Assembly: GCF_008087625.1 (NCBI RefSeq)
Contig: NZ_CP042997.1
Location: 7,378,001 to 7,442,000 of the forward strand
Source: Aquisphaera giovannonii
GTDB taxonomy: Bacteria; Planctomycetota; Planctomycetia; Isosphaerales; Isosphaeraceae
DNA: 64,000 nt
Reading direction: 5' to 3'
A model generated the notes under the pieces. It saw only the letters and a program-made list of their open reading frames with translations, did not search any database and was not told where the DNA came from. Every line of letters starts with the position of its first letter. Position 1 is the first letter of the stretch. The position numbers and the translations under genes were made by a program. This document shows positions 1-64,000 of this stretch, piece by piece.

Positions 1-1885
1 CCCGACGGACATGCCGCCGGAGCAGATCCCCGCGGGCGTCCTCCACCCCCGGCGCGTGCTCAAGGGGGTCGTCGCCGGCGTCCGCGACTACGGGAACCGG
101 ATGGGCATCCCCACCGTCAACGGCGCGCTCGCCGTCGACCCGGGCTACCTCGCCAACCCGCTGGTCTTCTGCGGCACGGTGGGCGTCATACCGCGCGGGA
201 TGGCGTTCAAGAAGGTGGAGCCGGGCGACCGGATCATCGCCATCGGAGGCCGGACCGGCCGCGACGGCATCCACGGCGCCACGTTCAGCTCGCTCGAGCT
301 CACGAGCGAAAGCGAGTCGATCTCCGGCGGGGCCGTCCAGATCGGCAACGCGATCACCGAGAAGATGGTCCAGGACGTCGTCATCCAGGCCCGCGACCGG
401 GGCCTCTTCCACGCGATCACCGACTGCGGCGCCGGCGGCTTCAGCTCGGCCGTGGGCGAGATGGGGGAGAAGCTCGGCGCCGCGGTGGACCTGGAGAGGG
501 CGCCGCTCAAGTACCGGGGCCTCTCCTACACCGAGATCTGGATCTCGGAGGCCCAGGAGCGGATGGTCCTGGCCGTGCCGCCCGAGTCCTGGCCGGAGCT
601 GCGGCGACTCTGCGAGGCGGAGCACGTCGAGGCGACCGACCTGGGCGAGTTCGTCCCGACGGGGCGGCTCACGCTCCGGTACCACGGCGAGGTCGTGGCC
701 GACCTCTCGATGGAGTTCCTCCACGACGGCCGCCCCGCCGTGGTCCGCTCGGCGACGTTCACGCCGATGCCGGCGGTCCCCTTGGAAGCGCCCATCAAGG
801 CCGATTACACGGGCGACCTGATGGCCCTGCTCGGCCATTGGGACGTCTGCAGCAAGGAGTGGATCGTCCGTCAGTACGACCACGAGGTCCAGGGCCGGAC
901 GGTGGTGAAGCCGCTCGTGGGCATCCACGACGACGGCCCCGGCGACGCCTCGGTGATCCTGCCGGTCCGCGGGTCAAACCGGGGGCTGGCCGTCTCCTGC
1001 GGGATCAATCCCCGCTACGGCCGACTCGACCCCTACGCCATGGCCGCCTGCGTCATCGACGAGGCCATCCGCAACTGCGTCGCCGTGGGCGCCGATCCGG
1101 GGCGGATCGCGCTGCTGGACAACTTCTGCTGGGGCAGCACGGACCGGCCCGAGACGCTCGGCTCGCTCGTCCTGGCCGCTCGGGCCTGCCACGACCTTTC
1201 CCTCGCGTACCGGGCCCCGTTCATCTCGGGCAAGGACAGCCTGAACAACGAGTACTCGCACGACGGGAAGAGCCTGGCCATCCCGCCCACCCTGCTCATC
1301 AGCGCGATCGGCCAGGTCCCGGACGTCCGCCGCTGCGTGACGATGGACCTGAAGGAGCCGGGCAACGTCCTCGTGATCGTCGGCACGACCCTCGATGAGC
1401 TGGGCGGATCGCTCTGGGCGCATACACTGGGCATGGAGGGGGGGGCCGTCCCCGGCGTGGATCCCGAGGCCGGGGCTGCGATCTTCCGGGCCATCCACGA
1501 GGCCATCTGCCGGGGCCTGATCCGGAGCTGCCACGACCTCAGCGAGGGGGGCCTGGCCGTCGCCCTCGCGGAGATGGCCATCGCCGGCGGCCTGGGCGCG
1601 TCCGCCTCGCTCCGCGACGTCCCCTGCGACGACTCCGCGGCGAAGGACGGGGTGCTCCTCTTCTCCGAGTCGCCCAGCCGGTTCCTCCTCGAGGTCCGGC
1701 CGGCGGACTACGACGCCCTCGCCGCACTGCTCGGCGTCATCCCGATGGGCCGGCTCGGGGAGGTCCGCGGCGCGGCCCCGGGCGAATCCCCGAGGCTCTC
1801 CATCGCCGGCCTCGACCGCATCCCCGTCGTGGACGCCCCGGTCCCCGACCTCAAGGACGCCTGGCAACGCACGCTGAAGTGGTGA
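1..1885 (+). CDS. purL: Phosphoribosylformylglycinamidine synthase, synthetase subunit PurL (5' end cut by window)
   Basis: PurL makes FGAM from FGAR, ATP and ammonia supplied by PurQ in purine biosynthesis. The reading frame is already open at base 2, so the N-terminal part lies outside the window and the first ATG at 11 is internal. About 627 codons remain. Visible family signatures are the [12 protein letters not shown] segment near the cut, the [17 protein letters not shown] segment at about codons 140-155, and the repeated PurM-like half with [17 protein letters not shown] at about codons 505-520. A separate purQ lies 0.96 kb downstream on the same strand, so this is the split-subunit form of the enzyme. 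No purS-like ORF is visible between them; it may lie upstream. The product is cytoplasmic. The identification is secure from sequence; only the start is unknown. Confidence 0.95.
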
Positions 1886-1973
1886 CGAGGCCCCTCCCTT
1901 GACGCGCAGCCCCCGCCCGCCGCTCGATTCCGCCCCTTGGAAAGACGAAATGGCACCTTATGAAGGATCATCG

Positions 1974-2807
1974 ATGTTAAGATTCGTGACATTCGTCGAC
2001 GGCTCCAACCTGGACGGGGTCCTGAAGCACCTGAACCTCCGCGTGGACGACTACGGGGCCTTCTATCGCCACGTCTTCGAGCAGAGCGTCCACTACTGGG
2101 GCAGGACCTTCGCCGACGGGGCCCGCTGGCCCACCGCCCAGCACTCCCGGATCTACTGGTATGTGGTCGGCAAGATGGACGAATGGGACCTCTCGGACCC
2201 GAAGGCCGAGGCCCGCCTCCGCGCCCGCTTCGAGATGAACCCGAGGCTCCGCGACGCCTACATCGAAGATATCACCCGCCACGCCCCCGACCTGCCGCCC
2301 GAGAAGCGGATCGAGGAGGCCTGGGCGCTCTGCTTCGCCGAGACCCGCGAATGGTACGACAACAAGAAGCGGGCGCTCGAGCGGAAGAAGCGGTTCTACC
2401 ACGGCGTCCAGTCCGCGACGGACTTCGTGGAGATCCGCCAGGAGGGGCACTGGAAGGTCGACCTTCTGCACCACACGGTCAACGAGAAGGGGCTCGACAC
2501 CAGCCTGGCCGTGGACATGGTGGCCCTCCAGGACACCTACGACATCGCGCTGCTCATCTCGGGGGATGCCGACGGCATCCCCGGCATCAATTACGTGAAG
2601 GGCCGGGCCAAGCACGTCGGCGTGGCCGAGTTCCGCCGCGGCTCCCCCGCCGACTTCCCGGCCAAGGGCGCCTCGTCCCGGCTCAAGATCGCGGCGGACT
2701 TCGTGGTGCAGGTCTACGAGGCCGAGTTGCTCCGCCGGAACCTCGCCTACAGGGCGGAGCCCGACTTCCATGCCCAGAGCGTCGCCACCGGCGAGCCCAA
2801 CTTCTGA
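1974..2807 (+). CDS. NYN-domain (LabA/PIN-like) putative ribonuclease
   Basis: This 277-residue protein has the hallmarks of the NYN branch of PIN-like nucleases: an N-terminal FVDGSNL segment (residues 5-11), and an acidic strand pair near residues 185-210 with LLISGDADGIPGI. These supply the acidic metal ligands expected for the fold. Such domains usually cut or process RNA, but no substrate can be deduced. I chose the ATG at 1974 because an AAGGA ribosome site sits 6-7 bases before it and the family-like sequence begins at once; TTG 1899 and ATG 1950 are in-frame alternatives. It sits between purL (89 bases from purL's stop) and purQ (36 bases away), so it is probably co-transcribed with the purine genes. 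No signal peptide or membrane segment is visible. Confidence 0.8.
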   Translation: MLRFVTFVDGSNLDGVLKHLNLRVDDYGAFYRHVFEQSVHYWGRTFADGARWPTAQHSRIYWYVVGKMDEWDLSDPKAEARLRARFEMNPRLRDAYIEDITRHAPDLPPEKRIEEAWALCFAETREWYDNKKRALERKKRFYHGVQSATDFVEIRQEGHWKVDLLHHTVNEKGLDTSLAVDMVALQDTYDIALLISGDADGIPGINYVKGRAKHVGVAEFRRGSPADFPAKGASSRLKIAADFVVQVYEAELLRRNLAYRAEPDFHAQSVATGEPNF

Positions 2808-2843
2808 GGCCAACGACGAGGCCCCAACGGCACCGAGCGAACC

Positions 2844-3620
2844 ATGAGCACACCCCGCGCGATCGTCCTGCGTGCCCCCGGGACGAACTGTGACGAAGAG
2901 ACAGTCGCCGCCTGGCAGCTCGCCGGCGCGGACGTGGAGACCTGGCACGTCGGCCGGCTCCTCGAAGAGCCCGCCGGCCTGGATCGTTTCCAGATCCTGA
3001 CCATCCCCGGCGGCTTCTCCTACGGCGACGACCTCGGCGCCGGGCGGATCCTCGCCACCCGGCTCGGCCATGCGCTGGGGGACTCCCTGCATCGGTTCCG
3101 CGACCGCGGCGGCCTCATCGCCGGCATCTGCAACGGCTTCCAGGTCCTCGTCCGCTGCGGCCTGCTCCCGGGCGGGGCGGGCGAGGGCCGGGCGACCCTG
3201 ACCAATAACGACTCGGGCCGCTTCGAAGCCCGATGGGTCCGGCTCGTGCCTTCGCCCGGGCTCTCCCCGTTCATCGCCTTCCGCGAGCCGATCGAACTCC
3301 CCGTGGCGCACGGCGAGGGGAAGTTCCTCATGGCGGATGACGCGGCCGTGGACGGACTGGATGCGCGAGGGCAGATCGTCCTGAAGTATGCCGACGATCG
3401 CGGGATTCCGACCCGCGACTACCCGGACAATCCGAACGGCTCGGCGGGGGCCGCCGCGGCGGTCTGCGACCCGACCGGGCGCATCTTCGGGCTGATGCCG
3501 CACCCGGAACGCCACGTCCGCGCGATCGACCACCCGCGGTGGACGCGGCATGTGGGGGATCTGCCGAAGGAAGGCCAGGGGCTGCAAATCTTCCGGGGAG
3601 CGGTCGACGCCCTCCGCTAA
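2844..3620 (+). CDS. purQ: Phosphoribosylformylglycinamidine synthase, glutamine amidotransferase subunit PurQ
   Basis: A 258-residue class I glutamine amidotransferase that hydrolyses glutamine and channels ammonia to PurL. The nucleophile is Cys96 in AGICNGFQ, and the His-Glu pair is His220 and Glu222 in the PHPE motif near the C terminus. The start region (RAPGTNCDEE) and the PGGFSYGDDLGAG oxyanion-side loop (residues 55-67) are typical of PurQ, and the length is close to the family norm. ATG 2844 begins the conserved sequence directly. It is the third gene of the purL-NYN-purQ run and converges with a hydrolase gene that is read from the other strand. Confidence 0.95.
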   Translation: MSTPRAIVLRAPGTNCDEETVAAWQLAGADVETWHVGRLLEEPAGLDRFQILTIPGGFSYGDDLGAGRILATRLGHALGDSLHRFRDRGGLIAGICNGFQVLVRCGLLPGGAGEGRATLTNNDSGRFEARWVRLVPSPGLSPFIAFREPIELPVAHGEGKFLMADDAAVDGLDARGQIVLKYADDRGIPTRDYPDNPNGSAGAAAAVCDPTGRIFGLMPHPERHVRAIDHPRWTRHVGDLPKEGQGLQIFRGAVDALR

Positions 3621-4610
3621 CGCGGGCCGCGCCCCACCGGCTTCCGGGAGGACTCGCCGGATGAACGCGGCGACCGCCCGGTCGATCTCCTTCCCGCCGA
3701 CGTCGAAGAAGTCGTTGTGCCCGGCGCCGTCGATCACGAGCGTATCGACCGGCTTCCGGGCCGCCTTGACCAGCTCTTCGTGCATGGAAAACGGGACGAG
3801 AGGGTCGATCCGGCCGTGGCCGAGCAGGACCGGGCACTCGAGGCCCGGCAGCTTGGCCAGATTGTCGAACTTGTGCCGGAGCAGGAAGGGGGGGACCGGC
3901 CACGGTGCGGGCACGAACGTCCGCGCCATCCCCTTCGTGTTCGTGAAGGCGCTGAAGGCGAAGACGCCGGCGATCGGATGGCGCGCCGCGGCGTCGATGG
4001 CGACCGCCCCGCCGAGCGACCAGCCGCCCGCAACGATGCGAGAGTCGGGGAAGCCCCGCGCGTGGAGGAAGGCGAGCACCGCGTCGGCCGTCTCCCTGCA
4101 GCCGAACTCGGAAGGCTTGCCACCGCTCATGCCGTATCCCAGGTAATCCGGGATGATCACGTTCAGACCCAGGTGGCGGAAACGCTCGAGTTCGCCCTCG
4201 GAGTACGCGAGGCACATCGCGTTGCCGTAGAAGAAGGCCAAGGCCGGTCGCGAGGCGGCGTCCGGATCGGGACCGCCGTTCGGCAGGAGGGCCGGGCCGT
4301 ACAGCGCCACCACCCGCTCGCCCGCCCCGCTCTTCAGCGTGATCAACTCCGTGCCCTGGCGGGCGACCACCCGCCCCTCGGGCTGGCCCTGGGTCTCGTG
4401 GCCCGGGAAGATGATTCGGTCCTGGATCAAGAAGAGCACGCCGAGGAACCCAAAGAGGACGAGCGACAGGATTCGGAACATCCGGGCGACGAGCCGCCGC
4501 ACCCTCGCCCACCGTCCGGCCCTGGGCGACGAATCCATCGGCACGGGATCGCCCGGCTGTACGGGGCCGGGCGTCGCCCGCCGGGTCGCGTGGCGCGTGA
4601 GGATTCGCAT
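3617..4610 (-). CDS. Membrane-anchored alpha/beta hydrolase (BEM46/YfhR-like), stop codon apparently lost
   Basis: The first ~325 codons encode an alpha/beta hydrolase. There is a hydrophobic anchor at residues 44-62, then the nucleophile Ser198 in GWSLGG, Asp269 in GRIDPLVP and His298 in GAGHND, which together make a complete triad. It is probably a serine esterase or lipase-like enzyme facing the cell envelope; the substrate is unknown. ATG 4610 is the first start; ATG 4538 is an alternative. Homology-like sequence ends near 3640, just before the convergent purQ stop at 3618-3620, yet no in-frame stop follows. The frame stays open through the antisense of purQ and the NYN gene down to a TAA at 1977-1979 (877 codons in all). 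A TAG in the adjacent frame at 3617-3619 would end the protein at the expected place, so a one-base indel or assembly error near 3620-3650 is likely. The coordinates given cover the supported part only. Confidence 0.75.
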
Positions 4611-4691
4611 CGGGGCGTCCCGTGTTCCGCGGACGGTCGTGCTTGGTGCGACGCCTCCTCATTCTACAGTCGTCAGAGGTGCGCGTAAATG

Positions 4692-4730
4692 CGGCCCGGG
4701 CCGCGCGACAGGAATCGCGGGCCCGGGCCG
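4692..4730 (-). terminator. Hairpin, likely terminator of ispE-spoVG
   Basis: A GC-rich inverted repeat: arm 4692-4705 pairs with arm 4716-4730 with one bulged base, around a 10-base loop. It lies about 90 bases downstream of the spoVG stop on the minus strand and is followed by a short ATTTA-containing stretch rather than a real T tract. Termination is inferred from position. Confidence 0.45.
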
Positions 4731-4821
4731 TCTGGGCGTGGGAACCGGCGGAGATGGCCCCGGCCCGGATCGGGGTGTTCGACCCGGGGCCGAGGAGGGG
4801 TGTGAGGCTCGTCCCGTGTGC

Positions 4822-5478
4822 TCAGATGCCGTTGCCGAACGAGGCGGACTCGCCGCGGCGGTGGTATTCCGAGCCGACTTCCTCGCTCGGGCTCTCGCGG
4901 CGGGGGCTCGAGTGCGGCCCGCGGAGGACGGACTGGTTGCCGCGGCCGTGGTGGGTATGCCCGCGGAGAGGCCCGCGGCGGAGCGGCGGCTCGCTCGGGC
5001 CCCCGTGCCCCGCGGCCGCCGGGGCGTGGGCCTCGTACGGCGTCTCGTAATCGTCCACGTCGTAATCGTCGTACCGGGACACGTAGCCCGGCATCTTGGC
5101 CCGCTCCAGCTCCTCGGCGTACGAGGCGAGGACGGCGGCCTGGATCTTCTCGCGACACATCGAGTTGATCGGATGGGCGATGTCCGCGTGCAGCTTGGCC
5201 CGGCCGTCCGCGTCGCGGAGGGCCCGGTTCTCGTCCAGCCGGCATCCGCACTGGTTGCAGAAGCGGCTCCGGAGATGGTTCTTGGTCCCGCAGTTGTGGC
5301 AGCGGTCGGTCAGCTTCCGCGACGGCATGGCCACGAAGAAGCCCTTGGCCCCTTCGATGATCTTGAGGTCGCGGATGACGAACATGTCGTCGAACGTGAT
5401 GCTGCAGAAGGCCTGCAGGCGTTCGTTGCTTCCCGAGTTGTCTTCCATGAGCTTGATGCGAACTTCGGTGATCTCCAC
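4822..5478 (-). CDS. spoVG: SpoVG-family regulator with an inserted zinc ribbon
   Basis: The N-terminal 55 residues match SpoVG, a small nucleic-acid-binding regulator: [11 protein letters not shown], then [20 protein letters not shown], then the PSRK turn. The family's closing helix ([16 protein letters not shown], about residues 102-117) is also present. Between the two halves is a four-cysteine ribbon, Cys60, Cys63, Cys74 and Cys77, absent from the roughly 95-residue Firmicutes SpoVG. A further ~95 residues rich in Asp, Tyr, Gly, His, Pro and Arg form a low-complexity, probably disordered tail (total 218 residues). The gene follows ispE by 31 bases, the classic ispE-spoVG neighbourhood, which supports the call. 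The targets in planctomycetes are unknown; the added ribbon suggests altered nucleic-acid or protein binding. Confidence 0.85.
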
Positions 5479-5509
5479 AGCCGGTACTCCTTTACGAGGG
5501 CTTCGCTGC

Positions 5510-6388
5510 TCAGGGGCCGCACGTCACGACCCGGACCCATCCTAGTCCGAGCGGTTTGAGATTGTCCGCGGCGCGTTCCGCCGCATCGAGGTCGCGGCAC
5601 AGGCCGAAGTAGGCCGAGCCGCTTCCGCTCATCAACGATCCATCGAGCGGGGGATCGAGCCCCGCCAGGGCGTCGCGCACCCGCGCCAGTTCCGGCCGCA
5701 TCGCCTCGGCGACGGGCTGGAGCCGATTGAAGAGGCTCCGCCCCAGTGGTGCGGGGTCCTCCCCGTCCAGCGCCTCGAGCACCGGGCCGATCGGCCGGGG
5801 AGTCTCGGGGGGCCGGAGGGCGTGGTAGACCTCGGCCGTGCTCAGGCCGACTTCGGGCGCGACCAGGACGAAATGGAAAGGACGACCCAGCGTCACGGCC
5901 TCGACCCGCTCCCCCCGGCCGCGGCAGACCGCCGACGGGGCGTGCAGGAAGAAGGGCACGTCGCTGCCGACCTCGCCCGCGACGGCGTCGAGCCGGTCCG
6001 GGGGCGTCCCCAGGTCCCAGATCCGGTCGAGGGCCACCAGGGCCGCCGACGCGTCGCTCGAGCCGCCTCCCAGCCCCGCCCGGGCCGGGATGACTTTCTT
6101 CAGGGTCATCCGGGCGCCCCGGCGGATGCCCGCCGCGGCCCGGAGTCGTTCGGCGGCCTTCACCACCAGGTTGTCGCCGCCCGTCGGCAGCTCCGGGTCG
6201 TCGCACTCCAGGATGATGTCTTCCGAGGCCTCCTCGCGGACGATCAGGGTGTCATGGAGATTCACGCTGACCATCAACGATTCGATCTCGTGGTAGCCAT
6301 CGGGCCTGCGCGACAGGACCTCGAGGAACAGGTTTAACTTCGCCGGTGCGAGGACTTCCACGCCACCGTCGATCGGTCGCACAATCAT
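5510..6388 (-). CDS. ispE: 4-diphosphocytidyl-2-C-methyl-D-erythritol kinase IspE
   Basis: A GHMP-fold kinase of 292 residues that phosphorylates CDP-methylerythritol in the non-mevalonate (MEP) isoprenoid pathway. Visible signatures are [12 protein letters not shown] near the N terminus (Lys17), the glycine-rich ATP loop [14 protein letters not shown] (residues 101-114), the GSDVPFF segment carrying the likely catalytic Asp143, and the late SGSGSAYFG motif. The ATG at 6388 begins immediately before the conserved region. It is the first gene of a two-gene unit with spoVG. The upstream 393 bases separate it from a divergently transcribed beta-helix gene. Confidence 0.93.
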
Positions 6389-6781
6389 GAGACGCTAGCC
6401 CCGGTTCCGTGCTTGAGGCCCTTCGACCCTGTCTCCGACCCGGGTGCCAGTGCCATTCCGCGGTGGGTTCTATCCCGGACCCCGGATCCCCGCAAGAGCG
6501 AAAAATCACCAAAGTCGTAATCGCCCCAGGTCACGCGACGCCTTGACTTTGAATTTCTTTCAAAACCGCGGGTCGGCGCGTCCGCGGCATCCCATGGCAT
6601 GAGATTTCGCCACCGAATTCCCGGTTATTTCGGAGCCCCCCGACGCGGTCGGCGGCGGCCGCTCGACCCTTGCCCGCCGACGGTCGCGGTGCTGTAATGC
6701 CGGATGAATCCTCCCGCCCCCCGCCGCCGATCCCTCCGCCCGCGCGGCAGCCCGTATTCGGCCCGCCCAGGAGTCGTCACC
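6389..6781. other. Divergent intergenic region between ispE and the beta-helix gene
   Basis: No convincing gene. It should hold the promoters of both flanking genes. The notable feature is an AT-rich island at about 6543-6564 inside very GC-rich DNA. It begins with TTGACT on the plus strand and contains a perfect 6-base inverted repeat, TTTGAA (6548-6553) and TTCAAA (6559-6564). I could not place a matching -10 box with confidence. Confidence 0.4.
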
Positions 6782-8905
6782 ATGCTCCGCCCCGGCTTCA
6801 CCCGCGTGATCATAGCCCTCGGCTCGCTCTCCATCCTACCCGTCAGCACGAATGCCCTCGGAGAATCCCGTCTCATCTACGTCTCCCCGCGAGGCGACGA
6901 CTCGTGGTCGGGCCGAGTGCCGGAGCCGTCTCCGGACGGCAAGGACGGGCCCGTCGTGTCGCCGAGGCGGGCGCGGGACCTGGCGCGTTCGATCCGGCGG
7001 GCCGGGCAGGGCCCCGACGGCGTCCGCATCGAGCTCCGCGGCGGGACGTACTTCCTCGACGCCCCGTTGACGATCACTCCCGAAGACTCCGGTTCGGAGC
7101 GGGCGCCCACGACGTGGGCCGCGTTCCCGGGAGTGTCCCCGGTCCTCAGCGGGGGATCGCGACTGACCGCCTGGACCCGAACCGCGATCAACGATCGGGA
7201 CGCCTGGGTCGCGAGGCTGCCCGACGGGGAATCCCCCGCCGCGGTCCGCGAGCTCTGGGTCGACGGCATCCGGATGCAGCGAGCCCGATGGCCGAAGGCG
7301 GGCACCCTCGCCGTGGCGGGCCTCGGCGACGGCCGCAAGCACGACGACTGGTCTCGCGGCGTGGCCGAATTCGCTTACGAAGGGGCCGACCTGAAACCCT
7401 GGCCGGGGCTCCCGACCGGAGAGGCGATCGTGGCGAATCGTTGGACCGAGTCCCACCTGCCCCTCGAGGCGGTCGACGAGGCGAGGCGGGTCGTCCGCCT
7501 CGGCAAGCGGAGCGTCTTCCTCCTGGAGAAGGGCGATCGGTACTGGATCGAGAATGTGAAGGCCCACCTCACCGACCCGGGAGAGTTCTTCGTCGACCAG
7601 GCCCATCGGACGGTCACGCTCATCCCGCCCCGAGGTATCGATCCGAACGCCGCGGAGGTGGTGGTCCCGAGGCTCGCCCTGGTGCTCCGCTTGGCCGGGC
7701 GGACGGAGTCCGGACGATTCGTCGAGCACGTTGCGTTCCGGGGCATCGGCTTCGCCCACGCCGAGTGGTTCTTCGACCACGCGTACGTCGGCAGCCCCGC
7801 CTTGGATGAGGCGGAGTCCGGCCGGAGCATCCAGCCGGACGCCTCGGCGTCGGGCTTCCCCCAGGCGGCCGTCGGGGTGCCGGGACTCATCAGCGGACGC
7901 GGCGTCCGATCTTGCTCCTTCGAGGGGTGCAGCGTGTCCCACGCGGGAACGTACGGCATCGAGCTTGGCGAAGGCTGCCAGCGCAACAGGATCTCCCGCT
8001 GCACGCTGATCGACCTGGGGGCCGGCGGCGTCAAGTTCGGCGAGACCGCGATCCGGGCCGAGGCCGGCCGCCAGGCCTCCGGCAACGAGCTGACCGACTG
8101 CGTCATCGCCGACGGCGGCAGGCTGTTCCCGAGCTGCGTCGCGGTCTGGGTCGGCCAGTCGCCGGGCAACGTGATCGCACACAACGACATCCACGGCTTC
8201 TGGTACACCGGGATCTCGATCGGCTGGACGTGGGGTTACGGCCCCGCCACGGCGAGCAAGAACCTCGTGGAGTCCAATCACGTGCACCACATCGGCAAGC
8301 CGTCCGACGGCGTCGAGCCGATCCTCAGCGACATGGCGGGCATCTACACCCTCGGCAACCTCGAGGGCACCGTGATCCGCCACAACGTCTTCCACGACAT
8401 TGCGGCACGCGTCTACGGCGGGTGGGGGATCTACTTCGACGAGGGGACCACGCGGATCGTCGCCGAGAACAACCTGGTCTACCGGACGACCCACGGCGGC
8501 TTCCACCAGCACTACGGCAAGGAGAACACCTTCCGCAACAACATCATCGCGTTCGCCCGGGACGCCCAAATCCAGCGCACGCGGGTCGAGGATCATCTCA
8601 GCTTCCGCTTCGTGGACAACATCGTCTACTGGGATAAGGGCCCGCTCTTCTCGGGCGACTGGAGCAAGACCCAGGCGGCCTTCGACGGCAACACCTACTG
8701 GCGGACCTCCGATCCCGACATCCGCTTCGACCGCCGGTCGTGGGACGAGTGGCGGAAAACGGGCCAGGACCGCACCTCGAAGATCGCCGATCCGCGCTTC
8801 CTGAACCCGGCCGCCGACGACTTCCGCCTGGGCGACGGGTCCGCGGCCGCTCTCGTCGGCTTCGTGCCATTCGACATCGACGGCGCGGGGCCCCGGCCTC
8901 GATGA
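6782..8905 (+). CDS. Exported right-handed parallel beta-helix protein (GH141-like)
   Basis: A 707-residue exported protein. I chose ATG 6782: an AGGAG site precedes it by about 8 bases, and it opens a typical signal peptide (basic MLRPGFTR, then a hydrophobic run, cleaved near NALGES). The mature protein begins with a YVSPRGDDSWSG segment followed by RIELRGGTYFL and a LSGGSRL turn. This order is seen in glycoside hydrolase family 141-like and related beta-helix enzymes acting on complex polysaccharides. From about residue 320 to 640 there are successive short beta-helix coils with Asn/His-rich turns such as NVIAHNDIHGFWYTGI and NNLVYRTTHGGF. The family assignment is from overall pattern; substrate and catalytic residues are not certain. 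It converges with another beta-helix gene. Confidence 0.8.
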   Translation: MLRPGFTRVIIALGSLSILPVSTNALGESRLIYVSPRGDDSWSGRVPEPSPDGKDGPVVSPRRARDLARSIRRAGQGPDGVRIELRGGTYFLDAPLTITPEDSGSERAPTTWAAFPGVSPVLSGGSRLTAWTRTAINDRDAWVARLPDGESPAAVRELWVDGIRMQRARWPKAGTLAVAGLGDGRKHDDWSRGVAEFAYEGADLKPWPGLPTGEAIVANRWTESHLPLEAVDEARRVVRLGKRSVFLLEKGDRYWIENVKAHLTDPGEFFVDQAHRTVTLIPPRGIDPNAAEVVVPRLALVLRLAGRTESGRFVEHVAFRGIGFAHAEWFFDHAYVGSPALDEAESGRSIQPDASASGFPQAAVGVPGLISGRGVRSCSFEGCSVSHAGTYGIELGEGCQRNRISRCTLIDLGAGGVKFGETAIRAEAGRQASGNELTDCVIADGGRLFPSCVAVWVGQSPGNVIAHNDIHGFWYTGISIGWTWGYGPATASKNLVESNHVHHIGKPSDGVEPILSDMAGIYTLGNLEGTVIRHNVFHDIAARVYGGWGIYFDEGTTRIVAENNLVYRTTHGGFHQHYGKENTFRNNIIAFARDAQIQRTRVEDHLSFRFVDNIVYWDKGPLFSGDWSKTQAAFDGNTYWRTSDPDIRFDRRSWDEWRKTGQDRTSKIADPRFLNPAADDFRLGDGSAAALVGFVPFDIDGAGPRPR

Positions 8906-8930
8906 GCGTATACGAGCCGGCCCAGACTCA

Positions 8931-8968
8931 GCGGTCCGCGGGGATTTTCAACGATCCCCGCGGGCCGC
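8931..8968. terminator. Long hairpin between convergent genes
   Basis: A 15-base-pair stem: arm 8931-8945 pairs with 8954-8968 around an 8-base loop, with a single wobble position. It sits 25 bases after the stop of the plus-strand beta-helix gene and between two convergent genes. There is no T tract, so it may work as a bidirectional or Rho-assisted end; function is inferred from position. Confidence 0.5.
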
Positions 8969-9155
8969 GGGATCTCGGCGATAACACGAGGCGCCGGCTA
9001 CCAGTCCCGCGCGGCCTGGGGATGAATCGCCCAGGTTTCGGCCTGGATCGAATGGCCGGATCGACACGGGTGAAGGCGGGATCGCGCCGCCGAGCGGCCA
9101 GTGTCCATCTCAGACCCGGGAAAGGCCGGGACCGGAATGGGCAGAGCGGGTGGTC

Positions 9156-11090
9156 TCAGCGCTCCGCCGGACTTGCGATATAGGGCGTGGTCGAGCCCTC
9201 GGCTCGCTTCACCACTCTCGTCTCCCCGGCTCGCGTCTCGCGGATCAGCGTGGAGAAGGGATCGCCGTTGAAGCAGACCTCGGCGAAGTAGGCGAAGACG
9301 GACGAATCGGCGGTGACGAACATCGGCGCCAACCCGCCGGCGGTGGTCGTGTAGCTGAAACCGCCGAGCACCTCGCTGCGACCGCCGCCGCGAGTCTCCA
9401 GCAGGGTCCCGCCGCGCTCCGTCTTGTATCCGAGCATCCAGAGGTCGGACCCGTCGTTCCGTACGTGCGTCCCCTCGTTCTCGACGTTGATCTGCCTCGC
9501 CCACGTGTTGCGACGCCTGAGCGAGAGGTCGTGAGTCACGACGTCCTCCAGGAAGAGTTCCCCCCCTTCGGCCCGCCCCGTCGTCCTGATGTCGCAGTCG
9601 GACACGCTCCGGAGCACGACCGCTCGCCGCGTGTCGATTTCCAGGCCGCCATTGACGCTCGCGAGATGTTCGAGCGTGACCGTCGGCGCGTCGCCGTCGA
9701 CGATCCGAAAGTCGGGGCTCGATCTCCTCGAGTAGTCGACCTGCCCGCCCACGCCGGCCAGCCGCCGGACTTTCCCTCGAAGGATCACGGTCGACGTCAG
9801 CGCATAATGGCCCGGCAGGAAGACCGTCGAGGCCCCGGAGTCGATGGCCTTCTGGATGGCCGACGACGAGTCGGCCCCTCCGGTCGCGTCGGCGCCGAAG
9901 TCGTCCACGTTGGCCCAGCTCGCCGGGTCGTCGGAGGGGGGCTCTGGGGTTTCCTTCACGGGGAGGCGTGGCGAACGCCGGGCTGACGGGAACGGCATCG
10001 TGGGCGGCCCGGAGGAATACTCGGCGATCTCGGGACCCAGGCTGCCCGGCCTGTCCTCACCCTCGACGCGCAACGCGGCCGCCGAGTCCGGCGTCGCCAC
10101 GTCGGCGAGCGCTCTCTTGTAGCCGACGGTGGCGACGTCCCGCAGGAAGACATGGCCTCCGTTGTAATTGACCACGGCCGGGACGGACGCCGCCCGTCCA
10201 TGCCCCTTGAGGGTGGACTCGATCAGGCAGAGGAGTCCGTAGGACTTGATCGCCGCGACCGCATTGTCGCTGATCAGGCCCCGTATGCTGATCGGTTGCC
10301 CTTCATTCTCGAAGCCGACCGCGGACTGGCCGCTCAGGCGGATGTGCTCGAACGTCTGGCTATTGACGGCGTGTGCCGCTCGGATGCCCACCCGAAATCC
10401 GGCGACCTCGCAATTCCGGACGAGCAAGGGTCCGTTCATATCCCGGTGCCCGAGGTCGAGCCCCACATCTCCGCTCCCGTCGGCGGCGAGGAACCGGCAA
10501 CGCCGCACCGCCCCGGAATTGTTCGAATAAAACTGCAGCGCGGAAGCGTACGGGTTCATCCGGCCCACATCGAAGGACAGGTCTTCCACGTAGTTATGGA
10601 ACCAGTCGGCCGACCCGAACCCCCCGCAATACATGATCGCTCCCGGGGCGTCGCGGTCCGTGAAGGTTGCGTCCTTGAGCCGGAGCACGGTCGTCGCGGC
10701 CCCCTGGCCGCGGACCATCGTGTGCCCCCAGTTCTCGCGACCCTCCCAACGCTTCGGCCAGCTCAGTGTCGAGCTCACGAGATAGGTCCCGGCGGGCAGA
10801 TAGATGACGCGGTGCCGCCCGACGTTCTCGTTGAGCGCCTTCTGCAGGGCACCGGTGTCGTCGGTCTTCCCATCTCCCTTCGCCAGATACGGGGCCTGCG
10901 TGACGTCCACGACGGCCCGGCAAGGGGGATAGGGACGGGTCGTCCCCGGGCCGGAGCCTGCGCCGAGGTGCTGGGCATGGCACAGGGCCGACGTCTGGCC
11001 ACAGAGGCAGCCGACGAGCGAGACGAGCGCGAGGTAGATGCAAACCCCGGCCGCCCGGCGGCGATCGGCGTCCCGGAGGCGAAAAATCAT
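9156..11090 (-). CDS. Exported pectate-lyase-superfamily (GH28-related) beta-helix protein
   Basis: A 644-residue exported protein. ATG 11090 is preferred over starts further upstream because GGAGG lies about 6 bases before it and the next residues form a signal peptide (MIFRLRDADRRRAAG, then a hydrophobic core ending in a small-residue stretch near CHAQ). It has two copies of the pectate-lyase-3 entry motif: KGDGKTDDTGALQKALN with a PAGTYLVSSTL turn (about residues 55-100), and FGADATGGADSSSAIQKA with FLPGHYALTSTV (about 400-440). So it is a tandem beta-helix protein of the GH28-related/phage-tailspike type. Such folds bind or cleave acidic polysaccharide, but I cannot name the active site or substrate. 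Confidence 0.78.
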   Translation of the reverse strand: MIFRLRDADRRRAAGVCIYLALVSLVGCLCGQTSALCHAQHLGAGSGPGTTRPYPPCRAVVDVTQAPYLAKGDGKTDDTGALQKALNENVGRHRVIYLPAGTYLVSSTLSWPKRWEGRENWGHTMVRGQGAATTVLRLKDATFTDRDAPGAIMYCGGFGSADWFHNYVEDLSFDVGRMNPYASALQFYSNNSGAVRRCRFLAADGSGDVGLDLGHRDMNGPLLVRNCEVAGFRVGIRAAHAVNSQTFEHIRLSGQSAVGFENEGQPISIRGLISDNAVAAIKSYGLLCLIESTLKGHGRAASVPAVVNYNGGHVFLRDVATVGYKRALADVATPDSAAALRVEGEDRPGSLGPEIAEYSSGPPTMPFPSARRSPRLPVKETPEPPSDDPASWANVDDFGADATGGADSSSAIQKAIDSGASTVFLPGHYALTSTVILRGKVRRLAGVGGQVDYSRRSSPDFRIVDGDAPTVTLEHLASVNGGLEIDTRRAVVLRSVSDCDIRTTGRAEGGELFLEDVVTHDLSLRRRNTWARQINVENEGTHVRNDGSDLWMLGYKTERGGTLLETRGGGRSEVLGGFSYTTTAGGLAPMFVTADSSVFAYFAEVCFNGDPFSTLIRETRAGETRVVKRAEGSTTPYIASPAER

Positions 11091-11460
11091 CAGGACCTCC
11101 CTGCTGGAATTCGACGGTTTCCCGGAATGAAGGCCGACGGCGCTTCGGCCGATTCTATCACGATCCGTCCGCAGATCCGCCGGCGGATCGTTCGAGCGTG
11201 ACGCCCGGACTCGACGCTTCGGAGGGTCGGGACCTGCCTGGAGTTGCTCGCGAAAGTGGAGGAGGCAGAGCACGGACCGGCATTCGTATCAACGGCGGCG
11301 GGTCCCGGCGTGCTGCGTTGGACCGGAGATCGCGCGTCGGGTTGCCAGCATTGACGAGCTTCACGAGCTGGCTGTCGTAACCGCAGGGGCGGGGAGGCTC
11401 GCCGTCGGCCTTCCGACAGTCGGGGGATGACGCCGAGGCTGTCCCCCGTCGGGAGTAACC
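11091..11460. other. Intergenic region without a recognisable gene
   Basis: About 370 bases between the pectate-lyase-like gene and the end of the pseudopilin operon. It contains a perfect 16-base palindrome at 11174-11189 (GATCCGCC and its complement). No ORF here has convincing protein-like character. The promoter of the beta-helix gene probably lies in it. Confidence 0.35.
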
Positions 11461-11502
11461 CCTGCCGGCCGAGGATGTCGGCACCGCGGTCGGCCGGACA
11501 GG
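11461..11502 (-). terminator. Hairpin at the end of the pseudopilin operon
   Basis: Arm 11461-11472 pairs with 11490-11502 (one bulged base) around a 17-base loop. It begins 8 bases after the stop of the last DUF1559 gene on the minus strand. There is no T tract. It probably stabilises or ends the long minus-strand transcript. Confidence 0.45.
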
Positions 11503-11509
11503 CCCGGCT

Positions 11510-12409
11510 TCAGAAGGCGTCGTCGCTGATGAGATTGCCGTCGTTCCGGTGGCCGAGCGACCTGTAGACGTTCGGGTCGATCTTCTCGTCGAGGAAACGT
11601 ACCGAGCCGTCGCCGAAGAGGAAATTCGCCCCGCCTCCGTGCTGGCTGGAGAAGCCGCCGACGGTGTCCTCCGGCAGGGCATCGGCCTCGATCTGCTCCG
11701 CGATGGACTCGGGCGAGATCTTCCCATTGCCCGCCGCCCCCCGCAGGAGCGTCCGGTTCACGCCTCGCGACTCGTTGATCCGCGTCCCGGTATTTCGCAG
11801 GCTCGACGTGGTGCCCACGGCCCATCCCAGCGGCGATTCGCCGCCGACGATCTCGCCCACCAGGATCGTGCAGGCGGGCCCGTCGGAGAGGTCCCGGAGC
11901 GAGACGCGGCTGTTCAGGAAGAACACCCCGTGATTGTCGCGATCGATCGGGGCCTCCACGTCGTGGTGGCAGGCGGCATAATTCGTCAGAGCGGGCCAGG
12001 AATTGGAAGGGCAGAGGAAGTCGCTGAGGACGTGCGTCCTCGCGGTGTCATTGACCTCGGCGTAGACGCTCTGGCCGAAGTCGAAGGCGCGGAAATGAGC
12101 CGGCTTCTCGAGCTGGGGCAGGATCTGGACGGCCCAGCCGAAGTGGTATCCCTCGGGCATGTTGGTGATCGGCCCGTCGTCGTTGACCACGCCGGGGGGG
12201 AACACCCGATGTGACGAGGCATAGTTCGCCAGCGCGATGCCGATCTGCACCAGGTTCTTGGTGCACTGGAGCCGCCTCGCCGACTCCCGCGAGGACTGGA
12301 TCGCCGGCAGCAGGAGCGCGATGAGGACGGCGATGATGCCGATCACCGTGACCAATTCGACCAGCGTGAAGCCGGCGAGCCGCCGCGTCGAACTCCCGTT
12401 TCGTCTCAT
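11510..12409 (-). CDS. DUF1559 pseudopilin-like protein, copy 3 of 3
   Basis: A 299-residue DUF1559 protein, a family greatly expanded in planctomycetes. It starts with a prepilin-type leader (basic residues, then the G/FTLVEL cleavage site at residues 13-18) and a long hydrophobic helix continuing into SRESARRLQCTKNL. The body contains PPGVV, a conserved AACHHDVEAPID segment, LSDGPACTILVGE and the closing FGDGSVRFLDE block. It is presumably processed by prepilin peptidase and displayed at the cytoplasmic membrane or in a pseudopilus. It is the last gene of the operon, 12 bases after the previous DUF1559 gene. Confidence 0.9.
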   Translation of the reverse strand: MRRNGSSTRRLAGFTLVELVTVIGIIAVLIALLLPAIQSSRESARRLQCTKNLVQIGIALANYASSHRVFPPGVVNDDGPITNMPEGYHFGWAVQILPQLEKPAHFRAFDFGQSVYAEVNDTARTHVLSDFLCPSNSWPALTNYAACHHDVEAPIDRDNHGVFFLNSRVSLRDLSDGPACTILVGEIVGGESPLGWAVGTTSSLRNTGTRINESRGVNRTLLRGAAGNGKISPESIAEQIEADALPEDTVGGFSSQHGGGANFLFGDGSVRFLDEKIDPNVYRSLGHRNDGNLISDDAF

Positions 12410-12421
12410 CCGGAGGGCCTT

Positions 12422-13378
12422 TCAGTATGCGGATTCGTCGACGGGCTCCCCGTCCGACCGGCTTCCCAGGCGCTCGTATACGGATCGCTCGATCGTCCGC
12501 CTGAGGAACCGCACGGAACCGTCGGCGAATGCGAAGTTGGCCCCGTCCCCGAGATGGGCGCTGCTGAATCCTCCCACGAATTGGGGCGAGACACGGAGCC
12601 GTCCTTCGGTGATCGCGGCCTCCACGGACGTCGCGGACAGGTCGGACGCCCCCTGCTGTCCCTCGGGCAGCGCCCGCCCGATCGGCTGGCCGTCGAAGGC
12701 GTTCAACGGATGCCCGGTGTTCCGCAGCGAGGCGCGGGTCCCCGACGCCCAGCCGAGCGGGGACGGCGTCTGCAGCTCGCCGACGAGGAGCGTGCTGCTC
12801 AGGCCGTCCAGGATGTCGTCCAGGCGGACCCGGCTATTCAGGAACATCACGCCCCGATTGTCCTCGTCGATCGCCGCCTCGACGTCATGGTGGCATGCCG
12901 CGTAATAGCTAGGCCCCGGGGTCGAAACTGAGGGTGACGGGCCACCCTGCGGCCCCATCCAGCCCAGGGACATGCCGCGTCCGGTGCGTTCGCCGGTCGG
13001 GCAGATCAACGTCTTGATCTGCGTGAAGGCGACCGTGCTGTTCGCGGCATCGCCCGTACCCACGTCGAAGTTGAACGAATCGAAGATCCGCGACTGCTCC
13101 ATCTTCGGGAGGATCGAGGGGATCCAGCCGAGCCAGTAGCCATCCGGCGTGCTGGCCACGGGCCTCGAGTTCGACCAGCATCCGGCGGGCAGGACGTTGC
13201 GGATCGTGTGGTAGTTCTGGAGGGCGAGGGAGAGTTCCTTCAGGTTGTTCTCGCACGAGACCCGACGCGCGGCCTCGCCGGCCGAGAGCAGCACGGGGAT
13301 CAGGATCGTGAGCAGCACGCAGATGATCGAGATCACGACGAGGAGCTCGATCAGCGTGAAGGCCCTGGGACGTCGCAT
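12422..13378 (-). CDS. DUF1559 pseudopilin-like protein, copy 2 of 3
   Basis: A 318-residue DUF1559 protein with a very short leader (MRRPRA before FTLIELLVVI), the conserved hydrophobic helix and the EAARRVSCENNLKELSLALQNYH transition. Internal landmarks match its two neighbours: AACHHDVEAAIDEDN, LDGLSSTLLVGE, an AHLGDGANFAFADGSVRFL block, and a C-terminal YERLGSRSDGEPVD tail. It is distinguished by extra cysteine and Gly-rich sequence around residues 125-155. The gap to the upstream copy is 63 bases, the largest inside this operon. Confidence 0.9.
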   Translation of the reverse strand: MRRPRAFTLIELLVVISIICVLLTILIPVLLSAGEAARRVSCENNLKELSLALQNYHTIRNVLPAGCWSNSRPVASTPDGYWLGWIPSILPKMEQSRIFDSFNFDVGTGDAANSTVAFTQIKTLICPTGERTGRGMSLGWMGPQGGPSPSVSTPGPSYYAACHHDVEAAIDEDNRGVMFLNSRVRLDDILDGLSSTLLVGELQTPSPLGWASGTRASLRNTGHPLNAFDGQPIGRALPEGQQGASDLSATSVEAAITEGRLRVSPQFVGGFSSAHLGDGANFAFADGSVRFLRRTIERSVYERLGSRSDGEPVDESAY

Positions 13379-13441
13379 GGTGTTGCACCTCGGATCGCGA
13401 GGACGTCACGGCTCGGGGGCCGGCACCCGGCGGGCCGCCGC

Positions 13442-14341
13442 TCAGTAGGTGTCGGAATCCACGACCTCGCCGTCCGACCGATTCGCGAGGTGCCGGTACA
13501 CGCCGGGGGAGATGCTGGACTTGATGAAGCGGATCGAGCCGTCCCCGAAGGCGAAGTTGGAGCCGCCCGGGTGCCGGCTGCCGAAACCGCCGACGAACTC
13601 CGGCCTGCCGACCTTGGCGAGATCCTCCGCGTCGTCGGAGTCGGATGCGGGGCGCCGGGCATTGGCGCCTGAGCCGGGCGTCCTGTTGACGCTCAACCCG
13701 GTGTTCCTCAGGCTGGACCTCGTGCCGGAGGCCCAGCCCAGGTCCAGGCCATCATTCAGCTTCTCCCCCACGAAGATCGTCGAGGACGACCCGTCGCTGA
13801 TGTCCTCGTAGGCCACGCGGCTGTTCAGGAACAGGACGCCGCGGTTGTCCGCCGCGATGGGCGCCTCGACGTCGTGGTGGACGCCCGCGTAGCTCGTCAT
13901 CGCCACCCGGTTCTTGTCGCGCGAGGGCCCATTGTCCGACGGGCAGAGGAAGCTGCGGATCAGGTGCGTGCGGGAGGTGACGTTGATCGCCTCGTAGAGG
14001 TCGGCCCTGAAATTGAGGTGATTGTAGACATTCCGCTGCTCGAAGTAGGGCAGGATCTGGGCCATCCACCCGAACCCGTATCCCTTGGGCACGTCCAGGA
14101 CCGGGCCGCTCGCGGCGACGACGCCCGGCGGCAGGCATTCGTGCGCGGATTCGTAATTCTGGAGAGCCAGGCCGAGCTGCATCAGGTTGTTGACGCACTG
14201 CGCCCGCCGCGCCGCCTCGCGGGCCGACTGCACCGCCGGGAGGAGCAGCGCGATCAGGACCGCGATGATCGCGATCACGACGAGCAGCTCGATCAGGGTG
14301 AACCCGCTCCGGCGGGGCGTACGTTTCAGGCCACGGGTCAT
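13442..14341 (-). CDS. DUF1559 pseudopilin-like protein, copy 1 of 3
   Basis: A 299-residue DUF1559 protein with the most canonical prepilin start of the three (SGFTLIELLVVIAIIAVLIALLLP) followed by AVQSAREAARRAQCVNN. It carries the SYAGVHHDVEAPI segment, DGSSSTIFVGE, a SRHPGGSNFAFGDGSIRF block and the tail VYRHLANRSDGEVVDS. The start ATG overlaps the stop of the preceding small pseudopilin gene (ATGA at 14338-14341), so the DUF1559 proteins are translationally coupled to the secretion-type pseudopilins. This links them functionally to the GspF proteins upstream. Confidence 0.92.
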   Translation of the reverse strand: MTRGLKRTPRRSGFTLIELLVVIAIIAVLIALLLPAVQSAREAARRAQCVNNLMQLGLALQNYESAHECLPPGVVAASGPVLDVPKGYGFGWMAQILPYFEQRNVYNHLNFRADLYEAINVTSRTHLIRSFLCPSDNGPSRDKNRVAMTSYAGVHHDVEAPIAADNRGVLFLNSRVAYEDISDGSSSTIFVGEKLNDGLDLGWASGTRSSLRNTGLSVNRTPGSGANARRPASDSDDAEDLAKVGRPEFVGGFGSRHPGGSNFAFGDGSIRFIKSSISPGVYRHLANRSDGEVVDSDTY

Positions 14342-14805
14342 CGCGAAGCTCCTGTCTTGGGCGAGCCGGGATCGAATGAGACCTGGAGTGAAGATCGGGC
14401 CCGACGCGGGGCGTCGGGCGGATAATCGGCCTGGACCGCGATGCGGCGGAGGCTCCCCTTCGTGCCGCCGGGGCCGTCGCCGGCCGGCTCGATCGTGATC
14501 CGGACGACTGCGGCCGGCTGGTCTCGGCCGCCGGAATCCCCGGGAAGGTCGAGGTCACCTCGGGATGGCTTCCACGTCTCTCCCGCATACTTCGCGTCCG
14601 ACGCGAGTCGGGCGATCCCGCGTTCGAGCCCGGCACGGGCCAGCCATTCGGCCTGGACCTCCCGCTCGTGGGTCCGCAGGGCGTCGCGACGGACGACCCC
14701 GATCCTCAGCAGGGTGCCGGCGATCATCGTGAGCACGACGAGGCAGACGAGGACGGCGGCCGCCGTCATCCCTCGCCTGCGGGCACCTCGCGCGATGGCC
14801 CTCAT
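14338..14805 (-). CDS. Small PilX/GspK-like pseudopilin component
   Basis: A 155-residue protein with a basic start (RRRGMTAAAVLVCLVVLTMIAGTLL from residue 10), a single transmembrane helix, and the short EWLARAGLERGIARLA helix (about residues 48-63). This is typical of PilX/GspK-type minor pseudopilins, which lack the usual FTLIE motif. The rest is a compact beta-rich domain with the RITIEP strand. Its ATG overlaps the stop of the gene before it and its stop overlaps the next start (both ATGA). The role as a minor pseudopilin is inferred from helix pattern and context. Confidence 0.65.
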   Translation of the reverse strand: MRAIARGARRRGMTAAAVLVCLVVLTMIAGTLLRIGVVRRDALRTHEREVQAEWLARAGLERGIARLASDAKYAGETWKPSRGDLDLPGDSGGRDQPAAVVRITIEPAGDGPGGTKGSLRRIAVQADYPPDAPRRARSSLQVSFDPGSPKTGASR

Positions 14806-15374
14806 CGCGAGCCTCCCCCGCCGGCGGCCTGCGACGGGGCCGATGGGCCCCGGTCCTTGCCCACGAGGGCCACCACCTCGAAGGGCCGAGGCAGATTCGA
14901 CGCAACGTCCGGCGTCCTGCGGTCGATGCCGACGACCGCGAACCGGAGGCCGTCGTCCTCGCGGATCTCCAGCCGGGGCGGGATCCGCGACGGCAGGTGG
15001 AAAGACTCCCGATGCACGACGGCCCCCTTCCTGAGCTCGATCCGGACCAGCTTCGCCACGCCGGCCGCCTCGTACTCCACCCGGTGGTCCGGCTCCAGGG
15101 TCAGCCGAAGCCGGGGGCCGTGATCGCCGGCCCCTGCCTCCGGCGTCGCCGACGAGGCGAGGTGCACGTCCTCGCGGAACCGCTCGTTCAGGCGGGCGAG
15201 GGCGGCCGCACCCTCCATCTTCGCCCGGCTGTCGGCGTCGATCCTCATGAGGAACTCGAGCATCGCGGCGCAGAGGCCCAGCATCACGGCCAGTCCGGTC
15301 ATCATCACGGTCGTCTCGATGATCGTGACGCCCCGCCTCCGGCGGGAGCTCGGCCCCGTCCTGCGAATGATCAT
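14802..15374 (-). CDS. Minor pseudopilin-like protein (GspJ/PilW-like)
   Basis: A 190-residue protein. ATG 15374 is chosen over longer upstream starts because GGGAGG precedes it, it overlaps the stop of the upstream gene by ATGA, and it begins the pseudopilin leader: RRRRGVTIIETTVMMTGLAVMLGL (residues 11-34). The helix runs into LEFLMRIDADSRAKMEGAAALARLNERFREDVHLA, a layout like GspJ/PilW minor pseudopilins. The rest is beta-rich with LRLTLEPDHRVEYEA strands. It acts in the inner membrane or periplasm as part of a pseudopilus-like assembly. The exact subfamily is uncertain. Confidence 0.7.
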   Translation of the reverse strand: MIIRRTGPSSRRRRGVTIIETTVMMTGLAVMLGLCAAMLEFLMRIDADSRAKMEGAAALARLNERFREDVHLASSATPEAGAGDHGPRLRLTLEPDHRVEYEAAGVAKLVRIELRKGAVVHRESFHLPSRIPPRLEIREDDGLRFAVVGIDRRTPDVASNLPRPFEVVALVGKDRGPSAPSQAAGGGGSR

Positions 15375-15829
15375 GGCCGCTGCCTCCCGGCGAAAATCCA
15401 CGTGGAGAGCCGGACCGGGGCGTCCCACCCGCCCGAGCGGTCCCGCCAGCGGATGACCACGCTGACCCGCTTGGATTTCGGACCGCCGGCGGCGCCCTCC
15501 GCCTGGATCATCGTCTTCAGCTCGACGCCCGGCAGGACTTGCCGGGCCTGTTGCGAGAGAGCCACCTTCGCCGCGGCCTCCGCCGTCACCGCGTCGAACG
15601 GCCGGGCCGTGATCGTCTCCAGGAGGTTCGATGCCTCCTGCACGGCCCATTCGCGCCGCTCGACGCCCCGGCGTTCGCTCCCAACCCACCCCACCACCTT
15701 CACGACCAGGGCCAGCGCGATCATCAGCATGACGGCCGCCATCGCCAGCTCCGCGAGCATGAACCCCCGCCGCCGAGGGGGAGGCCCCGTCGGCCCGTGC
15801 CGTCCAGCTACTCGAGTCCGCAGGATCAT
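15371..15829 (-). CDS. Minor pseudopilin-like protein (GspI/PilV-like)
   Basis: A 152-residue protein with a 22-residue basic leader ending in RRRG, cleavage before FMLAELAMAAVMLMIALALVV, and then a helix with ERREWAVQEASNLLETITARPFD (about 57-79). The loss of the usual hydrophobic-T-x-x-E5 spacing is mild: E is at mature position 5 (FMLAE). ATG 15829 overlaps the stop of the upstream GspF gene (ATGA at 15826-15829) and its own stop overlaps the next start. GspI/PilV-like identity is inferred from size, order and leader. Confidence 0.7.
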   Translation of the reverse strand: MILRTRVAGRHGPTGPPPRRRGFMLAELAMAAVMLMIALALVVKVVGWVGSERRGVERREWAVQEASNLLETITARPFDAVTAEAAAKVALSQQARQVLPGVELKTMIQAEGAAGGPKSKRVSVVIRWRDRSGGWDAPVRLSTWIFAGRQRP

Positions 15830-17130
15830 ACCTCGGCGAGCCTCTCGATCAGGGTGACGAGGGGGATGAAGAACGCGGCGGTGATGAAGAAGACGAGCAC
15901 GCCGAGCCCCAGCACGACCGCCGGGAAGAGCGTCTGGATCACGACCTGGAGCCGGCGGGCCGTCCGCCGGTCGCCGGCGTCCGCGACCTCTCGCATGGCC
16001 CAGGCCAGGTTCCCCACGCGCGTGGCCGACTGGAGCAGCTCCGCCTCGCCCCGCCTCACGATACCGCGGCGGACCAGGGCGTCGATCCAGGGCCCCCCGT
16101 GCTGCACTTCCATCTCCGCGGCGACGAGCTTCCGCCGCATCCACCACGCGGGGTAATGGTTCGCGAGCGTCCCCATCGCCTGCTCGATCGGGGTCTTGGA
16201 CCCCACCGAGAGCGAGAGAGCGCGGAGGATGAGGGCCGCGTGGCGCCGTCGGAGCAGGCGGTCGAAGAACGGGACGTCGTAATCGAACCAGCCGGAGAAG
16301 GAATAGGGCAGGTAGAGCAGCAGGAGGATGTTGAGCAGCAAGAGCGGCGAGAGAAGGTAGAAGTACTCGATGATCAGATGCGACACGCCGATGACGAACA
16401 ACGTGATGCCCGGGAGCGGGACGCCGAAGTCCTTGAAGATCACCTCCATCCTGGGGACGATGTAGTAGAGGATGAATCCCGTGATCGTCTCGATGACGAG
16501 CAGCATCGCGAGGAAGTAGGTGAGCCGGGCCACGACGCCGACCCAGGCGGGCATCTGGGAGGCCCTCGCGCTCGCGGCCATCCGCAGGGCTTCCGGGACC
16601 CGTCCGGTTTGCTGGCCGACGTACGCGAGCAGGACGGCATCCTTCGAGACGAGTCCCGGGGAGGCTTCGAGGGCTTCCGGCAACGACCGGCCGCCGTGGA
16701 GGCTCGCGGCCAGGTCCAGGATCCGCCTCCGCCCGATGCCCGAGTACTGATCGGCCAGCGCGGCGATCGTCAGCGGCATGGGCATGCCCCGCTCGGCGGC
16801 GACGGCCATGATCGACAGCAGGGCATCCTGCCGGCTCAGGCGTTTCCCCGACGCCACGACGCCCATCGCGATGGCGCCCGCGATCAGCGACAGGAAGCCG
16901 CCGAAGATCACGAGGGGTAAGGCCCGGAACCCGATCGCCAGGGCGAGGGCCAGGGCGACCGCCACCAGGGCGACCAGCCCCATCATCTGCCAGATCCGCA
17001 TCGAAGGGGGAGGCGACGGGAGTAGATCGAGCTCCTCGTCGAGTTGCTCCGCCGCCGGCTTGTCCTGCCGGCGCGGGGCGGGGACGCCTTGCGGCTCCTC
17101 CCCCTCGTCCACCTCCCACACGTCGCTCAT
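15826..17130 (-). CDS. GspF-like inner-membrane platform protein, copy 3
   Basis: A 434-residue type II secretion/type IV pilus GspF-domain protein. It has an acidic N-terminal extension (about 45 residues), an added pair of hydrophobic segments at about residues 47-95, then two GspF repeats: a cytoplasmic helix bundle around LHGGRSLPEALEA, membrane segments with YYIVPRMEVIFKDFGVPLP, a second bundle with LVRRGIVRRGEAELLQ, and a closing membrane helix. ATG 17130 is preferred over GTG 17157 because a GGGGGA site precedes it. Platform proteins transmit motion from a GspE-type ATPase to the pseudopilus; no such ATPase gene is in this window. The extra N-terminal membrane pair sets it apart from the two copies upstream. 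Confidence 0.85.
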   Translation of the reverse strand: MSDVWEVDEGEEPQGVPAPRRQDKPAAEQLDEELDLLPSPPPSMRIWQMMGLVALVAVALALALAIGFRALPLVIFGGFLSLIAGAIAMGVVASGKRLSRQDALLSIMAVAAERGMPMPLTIAALADQYSGIGRRRILDLAASLHGGRSLPEALEASPGLVSKDAVLLAYVGQQTGRVPEALRMAASARASQMPAWVGVVARLTYFLAMLLVIETITGFILYYIVPRMEVIFKDFGVPLPGITLFVIGVSHLIIEYFYLLSPLLLLNILLLLYLPYSFSGWFDYDVPFFDRLLRRRHAALILRALSLSVGSKTPIEQAMGTLANHYPAWWMRRKLVAAEMEVQHGGPWIDALVRRGIVRRGEAELLQSATRVGNLAWAMREVADAGDRRTARRLQVVIQTLFPAVVLGLGVLVFFITAAFFIPLVTLIERLAEV

Positions 17131-17200
17131 CGGCCATCCCCCGGGCTCATCGTACACCGACCCGACCGTCGGGCCGGCCTCGCACTCCTCGCCTCGGCCG

Positions 17201-18271
17201 TCATCCCGAGAGCTTGGTGATCAGGGTGATCAGGGGCAGGAAAAGCCCGATGACCCCGATCGAAACGCCCACGAAGACGATGACCGCGGAGAGCACGGCC
17301 ATCACCGTCCCGGCGAACGCCGCCTGGCTCCTGGCCCGGGCCTCGTACATCTCCCCGGCCGCGTGCAGCAGGTCCGCCGTGGCGTCGTGGTCGCCGGCCC
17401 AGCGGATCAGGCGCGGGAGGTTCGGCGGGAGCTCGGGCTGCTTGCCCATCGTCGCGGCCAGCGGCCGCCCGTTCTCAACATCCCTGGCCATGGAGTCCGA
17501 GGCCCGCGCCAGGCCCGAGTTCTCCACGCCCTCTCCCGTCAGGCGAAGGGCCTCCGGCAGCGGCAGGCGGCTCTCCAGGAGCAGGGCCAGGAGGTGGCAG
17601 AACTCGGCCCATCCCGTGTACCTCCAGACGGCGCCAAGGACGGGGAGCCTCGCCAGGATCCCCCGCACCGCGGGGCCGCCGAACGCCAGCCTGCCCGCCA
17701 GCCAGAGCCCCGCCAGCACCAGGCCGACGACCGCGAGGCCGGGCCAGACGGCGCGGATCACGTGCGAGGTCTCGATGAGGGCCACCGTCATCATTGGGAT
17801 CGGGACCCCGAAATCCCGGAAGATCGACTCGAACATCGAGACGACGAAGACGTCCACCAGGACCAGGAGGATCAGCGTGAGCACGATGGTGAACACGGGG
17901 TAGGCCATGCTCAGCCAGAGCCGCCTCCGCAGCTCGGTGCCGATGCTCACGTATCCCGTGAAGCGGCCGAGCACGTCGCCGAGGCGGCCGGACTTCAGCC
18001 CCCCCAGGACGATCCCGCGCAGGTGGGCCGGGATCCGACGCTTCTGGAGGGCCATCGCCTCGTCCAGCGGCATGCCGCCCTCCAGCGCACGGCCCAGGTC
18101 CAGGAGGGACGCCCGGAGGCGGCCGTCCGGCAGCTCCTCGCCGAGCGCGGTGAGCCCCGGGCCTAGCGGCAGACCGGCCGCCGCCAGCGTTGAGACGTGG
18201 CCCGACAGCCCGGCCACCTCGTCCTCCGAGAGCCGACCCCCCTCCCCCTTGCCGCCGGTCAGGTCCGCCAT
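17201..18271 (-). CDS. GspF-like inner-membrane platform protein, copy 2
   Basis: A 356-residue GspF-domain protein of normal family length. It has two repeats: an N-terminal helix bundle (SGHVSTLAAAGLPLGPGLTALGEELPDG), a first transmembrane helix after RRRLWLSMAYPVFTIVL, the conserved MFESIFRDFGVPIPMMT turn (about residue 150), a second bundle containing LLALLLESRLPLPEAL, and the C-terminal helix ending in PLITLITKLSG. ATG 18271 follows GAGG by 8 bases; GTG 18280 is an alternative. It is 70 bases upstream of copy 3 and in the same transcript. It is presumably one of several platform subunits of an envelope pseudopilus machine. Confidence 0.85.
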   Translation of the reverse strand: MADLTGGKGEGGRLSEDEVAGLSGHVSTLAAAGLPLGPGLTALGEELPDGRLRASLLDLGRALEGGMPLDEAMALQKRRIPAHLRGIVLGGLKSGRLGDVLGRFTGYVSIGTELRRRLWLSMAYPVFTIVLTLILLVLVDVFVVSMFESIFRDFGVPIPMMTVALIETSHVIRAVWPGLAVVGLVLAGLWLAGRLAFGGPAVRGILARLPVLGAVWRYTGWAEFCHLLALLLESRLPLPEALRLTGEGVENSGLARASDSMARDVENGRPLAATMGKQPELPPNLPRLIRWAGDHDATADLLHAAGEMYEARARSQAAFAGTVMAVLSAVIVFVGVSIGVIGLFLPLITLITKLSG

Positions 18272-18326
18272 GTGCACCACCTCGTCGACTCGCGATCATC
18301 CCGCCCGCGCCGCCCGATGATCCGGA

Positions 18327-19427
18327 TCAGGGGCTCGAGATCGTGCGGAGCAGGGCCGCGAGGGGGACGAACAGGCTCAGGCCATAGAGGGCCGTCGCCG
18401 CCCCCCCCAGGACCAGCATCAGCAACGCAGGCAGGAAAATCCGGAGCTTCTCGGCCTGATACGCCCCCCTCTTGCGGTACATCGGCGCGAGGTTCCGCAG
18501 AGCAGTCGCCAGGGCCCCCTGCTCCGCTCCCGTGGAGAGCGTCCAGCGGAGCATCGGGCGGAAGGCTCGCGACTTCGGGTCCTTGAGGGCCTCGCGGGCC
18601 GACTCGCCGCGTGCCACCGCCTCGGAAAGCCTCCTCGCCCCGTCGGCGATCGTCGGGTTCCCGGACGCGTCGCCGGCCAGTTGCAGGGCCTGCGGATAGC
18701 CCACTCCGTGCTCCAGCAGGAGCGCGAGCAGCTCCGCGAAGCCCGCCGCCTCATAGTCCTCGCAGAGCTCGCCGACCCAGGGCACGAAGCGGAGGAAAGA
18801 GCGGGACGGCCCCTGGAAGGCTGCGGCCCCGCCCGACCGCCGCCAGGCGACCAGAAGGGCGATGAGCGTGATCGGCCAGGCGGGCCACCAGATCCAGGCG
18901 AGCTGGCCGGCCGTCGAGAGCCATCGCAGGGGCGCGACGACGGGGACTCCCAGCGACTCGCAGGCCGACACGAACCGGGGCACCACGAGCGTGACGAGCC
19001 CGAGGAAGAGGGAGTAGGCCAGGCTCAGGACGAGGATCGGATACCAGAGCGCCATGCCGACCGCCGACCGGGCCTCCCCATATCCCCGGAGGTAGGAGGT
19101 CAGGCCCTCGAGGGCCGCGGCCAGGTTCCCGGACCTCGCCCCCGCCTCCACGACCGCCCGATACAGCGGCGGGGCCGCCTGGCCCTCCGCATCCAGCGCC
19201 TCGTGCAGGCTCTCGCCATGCCCGATGCGCGTCGCGAGCGCGTCGGCGATCCGCTTCAGGCCGCCGCGAAGGTCATCTCCCAGCCGTCCCAGGCCGCGGT
19301 CCAGGGGCAGGCCGGACCGAACCAGCGCCACGATCTCCTCATTGAGCGCCGTCAGCTCACCGACCGTGAGCGATCCCGCAGACCCTCGCCCTTCGCCCGC
19401 CCGAGCCATCCGACGTCCCTCCGGCAC
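18327..19427 (-). CDS. GspF-like inner-membrane platform protein, copy 1 (first gene of operon)
   Basis: A 366-residue GspF-domain protein with the same two-repeat plan: LNEEIVALVRSGLPLDRGLGRLGDDL near the N terminus, a helix after SAVGMALWYPILVLSLAYSLFLG, the VVPRFVSACESLGVPV turn, a Trp-rich membrane pair (WIWWPAWPITL), the second bundle with LLALLLEHGVGYPQALQLAG, and a final membrane helix. It has diverged clearly from copies 2 and 3. It is the first gene of a nine-gene minus-strand operon and faces a divergent plus-strand surface-protein gene, so the operon promoter probably lies between 19428 and 19676. ATG 19427 or ATG 19409 could be the start. Confidence 0.82.
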   Translation of the reverse strand: MPEGRRMARAGEGRGSAGSLTVGELTALNEEIVALVRSGLPLDRGLGRLGDDLRGGLKRIADALATRIGHGESLHEALDAEGQAAPPLYRAVVEAGARSGNLAAALEGLTSYLRGYGEARSAVGMALWYPILVLSLAYSLFLGLVTLVVPRFVSACESLGVPVVAPLRWLSTAGQLAWIWWPAWPITLIALLVAWRRSGGAAAFQGPSRSFLRFVPWVGELCEDYEAAGFAELLALLLEHGVGYPQALQLAGDASGNPTIADGARRLSEAVARGESAREALKDPKSRAFRPMLRWTLSTGAEQGALATALRNLAPMYRKRGAYQAEKLRIFLPALLMLVLGGAATALYGLSLFVPLAALLRTISSP

Positions 19428-19676
19428 CCAGGCAGGGTCCGCCTCGACCCGGCCTACGACAATTGTGACAGGCCTATCTCACCACAGATGTCGGACATGA
19501 TCAAGTGGCGACCGGCGAAAATCGCGGCCCGGCTCCTCGACTCCGCGGGGGCCTCCGCCTGGGTTGACTCCGCGGCATCCGGCCAGTAGGTTGAACAATC
19601 GTTCCACATGCGATCGATCGAGCACCGGGCGCCCCTTGCGGTCCTCTCGCGAGGGCCGCCGGGCGGGAGGACGGCG
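19428..19676. promoter_or_regulatory. Divergent promoter region (GspF operon / DUF1549 gene)
   Basis: About 250 bases between two divergently read genes. A short imperfect AT-containing stretch lies at 19458-19500 and includes a perfect 5-base inverted repeat, ATGTC and GACAT (19487-19497). Promoter function is inferred from gene direction only; I could not fix -35 and -10 boxes. Confidence 0.3.
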
Positions 19677-21887
19677 ATGGGCTTTCTCCGGTCGGCAACG
19701 GCCGCCGCGGCCGCCATGCTGGCATCCGTCCTCGCGGGATCCCAGGCGTCGGAGGTGGCCGCCGGGCGGGCGGTCAGCTTCCGGAACGACATCGTCCCCC
19801 TGCTCTCGTCGGCCGGCTGCAACATGGGGGCCTGCCACGGGAACGCGAGCGGCAAGGGCGGATTCAAGCTCAGCCTCCGGGGCGACGACCCGGCGTTCGA
19901 CCTCCACGCGCTGACGCGAGAGTCGTACGGCCGGCGCGTGAGCGTGGACGAGCCCCCGTCGAGCCTGATCGTCCTCAAGCCAACCGGACAGGTCCCCCAC
20001 GAGGGCGGCATCCGCTTCGCAGCCTCGTCGCCCGAGGCGAAGGCCCTCCGCGACTGGATCGCGGCGGGGGCGGCGGATGACGAGGTCTCGGCCCCGCGCC
20101 TGAAGGCGGTGCACGTGGAGCCGACTCGAGCGATCGTGACCGCGCCGGGGAGCACCGTCCAGCTCCGCGTCACCGCCGACCTCGACGACGGCTCGGTGCG
20201 CGACGTGACGCGGCAATGCGCCTTCGACCTGAGCGACCCGACGCTGGCGGAGGTCTCGCCGACCGGGCTGGTCCGCGCCAGCCGTCGCGGCGAGGTCGCG
20301 GTCGCCGTCCGATACCTCAAGGGCCGGGGGGTCAGCCGGCTGGCCTTCCTGCCGGATCGGCCGTCCTTCGCCTGGGCCGGGCCGCCCCCGCGAGAGATCG
20401 TGGATGAGCGCGTCTTCGCGAGGCTGAAGTCGCTGAGGGTCAATCCCTCCCCGCTCGCCCCGGACCACGTCTTCCTCCGGCGGGCCTACCTCGACACGAT
20501 CGGCCGCCTCCCCGAGCCGGAGGAGACCCGCTCCTTCCTGGCGGACGAGGCGACGGACAAGCGCCCTCGGCTCGTCGAATCGCTCGTCGCCCGGCCGGAG
20601 TTCGCCGACTTCTGGGCCCTCAAGTGGGCCGACCTCCTCCGCAACGAGGAGAAGACGATGGGCGACAAGGGGGTCTGGGTCTTCCAGCGCTGGCTCCGCG
20701 ATGCGCTCGACGCCGACACGCCCCTGGATGAGCTCGCGGGACGGATCGTCGCCGGCCGGGGTTCCACCTGGGCCAACCCGCCCGCGAGCTTCCACCGCAC
20801 CAACCGCGACCCCCAGGCCGCGGCCGAGGCCGTCGCCCAGGTCTTCCTCGGGGTCCGCCTCCAGTGCGCCCGCTGCCACAACCACCCGTTCGACGATTGG
20901 ACCCAGGACGACTACTACGGCCTGGCGGCCTGCTTCTCCAACGTCCGGCGCAAGGAGGTCAACAACGCCCGATCGGACAACCTGGACAAGCACGAGGTCG
21001 TGGGCGACGAGATCGTCTTCGCGCGCGGAGCGGCCTTCATGCTCCAGCCGCGGACCAGGGAGCGCCTCGAGCCGAAGCCCCCGGGCGGTCCATGCCTCGG
21101 CCCGGCCGACGGCGCGGAGGCCCTCGACCGGCTGGCCGCGTGGCTCACGAAGGGGAACCGCCAGTTCGCCCGGAACATGGCGAACCGGATCTGGTTCCAC
21201 CTGATGGGCCGAGGCCTGGTCGAGCCCGTGGACGACTTCCGCGCGTCCAACCCGCCGTCCGACCCGGAGTTAGTCGAGGCGCTCGCCGACGAACTCACCG
21301 CCCGAGGGATGCGGCTGAAGCCGCTCGTGGTCCTGATCATGAACTCCGCCGCGTATCAACTGGACGGCCGCCCCCTGCCCGGCGAGCCGGACGACCCGTC
21401 GTACTACTCCCACGCGGCGGTCCGGCTCCTCCCCGCCGAGGTGCTGCTGGACGCGATGAGCCAGGTGACGGGCATCCCCGATCGCTACAAGGCGGCCCCT
21501 TCCCGCCTCAGGGCCGTGCAATTGCCGGGCATCGGCGCGGAGAATCCATTCCTCAAGGCCTTCGGCAAGCCCGAACGGCTGCTCACCTGCGAGTGCGAGC
21601 GGGCGGAGTCCACGACGCTCGCCCAGGCCTTCCAGATGATCAACGGCCCGGCCCTGCGGAAGAAGCTCGCGCATCCGGAGAACCGCATCGGCCGGCTGCT
21701 CGCGAGGAAGGCCCCGCCGGAGGGGGTCCTGGAGGAGCTCTACCTCGCCGCGCTCTGCCGGAGGCCCACGGCGGCGGAGGCCCGCGCGATCCTGGCGCAC
21801 GTCGGCGCCGCGCCCGCACCATTCGACGGCTGGCAGGATGCAGCCTGGGCCGTCCTCAACAGCAAGGAATTCCTGCTCCGTCATTGA
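19677..21887 (+). CDS. DUF1549/DUF1553 planctomycete surface protein with cytochrome-like and Big2 domains
   Basis: A 736-residue exported protein. ATG 19677 follows GGGAGG by 6 bases and opens a signal peptide (MGFLRSATAAAAAMLASVLAG). The order is a planctomycete cytochrome-like domain with a CNMGACH (CX4CH) motif at about residues 44-50, a bacterial Ig-like (Big2) domain at about 140-220 (TAPGSTVQLRVTADLDDGS to ATGLV-like SPTGLVRAS), DUF1549 at about 240-420 (FLRRAYLDTIGRLPEPEE; ARCHNHPFDDWTQDDYYGLAA with a second CXXCH at ~400), and DUF1553 at about 470-730 (NRIWFHLMGRGLVEPVDDF). These proteins are abundant in planctomycetes, are usually followed by a DUF1501 gene as here, and are thought to act at the cell surface. 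No defined reaction is established. Confidence 0.92.
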   Translation: MGFLRSATAAAAAMLASVLAGSQASEVAAGRAVSFRNDIVPLLSSAGCNMGACHGNASGKGGFKLSLRGDDPAFDLHALTRESYGRRVSVDEPPSSLIVLKPTGQVPHEGGIRFAASSPEAKALRDWIAAGAADDEVSAPRLKAVHVEPTRAIVTAPGSTVQLRVTADLDDGSVRDVTRQCAFDLSDPTLAEVSPTGLVRASRRGEVAVAVRYLKGRGVSRLAFLPDRPSFAWAGPPPREIVDERVFARLKSLRVNPSPLAPDHVFLRRAYLDTIGRLPEPEETRSFLADEATDKRPRLVESLVARPEFADFWALKWADLLRNEEKTMGDKGVWVFQRWLRDALDADTPLDELAGRIVAGRGSTWANPPASFHRTNRDPQAAAEAVAQVFLGVRLQCARCHNHPFDDWTQDDYYGLAACFSNVRRKEVNNARSDNLDKHEVVGDEIVFARGAAFMLQPRTRERLEPKPPGGPCLGPADGAEALDRLAAWLTKGNRQFARNMANRIWFHLMGRGLVEPVDDFRASNPPSDPELVEALADELTARGMRLKPLVVLIMNSAAYQLDGRPLPGEPDDPSYYSHAAVRLLPAEVLLDAMSQVTGIPDRYKAAPSRLRAVQLPGIGAENPFLKAFGKPERLLTCECERAESTTLAQAFQMINGPALRKKLAHPENRIGRLLARKAPPEGVLEELYLAALCRRPTAAEARAILAHVGAAPAPFDGWQDAAWAVLNSKEFLLRH

Positions 21888-21923
21888 GGCCATCAGGGCG
21901 GTCAAGGGCCGGGAGGCGAGCCG

Positions 21924-23318
21924 ATGCATCGGGGATGTGCGGATTTCCAAGCAGGCTGGTGCACGCGCAGGGCGCTGCTGCGTGCGGGCACGGCGGGCAT
22001 GGCGGGCCTTGGCCTATCCAGCATCCTGCGGGCCGCGGCCGCGCCGGCGGGCGGGAACTCGCTACGGCCTCGCGCGAAGCACATCATCCTCCTGCACCAG
22101 TTCGGCGGCCCTTCGCACCTCGACACCTTCGACATGAAGCCGGATGCACCCTCGGGGATCCGCGGCGAGTTCCGGCCGATCGCCACGCCCACGCCGGGGA
22201 TGACGATCTCCGAGCACCTCCCGCGGTTCGCGACGGTCCTGGACCGCTTCGCGCAGGTCCGCTCCGTGCACCACAAGATGAGGAACCACAACTCGGCGAC
22301 CTATTACAGCCTCACCGGCCACGCCCCGCCGATCGACGACATCCGCCTGCGGGACACGCAGGAGCTCTACCCGGCCTACGGCAGCACGGTGGCCCGGTTC
22401 CGGCCCGTGGAGGACCCGGCCGTCCCCAGCTTCGTCTCCTTCCCGCACGTCCTCCGGGACGGCTCGGTAACGCCCGGCCAGCACGCGAGCTTCCTGGGCA
22501 AGGCCTTCGACCCCTTCTTCGTCAGCCAGGACCCGAGCAAGGCCAACTTCAGGCTCCCCGAGCTGACGCTCCCCTCCGACATGGGGCTGGGGCGGCTCGA
22601 CGACCGCAGGGGCCTCCAGAAGCTCATCGACGCCCAGACCGATCTCCTCGAGTGGTCCGAGGCCGCCCAGGGCGTGGACGCCTTCTACTCGCGGGCGCTC
22701 ACCATGCTGGCCTCGCCCCGGGTCCGCCAGGCCTTCGACCTGTCGCTCGAGCCCGATCGGCTGCGGGACGACTACGGCCGGACGACCTACGGCCAGAGCT
22801 GCCTGCTGGCCCGTCGCCTCGTGGAGGCCGGGGTGCGTTTCGTCTCCGTCTATTACTCCGCGTCCATCGGCGGGGCCAGGGGGGGCTGGGACACGCACGG
22901 GGACAACTTCCGGCAGCTCAAGGATCGGCTCCTCCCGATCACGGACCAGGCGGTCCCGACCCTGATCCTGGACCTCGCTGCCAGGGGCCTCCTGGACGAG
23001 ACGCTCGTCGTCTGGATGGGCGAGTTCGGGCGCTCGCCGCGGGTGATGAACACCAAGCAGTTCGGCCCCGACGGCCGCGACCACTGGCCCTTCTGCTACA
23101 CGGTCCTCTTCGCCGGCGGGGGCACGATCCCCGGCGCCATTCACGGCTCGAGCGACCGCATCGGCGCCTACCCCGCCAGCGACCCCGTCACGCCCGACGA
23201 CATCGCCGCGACCCTGTTCTGGGCCCTCGGAATCGACCCCTCGACCGAATTCCACGACACCCTGAATCGTCCCCTACCGATAGCCGCGGGGGATCCCGTG
23301 ACCCGAATCTTCGCCTGA
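21924..23318 (+). CDS. DUF1501 (sulfatase-like) exported protein
   Basis: A 464-residue DUF1501 protein. The N terminus has a twin-arginine type leader (CTRRALLRAGTAGMAGLG, residues 13-30). The mature domain shows the family landmarks IILLHQFGGPSHLDTFDMKPDAP, SVHHKMRNHNSATYYSLTG, and VVWMGEFGRSPRVM followed by GRDHWPFCY, which resemble alkaline-phosphatase/sulfatase-fold proteins. It is the standard partner gene of DUF1549/DUF1553 proteins and begins 36 bases after one. It probably acts in the periplasm; its reaction is unknown. An imperfect hairpin around 23348-23369 lies between it and the HEAT genes. Confidence 0.93.
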   Translation: MHRGCADFQAGWCTRRALLRAGTAGMAGLGLSSILRAAAAPAGGNSLRPRAKHIILLHQFGGPSHLDTFDMKPDAPSGIRGEFRPIATPTPGMTISEHLPRFATVLDRFAQVRSVHHKMRNHNSATYYSLTGHAPPIDDIRLRDTQELYPAYGSTVARFRPVEDPAVPSFVSFPHVLRDGSVTPGQHASFLGKAFDPFFVSQDPSKANFRLPELTLPSDMGLGRLDDRRGLQKLIDAQTDLLEWSEAAQGVDAFYSRALTMLASPRVRQAFDLSLEPDRLRDDYGRTTYGQSCLLARRLVEAGVRFVSVYYSASIGGARGGWDTHGDNFRQLKDRLLPITDQAVPTLILDLAARGLLDETLVVWMGEFGRSPRVMNTKQFGPDGRDHWPFCYTVLFAGGGTIPGAIHGSSDRIGAYPASDPVTPDDIAATLFWALGIDPSTEFHDTLNRPLPIAAGDPVTRIFA

Positions 23319-23456
23319 GACGCCGGGCGGCCGAGCCACGCCCGATGGCCCGCAGTACTGTGCGGCCGAGTCCGCGTCGGGGTACAATCTCCGGGCACCG
23401 ATCGGACGCCGCCGCATTTCACCCAGGCGGGACGCGCCTGAGTCGAGAGCCTGCGC

Positions 23457-26400
23457 ATGTCTTCGCCCGCTACATGGCTGCCGCTCGCGATGGGCGTGGC
23501 ATTCCTCCTCTCGCCACCTGAGGCAAGGGCGGAGGGGCCGCTCGCCACGCCGACCAACCGAATCATCAGGGACCTGAAAGACGGCCACCTGGACGCGAAG
23601 GTCGCGGCCTTGCAGCAGATCAGCCGGCTCGGTTCGCGTGCGGTGCCACTCCTCGCCGACCTGATCGCGGCGCTCGGCGATCCGGAGCCGAGGGTCCGGG
23701 CCGCCGCGGCGAGGATCCTGGGCGGCCTCGGCCGCGAGGCCATGCCCGCCGGCACGGCGCTCATCGCCGGGCTCTCCGATCCCGTCCTCGAGGTGAGGGT
23801 CGCCGCGGCGAAGTCCCTGTTGCGCGTGCCGGCCGATCCGGAGCAGCTCGTCCCGGCGGTCCTCGCCGCGATCCGGGAGCGGCCCGAGGGGTTATCCGAC
23901 CTGGCCGTGGAGATTCTCTCGAGATCGGGGCCTCGCGCGGTCCCCGCCGCCATCGACCTGCTGGGCGACCGGGGCACCGGGCGGGTGCGGCTCGGCGCGA
24001 AGGTGATCCTGCAGCTCGGCAGGGAGGCTGCATCCGCCTCGACGGCGCTCCTGGAGGCCTGCCGCGGGGCGGGCCGCGAGCTTCGACTGGAGATCGCCCA
24101 GGCCCTGGAGGCGACCTCGCCGTCTTCCCTGCCCCTCATCATCGCCGCGCTCCGAGATCGCGACCCGAAGGTCCGCGGCACGGCGGCGCGGGCCGTCGCC
24201 TTCATGAGCTTCCGCGGGGCCCCGGCCATGCCCGCGCTCCTCGACGCCCTCATCGATCCGGGGACGTGCGACGACCCTGCGCTCCCGGATCATCGGATGT
24301 CCGTCAACAACTTCGAGGATCCGGAGATCGGTTTCGGATACCACGCGGCGCTCGTCTCGATCGGGCCGGAAGCGCAGAAGGCCCTGATCTCCCGCCTGGA
24401 CAGCCCGCGGCCCGGCGAGCGGGCGGCGGCCGTGCGAGCGATTGGTGCCTTCGGGCAGGCAGCCGGGCCCGCGGTACCGAAGCTGGTGGGATTTCTCGCA
24501 CGACCGGGCCTGCGAGCCCAGGCCGCGGAGGCTCTGGGCCGCATCGGATACCCGGCCCACGGGACGGTGCCGATGCTCGTCACGTCCCTCAAAATGAAGG
24601 ATCCCGAGCTGCGATTCCGCGCCGCCCAGGCGCTGGGCCAGATGGGACTTGCCAACACTCCCGCCGCGAAGGAGGCGATCCGAGGTCTCAATGCGGCCGC
24701 CAAGGATCCGGAGCCGCGCATCCGGCTGGCGGCGGCCTCCTCGCTCGCTCAGATCTCCCAGTCGCAGTTCGCGGAGATGATCCCGCTCCTCCGCGACCCC
24801 GACGCGAAGGTCCGCCGCTTCGCCCTGATGATGATCGCCAACCGCGAGAAGCACGACGACTCCGTCATCGCCGACATCCTGGAGTCCATGCGCGACCACG
24901 ACCCTCGCATCCGGCGTGCGGCGGCGGTGGCCGTCAATCGCGACGACATGGGCCGCGATCGCGTGGTGGCCGCGCTGCTGGACATGCTAAGAGACCCGGA
25001 CCCGGAGGCCCGCACGGAGGCGGCCATCAACCTCGCCACGGTCGACGCCGGCCAATCCATCTGGATTTCCCCGGACCGGAACTACCAGGGCCAGGCTCCC
25101 TCGCACGCCCTGGCGGCGGCACCGGGGGCCGGGAAGCGGCTGCGGGCCGCACTGGAAGACCCGGATCGCCGCGTCCGAGTGGCGGCGGCCCATGCGCTCA
25201 CGGCCCTGAAGCGAGAGGCGGGGGAGAATGTCCCGGCGCTCCTGCTCCGCCTGAGGACGGATCCATCCGGCCTGGTCCGCGCCGCCGCGGCCTCGGCCCT
25301 CGGCCGATACGGCGACGCCGCGGCCCCCGCCCTGCCCGCCCTGCTGGCGGCCCTCGGCGATCCGACCGAGGACGGGCAGAACGGCCGGTTGATGGCGTAC
25401 GCCGTGGCCGGGGCGATCCGGGTGATCCGTGGCGACGACCCCGGGGTGATCAACGAGCGTCTCGTCGGGCTGTTGGAGGATCCCCGACCCAGGGTCCGCG
25501 AGATCGCCAGCTACGCACTCCTGTCGCAGACGCCGCAGCCGCTGCTGGAGCTCTGCACGAGGCTCAAGGATCCGCGTACGACCCGCGAATATCGGTATAC
25601 CATCATCCGGCACCTGGCGTGGCACCACGGGACGTTCGCGCCGGCCGCCCGGTTCCCCGCCCAGAAGCGGCAGGACGTCGAGGGGCCGCGCAGGGCCCTC
25701 GAGGCCGCACTCCCGGTCCTTGAGGCGGTCGCACTGGACATCGAGGCGGACGACCAGCTCCGCCACAACGCTTACCAGGTCGCCGCGAGCGTCCATCCCG
25801 CACCGGAGGCCCGCATCCGCCTGCTCCTGGAGGTGTTCGGTCGAAGTCGGCTCGGGATCCCCGAACCGGCGATCCTCGGCAACACGCCGCCGGCGGCCGT
25901 GGGTACGCTCATCGCGGGGCTTGACGATCCCGATCGAGCCGTCCGCACGGTCGCGGCGTACACGGCATGGGCGCCCGTCTCCTCCCAGCCACCCGACGAC
26001 GATCCGGCCGCGCCGCGGAACCGCGTGATCGCCGCCCTGACCCGAGCGCTCGACGATGCGGAGCCGCAGGTCCGCTGGGCCGCGGCGACCGCCCTGGGAG
26101 ACCTCGGCCAGTCGAGAAATCCCCAGCAGCCGCGACGAATCGCGCGGGAGACGATCCGGAGGCTGGGGGTGATGGTCCGGGATCGCTCGGCGCGATTGCA
26201 GCCCGGCGACTGGTTCAGGAGTTCGGACGCTGGGGTGCCGACCGGAGCCGTGCCAACCGTCGGCAACCAGCCGGGCCCCAAGCTACGGGCGGTCGCCGCG
26301 AGGGCCCTCGGCTGCCTCGCCTCCGGCGGGGATGAGAGCGTCCGCGACCTGATCCAGGCTCTGGACGACGAGGACAACCTCGTCCGCTGGTACGCCGTGC

Positions 26401-26999
26401 GTGCCCTGGGCCAGCTGGGGCCGGAAGGGAGGGCGGCCGTGGGGCCTCTCGTCGCCGTCCTGGGGGGACACAAGGTCGACACGCCGTCGCGCTTCGTCGC
26501 CGATCCCCGCTACTTCGCGGCCTGGTCGCTCGGCCAGATCGGCAAGGACGCCGGCAGCGCCTTGCCAGCGCTCATCCGCGCGCTGAGCGACCCGGATCCC
26601 TCCATCCGCAACGTCGCGGCGATGTCCATCGCCGCGGTGGCACCGGGCGACCCCGCGGCCCTCCGTGAGCTGACTCGGGCCATGCACGACCGATACGACA
26701 GCGATCTGGCCAATTCCGCCCGGGCCGGCCTGCTCGCGATGCGAAGCCAGTCCGTCCCCGTCTTCCTCGCGGATCTGGATTCGGCCGACCTGAACGACCG
26801 GCTGGCCGCGGTGAACTGCCTGGGCGCACTGGGCCCCACCTCGAAGGCCGCCTTGCCCCGCCTGAAGAAGCTGGCCGAGAAGGCGGACTTCGACCTGAAG
26901 CAGATGGCCACGAATGCCATCGAGCGGATCGAGTCGAGGTCGTTGCAGCCCGCGCAGCCCGAAGAGGAGGACGCCCTCCCCGCGGACCCCCACGGTTGA
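23457..26999 (+). CDS. Giant secreted HEAT-repeat protein, paralogue 1
   Basis: 1,180 residues. ATG 23457 opens a signal peptide (MSSPATWLPLAMGVAFLLSPPEARAEG). Nearly the whole remainder is HEAT/PBS-lyase-type repeats of about 30-37 residues, seen as recurring D-P-x-x-x-V-R-x-x-A-A-x-A-L-G blocks. Non-HEAT inserts interrupt them: an acidic DHRMSVNNFEDPE loop at about residue 275-290, an aromatic ISPDRNYQGQ loop at about 540, a VFGRSRLGIPEP element at about 795, and a LQPGDWF element at about 912. A charged tail ends the protein. No catalytic domain is visible, so it is probably a large extracytoplasmic binding or scaffold solenoid. It is the first of three collinear paralogues. Confidence 0.88.
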   Translation: MSSPATWLPLAMGVAFLLSPPEARAEGPLATPTNRIIRDLKDGHLDAKVAALQQISRLGSRAVPLLADLIAALGDPEPRVRAAAARILGGLGREAMPAGTALIAGLSDPVLEVRVAAAKSLLRVPADPEQLVPAVLAAIRERPEGLSDLAVEILSRSGPRAVPAAIDLLGDRGTGRVRLGAKVILQLGREAASASTALLEACRGAGRELRLEIAQALEATSPSSLPLIIAALRDRDPKVRGTAARAVAFMSFRGAPAMPALLDALIDPGTCDDPALPDHRMSVNNFEDPEIGFGYHAALVSIGPEAQKALISRLDSPRPGERAAAVRAIGAFGQAAGPAVPKLVGFLARPGLRAQAAEALGRIGYPAHGTVPMLVTSLKMKDPELRFRAAQALGQMGLANTPAAKEAIRGLNAAAKDPEPRIRLAAASSLAQISQSQFAEMIPLLRDPDAKVRRFALMMIANREKHDDSVIADILESMRDHDPRIRRAAAVAVNRDDMGRDRVVAALLDMLRDPDPEARTEAAINLATVDAGQSIWISPDRNYQGQAPSHALAAAPGAGKRLRAALEDPDRRVRVAAAHALTALKREAGENVPALLLRLRTDPSGLVRAAAASALGRYGDAAAPALPALLAALGDPTEDGQNGRLMAYAVAGAIRVIRGDDPGVINERLVGLLEDPRPRVREIASYALLSQTPQPLLELCTRLKDPRTTREYRYTIIRHLAWHHGTFAPAARFPAQKRQDVEGPRRALEAALPVLEAVALDIEADDQLRHNAYQVAASVHPAPEARIRLLLEVFGRSRLGIPEPAILGNTPPAAVGTLIAGLDDPDRAVRTVAAYTAWAPVSSQPPDDDPAAPRNRVIAALTRALDDAEPQVRWAAATALGDLGQSRNPQQPRRIARETIRRLGVMVRDRSARLQPGDWFRSSDAGVPTGAVPTVGNQPGPKLRAVAARALGCLASGGDESVRDLIQALDDEDNLVRWYAVRALGQLGPEGRAAVGPLVAVLGGHKVDTPSRFVADPRYFAAWSLGQIGKDAGSALPALIRALSDPDPSIRNVAAMSIAAVAPGDPAALRELTRAMHDRYDSDLANSARAGLLAMRSQSVPVFLADLDSADLNDRLAAVNCLGALGPTSKAALPRLKKLAEKADFDLKQMATNAIERIESRSLQPAQPEEEDALPADPHG

Positions 27000-27054
27000 G
27001 CCGCGCGACGCGCGGGGCCGTCGACGGCCCACATAAGCCGGCAGGAGACCCTAC

Positions 27055-30000
27055 TTGTCACGTTCTCCCTTCTGCATCATCGTTCTCGCGGTGCTCACGG
27101 TGGTCGCGACACGGGGGCGGCTCGCGGCCGACGACGCGGAGCCTTCGCGACTCGCCGAGGCGCTCTCGAAGGGCGACGCAGGCGCCCGGCTCGGCACGCT
27201 CTCCCAGATAGCACGCTTCGGGCATCTTGCCATCCCAATCGTTCCGCACGTGGCCCGCCGCCTGTCCGACGCGGATCCCCGCGTCCGGGCCGCCGCGGCG
27301 AAGCTCCTCCGGCAGATCGGGCCGGATGCGTCGGCTGCCTCGGGTGCATTGCTCGCCAGGCTGGACGATCCGGACCGACGCGTGCGGGTCGAGGCGGCGA
27401 GGGCGCTCGGGAGAATCCCCGCCGAGCCGTCTCGGCTCACCCGGCTGGTCATCGATGCAGCGCGGAAGGACCCGGAAGGTCTTTCCGACGTCGCGGTGGA
27501 CCTCCTCGCCGATGTCGGGACTGAGGTGGTCCCGACGGCCCAGGCGCTGCTCGCCGAGAAGGATACGGCGTTGATCCTGCTCGGGATCAAGGTCCTCCAG
27601 CGCATCGGTCCCGCGGCGGCCCCGGCCGTCGGATCGCTGACCGAAGTTGGCCGACGGCCCGAGCGCGTGGTCCGCGAGCAGGCCGCGTGGGCCCTCGCCC
27701 GGTGCGGGCCGGCCGCCCTGGCCCCTCTCACGGCAGCCCTCCGCGACCGCGATCCGCGGGTTCGCGGCGTGGCCGCCAGGGGTTTGGAGCTGATGGCCTT
27801 CCGCGCGGCCGAGGCGATACCAGCCCTGATCGACGCCCTCGGCGATCCCGTGCCGCCGGACGACCCGAGGCCCCCGCCCGTCGACGGATTCGAGGAGGAC
27901 CCCGATTTCCCGCTGCCGCGAGGGTGCCAGGCCGCCCTGGCGGCGATTGGGCCGCCCGCGCTCCGGGTCCTGGTGGCGAGACTTGAGTCCAACGAGCCCC
28001 GCGAGAGGCTCCCGGCGATGGAAGCCATCGGGGCCTTCGGGCCGGCCGGTCGGGGCGCGGTGCCGGCACTCGGACACCTCCTCGTCAAGCCGGGCACCCG
28101 CGTGGAGGCGGCAGCCACGCTGGGACGCATCGGATTCCCGGCGCGGGCCGTCGTGCCGAGGCTCATCCCGGCGGCGAAGAATCGCGATCCCATGCTACGT
28201 CGTCGCGCCCTCCTGGCCCTCGGGCAGATGGCGTCTGGCACGGAGCCGCCCGGCGAGGCGCATCGGCAGGCCATGCTCGGCGCCCTGGCCGATGCCGACG
28301 CCCGGGTCCGGCTGGCCGCGGTCCGGGCCCTGAACCACGTCAGCCTTATTCCACCGAAGGAACTCCTCCCACTGCTCACGGATCCGGACTCGGAGGTGCG
28401 CCGCGCCGCGGTGCAGGCCCTGCGTGCCGGGCGGAACGAGGACGCGTCGATGGTCCGGCAGATGCAGGACCGCGGGGACGATCCCGACCGGCGCGTCCGC
28501 AAGGCGGCCGTCGTGGCGTGGCTGTGGGGGCCACGTCCGGAATTGCGGGACATGCTCGCGAGGCTCGACTCCGTCGAGCCCGAGATCCGTGGCGAGGTCG
28601 CCTCCAGGCTGGCCCAGATCGAACCGTTTGAACTGCCCTGCTTCCCGCCCTACCAGCCGACACGCGGCGACCTTCCCGCATCGCTCTTCTCCCGGGTCAA
28701 CGGCGCCGGGGACGCTCTCCGAGCGAGGCTGCAGGACCCCAACCGGCGCGTCCGGACGGGCGTCGTCTACGCCCTGTCCGCCCTGCCGAACGAGGCGGCG
28801 GTCACGGTCCCCATGCTCATCGACCGCCTCGGAGACCCGGCGCCGCTCGTTCGCCTGGCCGCCGCCACGGTCCTCGGGCGGCTCGGACCGGCCGCCCGGG
28901 ACGCCGTGCCGGCCCTCCTGGCCCACGTTGACGATGTGGGGGATGGGTCGGACCTGATGCTCACCCTTCCCCGGCACGCGACCTCTTCGATCGCGGCGAT
29001 CCGGCCGGAGGAAGCATCGCGGGCGTACGCGCGTCTCATCGACCTGCTCGTCGATCCTCGACCGCATGTCCGCCGCGCGGCTCAGTGGGCCGTGAACTCG
29101 CATCTCCGACCGATGATGGGCATGCTCCTCGCCGTCCTGGAAGACCCGCAGGCCGTGCCGTCCCGGCGCCGGGGAGTCGCCCGGTTCTTCGCTTACAGCG
29201 ACGGCCTGCTCGAGCAGGACGGGAGCACCCCGATCCGGGATCTGCGGACCGACCGGCTCCTGCCCGCGTTGCGCGAGATCGTCTTCGACCTCGACGAGGA
29301 GGACGACGAGAGGCGGCAGGCCCTGGCGCGGGTTCGGGAGCTCACGACGCAACCGGAAGCCTCGACCCGCCTCGTCCTCGATGCCTTCGGCCGGGCGCGG
29401 ATCCGCTTGCCCGATCTGTCGTCTCTGCTGAATCCCAGGCGAGCCCTGTCCCTCGCCACGCTCGACGAAGGGTTGCGGGACCCCGACCCCGCGGTCCGCA
29501 CGATCGCGGCATATCTCGTCGGCGTCCCCGCCGAGCAGGCCCCGGGGGGTGATGAGCGGCGGCGGGTCGGTGACGACCTGATCGCCCTGCTCGACGATCC
29601 CGATCCCCAGGTCCGCTGGGCCGCCGCCCTGTCGATCAGCCTGCGGAACATCGAGCCCGAGCAGGCTCATCGCGCCATCGACAGGTTGCGGGCCGTCCTC
29701 CGCGATGGGACGACCCGCCTGAGGCCTGGTTCGTGGTATTTCACGATCCAGGACCTGGCGGAGCGGCTTCCGGACGAGATCCGCATCGCGGGTCGGGCCG
29801 ACTCGCCGAAACTTCGATGTGTTGCCGCGACGGCCCTCTACGAGTTCTGGGAACTCGGCGAGGTGACATCGTCCATACCCGAGCTCCTGGCCGCCCTGAA
29901 GGACGGCGATCCGCTCGCCCGCCTGAGCGCGGTCCACACGCTCGGCGCCTTCGAGGGAAAGGCACAGCCGGCGGTCGCCGCGCTGAACGGCTGCCTCGCC

Positions 30001-30564
30001 GAGCCCGGAGACTTCATGGGCTGCCCTAATGAAGAGGGTGAACCTACGGAGGAATTCGACGGCGGATTGATCCGGAAATGGTCCGCCTGGGCACTCGGCG
30101 AAATCGGCGAGCCTGCCCGCTCCGCCGTGCCCTCCCTCATCCGGACGATGGATGACCCTAATCCGGTGGTCCGCGAGGCCGCGGCCGAGGCCCTCGGCAA
30201 GCTCGCTCCCTTTAACGTGGCCGCACCGACCGCCCTCACCCGCGCGCTCCACGACCGATTCGATCCCAGGCGATTGGAGGCTGCGGTGACGGCCCTCGCC
30301 GGCGCGGGATCGGCGGGAATCGCCGTCCTCGTCGGGGAGCTCCGTTCGGACGACCCCGAGACGTGCGTCCTCGCCGCGAATGCACTCTTGCAGGCGACCG
30401 ACGAGGCTGCCACCGTGCTCCCGGCCCTCCGCATCGCGGCCGATTCGGAGGATTTCGCCCTGCGAGAGGCCGCGGACCGGGCCATCAAGCAGCTCAAGGA
30501 CGAGGAGAAGCCGGGCGGGCCGAGGAATGACGACGAGGACCGTTTGAAGGAGGAGCCTCGCTGA
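27055..30564 (+). CDS. Giant secreted HEAT-repeat protein, paralogue 2
   Basis: 1,169 residues, TTG start at 27055 supported by AGGAG 8 bases before it and by the signal peptide that follows at once (MSRSPFCIIVLAVLTVVATRG with cleavage near LAADD). The layout is collinear with paralogue 1: N-terminal GDAGARLGTLSQIARFG, HEAT repeats such as LSDADPRVRAAAAKLL, an acidic proline-rich insert (DDPRPPPVDGFEEDPDF, about 285-300), the FGRARIRLPDL element at about 780, and the RLRPGSWYF element at about 887. The C-terminal tail is highly charged. It begins 55 bases after paralogue 1 and ends 2 bases before paralogue 3, so the three are very probably one transcript. Confidence 0.87.
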   Translation: MSRSPFCIIVLAVLTVVATRGRLAADDAEPSRLAEALSKGDAGARLGTLSQIARFGHLAIPIVPHVARRLSDADPRVRAAAAKLLRQIGPDASAASGALLARLDDPDRRVRVEAARALGRIPAEPSRLTRLVIDAARKDPEGLSDVAVDLLADVGTEVVPTAQALLAEKDTALILLGIKVLQRIGPAAAPAVGSLTEVGRRPERVVREQAAWALARCGPAALAPLTAALRDRDPRVRGVAARGLELMAFRAAEAIPALIDALGDPVPPDDPRPPPVDGFEEDPDFPLPRGCQAALAAIGPPALRVLVARLESNEPRERLPAMEAIGAFGPAGRGAVPALGHLLVKPGTRVEAAATLGRIGFPARAVVPRLIPAAKNRDPMLRRRALLALGQMASGTEPPGEAHRQAMLGALADADARVRLAAVRALNHVSLIPPKELLPLLTDPDSEVRRAAVQALRAGRNEDASMVRQMQDRGDDPDRRVRKAAVVAWLWGPRPELRDMLARLDSVEPEIRGEVASRLAQIEPFELPCFPPYQPTRGDLPASLFSRVNGAGDALRARLQDPNRRVRTGVVYALSALPNEAAVTVPMLIDRLGDPAPLVRLAAATVLGRLGPAARDAVPALLAHVDDVGDGSDLMLTLPRHATSSIAAIRPEEASRAYARLIDLLVDPRPHVRRAAQWAVNSHLRPMMGMLLAVLEDPQAVPSRRRGVARFFAYSDGLLEQDGSTPIRDLRTDRLLPALREIVFDLDEEDDERRQALARVRELTTQPEASTRLVLDAFGRARIRLPDLSSLLNPRRALSLATLDEGLRDPDPAVRTIAAYLVGVPAEQAPGGDERRRVGDDLIALLDDPDPQVRWAAALSISLRNIEPEQAHRAIDRLRAVLRDGTTRLRPGSWYFTIQDLAERLPDEIRIAGRADSPKLRCVAATALYEFWELGEVTSSIPELLAALKDGDPLARLSAVHTLGAFEGKAQPAVAALNGCLAEPGDFMGCPNEEGEPTEEFDGGLIRKWSAWALGEIGEPARSAVPSLIRTMDDPNPVVREAAAEALGKLAPFNVAAPTALTRALHDRFDPRRLEAAVTALAGAGSAGIAVLVGELRSDDPETCVLAANALLQATDEAATVLPALRIAADSEDFALREAADRAIKQLKDEEKPGGPRNDDEDRLKEEPR

Positions 30565-30566
30565 CC

Positions 30567-33500
30567 ATGCACTTCGTCCCGAGAAGTTCGCCTCGATTTC
30601 CCACGCACGAGTACGTCGCACTGGCGATGACCCTCGTCGCCCTGACCGTGAACGCGGGGGCGGGGCCGCCCGCGGCGATGGACGGCGAGACGGCCCGCGT
30701 GCTGGTGCGGCTCAGGGAGGGCGACCTCAGGACCAGGATCGACGCCCTCCAGGAAATCAGCGTCCTGGGCCATCGAGCCGAGGCGGCGGTACCCGGCCTG
30801 ATCGCCACGCTGGACGATCCCGAGCCGCGCCTGCGAGCCGGGGCCGCGAAGGTCCTGGGGAGGCTCGGCGAGGAGGCGGCCTCGGCAGGCGACGCCCTCG
30901 TCGCCCGGCTCCGTGACCCGGACCTTACCGTGCGGACCGCTGCGGCCGGCGCGCTGGACCGCGTCCCGGCGGCCCCGGCGAAGCTGCTGCCGGCGATCCT
31001 GGATGTGTATCGTCCCCGCACCGAAGCCGACGACCCGGCGTCGCCCGGGACCGCCGCCATCCGTCGGCTCGGCCGAGCGGACGGGACGGTCGTGAAGCCC
31101 CTGATCGACGGATTGCGTCGGCCGGATGCCGAACTCCGAGAGATGGTCGCGGTGGCCCTGGGCGGGATCGGTGAGCCGGCCGTCGATCCGCTCATCGCCG
31201 CGCTTCGCGACCCGGACCCCAGGGTGCGGGGAGGGGCGGCGACGGCCCTGGGGAAGATGGGGCATCGGGCCGTCCGCGCCGTGCCCGCCCTCGTCGCCGC
31301 GATCGAGTCCGAGGCCGTCGGGGACTTCATCGAACCCGGTTCGGACTCGCCACGTTGGGCCTTCTACGCGGCCATGACGGAGATCGGCCCCCCGGCCCTG
31401 CGGGCTCTCGTGTCCCGGCTGGACGAGGCGGATCTCGAAGGACGTTCGCGGCTCCTCCCGGCAATCGGATCGTTGGGACCGAGGGGGCGAGCAGCCGTGC
31501 CCAGGATCGTCCGCCTGCTCATCGGAACGGGGCCTAAGCCGGAGGCGGCGGAGGCCCTGGGCAAGATCGGCGATCCCGCGAGGCACGCGGCCCCCATGCT
31601 GATCCCGGCGATGAAGAGTCCGGACGCTGAGCTCCGCGCTCGTGCCGCCATGGCGTTCGGCCGGTTGAGCAGGTCGCTCGGCAGTCCCGAGGAGGCCTTC
31701 CTTCGGCTCCGCGATCTCGGGCTGAGCGACCCGTCCGCGCGTGTCCGCGTCGCTGCCATCCGGGCGCTCTCCTGGGGATGGGCGGGGCGGATCTCTGGAC
31801 TCGACCCGGCGCTCGAAGAATCGGATGCCGACGTGCGGGTAGCCTTCCTGGACCATCTCACGCCGGAATCCACGAAGAGCGATAGGCTCGTTCGCCGAAT
31901 CGTCGACCGCCTTGCGGACCGGGACGAGAAGGTCCGGGAAGCCGCCGTCAGGGCGTTACGTCGGGAGGATATCACCCGACCGGGCGTGGTTTCCGCACTG
32001 CTCGACATGGCTCTACGTCCCGAAGTCGCCTGTCGCACCGGTGCCCTGCGGGCCTTGATGCTATGCAGGCCAAGGACCTACGACAATCCGGACTATCCAG
32101 GCTTCCCCCTCGGCATGGTCGGCGACGAGTTCCGGACATCGGCGGAGGCCGTCCGAGGTGAGTTGATCCGCCGACGCGGGCATGCGGAGAAGGCCCTTCG
32201 CGACGCCCTGGATGGGCCCTCGAGCCACCTGCGGGCCTCGGCGGCCAGGCTCTTATGCTTGCTCCCGGATGAGGACCGGGAGAACGCTCGCATCCTGGTG
32301 GCCCGATTGACCGATCCGGACCCCGCCGTCCGCATCCAGGTGGTGGCGGCCCTCGGAGAAGTTTCGCCGAGGCCGCGATCCGCGTTCGGTCCGTTGCTGC
32401 AAGCCATGAAGCGGCCGTCGGAGCGTGTCCGCGGGATCGTGACCCAGGCCGCGGACGCGGCGGAGGCCATCGACCCCGAGCGAGCCGGCCTCGTCCTGGA
32501 TCGGCTCGTCCACCTCCTCGATCACCCGGACGAGATGACGCGAGCGGAGGCCGGGATGGCCCTGTCGTTCCGGCTCCCGGCCATCAGGCCGAAGATCCTG
32601 GCCGCACTCTGTGCACCGGGCGTGAGCCGAAGGCAGATCCGGGCGGCGTGCTCCTCGGTCCCGCTCGGCGTGGGCCTGGACCCGCTGGAGCCGCTTCCGC
32701 CCCAGGGTCTCGGCCTTTCAATCCGGGCCTTCGCGTTGTTTCGGTCCGTGGCGATGGATTTCGAGGAGGAAGACCGGACGCGCGAGCAGGCGATCGATGA
32801 GTCGAGATCCCTCGGGCTGGACCTCTCCTACGCCGGGCTCCTCCTCGACGCGTATGGGCGCTCGAGGCTGCCGGCATCGCGGCCCGAACTTCTCTGGGGA
32901 TTGCGCACCCCGGGTGGCCTCGAATCGCTGCTTGACGCCCTTCGAGATCGGGACCCCGAGGTCCGCACCGTGGCAATTTACGGCGTGGCCATGAACAGGT
33001 CACTGCTCGACCCCGACGGCGAGGCGGCAATGCTTCGAGGCCGCGCCCTGGACGAATTGCTCAAGCTCCTCGACGACACCGACACGCAAGTCCGCTGGGC
33101 GGCCGCCGCGACGATCGGGGCGATCGGGAAGCGATCGCCCTTGAGACGGCCGGCCATCGTGGATCGCCTCACAGAGATGGTGGGCGACCGAGGTGCGAGG
33201 ATGAGGCCCGGCGGTTGGATTGTTGTCATGGAGGAAAGGTCTCTGGGTGGCGACGAGTTGGCTGTCGTCTCGGGCCGCAAGCTCCGCATCGCGGCCGCGA
33301 AGGCGCTGGAAGACCTGAAGCGTGAGTCCGATTCGTCCATCCCAAATCTGATCGAGGCGCTCGGAGACGAGGAACCGGGAGTGCGCATCGAGGTGGCCGA
33401 CACTCTCGGTCGGTTCGGCGATCGCGCGAACTCCGCCGTGGGGCCTTTGCTGGAGGTGGTGAAGGCGTACCTCGACGGCCGATCGGGCCAAAAAACCTCA

Positions 33501-34013
33501 CCCGGCCCCGATGACGTCGGCCAGGATGCCGCGTGCGCCGCGTGGATCCTCGAGATCCTCGGACCCGTAGCGAGGTCGGCGATACCCGTGCTGATCCGCT
33601 CAACGGAGGATACGAACCCTCGGGTCAGGGTCTCCGCGACACGAGCCCTGGGAGCAGTCAGCCTGGGCGAGAAGCAGGTGATAGACGCCTTGCTGCGTCG
33701 CCTGCACGATCCCTGGGACGTCGTCGTCTCGAAAGATGCGGCAACCTCGCTCGGTCGACTCGGCGTGACGGCCCTCCCCCATCTCGTGTCGGAACTTCGC
33801 TCGAAGGATATGGAGGTCCGCATCCTGGCGGCGGGAGCCCTGGCATGGATGGGCGAATCGGCCAGACCCGCCTTGGGCGCCCTCCGCCAGCTTGCCGCCG
33901 ACCCCGACGCCCGGACCCGCGATGCCGTGCAGAAGGCCATCAACCAGATCGAGGACGCTGGCAAGGGGAAGAAAGACGCAAAAGCCGAGGATGGCGTCGT
34001 GCCCGACTTGTGA
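30567..34013 (+). CDS. Giant secreted HEAT-repeat protein, paralogue 3
   Basis: 1,148 residues. ATG 30567 lies 2 bases after the stop of paralogue 2, with GGAGG inside the end of that gene, so translation is probably coupled. The signal peptide has a longer n-region (hydrophobic core YVALAMTLVALTVNAGA at about residues 19-33). It has the same plan as the other two: DLRTRIDALQEISVLG, DDPEPRLRAGAAKVLGRLG and further HEAT units, an insert around DFIEPGSDSP (about 250-262), YGRSRLPASRPEL at about 770, and RMRPGGWIVV at about 875. The tail is Lys/Asp-rich. No enzyme motif is visible. A secreted protein-protein or protein-glycan scaffold is an inference from fold alone. Confidence 0.87.
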   Translation: MHFVPRSSPRFPTHEYVALAMTLVALTVNAGAGPPAAMDGETARVLVRLREGDLRTRIDALQEISVLGHRAEAAVPGLIATLDDPEPRLRAGAAKVLGRLGEEAASAGDALVARLRDPDLTVRTAAAGALDRVPAAPAKLLPAILDVYRPRTEADDPASPGTAAIRRLGRADGTVVKPLIDGLRRPDAELREMVAVALGGIGEPAVDPLIAALRDPDPRVRGGAATALGKMGHRAVRAVPALVAAIESEAVGDFIEPGSDSPRWAFYAAMTEIGPPALRALVSRLDEADLEGRSRLLPAIGSLGPRGRAAVPRIVRLLIGTGPKPEAAEALGKIGDPARHAAPMLIPAMKSPDAELRARAAMAFGRLSRSLGSPEEAFLRLRDLGLSDPSARVRVAAIRALSWGWAGRISGLDPALEESDADVRVAFLDHLTPESTKSDRLVRRIVDRLADRDEKVREAAVRALRREDITRPGVVSALLDMALRPEVACRTGALRALMLCRPRTYDNPDYPGFPLGMVGDEFRTSAEAVRGELIRRRGHAEKALRDALDGPSSHLRASAARLLCLLPDEDRENARILVARLTDPDPAVRIQVVAALGEVSPRPRSAFGPLLQAMKRPSERVRGIVTQAADAAEAIDPERAGLVLDRLVHLLDHPDEMTRAEAGMALSFRLPAIRPKILAALCAPGVSRRQIRAACSSVPLGVGLDPLEPLPPQGLGLSIRAFALFRSVAMDFEEEDRTREQAIDESRSLGLDLSYAGLLLDAYGRSRLPASRPELLWGLRTPGGLESLLDALRDRDPEVRTVAIYGVAMNRSLLDPDGEAAMLRGRALDELLKLLDDTDTQVRWAAAATIGAIGKRSPLRRPAIVDRLTEMVGDRGARMRPGGWIVVMEERSLGGDELAVVSGRKLRIAAAKALEDLKRESDSSIPNLIEALGDEEPGVRIEVADTLGRFGDRANSAVGPLLEVVKAYLDGRSGQKTSPGPDDVGQDAACAAWILEILGPVARSAIPVLIRSTEDTNPRVRVSATRALGAVSLGEKQVIDALLRRLHDPWDVVVSKDAATSLGRLGVTALPHLVSELRSKDMEVRILAAGALAWMGESARPALGALRQLAADPDARTRDAVQKAINQIEDAGKGKKDAKAEDGVVPDL

Positions 34014-34124
34014 CGCCGCATCGGCGACTACCGCCCGCGTCTGCGACAGTGATCGCGGTCGGGCTGGACGCGTACCATTCTCGGGCGAGCGTGGAGACCA
34101 TTCCTTCAGGGCAGCCACCCAGGC

Positions 34125-34361
34125 ATGACCGACAACCATGCCCGGGTTGCCAGACAGCTCGAGGACGTCCGACAAGGCGACGAAGCTCCCCTCGCCGCGC
34201 TGCTCTCCGATTATCGCGACCAGCTCCCGAGGGACATCCGCCGCGAGGTTGCGACCAACCGGGAAGACTTGGCCGAGGCCAGCTGGGCCATGATTGCCGG
34301 GTTCATGGCCGACGTGACCCCGCGGAGTACGGCCATGGAGCGTTTCGATCTCGTCGAGTAG
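34125..34361 (+). pseudogene. Possible truncated ECF-type sigma factor
   Basis: A 78-codon ORF whose first ~33 residues (MTDNHARVARQLEDVRQGDE followed by APLAALLSDYRDQL) resemble the opening of planctomycete ECF sigma factors, where region 2 normally follows. Here the resemblance stops at about residue 34. The remaining 44 residues do not look like sigma region 2 or 4, and no continuation was found in other frames before 34460. It may be a degenerate remnant, a fusion after deletion, or an unrelated small protein. The upstream ribosome site is weak. Confidence 0.35.
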
Positions 34362-34833
34362 GTCCGGACCGCGCTTAAGCCCGAGCTCGGCCACCGATAG
34401 GTAGCTCCGCATTCTGGAGAAGCCCCGGCAGGTCCTATTCCGAATCACCCCGCGGACAGGTTGCGACCACGTGCCGCCTCAATGTTGTCGAGAGCGAAGA
34501 GGACACGGTCGAGGTCGCATCCTAGCCCCAGCCCTCGGTCCAGTCCATCGCGTCCGATTCGTCCTCGCTCGTGGCCGAGCCCGCGTCCGCGTCCACCACG
34601 CATCAGAGCTCAACCTACGCGTCGACGAGTTGTCCGATCGTTGCGGCAAGGGAGATGCGTCCCGGGTCGGGGAGTACGAATTCCGGATTTCGACGCGTTT
34701 CCTGTCCTCGAATCCGGCGGCCCTGCGTTACATTCGTCAGGTCACCTGGTCGGTCCATAACATCCCGCGTTCGCCGCCCTCACCGGCCACGTTCGCCGGC
34801 ATCCAATCCCCTACCCCGCGGAGTGCCGTGCCC
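34362..34833. other. Intergenic region without a recognisable gene
   Basis: About 470 bases before the dioxygenase gene. A reading frame in phase with that gene is open from 34471 but its sequence is Arg/Pro-rich and not protein-like, so I treat it as untranslated. No clear promoter, hairpin or repeat was identified. Confidence 0.35.
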
Positions 34834-35550
34834 ATGTCCAGACTCTCCCACTCGGCAACCCCGAGCCGCCGCCGCTTCCTGGCGAACCTGGCCACAGGCG
34901 CGGCGGGTCTCGCGGGCCTCGGTTCTTTGTTCCACACGCCCGGTGCCTTCGCCGACGAGCTGTTCCGCACTCCGGAGCTGACGGAGGGGCCGTTCTATCC
35001 CGATCACCTCCCGCTCGACACCGACAACGACCTCATCATCCTCGGCGACGGCCTCACGCCGGCGGTCGGCGAGATCACCCATCTGACGGGCCGGCTCCTC
35101 GATGTCCGCGGAAATCCCCTGCGGAACATGACCGTCGAGATCTGGCAGTGCGACGCCAACGAGGTCTACCACCACACGGCCGATCTGAGCACGACCAAGA
35201 AGAAGCCGGACCGGAACTTCCAGGGATTTGGCCGGTTCACCACGGGCTCGACGGGCGAGTACCGATTCCGCACGATCAAGCCCGTCCCGTACCCCGGCCG
35301 CCCCGCCCCTCATATTCACGTGAAGGTGAAGCGTGGCGACCGCGAGGTTCTCACCACCCAGATCAACATCGCCGGGCATCCCGGCAACCCCGTGGACGGG
35401 GTCGTCCGATCCGCCGGGGGCCTCATCGAGCGTGAGCTGACGATGGCCGAGTGGAAGCGAGTGGAAGGGTCGAAGCTCGGCGAATGGGCCGCTCGCCACG
35501 ACCTCATCCTGGGCCGCACGCCCGATGAAGGCGCGGGGACCCGATCCTGA
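34834..35550 (+). CDS. Tat-exported intradiol ring-cleavage dioxygenase-like protein
   Basis: A 238-residue protein of the protocatechuate 3,4-dioxygenase beta/intradiol family. ATG 34834 is chosen because GGAG precedes it and a twin-arginine leader follows immediately (SRRRFLANLATGAAGLAGLGSLF, residues 11-33). Family marks include TEGPFYPD, the LTGRLLDVRGNPLRNMTVEIWQCD strand pair, a YHHTAD turn, and YPGRPAPHIHVKV, which supplies the Tyr and two His iron ligands of the non-haem Fe(III) site. Export of such enzymes is common in planctomycetes. The substrate, presumably a catechol-type aromatic, is not known. An EF-hand protein gene follows 72 bases downstream. Confidence 0.88.
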   Translation: MSRLSHSATPSRRRFLANLATGAAGLAGLGSLFHTPGAFADELFRTPELTEGPFYPDHLPLDTDNDLIILGDGLTPAVGEITHLTGRLLDVRGNPLRNMTVEIWQCDANEVYHHTADLSTTKKKPDRNFQGFGRFTTGSTGEYRFRTIKPVPYPGRPAPHIHVKVKRGDREVLTTQINIAGHPGNPVDGVVRSAGGLIERELTMAEWKRVEGSKLGEWAARHDLILGRTPDEGAGTRS

Positions 35551-35622
35551 TCAACGCCCGCCGGATCCCGGCGCGCGGCGTCGCGCGCCGCCTCTCCCCC
35601 CATCCATTCACCGAGGAAACCC

Positions 35623-36282
35623 ATGCGCTTCCCTTCTCGAACAATCATCCTGTTCGGCGTACTGGCCATCGGGCCGGACGCAATGGCCCAGGGGCCGCCC
35701 GATCTCCGCGAGGGGCCGCCGGAGACGCCGGACGTCTTCGCGGACCGGATGCTGTCCCTCGACAAGGATAAGGACGGCAAGCTGTCGAAGGCGGAGGTCA
35801 CGGACGCCCGCCTGCATCGCCTCCTCGACCGTGCCGATGCCGACAAGGACGGCACCGTGACGCGGAAGGAGTTGACAGACCTGGCGGCCAAGGAGGCGGG
35901 GAATGACCGCAGGAACCCCATGGATTTTGGCCCCGGGCCGGGCGGCCCGGGCGGACCCGGCGGCGGGCCGGGCGGGCCCATGGGCTTCGCCGGTGGCCCA
36001 ATGTTGCTGCCCCGGCCGGGAGAGGTCCTGCCGCGGATGCTCCGTCAGAGGCTCAAGGTCACCGACGAGCAGGCGAAGCTCCTCGATGAACTCCAGAAAG
36101 ACGTCGATGCGCGGCTCTCGAAGATCCTCACGGAGGAGCAATCGAAGATGCTCCGCCAGATGAGCGCAGGACCAGGCGGCCGTGGCCGTCGTAGCGGCCC
36201 GGGAGGATTCGGTCCCGGCGGCCCCGGCGGGCCTCCGCCTGGCGGCCCCGGCGGGCCCGGAGGAGGGCCGCCGCCGGAATGA
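35623..36282 (+). CDS. Exported EF-hand protein with Gly/Pro-rich repeats
   Basis: A 219-residue protein with a signal peptide (MRFPSRTIILFGVLAIGPDAMAQ). Two EF-hand calcium loops follow: DKDKDGKLSKAE at about residues 47-58 and DADKDGTVTRKE at about 72-83, each with Asp at loop positions 1, 3 and 5 and Glu at 12. The middle (about 100-125) and the C terminus (about 185-219) are GGPGG low-complexity repeats. Between them is a helix with RQRLKVTDEQAKLLDELQKDVDARLSKILTEEQ, similar to the Spy-like helices often found with these proteins. It probably binds calcium outside the cytoplasm; its partner is unknown. Confidence 0.8.
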   Translation: MRFPSRTIILFGVLAIGPDAMAQGPPDLREGPPETPDVFADRMLSLDKDKDGKLSKAEVTDARLHRLLDRADADKDGTVTRKELTDLAAKEAGNDRRNPMDFGPGPGGPGGPGGGPGGPMGFAGGPMLLPRPGEVLPRMLRQRLKVTDEQAKLLDELQKDVDARLSKILTEEQSKMLRQMSAGPGGRGRRSGPGGFGPGGPGGPPPGGPGGPGGGPPPE

Positions 36283-36778
36283 ACGGGCGGGCCTTCTGGG
36301 TGGGGAGGACACGGAAACCGCCACTCGCCAGGTTTTCCCTGCCGCAATAACCGGAGATCACGCTGTGGGGTGGAGAGGCACGGCCCGGGCGGCGAAATGG
36401 CCCGGGCGAGGATCGGCATGAACCGCGATGCGCTTTTCAGGATCTGCGCGCGCCGCAGCGCGAGGATTGCGTTTCGTTGAGGGAGCACGAGGACGAGGGT
36501 TGCCGCCCGGCAATTCTCCGGGGACGACGGCCTGCATCTGGGGAGGCCCGTGCCCATTCTCTTGCTGCCGGAGCGCCGGAACGCTTTCAAGGCGTGGGAG
36601 CGGAAGGCGACCCAATATGGGGTCGGGGCGTTCACGGATGGCCTGCGCCCCGCCCTTGTCCGTCTCGCATCACACCCTCGCTTCCCTCATTCGATCCAGG
36701 CCGCCGGCGTACTCCGCACCGGAGTTGATCTTCCGGCACGGTGTATGTACGCGTGCGCTGCAACGAAAGGAGCCTCTG
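36283..36778. other. Intergenic region without a recognisable gene
   Basis: About 495 bases. It contains a direct repeat of GGCCCGGGCG (copies near 36385 and 36403) and Ile/Phe-poor, Arg-rich reading frames that do not look coding. The AAAGGAG ribosome site of the next gene is at 36766-36772. Confidence 0.35.
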
Positions 36779-37564
36779 TTGAGCCATCCCTTCGAAGCCT
36801 TTCCGCGGTTCCTCTCAGCCCTCAAGCCGGTGCCGAGCCGAGCGGCTCGCAGCCATCGTGCGACGCCGTCGCTGACGGCCCTGGAGGGTCGCATCGCCCT
36901 GTCGCATTTCGGCGCGCACGCCCACGTGGCGGCACATGTGGTGGCCCATCGAAGGCCGTCCTCGATCCCCACGGGCACCACGACAGGCGAGTCGAGCCCC
37001 GGCGGCACATCGAGCACGCAGAACAACCAGCTGAGGACGGACCTTCAGCAGCTTCAGGCCGACGTCAAGGCGGTCCTGTCCGCCTCGTCGGTCACGGACG
37101 CCCAGCGGCAGGCGCTCAACGGCGACTTCGCCGCCCTCTGCAACGCGGGCGTGACGGTGGATCGAACGGCCCTCCAGGCCGTGGCGACGACCCTCCTCAC
37201 CGACATCGCCAACGGCTCTTACGACGCGAACGCGACCAGCATCCAGTCGTCGTTCACCGCGGCGTTTTCCGGCACCTCCGGGGCTGCGCTCACGGGCGAT
37301 CAGGCGACCCTGGTGAATACCGCTTACGGCGATTTCGTCACGGTCGCCAAGGGCCTCAACGCGACCACCGACCAGTTGACGGCCATAGCAAACGACCAGA
37401 CGGCCATCCAGGCCGACCTGACGAACCTCGGGCTTTCGACGACGAATCACCCGGGCCAGGCCGCCCAGCTCGACCTCATCCTGGGCGGTCCGGCAGGTGA
37501 TCTTGGTGCCGGCGGATTTCGAGGCCCACATGGTGGCTTCGGTCACGGACATGGCCGCTTCTGA
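36779..37564 (+). CDS. Exported protein with LEPR-XLL-like N-terminal motif, TTG start
   Basis: 261 residues if translation begins at TTG 36779, which has AAAGGAG 6 bases before it and opens directly into SHPFEAFPRFL. The segment SLTALEGRIALSHFG (about residues 31-45) resembles the planctomycete LEPR-XLL sorting or export motif near the N terminus of many large exported proteins. The body (about 85-235) is an alanine, threonine and aspartate-rich helical region (DLQQLQADVKAVLSASSVTDAQ; TTLLTDIANGSYDANATS), likely an extended coiled structure, and it ends in a Gly/His-rich tail (FRGPHGGFGHGHGRF). The ATG starts upstream at 36428 lead through non-coding-like sequence. The function is unknown. 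Confidence 0.7.
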   Translation: MSHPFEAFPRFLSALKPVPSRAARSHRATPSLTALEGRIALSHFGAHAHVAAHVVAHRRPSSIPTGTTTGESSPGGTSSTQNNQLRTDLQQLQADVKAVLSASSVTDAQRQALNGDFAALCNAGVTVDRTALQAVATTLLTDIANGSYDANATSIQSSFTAAFSGTSGAALTGDQATLVNTAYGDFVTVAKGLNATTDQLTAIANDQTAIQADLTNLGLSTTNHPGQAAQLDLILGGPAGDLGAGGFRGPHGGFGHGHGRF

Positions 37565-37612
37565 TGCGGCGAGCCTGGGGCAATGACCGAGAAGGCTGTG
37601 AAAGGAATCGCG

Positions 37613-37644
37613 CCGGATGGCCTGCCTGGGGCCAGGCCGTCCGG
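37613..37644. terminator. Bidirectional hairpin between convergent genes
   Basis: A 12-base-pair stem with one wobble pair: arm 37613-37624 pairs with 37633-37644 around an 8-base loop. It lies between the stops of the LEPR-XLL-like gene (37564) and the sugar-binding protein gene (37655). Position and stability suggest a shared terminator; there is no strong T tract. Confidence 0.5.
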
Positions 37645-37654
37645 GGAGCAGACC

Positions 37655-38623
37655 TCAATAAGCGGGCCTGAACTTATCTACGTTCGCCCCGGTGATCAGC
37701 CTCAGGGGCGTGATCACTTCTGAGTCCGGCTTGTGGCCCTTCAGATGTGCCGCCATGGTTTCCATGGCTTTCACGCCCTGCTCGTAAGGGTCCTGGAGGA
37801 CCGTCGCCTTGAGTCGGCCGTCCTTGACGGCCTCGAAGGCGGTGTGGCTGCCGTCGAATCCGAAGACGGGCACGTCCTTCCAGCCCTCGGTGCGGATCAC
37901 CTCGGCGGCGGGCAGCGCCATCTCGTCCGACTGGGCGACGACCGCTCGAATCTCGCCCGGCGCGAATCGACGGACGAGGTCCGTCATGATCCCCTTGGCC
38001 CGATCCTCCTGAAACCCCGCGAATCGCCGGTCGGCGATGACAATCTCCGGATGGGCTTTCAGCACCGACGTGAGTCCCTCGCTCCGCTTCCGCTGAGGGC
38101 TCGACCCCTCGGTCCCCTCCAGGTAGATGATCTTCCCGCCCTTCGGGCCGAGCGCCTCGGCGACGGCCTCGCCCTGGAGCATGCCCCCCTCGGCATCGTC
38201 GGCCCCCACGTAGGACAGGACATTGCCGCCGTTGATCCGGCGGTTGAGCGCGATCACCGGCACGCCGGCCCGGTTCGCCGCCTCGACGGCCGGGACGAGC
38301 GCATCCTCGTCGCGGGGGCAGAGGATCAGGGCCTTGCAGCCCAGGTTGATCAGCGTCTCGACCTGGGCGATCTGCTTCACGTCGTCGTCCTGGCCGTCGC
38401 GGACGTCGATCTCCAGGCCCAGCTCCTTCGCCTTATCCTCCAAACCCCGCTTCTGGGCCAGGAAGAACGGGTGGCTGAACATCGGCAGGACCGCGCCGAC
38501 GCGGGCCCTCGAGCCCGTCGCCGATGCTCCGGGGCCCCCGCCACTCCCCGGGCCGCCGCAGCCCATGACCGCCAGGGCCAGGACAAAGACCGCTCCGGCA
38601 AGGCGATTCCGCGATGCTCTCAT
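37655..38623 (-). CDS. Ribose-type sugar ABC transporter substrate-binding lipoprotein
   Basis: A 322-residue periplasmic binding protein of the RbsB family. The signal peptide ends in a lipobox (VMGC, Cys22), so it should be lipid-anchored. The mature protein shows the fold landmarks VGAVLPMFSHPFFLAQKRGLEDKAKELG, QVETLINLGCKALILCPRDEDAL, GVPVIALNRRI, and the late VPVFGFDGSHTAFEAVKDGRLKATVLQDPYEQG, typical of sugar binders. No transporter gene adjoins it. The matching RbsA/RbsC-like pair is 20 kb away at 59134-61634, and these may form one importer. The sugar is not determined by sequence. Confidence 0.88.
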   Translation of the reverse strand: MRASRNRLAGAVFVLALAVMGCGGPGSGGGPGASATGSRARVGAVLPMFSHPFFLAQKRGLEDKAKELGLEIDVRDGQDDDVKQIAQVETLINLGCKALILCPRDEDALVPAVEAANRAGVPVIALNRRINGGNVLSYVGADDAEGGMLQGEAVAEALGPKGGKIIYLEGTEGSSPQRKRSEGLTSVLKAHPEIVIADRRFAGFQEDRAKGIMTDLVRRFAPGEIRAVVAQSDEMALPAAEVIRTEGWKDVPVFGFDGSHTAFEAVKDGRLKATVLQDPYEQGVKAMETMAAHLKGHKPDSEVITPLRLITGANVDKFRPAY

Positions 38624-38681
38624 GGCGGACGTGTTCCTCCCCCTGCGGTCGCAGCCTAACCGCCGCGATCGGGTGCCTCGG

Positions 38682-39173
38682 TCAGCGGCCCTGGTCGCTG
38701 CCCTTCGGCAGCCACTTCATGAAATAGAACGTCAGCGGCTCGGCCCCGGTGTTGTTGATCCCATGCGGCACGTTCGGGGTCGAGTACATCACGGAACCCG
38801 GCCCGACCTTGGTCGTCTTGCCGTCGCAGATGATCTCGCCTTCTCCCGAGGCGACGATCAGCACTTCTTCATCCGGGTGCACGTGAGGCTGATGGGGCGA
38901 CTTGCCGGGATCGATGACGAAACGCCCGGTGACCAATGAGGCACAGCCCGGCGACTCGCCCTCCGTGTACAGGCCGATGTGTCCGACCGGCTTGCCCTGA
39001 TCCTCGTAGACTTTCATCGGCACCTGGCCCACCGTCATCGTGCGCGACGTCAGGACCACGGCCCACTCCCGGGCATGGGCGAGCTCTCGGAAGCCCCACC
39101 CGGCGCCGAGCGCGAGGGCGAGGCCGGCGAGGCCCAGCTTCGTGAAGTCGGGCCGCCTTCTGGTGTCAATCAT
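38682..39173 (-). CDS. Membrane-anchored or exported cupin-domain protein
   Basis: A 163-residue protein. ATG 39173 has GGAG 9 bases upstream and opens a single hydrophobic segment (LGLAGLALALGAGWGF, about residues 12-27). The remainder is a small beta-barrel cupin: motif 1 PHQPHVHPDEEVLIVASGEG (about 89-108) gives the His, His and Glu metal ligands, and motif 2 STPNVPHGINNTG (about 131-143) gives the last His. Small cupins may be enzymes, binding proteins or stress sensors, and no specific reaction is evident. It lies 58 bases upstream of the sugar-binding gene on the same strand, so co-transcription is possible. Confidence 0.78.
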   Translation of the reverse strand: MIDTRRRPDFTKLGLAGLALALGAGWGFRELAHAREWAVVLTSRTMTVGQVPMKVYEDQGKPVGHIGLYTEGESPGCASLVTGRFVIDPGKSPHQPHVHPDEEVLIVASGEGEIICDGKTTKVGPGSVMYSTPNVPHGINNTGAEPLTFYFMKWLPKGSDQGR

Positions 39174-39276
39174 GGACGACTTCTCCGGGCTTGTGGCCGC
39201 CGACGGTAAGGCCACATCGTACTCGGCGCCCGGAGCATGCGGAAGATGCCGTCGCCGAACGCTCGCGCCGCCGGCC

Positions 39277-40869
39277 TCAGACCTCCGAGGCGGCCGCCGC
39301 GAGGTCGCCGTCGAGGGACTCGAGCTCCCTTTCCTCGGTCGCGGCATCCTTCGTCGTGGCGGATGCCCGCCCCGGGAGGCAGGCCGAGCAGAGCAAGGTA
39401 CCGACTCCGAGCGCGGCGATCAGCACGTACACGCCGCACAGGGATTGTCCGAGCGCATCCTGGACGAGGGCGAGGCTGCCGGGTGGTAGCGTGTGGTGCT
39501 CCTCCGGGCGGAGAGCCGCCGCCACGTCGACGCCCCGGGCGCCGGCCGCGGCGAGCAGGCGGCCCAGCCGCCAGGCGAGCGCGCCGCCGAGCAGGCCGAC
39601 GCCGATGGCGCCGCCGATTGTCCGGAAGAAGATCGCCGCCCCCGTCGCCACCCCGCGCTGGCCCCACTCCACCGCGTGCTGGACGGCGAGGATGAAGCTC
39701 AGCGAGGTCAACCCCATGCCCGTCCCGACCGAGATCAACGCGATCGTGAAGGCGAATCTGGCCCAGGCGGGGTCGAACGCACCGGCCACCAGGCCGAGCA
39801 GGCCGACCGAGATGAAGACCGCGCCGATCATTCCGCCGCGTCGGAACCCCCACCGCACCATCGCCCTCGCCGCGAAGGCCACGCTCACGGCCCAGGCCAG
39901 GAAGAGCGGCGTGAGGGCCTGCCCAGCCTGGCCGGCATCCCCACCTCGCACGCCCTGGATGAACAGCGGCACGTAGGTCTCCAGGCCGAAGAGGATCCCG
40001 CCCACCAGGAAGTTCCCGAGGACGGACGCCGCGATCACCGGGCGGACAATCAGGTCCATGGGCAGGATCGGGTCTTCGGCCCTCAGCTCGCGGAAGACGA
40101 ACGAGACGAGCAGGCCGACGGTCAGCAATCCCAGGACGAGGTTTCCCCCGACGCCCAGCTCGGAGCCGTCGAGCACGATCAGCAGGAGGGCCGAGAGCCC
40201 GGCTGTCAGGAGGCCGGCGCCGGCCCAGTCGATCGGTGCGACCAGCCGTCGCTCCACCTTCTCGTGCAGGCAGACGACGATCATCCCGATCGCCAAGGCC
40301 GCGAACGGCACGCTCACGAAGAACACCCAACGCCAGCTCAGGTGCAGGGTCAGCCAGCCACCAATGAGCGGCCCGCCGATGCTCGAGAGACCCCACACCG
40401 CGCTGAACAACCCCTGAATCCGGGCCCGCTCCTTCAGGGTGAAGAGGTCTCCGAGCAGGGTCAGCACGATGGGCCCAACGGCGCCAGCCCCCAGCCCCTG
40501 GACGGTCCGCATGGCGATGAGCTGCCCCATCGACTGCGAGACCCCGGAGAGCATGGAGCCAGCCGAGAACATCGCCAACCCGAAGAGCAGCACGCGTTTC
40601 CGGCCGAACAGGTCGGCCAGTTTCCCGTAGATCGGCGTGCTGACCGTGGAGGAGAGGAGGTAGGCCGAGATCACCCACGGATAGATCTCGAATCCCCGGA
40701 GCTGGGCGATGATGGTCGGCATCGCCGGTGACACGACGAGCTGCTCCATCGCGGTGACCATCATGGCCACCATGAGGGCCGCCGTCACCTGCCTTCGGCC
40801 GGGAGCTGGGGTCGACCCCTCGGATGACGCCGCTTCCTCCATGCCCGCCCCGTCCATCTCGCCGCCCAT
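39277..40869 (-). CDS. MFS drug:H+ antiporter, DHA2 (EmrB/QacA) family
   Basis: A 530-residue integral membrane protein with about 14 hydrophobic segments, which fits the DHA2 group. Motif A between helices 2 and 3 is clear (GKLADLFGRKRVLLFG, about residues 80-95). The MPTIIAQL start of helix 1, the TVQGLGAGAVGP segment, and the motif C-like LSSIGGPLIGGWL (about 165-177) also match proton-driven multidrug exporters. It probably exports hydrophobic or cationic compounds; the substrate cannot be named. ATG 40869 is used; ATG 40842 is an alternative. No TetR-type regulator is adjacent. Confidence 0.9.
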   Translation of the reverse strand: MGGEMDGAGMEEAASSEGSTPAPGRRQVTAALMVAMMVTAMEQLVVSPAMPTIIAQLRGFEIYPWVISAYLLSSTVSTPIYGKLADLFGRKRVLLFGLAMFSAGSMLSGVSQSMGQLIAMRTVQGLGAGAVGPIVLTLLGDLFTLKERARIQGLFSAVWGLSSIGGPLIGGWLTLHLSWRWVFFVSVPFAALAIGMIVVCLHEKVERRLVAPIDWAGAGLLTAGLSALLLIVLDGSELGVGGNLVLGLLTVGLLVSFVFRELRAEDPILPMDLIVRPVIAASVLGNFLVGGILFGLETYVPLFIQGVRGGDAGQAGQALTPLFLAWAVSVAFAARAMVRWGFRRGGMIGAVFISVGLLGLVAGAFDPAWARFAFTIALISVGTGMGLTSLSFILAVQHAVEWGQRGVATGAAIFFRTIGGAIGVGLLGGALAWRLGRLLAAAGARGVDVAAALRPEEHHTLPPGSLALVQDALGQSLCGVYVLIAALGVGTLLCSACLPGRASATTKDAATEERELESLDGDLAAAASEV

Positions 40870-41036
40870 GCATCGCTCCTGCCCGGTCTCGATCCTGATT
40901 CTTCAATGGCGCACGGCGCATTCTACGAGACACGCCAACCCCGACACCGTCGCGTCCGCGCAGGCTCGCGGCGCCGATCCCGGCGCGTGCGGAGGTGAAA
41001 GGGATGCCATTCGGGAAACGCGACGCCGCCGGTCGT

Positions 41037-43190
41037 TCAACGCTCAAGCCAAACCGGCTGAGTGAAGGCCCCGTTGCGGGCGATATCCCAAATTTCCATC
41101 CTTGCCCACTTGCGCCCCGCGAGGTTGAGGGGGATTTCCAGCCTGCGATCGGCGAATGCCGGCTCGCTGGAAAGGTCGATGCGCTCTCGATGGACCGACT
41201 TGCCGTCGCCGGAGACAACTTCCGCAAACGAGAGCGGGAACGTTCCGCGGATCGAGGCCTGGAGCATGAGCCTTCCCCCCGGGTCGAGGCGGACCGCCGA
41301 CCCGGATTTCGCCCCGGCAATGGTGAAGTCCGGGATCAGGACCTCCCCGGTGGTCACGAAGAATTCCCCGGAGCGGAGGGCCTGAAGCACGGGCTTCCAT
41401 CCGTCCTCGAAGCGGGGCACCTGCCCGAGGCGGACGTAATTGACATTCATGTGGCCGTAGAGTTCGTGTGTATGGTCGAGCTTGAAGACGTCCACCTCGC
41501 CGAGGAGGTACTTGCGGCTGCCCCAGTTCGCCATGTCGTCGAGGAGGTCGAGCCCGCGTCGGCCGAGGCGGTCGTCCGAAAGATCGGCGGGCATGGCCTT
41601 CCACGCCGCGCCAAGCCAGTGATCGGAAAGGAAGAAGTCCTCCTTCCGGAAGATGTCCGGCGTCCAGGTCGACGCCTTGATCCGGGCATGGGCCGTCCAG
41701 GCGAGGCCGTCCTCGGCCTCCAGCAGCCGGAGCATGTCGGCCCGATCGCCCGCCCGGTAGAGCTTGCCGAAGGCCGGATGGTCCTCGACGAAGGGCTGGC
41801 CCGGGCGACGCTCCATGATCCAGGCAACCGGCCTGGGGAAGAGGTAGAGCCAGTGGCCCGGATGACGCCCCGGCGCGGGGAGCCCGAGGTGCACGTTGGC
41901 TTCTTCGCCCGGCATCATCAGGAAGCCGTCGCCGGAGAGGCGACGGCACTCGTCGAACATCGCCTTCAGCTCCTCGAGACGCCGCGGGCCGGTGTCCTGG
42001 GGATGGCCGTCGCCGTGGAACTCGGCGAGATGGACCATGTTCACGCCCATCTCGCGGAACATCGTCACGCTGTCCGGCACGATCGGCGTGAGACCCTTCG
42101 CCCGGCGGTCGAGGGCGGCCATGGCCATGGCCATGTGGAAGTGGCTCGTGAGCGTGCGGTAGCCCGCCAGCTCCGCGAAGCGGTCGCGGTGCGTGAAGGC
42201 CAGCGTCTGCTCCATCGCGTCCCGGGCGTTGCCGCGAGCTACCAGGAGGAACATCCCGAGGCGCTGGGACGTCCCCGGAGGGGCGTTGAACCAGGGCACG
42301 TACGCGCCGCCCCCCCGCTCGGTCTGACGGATGCCGAACCCGAATCGGTCGTCGAGCTCGCGATGCTTCGTCCCGTACCAGACCGTCTGCTGGTTATCCG
42401 TGAGGTCGCGTGGGAAGAAGTACTGATGCGGCGGCGGGAAGCACGCGACCGAGCCGTTCGGCCCGGCGAGGACGATCGCGCGATGCCGGACGGCGAGCGG
42501 ACGATCCGGTTGGCCTCGATCGAGGTCAGCCTCTCGGAGTGCGCCTTCGGTGTCCGTCCAGGCCATCCGCTGCTTGTTCGCCGATGCCCCGCCCATCAGG
42601 CCGAGGTCGTAGAGGAAGGCTCGGTGGAGCTCGTTCGTCGTGAGCACGGCCTCGAGGTGGACCAGCGGGCTGCCCGGATAGACCGTGATCTGCCACTCGC
42701 CCGAGAACGAGCCGGCCGTGAGGTCTCCGATCGCCACCGTCACCCTCGGGCCTTGCCGGATGATCCGGACCTTCTTCGCCTCCAGTCGGGACCGGTAAGA
42801 CCGGAACGGCCGCTCGGCGGGCGAGTCGAAGAAGGTGTTGAACTCGCTCATGCTCGGCGGCCGCCCGGCGGGGGCTCTCCGCTCGCCGACCACGACGAAC
42901 GCGGTGGGGTCGACGGCCTCGAGGATATTTGCCTCGGAGCCGCCTTCGCCCCGGATGGAGAGCTGCTCGATCAGCGGCGTGCCGGAGCGACCATCGAGAG
43001 TAAGCCAGCCCAACTGCTTGCCGTCGATCGGCCAGGTGACGGCGACCCGACCGTCCCTCTCGACGGCCGACGCTTCGCCGGCGCGTGCGCTGGGGAATAC
43101 GGCCACTTCATGCGGCTGAGCTCCGGCTCGCGCGGTGATCGTTCCCGACGCCATGACGACCAACAAGAACGTGCTCAGCGGTCCCCTCAC
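41037..43190 (-). CDS. Exported PHP-like (CehA/McbA-type) metallohydrolase-like protein
   Basis: 717 residues from GTG 43190, which has GGAG 8 bases before it, overlaps the upstream stop as GTGA, and opens a signal peptide (RGPLSTFLLVVMASGTITARAGAQ). The first ~330 residues are a beta-rich domain without a clear family. The C-terminal half looks like a PHP-type metal-dependent hydrolase: LTSHFHMA (His350 and His352), LAEFHGDGH (389-396), MMPGEEANVHLG (426-436, metal-ligand Glu), WTAHAR (498-503), DHTHELYGHMN, and the closing LRSGEFFVTTGE element common in CehA/McbA-like PHP proteins. Not every PHP metal ligand is identifiable, so activity is uncertain. It would act in the periplasm. The substrate is unknown. 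Confidence 0.65.
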   Translation of the reverse strand: MRGPLSTFLLVVMASGTITARAGAQPHEVAVFPSARAGEASAVERDGRVAVTWPIDGKQLGWLTLDGRSGTPLIEQLSIRGEGGSEANILEAVDPTAFVVVGERRAPAGRPPSMSEFNTFFDSPAERPFRSYRSRLEAKKVRIIRQGPRVTVAIGDLTAGSFSGEWQITVYPGSPLVHLEAVLTTNELHRAFLYDLGLMGGASANKQRMAWTDTEGALREADLDRGQPDRPLAVRHRAIVLAGPNGSVACFPPPHQYFFPRDLTDNQQTVWYGTKHRELDDRFGFGIRQTERGGGAYVPWFNAPPGTSQRLGMFLLVARGNARDAMEQTLAFTHRDRFAELAGYRTLTSHFHMAMAMAALDRRAKGLTPIVPDSVTMFREMGVNMVHLAEFHGDGHPQDTGPRRLEELKAMFDECRRLSGDGFLMMPGEEANVHLGLPAPGRHPGHWLYLFPRPVAWIMERRPGQPFVEDHPAFGKLYRAGDRADMLRLLEAEDGLAWTAHARIKASTWTPDIFRKEDFFLSDHWLGAAWKAMPADLSDDRLGRRGLDLLDDMANWGSRKYLLGEVDVFKLDHTHELYGHMNVNYVRLGQVPRFEDGWKPVLQALRSGEFFVTTGEVLIPDFTIAGAKSGSAVRLDPGGRLMLQASIRGTFPLSFAEVVSGDGKSVHRERIDLSSEPAFADRRLEIPLNLAGRKWARMEIWDIARNGAFTQPVWLER

Positions 43191-44779
43191 GGCGAGGTCT
43201 CCATCCCGGCTTGCTCGTCGACATCCTTCGTCACGCCCTTCGCGGGGCGGTTCGCCCTCACGAACCGTGCGATGAACCGGGCCTCGCAATCGTGGAGGTG
43301 CGGCCAGACCTGAAGCGTACCATTGGTGGTCGACTCCTCGAGGGGGTGTCGGAACGGCTCGAGCCGGAATTCCGGGTGGGCCTGGAGGAACGCGGCGACG
43401 AGCTCGGTCGTCTCGGCGAGGGTCACCGTGGGGACGGTGTAGATCAGGCTCCCGCCGGCCTTCACGCCCGCGGCCGCGACCTCGAGCAGCTTGCGCTGGG
43501 CTTCCGCAAGCCGGGGGATGTCGTCCTTGCGGACGGTCCAGCGGACCTCGGGATGGCGTCGCCATACGCCGATGTCCGAGCTCGGGGGCTCGACGACCAC
43601 GCCATCGAAGGAGCCGGCCTTGGCGGGAAGCCGGCGGCCATCCCAGGCCTTGGCGGCGATGTTGCGCCAGGGGAAACGGCGGAGCCGGGCCGCGGCGGCG
43701 TTGCGGCCGGCCTCCTTCTCGTAGGTCGCGACCACCGTCCCCTTGCCGTGCATCCGGCAACCGAGGTTCAGCGCGATCAAGCCGTTGCCGCCGTGGACGA
43801 CCCACCACCGCTCGCCGGGGTCCGGGTCGCCGATCGTGCCCACGAGCTGGGAGCCGAGATCCTCGACGGCCAGCTCGGATTCCTGGAAGGCACGGAGGCC
43901 CCGGAGGTCGGTGTCCGGGTCCAGCTTCGCGGCCGAGGTGAGGCGGCGATGGATCCAAGGCTTGTGGCCGGCATCGCGGAGCTCGTTCCAGATGGTCTTC
44001 TCGACGCCCCCGCGGACGCCGACCCAGAGCGGCCAGTGCGACTGGAGCGAGAACAGGAACGCCAGCCTTCGCCCCTTGGCCGGAGCATCACCGGGAGGGA
44101 CGGCAAGCTGATCCCGGAGCCAGGCCGGGAAGAGGAGCCACGGGTCCGCGGTGACCGGCTTCCCCTCGACCCATCGCTTCAAGGCCTCGGCGCGGGCCGT
44201 CCAGTTCGGGGCGTCCCCGGCTGCCATCATCCGGTCCCGCGACTTGCCCGCCTTCTCCGCCCAGATCCGCGCGGTGGGGTCGATCTCGGAGGAATCGAGC
44301 GACCACGCCAGGGCCAGCTGCTCCTCGACCTGGACCAGCCGCAGCGGCTCGATCCAGCCCCACCAGCGGAGCAGGGCCGCGATCGCCCGCGTCACGACTC
44401 GACGATGGCTCCAGGACGTCTCCTTCCGCCCCTCCAGCGCCTCCTTCAGCGCCGGCTCCAGGCGTTTCCCCGTGTCGAGCACGCCCCGGAGGATCTGCGG
44501 AGCGACCGACGCCGTCAGCGAGGCGACCGCCGGGTAGGATTTGACCCGCGGTACGCCGATCTTGCCGGGCTCTTCGTGGGGCCTGCCGGCCGGTCCGGCA
44601 CCCGGCGGCTGCCGACCCGGGCCGGGTCTCTTCGCCTCCTTCACGGGCCCGGCCTTCGCCGGGAGCGTCGGCCGCTCCACCCGAAAGCCCTTGGGCCTCT
44701 GAGACGGCGGCAAGGCCGGCCGCCCGGCGGATGGGACGATTTCGGGGCGAGTGGACTGTCCTGATCGCTTGCGAGCCAT
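43187..44779 (-). CDS. RsmB/NOP2-family RNA methyltransferase homologue lacking catalytic cysteines
   Basis: 530 residues from ATG 44779. A basic, proline-rich N terminus (1-80) precedes a helical region resembling the NusB-like domain of RsmB (about 82-250). The C-terminal half aligns by order with the m5C methyltransferase domain: DLGSQLVG (307-314), the DPDPGER turn, GVWRRHPEVRW (404-414), AEAQRKLLEVAAAGVKAGGSLIYT (425-448) and a final WPHLHDCEARF. However, motif I, normally DLCAAPGGKT, reads VVHGGNGL (327-334). The PCSG motif reads EPPSSDIG (397-404) and the TCS motif reads YTVPTV (447-452), so both catalytic cysteines are missing. It is probably an RNA-binding pseudoenzyme. Its stop overlaps the PHP-like gene start. 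Confidence 0.75.
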   Translation of the reverse strand: MARKRSGQSTRPEIVPSAGRPALPPSQRPKGFRVERPTLPAKAGPVKEAKRPGPGRQPPGAGPAGRPHEEPGKIGVPRVKSYPAVASLTASVAPQILRGVLDTGKRLEPALKEALEGRKETSWSHRRVVTRAIAALLRWWGWIEPLRLVQVEEQLALAWSLDSSEIDPTARIWAEKAGKSRDRMMAAGDAPNWTARAEALKRWVEGKPVTADPWLLFPAWLRDQLAVPPGDAPAKGRRLAFLFSLQSHWPLWVGVRGGVEKTIWNELRDAGHKPWIHRRLTSAAKLDPDTDLRGLRAFQESELAVEDLGSQLVGTIGDPDPGERWWVVHGGNGLIALNLGCRMHGKGTVVATYEKEAGRNAAAARLRRFPWRNIAAKAWDGRRLPAKAGSFDGVVVEPPSSDIGVWRRHPEVRWTVRKDDIPRLAEAQRKLLEVAAAGVKAGGSLIYTVPTVTLAETTELVAAFLQAHPEFRLEPFRHPLEESTTNGTLQVWPHLHDCEARFIARFVRANRPAKGVTKDVDEQAGMETSP

Positions 44780-44977
44780 CCGGGGGGAGCCTTCAGTGAA
44801 GTTGCGGTAGAGGCCGGCGAGGGAACCACGCGATCGCAAGATGGTGGACTTCGTCGGCGTGGCGGAATCCGGAACGGGCGAGTTAATCTCGCGGACGACG
44901 GCCCTATTATCGAGTCTGCGGACGGCCGGGCAATGCCGGTGGCGGCACGCATCCCAATTCGACGCATCGTCGGGCCG
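44780..44977. promoter_or_regulatory. Likely promoter region of the RsmB-like gene
   Basis: Non-coding spacer between two divergent reading frames, with a relatively AT-rich patch around 44835-44925. Promoter function is inferred only from position. The RsmB-like gene lacks a strong ribosome site; GAAGG lies about 10 bases before its ATG. Confidence 0.25.
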
Positions 44978-45316
44978 ATGTCGCGTCGCCAGAGAGCGAT
45001 GTTCGGGCTGCTCACCGCGCCCACGGCCGTCGCCGCGATCGGGGCCTCCTGCGGTTTGGTCCATGGCTGGGCTCACTGCCATGCGTTTCCATTCACCGCC
45101 TGCGGGGCTCGCTTCGGCGCCGTGGCCGATGGCTACCTCTCCGGACTGCCGGCGGCTGTCTTCGGTCCCGCGCTCGGAGCCCTGTCCGCGAAGGGCACCC
45201 GCGGCATGACGCTCGCCCTGCTCAAGGCGGCCGCGGCGTCCTCGGCTTCGCCGTCCCGATCCTTCGTGCCACCCGCGGGGGCTGACCCGGCCGCCGAAAG
45301 CATACCGACCGGCTGA
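44978..45316 (+). CDS. Small hypothetical membrane-associated protein
   Basis: A 112-codon frame from ATG 44978 (or 127 codons from ATG 44933). Codon use is G/C-ended like true genes of the window and the composition is protein-like: a hydrophobic stretch at residues 8-27 (MFGLLTAPTAVAAIGASCGL), a Cys/His-bearing loop (HGWAHCHAFPFTACG, about 29-43), and a second hydrophobic, Gly/Ala-rich segment at about 55-85. No family is recognised. There is no strong ribosome site. It could instead be a chance open frame in high-GC DNA. Confidence 0.4.
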   Translation: MSRRQRAMFGLLTAPTAVAAIGASCGLVHGWAHCHAFPFTACGARFGAVADGYLSGLPAAVFGPALGALSAKGTRGMTLALLKAAAASSASPSRSFVPPAGADPAAESIPTG

Positions 45317-45654
45317 AGTTGCCGGGCCAATCTCATCTCTCCAGGACTGCCGGCGATCGCGGTAGGATCGGCTCGGCCGCCGCACGGATGTCCGGTAGGC
45401 GAGGTCATCGGGGAGCCTGGGCGGCCTGCGTGACGGAAAACCCGAACCGCCCCAACTCTCCGGCCGATGGGCGGCCACTAGGGGACATGGCGGGGGCCGT
45501 GTGAAATTACCGGCTGCCGCGGGACGACCATGCAGCCAGAGCGATCGTGACCTATGTTAGCCATGGGTGCCGACCAAACTGGATGAGACGGCCGGCACAG
45601 CCTCAACGGCCGCGACGAGCCGTCCGCACCGTCGACGCCGGGGGAGGTTGAGCC
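45317..45654. other. Intergenic region upstream of the phytochrome locus
   Basis: About 340 bases with no convincing gene. It probably contains the promoter for the bphO remnant and bacteriophytochrome. A GGGGAGG ribosome site remains at 45641-45647, in front of the GTG of the remnant. Confidence 0.35.
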
Positions 45655-45915
45655 GTGATCCAGGCGATGCTGAGGCTGGGAACCGCCGCAGAGCTCGAAA
45701 GCCGCGAGCGGAAGCTGGGCGGCTTGCTGGGTCCGATCGACCGCGATTCCTATGCGACGCTCCAGGGGCGACGCCACCGGAACCATGTGGACCGGGTTCC
45801 TGCACCACCTGGAGGCGCGTGACGCAAGCCGCGGCGACGGGGCCGCGATCGTCGCCTCCGCCCTCCGCACCTTCCAGTCCCTGGATCGATGGCTGACCGA
45901 GGGAGACGAGGGCCG
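45655..45915 (+). pseudogene. bphO: Decayed biliverdin-forming heme oxygenase (bphO) remnant
   Basis: GTG 45655 follows a strong GGGGAGG site. Its frame encodes 55 residues like the start of bacterial heme oxygenases (LRLGTAAELESRERKLGGLL, then GPIDRDSYATLQGRR), and then hits TGA at 45820-45822. The position of the usual haem-ligand His appears to be Glu in the AELES segment. In the next frame (about 45785-45910), WTGFLHHLEARD and AAIVASALRTFQSLDRWLTE match the family's C-terminal helices. The two parts together are about 87 codons against 180-200 in intact enzymes, so the middle is deleted and the frame is shifted. It lies directly before a bacteriophytochrome, where bphO is normally found, which supports the identification. 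Confidence 0.65.
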
Positions 45916-48900
45916 ATGGCCGATGACGAGAATGCAGCAGGTGCCCGCGAGGCGACGACGGATTGCGAGGGCGAGCCGATCCACATGCCGGGGACGATCC
46001 AGCCCCACGGGGCGCTCCTGGTGTTGGGGGGGCCCGACCTGGTCGTCCGTCGAGCCTCCTGCAACTCGGCGGAGTTCCTGGGAATCCCGCCGGAGGCGCT
46101 CCTCGGGCGGCCGCTCGATGGTCTCCTGGGGCCGTCCCAGACGGCCCAATTGTGGATGGTGGCGTCGGACCCGCAGCCCTCGCGCTTCAACGCGGTGAAG
46201 CTGTCCCTGCCGGACGTGGTGGCAACCCGGCCGTTCGACGCCCTGTTCCACCGGGTCAACGGAGAGCTCGTGGTCGAGCTGGAGCCGACCGCCGACGCCG
46301 ACGGCGAGTTCGGCGCCTATTACCGGACCGTCCAGCGGGCCACGGTCCGCTTGCAATCGGCCGGAGACGTTGCGGACCTGTGCGAGGTGGCCGCCGAGGA
46401 GGTCCGGCGGGTCACGGGATTCGACCGGGCGATGGTCTACCGCTTCGACGCCGAGTGGAACGGTGAGGTCGTCGCCGAGTCGCACGCCGACGACCTGCCG
46501 CCGACCTACCTCGGGCTCCACTTCCCCGCCTCGGACATCCCGGCTCAGGCCCGCCGCCTCTACGAGACGACGCTGATCCGGGCGATCCCTGACGCCCGCT
46601 ACGTGCCCGTCGGGGTCGTCGGGCTCGACGACCCCGCAATCGGATCGCAGCTGGACATGTCCGGGTGCGTCCTGCGGAGCGTCTCGCCGATGCACCTGGA
46701 ATACCTCCGCAACATGGGGGTGGCCGCGACGTTGACGATCTCGATCCTGCGGGACGGCCGGCTGTGGGGCCTGATCGCCTGCCACCACCGCCGTCCACGG
46801 GCCATCCCTTTCGATCGCCGGGTGACGTGCGAGTTCTTCGGCCAGGTCATTGCGGCCCAGGTCGCGATCCGCGAGGACGGCGAGGAGCGGGCCTACCGGC
46901 TCGGCGCTTCCGCGCTGCGTCCCAGGCTGCTGGAGCAGATGGCACGGTCGACCCCGTCGGTGTGGGGGCTCATCCAGGCGCGGCCGGGCCTCCTCGACCT
47001 CATCGATGCCGGCGGCGCGGCGGTCGTCCGCGAGGGGGAATGCCGGACCGTCGGCGTTTCGCCGGGTGAGCCGGCCATCCTCGAGATCGCCGAGTGGCTC
47101 GCCCGCGAGGAGGCCGGGGTGGTGTTCGCGACGGACGCCCTGCCCGATCGCTGCCCGGTGGTGGGTGCCTCCGCGGAGGCGCCCGCCGGCCTGCTGGCCC
47201 TGGAGCTGTCCCGCGAGCGGCGGTCGTACCTCATGTGGTTCCGGCCGGGGCGAGAGCGGGTGGTCCACTGGGCCGGCGACCCGAACAAGCCGATGCTCCC
47301 CGGCGATCCGACCGGGCCCGCCCGGCTCCACCCGCGGCGATCCTTCGACCTGTGGAAGCAGACCGTACGGGGGCGCTCGGAACCCTGGAAGCCCCGCGAG
47401 GTGGCCGCCGCCGCCGAGCTCCGCGGCGCGGTCCTGGGCGTCCTGGCCAGCGAGGAGCAGTTGCAGGACCGGGCCCGCCGGCAGGCCGCCGTGGCCGAGC
47501 TGGGCCAGAAGGCGCTGGCCTGCGACGAGCTCGACGCCCTGTATCGCGACGCCGTCTCCCTGGTGGCCTCCACTCTGGGCGTGGCCGCCTGCCGCCTGTT
47601 CAAGGACCGCCGGGGAGGGCCGCTCGACCTCGTCGCGGGGGCGGGGGCCCAGGCCGGGCCGCCGCACCCCGCCGGGATGCAGGCGAGCGGCGACCGCCTG
47701 GCCGAATATGCGATGGCGTGCGGGTCGCCGGTCGTCGCCGACGACCTGGACGACGAGATACGCTTCGACGCCGTCGAGCTGCGCGAGGCCCACGGCTATT
47801 CGGCCGCCATGGCGGCCCCGCTGGCCCAGGACGATCGCCGGATCGGCGTCCTGGCGGCCTATTCCGACCGTCCGCGGAGGTTCCACGCAGAGGAGGTCCA
47901 TTTCCTGGTCGTGGTGGCCAACCTCCTGGCCACCGCGGTCCGCCGCCGCAAGGCCGAGCAGGCCCTGGAGCACCAGTCGCGGCACGACGGCCTGACGGGC
48001 CTGCCCAACCGCAACCTGCTGATGGAGTTGCTGAGGCGGTCGATCGCCGACGGAGGGGCGGACCGGACACCGGTGGCGCTGATGCTGATCGACCTGGACC
48101 GCTTCAAGGAGGTCAACGACACCTACGGGCACCACTACGGCGACGAGCTCCTCCGCCAGTCTGCCCGCCGCTTCCGCGACGCGATCCGCGGCGAGGGCAC
48201 CGTCGCCCGCCTGGGCGGCGACGAGTTCGCTGTCCTGCTTCCGGGTGCCGGGCGCCAGGCAGCGGGACGGGTCGCCGCGGCGATTCTCGGCGAGCTGGCC
48301 CGGCCGTTCGCCATGGAAGGGGGCGAGCTCTGCGAGGTGGGCGGCAGCATCGGCATCGCGCTGCACCCGGACCACGGCGGCGACGGCCTGACCCTGATGC
48401 GACGGGCCGACGTGGCCATGTACGCCGCCAAGCGGTCCGGCGGCGGCTCAACCTTCTATACCCCCGAGCTGGACGATACGCTCCTGTCGCGGGCGACCCT
48501 CATCGCCCAGCTCCGGAGGGCGGTCGAGGAGGGCGACGGCCTGGACCTGGCCTTCCAGCCCAAGTTCGACCTCCGTTCCCGCCGCTTCTTCGGCGTCGAA
48601 GCCCTGATCCGCTGGCGGCACCCGGCCCATAACCTGCTGCTGCCCGACCGATTCATCACCTTGGCCGAGGAGACCGGCCTCATCACCTCGCTCGACCGCT
48701 GGGTGCTCCGTCAGGCCGCGTCCCAGCGCCGCCGCTGGCTGGCCCGCGGGGTCGACCTGGACATCGCCCTCAACGTCTCGCCGCACAGCCTCCTCGAAGG
48801 CGACCTGGCCGGCGACGTCGCGGGTCTGGTGAGGGAGCTGGGCCTAATGCCGGCCGGCCTGACCATCGAGGTCACCGAGGGAGCCCTGATGCGCGACCCC

Positions 48901-49323
48901 GAGCGGGCCGCCGAGGTGCTCCGACGCCTGCGTGACGAATCGGGCATCCGCGTCGCCATCGACGACTTCGGGACGGGCTACTCGTCTCTCGCCTATCTCA
49001 AGCGGCTGCCGGTCGATGAGGTGAAGATCGACCGGGTGTTCGTCAAGGACATGGTGGCCGAGCCCCGCGACGCCTCGATCGTCCGGACCATCATCGAGCT
49101 GGGACACAACCTCGGCCTGGCCGTCGTCGCCGAGGGCGTCGAGCACGCCGAGGCGCTGGACCGGCTGTCGGCCATGGGCTGCGACCAGGCCCAGGGCTTC
49201 CACCTCGGCCGGCCCTCCCCGGCCTCCATGCTGGTCGAGCTGGTCGAAGGGGCCGGCGGCGCCGCCGGCACTTCGCCCGAGCCCGCGATGGCCGCTCGCC
49301 CCGGGCCGGCTCGCGTCGGGTGA
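45916..49323 (+). CDS. Bacteriophytochrome with GGDEF and EAL output domains
   Basis: 1,135 residues from ATG 45916, preceded by GAGGG; ATG 45889 is an in-frame alternative. It has a PAS-GAF-PHY photosensory core: Cys17 before EGEPIHMPGTIQPHGAL is the biliverdin-attachment cysteine; the GAF signature FPASDIP is near residue 204; the PHY tongue PRRSFDLW is near 472. A second GAF-like domain covers about 530-680. The output is a GGDEF domain (LGGDEFAVLL, about 765) and an EAL domain (GVEALIRW at about 892; DDFGTGYSSLAYLKRL at about 1015). Both active-site motifs are intact, so it may both make and degrade cyclic di-GMP under red/far-red control. Biliverdin supply is doubtful because the adjacent heme oxygenase is broken. 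Confidence 0.95.
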   Translation: MADDENAAGAREATTDCEGEPIHMPGTIQPHGALLVLGGPDLVVRRASCNSAEFLGIPPEALLGRPLDGLLGPSQTAQLWMVASDPQPSRFNAVKLSLPDVVATRPFDALFHRVNGELVVELEPTADADGEFGAYYRTVQRATVRLQSAGDVADLCEVAAEEVRRVTGFDRAMVYRFDAEWNGEVVAESHADDLPPTYLGLHFPASDIPAQARRLYETTLIRAIPDARYVPVGVVGLDDPAIGSQLDMSGCVLRSVSPMHLEYLRNMGVAATLTISILRDGRLWGLIACHHRRPRAIPFDRRVTCEFFGQVIAAQVAIREDGEERAYRLGASALRPRLLEQMARSTPSVWGLIQARPGLLDLIDAGGAAVVREGECRTVGVSPGEPAILEIAEWLAREEAGVVFATDALPDRCPVVGASAEAPAGLLALELSRERRSYLMWFRPGRERVVHWAGDPNKPMLPGDPTGPARLHPRRSFDLWKQTVRGRSEPWKPREVAAAAELRGAVLGVLASEEQLQDRARRQAAVAELGQKALACDELDALYRDAVSLVASTLGVAACRLFKDRRGGPLDLVAGAGAQAGPPHPAGMQASGDRLAEYAMACGSPVVADDLDDEIRFDAVELREAHGYSAAMAAPLAQDDRRIGVLAAYSDRPRRFHAEEVHFLVVVANLLATAVRRRKAEQALEHQSRHDGLTGLPNRNLLMELLRRSIADGGADRTPVALMLIDLDRFKEVNDTYGHHYGDELLRQSARRFRDAIRGEGTVARLGGDEFAVLLPGAGRQAAGRVAAAILGELARPFAMEGGELCEVGGSIGIALHPDHGGDGLTLMRRADVAMYAAKRSGGGSTFYTPELDDTLLSRATLIAQLRRAVEEGDGLDLAFQPKFDLRSRRFFGVEALIRWRHPAHNLLLPDRFITLAEETGLITSLDRWVLRQAASQRRRWLARGVDLDIALNVSPHSLLEGDLAGDVAGLVRELGLMPAGLTIEVTEGALMRDPERAAEVLRRLRDESGIRVAIDDFGTGYSSLAYLKRLPVDEVKIDRVFVKDMVAEPRDASIVRTIIELGHNLGLAVVAEGVEHAEALDRLSAMGCDQAQGFHLGRPSPASMLVELVEGAGGAAGTSPEPAMAARPGPARVG

Positions 49324-49336
49324 GTCTCCGTCGGCC

Positions 49337-51397
49337 TCAGCGCTGCTTCTGGCCCCGACGGCGTGCTGACTTGCGCCCCGGCCGGTAGCCGCCGTTCGGC
49401 AGGCCGCGCTCGCCCGCCGGCTCGCCTTTCGCCGGGTTGGCGATCGCATGGTAATGGTCGCCCTGCGTCGCCTCGTTGGCCCTCCGGCGTCGGTCGTCGA
49501 TGGCCTGCTTCGGCGGCTGGGCCGGGATCAGGCAGTCGCATCCGGCGCCGATCAGGTCCTGCCGCCCGGCCTCCATCAGGGCCTTGCGGACCTCGAAGTA
49601 ATTCTCCGGCTTGAAGAACTGGAGGAGCGCGCGCTGGAGTTTCCGGTCTCGCAGGTGTCGGGCGACGTAGACCTCCTTGCCGGTGAACGGATCCAGGCCC
49701 GTGTAGTACATGCAGGTCGCGATGTCGAACGGCGCGGGGATGAAGTCCTGCACCTGGTCCGGCTTGTAGCCATTGCGCTTCAGGAAGACGGCCAGGTCGA
49801 TCATCGCGCCGAGGTCGCTGCCGGGGTGCGACGCGATGTAGTAAGGGACGAGGAACTGCTTCTTCCCGGCCTTCTTGCTGGCCCGGCCGAAGGCCTCCGC
49901 GAAGCCGGCGTAGTCGCTGGCGTCCGGCTTCTTCATGAGGTCCAGCACGCCCGGGTCCGTGTGCTCGGGCGCGACCTTCAGGTGGCCGCCGACGTGGTGG
50001 CGAGCCAGCTCCTCCAGGTACTCCGGCGACTGCTGCGCCAGGTCCATCCGGATCCCCGAGGCGACGAAGACCTTGTCGATGCCGGGTACCTCGCGGCTCT
50101 CCTTCATCAGCTCCACGAGCGGGCCGTGATCCGTCCCGAGCAGCTTGCAGATGCTCGGGTGGACGCACGAGAGCCGCTTGCACTTCGCCTCGACCTCGGG
50201 CCTCGTGCAGCGCATCTGGTACATGTTGGCCGTCGGCCCGCCGATGTCCGAGACCACGCCGCTGAACTTCGGGTCGCGGCCCATCTGCCTCAGCTCGGCG
50301 AGGATCGACTCCTGCGACCGCGACTGGATGATCCGCCCCTGGTGGGCCGTGATCGAGCAGAAGGTGCAGCCCCCGAAGCAACCCCGCATGATCGTCACGG
50401 AATCCTTCACGACCTCATACGCCGGGATTCGCTCGCCGCGGTACATCGGGTGCGGCTTCCGCGTGTACGGCAGGCCGTAGACGCGGTCCATGTCCTCCTG
50501 GCTGATCGGCAGGGCCGGCGGCCGGCAGACGACCGGCTGGCGGTCGTGGTACTGCACCAACGTCTTCGCGTTGAGTGGGTTGGTCTCCTGGTGGATCAGC
50601 TTCGTCGCGCGGGCGAACGCCAGCTTGTCGGCCTTGATCTCCTCGTAGCTCGGGAGGACGAGGGCGTCGGCCGGCGGCGTCTCGCTGGCACCCATGGCGA
50701 AGGCGACCCCGCGCATGTCGCGGAGCTGCCTGACGGACTCCCCGGCGGCGAGGCGGCGGGCCACTTCGACGATCTGATGCTCGCCCATTCCGAAGACGAC
50801 GAGGTCCGCCTTGGAGTCGAGCAGGATGGAGCGCCGGACCGTGTCGCTCCAGTAGTCGTAGTGCCCCAACCGCCTCAACGAAGCTTCGACACCGCCGGCG
50901 ATCACGGGTACGCCCGGGAAGGCTTCGCGGGCCCTCTGGCAGTACGGGATCGTCGCACGGTCCGGCCGGAGCCCGATCCGACCGCCCGGCGAGTAGGCGT
51001 CGTCGTTGCGGACCTTCTTGTTGGCCGTGTAGTGGTTGATCATGCTGTCCATGTTCCCGGCACTGATGCCGAAGAACAGGCGCGGCCGGCCGAACTGCCG
51101 CCAGGGCTCGACGCTCCGCCAGTCGGGCTGGCTCAGGATCGCCACGCGAAATCCGGCCGCTTCCAGCACGCGACCGAGGATCCCCATCGCGAAGGCCGGG
51201 TGGTCGACGTACGCGTCCCCCGTCACGAACACCACGTCCACCGCATCCCAGCCCCGCGCCTTCACCTCCTCGGGCGACGCCGGGAGGTGCGGCAGGCTGA
51301 GCGGAACCGCCGATAGTATTGGCAGTTGTGTCGCCGCCGCGTTCGGGTCCGGCCGGAGTGCCGAGCAGGACTTGTGGGAGGGCGATCCAGGATTCAT
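49337..51397 (-). CDS. YgiQ-family radical SAM protein
   Basis: A 686-residue protein matching the YgiQ family: an N-terminal B12-like domain ([30 protein letters not shown], about 53-82, followed by [25 protein letters not shown]), then the radical SAM core with three cysteines in [12 protein letters not shown] (about residues 337-348) that bind the 4Fe-4S cluster. Later landmarks are [31 protein letters not shown] and [11 protein letters not shown]-like [13 protein letters not shown]. The C terminus is basic (RRRGQKQR). The physiological reaction of YgiQ proteins is not established. Only 13 bases separate its stop from the convergent phytochrome stop. Confidence 0.92.
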
Positions 51398-51493
51398 GCG
51401 GTCGCGCTATCTCGTTGTCGGATCACAGGTCTTGGAACTGCCATGGCTGTATTATCGCCGCGGGGTCAAGCTTTTCACAAGGACGTGCGCGGC

Positions 51494-52504
51494 CTACTTT
51501 TTCGGCGTCTCGGGTGTCGTGGCCGGCCGACGAGAGAACCATCTCCGCGCCAGCGGAGGAGCGACGGCCAGGGAGGTCATCTGCGCCGCGAGCCGAGGAT
51601 CCGCGAGGATCGCGCCGAGGATGCGAGGGGAGAGTCGGAACGCTTCCGCGAGGCATTCCCTGGCCAACGCGATCCGCCCTCCCCGGAGCGCGTCGTGGGC
51701 ACGATTCAGGAAGGCCCGGGAGATCCGTGCTCGACATCGGGGGCGTAGCGGAGAGGGGTCGGCCAGCAGCTCCAGGACGTGCTCCATCATCCGCCTCGCC
51801 TCGTCCAGATCGGCTCGGCCGGGCTTGAAACGATGGGTCTCGCTGGCGCGGTGCCAGCGGACGCGGACCGTCGGCTCGGCCAGCCAGGCGAGCTTCCAGG
51901 CCCGCGCGACCCGGACCCAGAAGTCCCAGTCCAGGGCGTAGCGGAACGACGGGTCGAAGCCGCCGACATCGCGGAATGCGGCGACCCGGATCGAGACGGC
52001 CGAGCAGCGGAGGGGATTGCCGCAGGCCAGCGACGATAGCGCCTCACCGGGCCCGAAGAGCCGCCCCTCGACCCCGAGCCCCCCCCGCTCGACGACGTCC
52101 GGCGGCACCTCCCTTCCGCACTCATCGATGATCGTCGAGGCGCTCGCGACGAGTCCGATGCGATCGTCCCGATCGAACGCGGCGACGTGCGCGGCGACGT
52201 GGCCATGCCCGAGGACGTCGTCCTGGTGGACGATCGCGATCAGGGGCGTCTCGCAGAGCTCCACGCAGCGGTTCCAGTTGCCGGCCAGGCCCAGCCTCTC
52301 CGCGTTCACGCAGATCCGGACCCGTTCGCCGGCCAGCGCGCGAACACGCTCCACCGTGTCGTCATCCGAGTGGTCGTCCGAGAGGACGATGTCGAAGGCG
52401 GCCCCTTGCTGGTTCAGGATGGACCGCAAGGCCTCCTCGATGTGCGGCACGCCGTTGCACGAGGGGACGGCGACCGTGAAGGAGACCGGCCCGGGCGCGC
52501 TCAT
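51494..52504 (-). CDS. Family 2 glycosyltransferase
   Basis: A 336-residue GT-A fold enzyme. The nucleotide-sugar binding start is FTVAVPSCNGVPHIEEALRSIL (residues 8-29), followed by FDIVLSDDHSDDDTV (about 38-52), and the metal-binding acidic pair lies in IVHQDDVLG (about 92-100). FRYALDWDFWVRVARAW (about 190-206) is the typical acceptor-side ED-like segment. There is no signal peptide or multi-spanning region, so it is likely cytoplasmic or peripheral. The sugar and acceptor are unknown. Its ATG overlaps the stop of the DUF971 gene (52501-52504), indicating co-translation. Confidence 0.88.
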   Translation of the reverse strand: MSAPGPVSFTVAVPSCNGVPHIEEALRSILNQQGAAFDIVLSDDHSDDDTVERVRALAGERVRICVNAERLGLAGNWNRCVELCETPLIAIVHQDDVLGHGHVAAHVAAFDRDDRIGLVASASTIIDECGREVPPDVVERGGLGVEGRLFGPGEALSSLACGNPLRCSAVSIRVAAFRDVGGFDPSFRYALDWDFWVRVARAWKLAWLAEPTVRVRWHRASETHRFKPGRADLDEARRMMEHVLELLADPSPLRPRCRARISRAFLNRAHDALRGGRIALARECLAEAFRLSPRILGAILADPRLAAQMTSLAVAPPLARRWFSRRPATTPETPKK

Positions 52505-52809
52505 GCAGGGGCTCGGCCGCCGATCTCGCGGAGGCTCTCCCAGGTGTAGAGGCCCGAGGAATGTCCGTCACTCCAGGAGAGTTGCACGGCATAATTCCCG
52601 ACCGGGTTCATCGCATCGAGCCGAATGTCCTGGCGGATGGACTCCGGGTCGATCAGTCGCTCGCCGGTCCATTCGTGATGGCAGGTCGCACACGGGCACT
52701 CGGCGCGGAGGAATCTGTAGGGCAATCGGTCGACCCGGCCGTCGTGCCAGTGGATCTCCAGCGTCTGCTCGCCCTGCAGGGCCCGGATGTTGCTCGGAGG
52801 GTCGATCAT
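52501..52809 (-). CDS. DUF971 protein
   Basis: A 102-residue DUF971 domain, the same fold as the N-terminal domain of gamma-butyrobetaine hydroxylases. It has the IRALQGEQTLEIHWHDGRVDRLPYRFLR start, a zinc-binding-like CPCATCHHEWTGERL segment (residues 38-52, three Cys and two His), and the closing YAVQLSWSDGHSSGLYTWESLREI. Stand-alone DUF971 proteins are linked to iron-sulfur or metal homeostasis in some bacteria; that role is not shown here. It is the first gene of a DUF971-GT2 pair, with YgiQ following on the same strand. Confidence 0.9.
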   Translation of the reverse strand: MIDPPSNIRALQGEQTLEIHWHDGRVDRLPYRFLRAECPCATCHHEWTGERLIDPESIRQDIRLDAMNPVGNYAVQLSWSDGHSSGLYTWESLREIGGRAPA

Positions 52810-52849
52810 CGTGGCAGTCGCCGGCGTGGGATGGGTCGAGGATAATCTG

Positions 52850-53185
52850 ATGAACGATCAGTCTATCAGAGCGGGCCGAGCGGCAGGAAGCGACGAGACC
52901 GGGCCGACGCGGAGGTTCTACGTCCGCGCCGGCAGCATCAACGCGGTGCGCAGGGCCCTCCATCGCGCGCCGGGAGGCGCCAAAGTCGTCGGCCGTTACG
53001 ACCGGGAGACGATCGAGTGCCAGCACACCATGAACAGCCTCAGCTACGGCCGCCACTGGCCCGTTATCCACAGCCGGCTGGAAAAGTGCGGGCTCCGGGT
53101 CGTCGCCGCACCGCTCCCCATCATCGAGGGTGACGGAGGCGAGGAGAGGCCGGGACATCACGACGCCGGATCGGACGGTCGCTGA
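52850..53185 (+). CDS. Small hypothetical protein
   Basis: A 111-residue frame starting at ATG 52850 with GAGGA 7 bases before it. Codon use is like the window's real genes. The core RFYVRAGSINAVRRALHRAP (about 23-42), followed by KVVGRYDRETIECQHT and RHWPVIHSRLEKCGLRVVAAPLP, looks like a compact alpha/beta domain. I do not recognise the family. It is divergent from the DUF971 gene, and its tail runs to 174 bases before DUF72. No signal peptide is visible. Confidence 0.5.
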   Translation: MNDQSIRAGRAAGSDETGPTRRFYVRAGSINAVRRALHRAPGGAKVVGRYDRETIECQHTMNSLSYGRHWPVIHSRLEKCGLRVVAAPLPIIEGDGGEERPGHHDAGSDGR

Positions 53186-53358
53186 CATAGAGAGATCAGC
53201 CCGGGCGGTCGAAGCCTCGAGCAGCGTTCCCCTGGCGGTGCCGACCCTGCCGGTGGGAGCGGGTTGGCCGGGACGGGGACCGGCATACCGCGACGCTCGT
53301 GCGGCGCGTAGAATTGCAACCTCGATCCTCCCGTCGGCCCGGCACCCCGAGAACTGCC

Positions 53359-54333
53359 ATGGCCCAGCTTTCGCTTTTCGATTCCGATGCCGACAGGACC
53401 CCGGAGCCCGCCCGCCGCCTCGCCGCCAAGCTCGCCCGGCTGGCGGATCGCGGCATCTATTTCGGGACCTCTTCCTGGAAGTACGAGGGCTGGATCGGCA
53501 GCATCTATGCACGCGAGCGGTATGTCGAGCGCGGGAGGTTTTCGAAGAAGCGCTTCGAGTCGGGCTGCCTGGAGGAATACGGCCGCACCTTCCCCGTGGT
53601 CGGCGGCGACTTCAGCTTCTATCAGTTCCCGTCGCCGGAATACTGGAAGACGCTCTTCGAGAAGGCTCCGCCGTCGCTGCGGTTCGGCCTCAAGGTCCCC
53701 GAGGAGATCACCGTCGTGAAGTGGCCCGGCCACTCGCGATATGGCGAGCGGGCCGGCAAGGCCAATCACGGCTTCCTGGACAACAGCCTGTTCCAGGAGA
53801 TGTTCGCCGAGCCTCTCAAGGCTCATGCCGGCCGTATCGCGGTGCTCATGCTGGAATTCGGGACGTTTTCGAAGTCCAGCTTCGCCACCGCGGCGGACTT
53901 CCTCGAGCGGCTCGAGACTTTCCTCGCCTCGGCCTCCGGGCCGTTCCGCTATGCCGTCGAGATCCGCAACGCCGACTATCTCGGGCCGGAGTATTTCGCC
54001 GTCCTCAGGCGGCACAACGCCGCGCACGTCTTCAACGCCTGGACGCGGATGCCGGACCTGATCGACCAGGTGGAGATGCCGGGAGCATTCACGGCGGATT
54101 TCTCCGTCGCAAGGGCCCTGCTCAAGAGGGGACGTGCCTACGAGGATGCCGTCAAGCTCTTCCAGCCCTACGAGCGGGTGCAGGAGGTGAATGCCGGCGC
54201 TCGCGAGGGACTGCGGCGGATCGCCGAGCGTGCCTGGAAGACGAAGCAGCCGGCCTACACGTTCGTGAACAACCGCCTGGAAGGATTCGCGCCGGGGACG
54301 ATCGAGGCGGTTGCGGACACTCTTGAGGATTGA
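53359..54333 (+). CDS. DUF72 (YecE-type) protein
   Basis: A 324-residue DUF72 protein, a TIM-barrel-like family of unknown reaction. Landmarks are GIYFGTSSWKYEGWIGSIY (about 32-50), YGRTFPVVGGDFSFYQFPSPEYWKTL (about 74-99), SLRFGLKVPEEITVVKW, and RIAVLMLEFGTFSKSSF. The C-terminal half has YAVEIRNADYLGPEYFAVLRRHNAAHVFNAWTRMP. ATG 53359 begins right before the usual N terminus; an upstream in-frame start at 53299 adds Arg-rich, non-homologous sequence. It converges closely with dapF (31 bases). Confidence 0.9.
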   Translation: MAQLSLFDSDADRTPEPARRLAAKLARLADRGIYFGTSSWKYEGWIGSIYARERYVERGRFSKKRFESGCLEEYGRTFPVVGGDFSFYQFPSPEYWKTLFEKAPPSLRFGLKVPEEITVVKWPGHSRYGERAGKANHGFLDNSLFQEMFAEPLKAHAGRIAVLMLEFGTFSKSSFATAADFLERLETFLASASGPFRYAVEIRNADYLGPEYFAVLRRHNAAHVFNAWTRMPDLIDQVEMPGAFTADFSVARALLKRGRAYEDAVKLFQPYERVQEVNAGAREGLRRIAERAWKTKQPAYTFVNNRLEGFAPGTIEAVADTLED

Positions 54334-54363
54334 ATCGTGTCCCGATCGAGGTCGGCGAGTCAT

Positions 54364-55206
54364 TCATGCCGATCCCGGCCAGTCCCCCTCGAACACCTCG
54401 GTTGCAGGGCCGGTCATGAAGACGGAGGCATCGGGCTCGGGCCATTCCAGGGTGAGGTCGCCCCCCGGCAGGTGGGCGAGGATGCGACGGTCCGTCCGTC
54501 CGGTCAGGACGCCCGCGACGCAGACCGCGCAGGCCCCGGTCCCGCAGGCCATGGTGATGCCCGAGCCGCGTTCCCACGTCCGCATCCGCACCTCGCCGCG
54601 GCTCACGATGTCCACCACGTGCGCGTTCACGCGCCCGGGGAAGGCCGGGTGATTCTCGAGTAGCGGGCCCAGGACCTCCAGGGGGAAGCGGACCACGTCC
54701 TCCACGAACGCGACCGCGTGCGGATTCCCCATTGAGACGGCCGTGACCTTCAGGACCTGATCCCCGAGCTCGATTGGCACGTCGATCGGCGGATCGCCCG
54801 GGAGGGTCGTCGGGATGGCATCGGCATCCAGGACAGGAGGCGCCATGTCGACGCGGACCCTCCTGGCCTTACCACCTACGACCTCCAGGTCGAGCTGCAG
54901 GACCCCCCGGCCGGTCTCCACCGAGACCCGTTCCTTCCGAGCGAGGCCGTGGTCGTGCAGGTACTTGGCGACGCAACGCACCCCGTTGCCGCACATCTCC
55001 CCCTCGGAGCCGTCGGCGTTGAACATCCGCATCCGCGCATCGGCTCGGTCGGAAGGCATGATCAGGATCAAGCCATCGGCCCCCACGCCCCGATGGCGGT
55101 CGCTGAGGATCACGGCCAGTGACGCGGGATCGCCGGGGGGATCCTGGCGGAAGGTGTCGACATAGACGTAGTCGTTACCGAGCCCGTGCATCTTCGTGAA
55201 CTTCAT
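54364..55206 (-). CDS. dapF: Diaminopimelate epimerase DapF
   Basis: A 280-residue enzyme that converts LL- to meso-diaminopimelate for lysine and peptidoglycan synthesis. Both active-site cysteines are present: Cys72 in EGEMCGNG and Cys221 in TMACGTGAC. The N terminus FTKMHGLGNDYVYVD and the GNPHAVAFVEDV segment are diagnostic. ATG 55206 begins the conserved sequence; ATG 55275 would add 23 unrelated residues. Two duplicated halves are visible, as expected for the fold. It supports a DAP-type peptidoglycan or lysine route in this planctomycete. Confidence 0.95.
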   Translation of the reverse strand: MKFTKMHGLGNDYVYVDTFRQDPPGDPASLAVILSDRHRGVGADGLILIMPSDRADARMRMFNADGSEGEMCGNGVRCVAKYLHDHGLARKERVSVETGRGVLQLDLEVVGGKARRVRVDMAPPVLDADAIPTTLPGDPPIDVPIELGDQVLKVTAVSMGNPHAVAFVEDVVRFPLEVLGPLLENHPAFPGRVNAHVVDIVSRGEVRMRTWERGSGITMACGTGACAVCVAGVLTGRTDRRILAHLPGGDLTLEWPEPDASVFMTGPATEVFEGDWPGSA

Positions 55207-55415
55207 GATCGGTTCGTCATCGAGCGAATCGGATTGGGGCCAGCGCCAGGAACGCCACTTCGCAGACTCTAACATCGGGACGCCCGCCGTGAAAGCGGTG
55301 CGACCGTCCCGGGAGTTCTCCACGCGGTTGTGCAACGGCCCTTGTGAGATCGGCCCGGGCTGTCTAACGTGAGATGGGCTGACAGATTCACCTCCCTGGC
55401 CCCCCGAGGCCCCTC

Positions 55416-56222
55416 ATGCTCGGCACGAATGCGACGGCGTACGACCTCCGTTTTCGGTTCCTCGACATCCCGGTCCGGATCCATCCCCTCTTCTGGATGG
55501 TCACGGCCTTCATGGGATGGCAGGACCACAACATGCCGTTCGTCGCCCTCTGGATCCTCTGCGTGCTGGTCTCCATCCTGGTGCACGAATACGGCCACGG
55601 GCTTATGGCCAGGCATTTCGGCGGCTCGCCGTCCATCGTGCTTTATGGGCTGGGAGGTCTCTGCATCTCGCCGGCCGAACGGACGCCGGCTCAGCGCCTG
55701 GCCGTCCTGTTCTCGGGGCCGGGTGCCGGGTTCGTCCTGCTCGGGCTCGTGATGGTCATCACGACCGCCATCTGGGGGATCACTCCCTACGAGCATGTGG
55801 CGATGATGCGCTACACGCTGGGGCTGGGGGGAGATGAAGAGAGCGTGCTGAGGGCCTTCTTCAGGATTCCCAACGTGCCGCTGCGCCTGTGCTATGACTT
55901 CCTAGTCCAGATCAATCTCTTCTGGGGCCTGGTCAATCTCCTGCCGATCTACCCCCTGGATGGCGGCCAGGCCACCCAGGTCGTGATGTCCCAGCTCGAT
56001 CGTCGCCACGGGGCACGCCGCAGCCACATCGTTTCCTTCGTGACCGCGGGTGTGTTGGCAGTCGGATCCTTCGTCTACACCCGCATGATGCACAATCGGG
56101 ATGACTACTTCCTCCTCATCTTCTTCGGGATGCTGGCTCTCCTCAACTATCAGATGCTCCAGGCATATCATGTCGCCCATTCCTATGGCCTGGACTCCAG
56201 TGATGATTACTGGCGTCGGTAG
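55416..56222 (+). CDS. Site-2 protease family (M50) membrane metalloprotease
   Basis: A 268-residue intramembrane protease-like protein. The zinc motif HEYGH (His57, Glu58, His61) lies in a hydrophobic helix, and the third ligand is in NLLPIYPLDGGQ (about residues 175-186). About five to six hydrophobic segments fit the M50B group (rhomboid-unrelated, SpoIVFB/FtsH-independent type). Such enzymes cleave within or next to membrane helices, often to release a regulator; no anti-sigma partner is adjacent. A short inverted repeat at 56263-56284 follows the gene and may end its transcript. Confidence 0.88.
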   Translation: MLGTNATAYDLRFRFLDIPVRIHPLFWMVTAFMGWQDHNMPFVALWILCVLVSILVHEYGHGLMARHFGGSPSIVLYGLGGLCISPAERTPAQRLAVLFSGPGAGFVLLGLVMVITTAIWGITPYEHVAMMRYTLGLGGDEESVLRAFFRIPNVPLRLCYDFLVQINLFWGLVNLLPIYPLDGGQATQVVMSQLDRRHGARRSHIVSFVTAGVLAVGSFVYTRMMHNRDDYFLLIFFGMLALLNYQMLQAYHVAHSYGLDSSDDYWRR

Positions 56223-56262
56223 ATCCCGCCTGATCGGCTCGAAGCAGCGGGACCAAAGACGG

Positions 56263-56284
56263 ACCTCGAGAAGGCCTTCGAGGT
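56263..56284 (+). terminator. Short hairpin after the M50 protease gene
   Basis: ACCTCGA (56263-56269) pairs with TCGAGGT (56278-56284) around an 8-base loop, 41 bases after the stop. There is no T tract; termination is a guess from position. Confidence 0.3.
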
Positions 56285-56294
56285 AAGCACTCAC

Positions 56295-56310
56295 GCACGC
56301 AATTGTGTGC
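56295..56310. promoter_or_regulatory. Imperfect palindrome upstream of lon
   Basis: GCACGCAATTGTGTGC is symmetric around AATT except for one mismatched pair. It lies about 195 bases upstream of the lon ATG in an otherwise gene-free region and could be a regulator-binding site. No known heat-shock operator (CIRCE or HAIR) was recognised. Confidence 0.25.
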
Positions 56311-56504
56311 CTAGGGCAATCTCGGCGCGCGAATGACCCTTCAATGCATATGTGCAACAGAATCCACGGTCGATTGCCTTGCACCCGACGAGAGACCTCT
56401 TTCTTTTGGCCGTCTCTTGCAACACAATTCGATGGCCTCGGTAGAGCGAATCGCTTCCAGTCTGGCCGGCACTGAGCTTGCCGGAGAGAGCAGAAATTCC
56501 ATCC

Positions 56505-59102
56505 ATGCCAGCACGCAAGAGTAAGACCTCATCCGCAGCCGTCTCGACCACCAGGCCGGCGGGCGAGGCCGGTGCCGAGAGACGCAAGGAGAGGCGAGGG
56601 CGTGCGGGCCTGCCGGCGCCTTCGTCGAGGCGGGGCGTGTCGGAGTCTCCGGATCGGATTGCGCTGCTGCCCCTTAGATCCGATGTCGTGTTCCCGCAGA
56701 CGGTTGTGCCGCTGGTCATTAGCCGACCGAACGGGATCCGGCTCGTCGATGATGTGCTCGTGTCGGAGCGGATGGTGGGGCTCGCCAGCCAGCTCAACCC
56801 CGAGGTGGACGACCCCGGCATTGCGGACCTCTATCCGACGGTCTGCATCGGCAGCGTCCTGAAGATGCTCAAATTCCCCGACGGCTCCACCCGGATCGTC
56901 TGTCAGGGGCAGTCCCGGGCAAGGCTGCTGCGGGTGGTGCAGACCGAGCCGTATCTCATCGGCGAGATCGAAACCCTCGAGGAGGAGCTGGACGAGGGGG
57001 TAGAAGTCGATGCCCTGGTGCATCACGTCAACAGGCTGTTCCAGCGTCTCGTCGATCAGAGCCAGCAGATCCCGGAGGAGCTCCAGGTCGCGGCGATGAA
57101 TACCCATGAGCCGGGCCGGCTCGCGGACCTCCTCGCCTCGAGCCTCCCCTTCTCGATCGAGGAGCGTCAGACCCTGCTCGGAGAGGTCAACGTCCGCTCC
57201 AGGTTGGAGCGGCTGGGCCAGTACCTGGCGAGGCAGCTCGCCATCGTGGAGCTCTCGACGAAGATACAGGAGCAGGTGGGCTCCGAACTGTCCAAGGCGC
57301 AGCGCGATCATTTCCTGCGGCAGCAAATCAAGGCCATCCAGGAGGAGCTCGGCGAGCCCGAGTCGGAGAATCCGGAGGTCGCCGAGCTCTGGGAGCGGCT
57401 CAAGGCGGCCGGCCCGCCTACGGAGGTCCTGAAGGAGGCGGAGCGCGAGCTCGAGCGATTGGGCGGGATGCATCCGAGCTCGGCCGAATACTCGATCGTG
57501 CGGACCTATCTGGACTGGCTGGCCATCCTCCCCTGGGCCAAGTGCAGCCGCGACCGGTTGGACCTTCGCCGGGCCCGCAAGGTCCTGGACGAGGACCACT
57601 ACGACCTGGAGAAGATCAAGGAGCGGATCCTCGAGTATCTCGCCGTCCGCAAGCTGAAGAAGGACATGAAGGGTCCGATCCTCTGCCTGGCCGGCCCGCC
57701 CGGCACGGGGAAGACGTCGCTGGGCAAGAGCATCGCGCGGGCGCTCGGCCGCGAGTTCGTCCGCGTCAGCCTGGGCGGTGTCCACGACGAGGCCGAGATC
57801 CGCGGCCACCGAAGGACTTACGTCGCCGCCATGCCCGGGCGGATCATCCACGGGCTCCGCAAGGCGGGGACCAACAATCCGGTCTTCATGCTGGACGAGG
57901 TGGACAAGCTGGGGGCGGACTTCCGGGGCGATCCGTCTGCCGCCCTCCTGGAGGTCCTGGACCCCGAGCAGAACTCCACCTTCCGCGACCACTATCTCGA
58001 CGTCGATTTCGACCTGTCCCGGGTGATGTTCATCGCCACCGCGAACATGCTCGAGTCCATCCCCTCGCCGCTCCTGGACCGGATGGAGGTCCTCCAGCTC
58101 CCCGGATACAGCGAGGAGGAGAAGGTCCTGATCGCGCAGAAGTACATCATCCCCAAACAGCTCGACGCGCACGGCCTGACGGTCTCGGACCTCGAGATCA
58201 CCGAACTGGGCCTGAAGCGGATCATCGCCGACTACACGCGCGAGGCCGGCCTGCGGAATCTGGAGCGGGAGATCGCGGCCGTTTGCCGCAAGGCCGCGAG
58301 GCGGCGTGCGGAGGGGAGGCGGGGTACGGTGACCGTCGGTCCCGCTCAGCTCGCCGAACTGCTGGGACCTTCGCGTTTCTACCGCGAGCTCGCCGACCGC
58401 ACGGGCATCCCCGGCGTGGCCACCGGCCTGGCCTGGACGCCGACGGGGGGCGAGATCCTCTTCATCGAGGCGACGGGCATGCCCGGAAAGGGACAACTCA
58501 CCCTCACCGGCCTCCTCGGCGACTCGATGAGAGAGAGTGCCCAGGCGGCGATGAGTTACCTGAAGAGTCATGCACGGGTGTTGGACCTGGATGCATCGCG
58601 CTTCAACAAGACCGACGTGCACATCCACGTCCCCGCGGGCGCCGTCCCCAAGGACGGTCCCTCGGCGGGGGTCGCCATAGCCTCCGCCCTGATCAGCCTC
58701 TTCCGTGACTTGCCGATCAAGGAGGCGCTCGCCATGACCGGCGAGGTGACACTGACCGGCCGGGTGCTCCCCGTCGGCGGGGTCCGCGAGAAGGTCCTGG
58801 CCGCGAGGCGGGCGGGCATCCGCACCCTTCTGATTCCCAGGCACAACGAGAAGGACCTGGTGGAGCTGCCAGCGGATGTGAAGGCCGACCTCAGCTTCAA
58901 GATCGTCGACACGCTCGACGACGTGGTGCCGCGGCTTTTCGAGGGTCGGGGATCCAGGGAGCGGACCAAGCCGGGGCCGATCAAGCCCCGGTCGCGTCGG
59001 GTCATGGCAGACAAAAAGCCGACCGCGGTCTCCAGGCCAGTCCCGCCCAAGTCCGAGATGTCTCGCGGCGGCTCGAAGCCGCGACGACCGCCGAATCCTT
59101 GA
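56505..59102 (+). CDS. lon: ATP-dependent protease Lon (LonA)
   Basis: 865 residues from ATG 56505 (TTG 56478 is an in-frame alternative). The order is a basic, low-complexity N-terminal extension of about 50 residues, the Lon substrate-binding domain (LPLRSDVVFPQTVVPLVI onward), the helical linker with RDHFLRQQIKAIQEELGE, and the AAA+ module with Walker A GPPGTGKTS at about 397. The protease domain has Ser720 in KDGPSAG and Lys763 in REKVLAARR; their 43-residue spacing equals that of the E. coli enzyme. A basic, Pro/Lys/Arg-rich tail of about 45 residues follows the usual C terminus. It is cytosolic and degrades damaged and regulatory proteins. Confidence 0.95.
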   Translation: MPARKSKTSSAAVSTTRPAGEAGAERRKERRGRAGLPAPSSRRGVSESPDRIALLPLRSDVVFPQTVVPLVISRPNGIRLVDDVLVSERMVGLASQLNPEVDDPGIADLYPTVCIGSVLKMLKFPDGSTRIVCQGQSRARLLRVVQTEPYLIGEIETLEEELDEGVEVDALVHHVNRLFQRLVDQSQQIPEELQVAAMNTHEPGRLADLLASSLPFSIEERQTLLGEVNVRSRLERLGQYLARQLAIVELSTKIQEQVGSELSKAQRDHFLRQQIKAIQEELGEPESENPEVAELWERLKAAGPPTEVLKEAERELERLGGMHPSSAEYSIVRTYLDWLAILPWAKCSRDRLDLRRARKVLDEDHYDLEKIKERILEYLAVRKLKKDMKGPILCLAGPPGTGKTSLGKSIARALGREFVRVSLGGVHDEAEIRGHRRTYVAAMPGRIIHGLRKAGTNNPVFMLDEVDKLGADFRGDPSAALLEVLDPEQNSTFRDHYLDVDFDLSRVMFIATANMLESIPSPLLDRMEVLQLPGYSEEEKVLIAQKYIIPKQLDAHGLTVSDLEITELGLKRIIADYTREAGLRNLEREIAAVCRKAARRRAEGRRGTVTVGPAQLAELLGPSRFYRELADRTGIPGVATGLAWTPTGGEILFIEATGMPGKGQLTLTGLLGDSMRESAQAAMSYLKSHARVLDLDASRFNKTDVHIHVPAGAVPKDGPSAGVAIASALISLFRDLPIKEALAMTGEVTLTGRVLPVGGVREKVLAARRAGIRTLLIPRHNEKDLVELPADVKADLSFKIVDTLDDVVPRLFEGRGSRERTKPGPIKPRSRRVMADKKPTAVSRPVPPKSEMSRGGSKPRRPPNP

Positions 59103-59133
59103 TTTCACGCCGTCCCCCCGGCGACGTCACGCG

Positions 59134-60690
59134 ATGCCAGCTCAGCCCGTCCAGCCCGTCCGAGTTCGACTGGGAAACGTCTCCAAGCGGTTCCACGCCG
59201 TCGCGGCGCTGCGAGGCGTCGACCTGAGCTTGGTGGGCGGCGAGATCCACGCCCTTTGCGGGGAGAATGGCGCGGGCAAGAGCACCCTGATCTCAATCCT
59301 CGGCGGCATGACCCGGCCGGATGCGGGTGTGATCGAGATCGACGATGCCGAGGCGCGGTTCCGGGCGCCGGCGGACGCCCTGGCCGCCGGGATCGCGGTG
59401 ATCTATCAGGAGTTGAGCCTCGTCGAGCCGTTCACGGTCGCCGAGAACCTCGCCCTGGGCCAGGAGGTTCGCCGAGGATTCCGGATCGACCGTCGCGCGA
59501 TCCGCGCCCGCGCGGCCGCGTTGCTACAGGAGCTCAAATTCGACCTCGACCCGGACGCCGAGGTGGCCGGCCTGTCCGTCGGCCGGCGACAGCAGGTCGA
59601 GATCGCCCGGGCACTCGGCCGGCGTGCACGGATACTGATCCTCGACGAGCCGACCGCCGCCCTCTCCCGCGCGGAGGCGGGACGCCTCTTCGAGATCCTT
59701 CACGGGCTGAGGGAGCGCGGTCTCGCGATCGTCTACGTGTCGCACCACCTGGACGAGGTCTTCGCGCTGGCCGACCGGATCACCGTCCTGCGCGACGGCT
59801 CAAGGGTGGGCACGTGGAAGGCGGCCGAACTGACTCTGCCGGACGTGGTCTCCCACATGGTCGGCGAGGCCGTGGACGTCCGCCCCACCTCGACTCGGAC
59901 AATCTCCGCGGAAGCCCCGCTGAAGGTCGTCGCGGCGTCCGGTCGCAGTTTCCGGGATGTGGACTTGGAGTTGCACCGGGGCGAGGTCATCGGGCTCACG
60001 GGCCTTGCGGGATCCGGGTATGACGACCTGACGGCTGCGCTGTTCGGCGTTGTCCCCTTCTCGTCGGGGGAGGTCTTCTGGAAGGGCCGCCCTTTTTGCC
60101 CCCGCCACCCCCGACAGGCGCGTGCCGAGGGGGTGGCGTACGTCCCTCCGGACCGTCGCCGGCAGGGTCTTCTGCCCTCCCGGAGCATCATGGAAAACCT
60201 GACGCTCGCCGCCGTGGAGACGCTGGCGCGATTCGGCTGGCTCCTCCCGGGCCGTAGGGGTGAGCTGGCCGCCGCCTGGTGCCGACGCTTCGATGTCGCG
60301 GCGGCGAGGCTCTCGCAGGGGGTGCTTACGCTCTCCGGGGGCAACCAGCAGAAGGTCCTCCTGGCGCGATGGGCCGCCATCCGGCCTTCGCTCTTCCTCC
60401 TCAACGAGCCGACCCGCGGCATCGACGTGAAGACCCGCGAGGCGATTCATCGCTGGATCGACGAGCTCGCCGACGGCGGTTGCTGCGTCCTCCTCGCCTC
60501 GTCCGACGCACAGGAGATCGTCCGCCTGGCCGACCGCTGCCTGGTCTTCCGGGCCGGCCGGGTCATCGACGATCTCGATCGCGACTCGCTCCGCGAGCAG
60601 ACCCTGATTGCGGCGATGATGGGCGAATCCCGGGGCTCGACCGTGCCGCCCCCGCGTCCCACGCCGGCCGAGACTCGGAACGACCGATGA
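59134..60690 (+). CDS. Ribose-type sugar ABC transporter ATPase (two NBDs)
   Basis: A 518-residue RbsA/MglA-like protein with two fused nucleotide-binding domains. NBD1 is intact: Walker A GENGAGKST (43-51), the signature LSVGRRQQVEIARAL (about 148-162), and Walker B LILDEPTAALS. NBD2 has the degenerate GLAGSGYDD loop usual for this family, a good LSGGNQQKVLLARW signature, and Walker B LFLLNEPTRGID with Asn where the Asp usually lies. It couples ATP hydrolysis to sugar import through the permease that overlaps its stop by ATGA at 60687-60690. The binding protein of the same family is at 37655-38623, not adjacent. Confidence 0.92.
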   Translation: MPAQPVQPVRVRLGNVSKRFHAVAALRGVDLSLVGGEIHALCGENGAGKSTLISILGGMTRPDAGVIEIDDAEARFRAPADALAAGIAVIYQELSLVEPFTVAENLALGQEVRRGFRIDRRAIRARAAALLQELKFDLDPDAEVAGLSVGRRQQVEIARALGRRARILILDEPTAALSRAEAGRLFEILHGLRERGLAIVYVSHHLDEVFALADRITVLRDGSRVGTWKAAELTLPDVVSHMVGEAVDVRPTSTRTISAEAPLKVVAASGRSFRDVDLELHRGEVIGLTGLAGSGYDDLTAALFGVVPFSSGEVFWKGRPFCPRHPRQARAEGVAYVPPDRRRQGLLPSRSIMENLTLAAVETLARFGWLLPGRRGELAAAWCRRFDVAAARLSQGVLTLSGGNQQKVLLARWAAIRPSLFLLNEPTRGIDVKTREAIHRWIDELADGGCCVLLASSDAQEIVRLADRCLVFRAGRVIDDLDRDSLREQTLIAAMMGESRGSTVPPPRPTPAETRNDR

Positions 60691-61634
60691 ATCCCTCCCT
60701 ACGCCCGCTCCTGAAACGCCTCCCACAGCTGCTCCTGGTGCTCGGCGCGCTCGCGGTCATGTTCCGCACCGAGAACTTCCTGACGGCGCCGACGCTGACG
60801 AGCATCCTGACGCAGGCCAGCATCGTCGGCGTGCTGGCCATCGGCCAGGCGTTCGTGCTGGTCGGCGGCGGATTCGACCTGTCCCAGGGCTCCATGATGG
60901 CCCTCACGGCCGCGGTCGCGGGCCTGCTCGCCCAGCGTGGGTGCCCCTCCGCGGCCGTGGCCACGCTCGTGCTCGCGCTCGGGGCCGTGCTCGGGTCCGT
61001 GAACGGCCTGATGGTCGCCGCCGTGCGGACCAATCCGTTCGTCACCACGCTGAGCACGCTGCTCATCTACCGGGGCGCGGCGTTCATCGCCCTCGACGGC
61101 CAGCCGATCTCGAACATCCGTGCATTCCAGGCCATCGACACGGGAGTGAACGTCGGCGGGACCTATTTGCTGCTGCGCGGCGTGCTCTTCCTCGGGCTGA
61201 CCGTCGCGGCCTGGCTCATCCTCCGCCAGACGGTCTTCGGCCAGCACGTCTACGCGCTGGGCGGCAATGCCGAGGCGGCCCGCCTCGCGGGCGTGCGGAC
61301 GTCGAGGCTGAAGGTCGCCACGTTCGTCCTGAGCGGGATGGCCGCAGGGCTGGCGACCATCTTCTTCCTCTCGTGGGTCCGCGTGGCCAAGCCCGACACC
61401 GCCAGCGGCTATGAGCTGGATTCGATCGCCGCGTGCGTCGTGGGCGGGGTGTCGCTCCAGGGGGGCCGGGGGAGCATCCTGGGCGCGGCCGCCGGATGCC
61501 TGCTCCTCCAGGCGCTCCGCACCCAGATTACGATGAGCGGCTCGCCGGAGGAGTATCGCACGTTCATCACCGGCCTGGTGATCCTCGTCTTCGCCGCGGC
61601 CGATGCCCTGGCGAGGCGGAACGAGCGGGACTGA
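60687..61634 (+). CDS. Ribose-type sugar ABC transporter permease (RbsC-like)
   Basis: A 315-residue inner-membrane permease with about eight to ten hydrophobic segments. Family landmarks are LSGSMMAL-like DLSQGSMMALTAAVAG (about 62-77), NGLMVAAVRTNPFVTTLSTLLIYRG (about 105-129), FGQHVYALGGNAEAARLAGV (about 185-204; the EAA-like coupling loop), and CVVGGVSLQGGRGSILG near the C terminus. The start ATG overlaps the ATPase stop. It forms the translocation path for a pentose or similar sugar. Confidence 0.92.
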   Translation: MNPSLRPLLKRLPQLLLVLGALAVMFRTENFLTAPTLTSILTQASIVGVLAIGQAFVLVGGGFDLSQGSMMALTAAVAGLLAQRGCPSAAVATLVLALGAVLGSVNGLMVAAVRTNPFVTTLSTLLIYRGAAFIALDGQPISNIRAFQAIDTGVNVGGTYLLLRGVLFLGLTVAAWLILRQTVFGQHVYALGGNAEAARLAGVRTSRLKVATFVLSGMAAGLATIFFLSWVRVAKPDTASGYELDSIAACVVGGVSLQGGRGSILGAAAGCLLLQALRTQITMSGSPEEYRTFITGLVILVFAAADALARRNERD

Positions 61635-61659
61635 GGCCTGACTGGCGCGACCGAGCCGA

Positions 61660-63036
61660 TCAGGGCGGGGCATCGCCCCGGCCGGCCGTCCGATCCCAGA
61701 TCGCGAACGCGACGAGTCCTGCCAGCAGCGAGCCGACCCCGTACGCCAGGACGAGGCGGTCGGTCGTGCCGAAGACGAAGAGCCAACCGAGCAGGGCGAT
61801 CACGGCCGGGATCGGATAGAACGGCATGCGGAACGGCAATCGCGCCTTTGCATCGGGGCGAGCATGGAGCAGGAACACGGTGACGATCTGCCCCACGAAC
61901 TGGATCAGGATCCGGGAGCTCAGCAGCGCCGCGATGATCGTCTCCAGCTCGAACAGGCATGCCGCCATGGTGATCCCGCCGATGAGGATCAGGCTCCGAT
62001 GCGGGAAGTCTCCGCGGGGATGGGTCGCCGCGAACGCCCGGAAGAAGTGGCCCGCCTTCGCCGACGCATAGGGGACGCGGCTGTACGCCAGCAGCGAGGC
62101 GAAGACCGAGGCCATGGCCGTCCAGACGATCATCGCCGAGACCAGCCCCGCCGCGGCGCTTCCGTGGACCCGGAGCATCATGTCGGTGGCCGCGTGGTCG
62201 GACTTCACGACCTCGCGGCACGGTACGACGCCCAGGATGCTGACGTTCATGGTCAAGTAGACGAGCGAGACCAGGACGACGGAGATCAGGATCGACCGGG
62301 GGATCGTGCGGGCCGGCTCGGCCACCTCGTCGCCCAGGTAGCAGACCTGGTAGTACCCCAGGTAATCGTACATGGCGATCGCCAGCGCCGCGCCGAGCCC
62401 AAGCGCATTCGCGCCGGTCGGCGACCAGGCATCGGGCGGGAAGTCGAAGGCGCGCGAGGCGTCGAAGTTCAGGAGGCCCGTGGCGATGACCCAGCCGACG
62501 GTCGCGAGCATCCCGACCCACAGGACGACCATCAGGCGCCCGGCCATCTCGATCCGCCGGTACGCCAGCAGCGTGGCGAGCCCCATGACGCCGACTGCTG
62601 CGACCTGACCCCACGCGACCCTCCCCGGCAGGCCCGGCAGGAAGTCGCCCCAGCTCCAGGCCGTCCCGAGCAGCGCGGGCGAGAAATAGCCCAGGTATTT
62701 GGCCAGCCCGACGGCCCCGGAGGCGATCTCCAGGGGGCCGCTGAAGAAGAATTGCCACACGAACAGGAACTTCAGGAGCCGCCCGGCGCGGCCGTCCCCG
62801 TATGCCGAGTCGTAGAAATGATACGTCCCCCCCGAGCCGGGGAAGGCGGCCGCGAGCTCGCACCAGACGAGGCCGTCGGCCAGCGCGACGGCCGCCCCGA
62901 GCACCCAGCCGGCCATCGCCTGGGGGCCGTTCATGCTGGCGACCAGGAGCGGTATCGTGATGAACGGGCCGATGCCGACCATCGTGGACGTATTCAGGCT
63001 GACCGCCTCGAGCAGTCGCAGACGCCGCTGCAGCAT
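61660..63036 (-). CDS. APC-superfamily amino acid permease
   Basis: A 458-residue membrane protein with about 12 hydrophobic helices. The unwound helix 1 region reads NTSTMVGIGPFITIPLL (about 15-31), followed by GWVLGAAVALADGLVWCELAAAFPGSGGTYHF (about 43-74), both typical of amino acid/polyamine/organocation carriers. It probably imports or exchanges an amino acid or polyamine, but the substrate is unknown. It lies 59 bases downstream of hslU on the same strand and converges with the sugar permease gene 25 bases away. Confidence 0.9.
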   Translation of the reverse strand: MLQRRLRLLEAVSLNTSTMVGIGPFITIPLLVASMNGPQAMAGWVLGAAVALADGLVWCELAAAFPGSGGTYHFYDSAYGDGRAGRLLKFLFVWQFFFSGPLEIASGAVGLAKYLGYFSPALLGTAWSWGDFLPGLPGRVAWGQVAAVGVMGLATLLAYRRIEMAGRLMVVLWVGMLATVGWVIATGLLNFDASRAFDFPPDAWSPTGANALGLGAALAIAMYDYLGYYQVCYLGDEVAEPARTIPRSILISVVLVSLVYLTMNVSILGVVPCREVVKSDHAATDMMLRVHGSAAAGLVSAMIVWTAMASVFASLLAYSRVPYASAKAGHFFRAFAATHPRGDFPHRSLILIGGITMAACLFELETIIAALLSSRILIQFVGQIVTVFLLHARPDAKARLPFRMPFYPIPAVIALLGWLFVFGTTDRLVLAYGVGSLLAGLVAFAIWDRTAGRGDAPP

Positions 63037-63095
63037 CGCGCGGGCCTCCCTCCGGCGGGGGTTTCCGTCCGGGCCACGGCCGACTCGGCTCCGGG

Positions 63096-64000
63096 TCAGA
63101 GGATATAGCGGCTGAGGTCCTCATCCTTCGCCAGCTCCTCGAGCCGGCCGCGGACGAGGTCCGCATCCACGACGACCCGCTTCTCCTCGCGGTCGGGGGC
63201 GTCGAAGCTGATCTCCTCCAGGATCCGCTCCAGGATCGTGTGGAGGCGGCGGGCGCCGATGTTCTGCGTCGTGCGGTTGACCTGGTAGGCCAGGTCGGCC
63301 ATCACTTCGATCGCCTCCTCGGTGAACTCGAGGGTGAGCCCTTCCGCCCCGAGCAGGGCCTCATACTGGCGGAGGAGCGACGCCCTGGGCTCCCGGAGGA
63401 TCCGGGCGAAGTCGTCCCGGGTCAGGTCGTGCATCTCGACGCGGATCGGGAATCGCCCCTGCAGCTCGGGCATCAGGTCGGAGGGCTTCGACCGGTGGAA
63501 CGCCCCGGCCGCGACGAACAGGACGTGATCGGTCTTCACGGGCCCGTACTTGGTATTGACCGAGGTCCCCTCGACGATCGGCAGCAGGTCCCGCTGCACT
63601 CCCTGGCGGGAGACGTCCGGACCTCGGCTGGCGCCCTCGTCGCCGGCGATCTTGTCGAGCTCGTCGATGAATACGATGCCGGATTCCTGGGCCAGAGCGA
63701 CGGCCGCCTGGTTGATCTTCTCCGCGTCGATGAGCTGGTCCACCTCCTGCTGGAGGAGGATCGGCCGGGCCTCGCGGACGGTCAGACGCCGGGACTGGGA
63801 CGACTTGGGCATGATCTTCTCGAACATGCCCTGGAGGTCCATCTCCATCTGCTCCATGTTCCCGGCGCCCAGGATCGAGATGGGGGCGACGTTCTTGGCG
63901 GGCAGGGTGACCTCGACCTCCCGGTCCTCCAACTCTCCGGCCTCCAGCCGCTGCCTCAGCTTGTCGCGCGACCGCTGGAACCGGTCCCCCGCCTCGCCCG
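63096..64000 (-). CDS. hslU: ATP-dependent protease ATPase subunit HslU (5' end cut by window)
   Basis: The reading frame is open to the right edge, so the N-terminal part with Walker A is outside the window; TTG 63932 is an internal codon. About 300 codons remain. They show the I-domain, Walker B GIVFIDELDKIA (about 87 codons before 63660), the DVSRQGVQRDLLPIVEGTSVNTKYGPVKTDHVLFVAAGAFHRSKPSDLMPELQGRFPIRVEM block, the sensor-2 NIGARRLHTILERILEEISF helix, and the C-terminal LSRYIL, whose tail docks into HslV. HslUV is a bacterial proteasome-like protease. hslV is expected just beyond the right edge. Confidence 0.95.
   Translation of the reverse strand, partial: GEAGDRFQRSRDKLRQRLEAGELEDREVEVTLPAKNVAPISILGAGNMEQMEMDLQGMFEKIMPKSSQSRRLTVREARPILLQQEVDQLIDAEKINQAAVALAQESGIVFIDELDKIAGDEGASRGPDVSRQGVQRDLLPIVEGTSVNTKYGPVKTDHVLFVAAGAFHRSKPSDLMPELQGRFPIRVEMHDLTRDDFARILREPRASLLRQYEALLGAEGLTLEFTEEAIEVMADLAYQVNRTTQNIGARRLHTILERILEEISFDAPDREEKRVVVDADLVRGRLEELAKDEDLSRYIL

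Follow-up and report, generated by a model that had tools for sequence, protein, structure and literature searches.

The presence of three consecutive genes for long, secreted-looking HEAT-repeat proteins in Aquisphaera giovannonii raises the question of whether these genes are copies of one ancestral gene, and what role their products could play in the cell. In the window, i.e. the whole stretch of 64,000 nucleotides that was analysed, the earlier note had described three plus-strand genes of 1,180, 1,169 and 1,148 codons separated by 55 and 2 bases, and open reading frames are found at exactly these places. HEAT paralogue 1 (23457..26999, + strand, 1180 aa) has an ATG start and displays a presumed signal peptide, a HEAT solenoid and an acidic tail. 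Paralogue 2 (27055..30564, + strand, 1169 aa) begins at TTG, preceded within a few nucleotides by an AGGAG motif, and paralogue 3 (30567..34013, + strand, 1148 aa), the most divergent copy, has an ATG start located 2 bases past the stop of copy 2. Transcription of these genes as one transcript is plausible because of this 2-bp gap and because, in a congener of A. giovannonii (genome G002), the genes corresponding to copies 1 and 2 overlap by 4 bp at their start and stop (GTGA). A promoter and terminator scan showed no excess over shuffles.

The HEAT repeats attributed to each copy were recovered with Pfam, in which HEAT_2 (PF13646) is matched in 8 to 10 stretches per protein with 250–284 bits (cut-off 27.7, E=1e-75 to 1e-86) for all three copies. 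By the HEAT_2 gathering score over tandem helical hairpins, the three products are HEAT-repeat proteins. The same search returned only HEAT/ARM-type models, with no catalytic domain and no known specific family.

In pairwise BLASTP the copies align end to end over 1,169–1,184 columns and are collinear over about 1,150 residues, with 38% identity and 550 bits for copies 1 and 2, 33% and 389 bits for copies 1 and 3, and 35% and 394 bits for copies 2 and 3. The best off-register HSPs reach 48, 19 and 25 bits respectively, so the identity is neither low and patchy nor confined to the generic HEAT consensus. Repeat anchors were set by an iterated profile; at 21 positions they share columns in four or more of the six family members. 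Over these 21 anchors a repeat pair scores a mean of 47–54 BLOSUM points in register versus 13–19 off register, and the collinear partner is the best match for 12–14 of the 21 repeats, about one being expected. Given that the off-register scores are far below the in-register ones, a shared HEAT consensus is ruled out as the source of the similarity, and the three genes are whole-gene paralogues, end-to-end copies of one ancestral gene. The proposal of whole-gene duplications kept at near-constant length is hence borne out by a collinear 33–38% identity over the full length, copy 3 being without about one repeat around alignment columns 155–191.

Copies 1 and 3 were modelled as monomers with AF2, using a three-row alignment from the window as input. 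Both models are all-helical solenoids of roughly 25–29 hairpins, with a mean pLDDT of 75 and a pTM of 0.45 for copy 1, and 71 and 0.41 for copy 3; at such pTM values the global curvature of the solenoids is unreliable. Disordered loops are predicted at residues 268–292, 530–546, 915–939 and 1006–1014 of copy 1, and at matching places in copy 3 (251–259, 502–523, 878–904 and 973–983). Together with the in-register anchor scores, these corresponding loops agree with the common order of repeats and loops that had been noticed in all three copies.

Concerning the ends of the proteins, all copies display hydrophobic, signal-peptide-like N-termini without a lipobox, as judged by eye, that of copy 1 being atypical with no basic residue ahead of the hydrophobic stretch. 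AF2 confidence is low over the first 31–38 residues of copies 1 and 3. From these features of the sequence the HEAT proteins are probably exported via Sec. The charged tail mentioned in the earlier note is present but is barely conserved between orthologues, with 19% in the last 30 columns.

The history of the three copies was examined in the genome itself (10,526,296 bases in three contigs), in the family and in the class. No further copies were found in the genome at E<=1e-10 in a search with copy 1, and a scan of genome contigs gave generic HEAT matches only. In G002, two HEAT genes, 52% identical to copy 1 and 50% identical to copy 2, come after the same DUF1549/DUF1501 gene pair at the same place as here. 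A third one, of the copy-2 type, lies elsewhere and is cut by the end of another contig, an outgroup solenoid of 1,356 aa is found at yet another locus, and no orthologue of copy 3 was found in this congener. In the tree, copy 1 groups with the first G002 gene, copy 2 groups with the second and third ones and copy 3 stands apart, all with 100/100 support; therefore the duplications predate the species split. According to this topology copy 3 is a deep lineage of its own, which was lost in G002 or else brought in here. Furthermore, positions 11.5–44.7 kb of the window are collinear with 25.3–56.7 kb of G002 contig C243, and the differences inside this block are copy 3, found here only, and a sigma-70-like and a kinase gene that are intact in G002 and decayed here.

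Among 45 Isosphaeraceae genomes, close members are observed in two, that of the window and G002. More distant long HEAT solenoids occur in G045 and G042, and a single weak partial match occurs in G055. In a class-wide search of 347 genomes, matches beyond the genus were obtained in two other Isosphaeraceae genomes only and none outside the family, with few candidates scored per genome, so that distant members may be missed. No characterised homologue was found in a literature search. Other tandem arrangements were seen along the way: in G042 (contig C694, L101) two consecutive open reading frames show similarity to distinct portions of long HEAT solenoids and form another tandem array, cut by contig ends. 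Tandem genes for proteins of 999 and 996 aa, 60% identical, follow a 1,220-aa relative at L161:6439-12469, with weak HEAT matches and no evident signal peptide, and two tandem proteins of about 620–640 aa, mutually 63% identical and also with weak HEAT matches, are encoded at L163:2398-6342.

The HEAT proteins diverge rapidly under purifying constraint. Indeed, they are 50–52% identical between the two species as compared to 63–91% for most neighbour proteins, two pilin-like neighbours being at 51–55%, and the orthologue pN/pS is about 0.6, with a pS near saturation and also limited by composition. The triplet belongs to a small, lineage-specific and genus-restricted family of HEAT solenoids, new as a family and ordinary as a kind.

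As for the role of these proteins, that of a protein-binding scaffold would be the likeliest, judged by their fold class alone. In the reading that we prefer, and to which we give about an even chance, one ancestral HEAT alpha-solenoid gene would have given three copies by tandem duplication, each product being exported by Sec and folding into a long superhelix of about 25–29 helical hairpins, interrupted at fixed places by four disordered loops. These ancient tandem duplicates, exported and non-catalytic, would then act as protein-binding scaffolds at the cell envelope, where each copy would serve partners of its own.

Groove positions, assigned by analogy with the alphaRep variable positions 18, 19, 22, 23, 26 and 30 (PMC3754942), were used to look for a conserved ligand groove or binding face. 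In the strict set they are 43–45% identical between orthologues versus 39% at other exposed sites, which is no clear signal in orthologue conservation at positions defined by this analogy. Between paralogues, at 15 clean anchors, 42% of groove residues are common to copies 1 and 2 versus 26% for either with copy 3, the buried positions being equally shared among the copies (59–61%). The divergence of the copy 3 groove gives McNemar p values of 0.01, 0.01, 0.004 and 0.33, an effect that weakens in the strict set, without consensus-like positions. These comparisons hint that copy 3 may have a different surface.

Two other readings come next, both of which we regard as unlikely and to the same degree. 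According to the first one, the three solenoids assemble as similar subunits into one hetero-oligomeric structure at the surface or in the periplasm. Such an assembly would be in line with three paralogues in a presumptive operon, their near-constant length and loops at fixed positions, and with the two HEAT genes retained in overlap by the congener. However, the congener is without copy 3 at the locus and has an extra copy-2 type elsewhere; therefore a fixed stoichiometry is not conserved. The second one is that the groove binds an anionic polymer, a polysaccharide or a nucleic acid, and not proteins. The presumed groove, assigned by the alphaRep analogy, carries a net positive charge in each of the six family members, the strict anchors totalling 61 basic and 17 acidic residues, and this excess is absent from the outgroup solenoids and from a few generic HEAT proteins, which make up a small control. 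When other HEAT proteins encoded in this genome serve as the control, only a weak charge excess is left (odds ratio about 2, p=0.05–0.16), and an electropositive groove, strong against the small control, was not retained as a distinctive feature since it faded in this comparison. A slightly more doubtful extension of the scaffold idea is that the exported solenoids of this genus, maintained as a tandem array and evolving faster than most neighbouring genes, each recognise a different macromolecule at the surface of the cell and make up a bacterial repertoire of natural binders akin to the alphaReps.

Less probable still is a dedicated partnership of the HEAT proteins with the surface pair encoded upstream, with which, according to the earlier note, they perhaps work. 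This pair consists of a DUF1549/DUF1553 (PSCyt2/PSD1) protein gene (19608..21887, + strand), a conserved upstream neighbour, and its partner, a DUF1501 protein gene (21924..23318, + strand), both assigned by Pfam. In favour of a partnership, the gene order is identical in the congener, and a single parallel exists at about 6.345 Mb of the same genome (G000 C1; L165:2031-4172, - strand), where a 713-aa secreted-looking all-HEAT protein, more distant than the three paralogues, is encoded directly after DUF1552 and PSCyt3/PSD2 genes. On the other hand, the pair is common in the family without HEAT neighbours: a DUF1501 orthologue is present in 31 of the 45 Isosphaeraceae genomes and no HEAT gene adjoins the pair at any of the 10 loci inspected in other genera. 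In several of these, DUF971, glycosyltransferase and radical-SAM-like genes come right after the pair; in the window they are found at 49337–52809, displaced by about 26 kb from the pair (radical-SAM-like, glycosyltransferase and DUF971-like, labels given by inspection, not by family search). Moreover, one paralogue of the congener is unlinked to the pair, and over the whole genome two HEAT loci lie within 3 kb of DUF1501 genes versus 1.4 expected under random placement, i.e. proximity at chance. The suggested partnership is hence not upheld; the DUF1549/DUF1553 gene is probably independent of the HEAT genes, which look inserted next to an independent and widespread pair. Likewise, the five-gene order is shared by a single congener, which has two HEAT genes and not three at this place, and is absent beyond this congener.

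Upstream of the pair, a tandem run of three T2SSF (GspF-like) paralogues, with pilin-like and DUF1559 genes after it, is observed at 15826–19409 (- strand), in an order kept in the congener, and no ATPase gene of a T2SS-like system was recognised beside them. Delivery of the HEAT proteins by these adjacent divergent genes was considered and set aside: the GspF-like gene is spread across the family (36 of 45 genomes) and, at the loci inspected in other genera, does not adjoin the pair, and therefore the linkage here says little.

Downstream of copy 3, a sigma-70-like gene relic with an in-frame stop (34125..34379, + strand) matches L010:17222-17608 at E=1.9e-7, the intact G002 gene, identified by Pfam, lying directly 3' of the second HEAT gene. 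It is followed by a possible relic of a Ser/Thr kinase gene N-terminus (34609..34686, + strand), weak alone (E=0.38) and in the expected order. A role of the HEAT proteins as extracytoplasmic inputs for this transmembrane Ser/Thr kinase and sigma factor is very improbable. In its favour, the two genes are intact directly after the HEAT genes in G002 (L010:17222-19968, the kinase gene with a TPR region). Against it, both are decayed here where all three HEAT genes are open, and none of the 116 kinase-gene matches in the genome that could substitute is a clear orthologue, the top-scoring one being 47% identical over half of the length.

The clean whole-gene paralogue triplet, with a history traceable in two species, offers a tractable case for the study of the ligands of exported HEAT proteins and of whether duplication changes their specificity; should it prove ordinary, it adds a further case of paralogue expansion confined to one lineage.

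Compared to known systems, alpha-solenoids occur in Planctomycetes at a eukaryote-like frequency and are mostly of unknown function (PMC3837014). Planctomycete membrane-coat-like proteins, which combine a beta-propeller with an alpha-solenoid (PMC2799638), are bacterial alpha-solenoids of the same phylum as the HEAT copies, in which no propeller domain is detected by Pfam and no beta domain is seen in either AF2 model. The PBS-lyase-type HEAT proteins CpcE/CpcF and NblB share the repeat type and give weak NCBIfam matches, but the HEAT copies have no phycobilisome context and reach 22–88 bits versus equivalog cut-offs of 220–330; they are also far below the cut-off of the PRK13800 NCBIfam equivalog. 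The eukaryotic CAND1, importin-beta and transportin are long HEAT superhelices too and are the top Foldseek matches by E-value (down to 5e-13 for importin-beta/CAND1, at TM-scores not above about 0.3), but with TM-scores of 0.1–0.4 and 11–16% identity overall. The structural matches to importin, CAND1 and beta-catenin were judged generic, alike only as long solenoids, and the predicted resemblance to large eukaryotic HEAT scaffolds is one of shared architecture, without sign of shared function. Closer at hand, other long secreted-looking Isosphaeraceae HEAT solenoids (1,349–1,356 aa; G045 C378 and G002 C6) are collinear with the copies at 29–33% identity over most of their length, but they are longer, single, in other neighbourhoods and outside the triplet clade in the tree. 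Finally, the alphaReps, artificial HEAT-like repeat proteins made as protein binders (PMC3754942), belong to the same class of about 31-residue HEAT-like repeats. They are the best PDB sequence matches of the HEAT copies (profile E=1.9e-55 to 1e-11) and the closest solved folds of copy 1 (VIA-align Z 17–21, 2.4–4.5 A over 180–277 residues for most). By repeat sequence and superposable hairpin stack, the HEAT copies are alphaRep-type HEAT-like solenoids in fold only, not in function: the alphaReps are short and artificial with near-identical repeats, whereas the HEAT copies are natural proteins of 1,150–1,180 residues whose repeats have diverged and whose disordered loops keep fixed positions.
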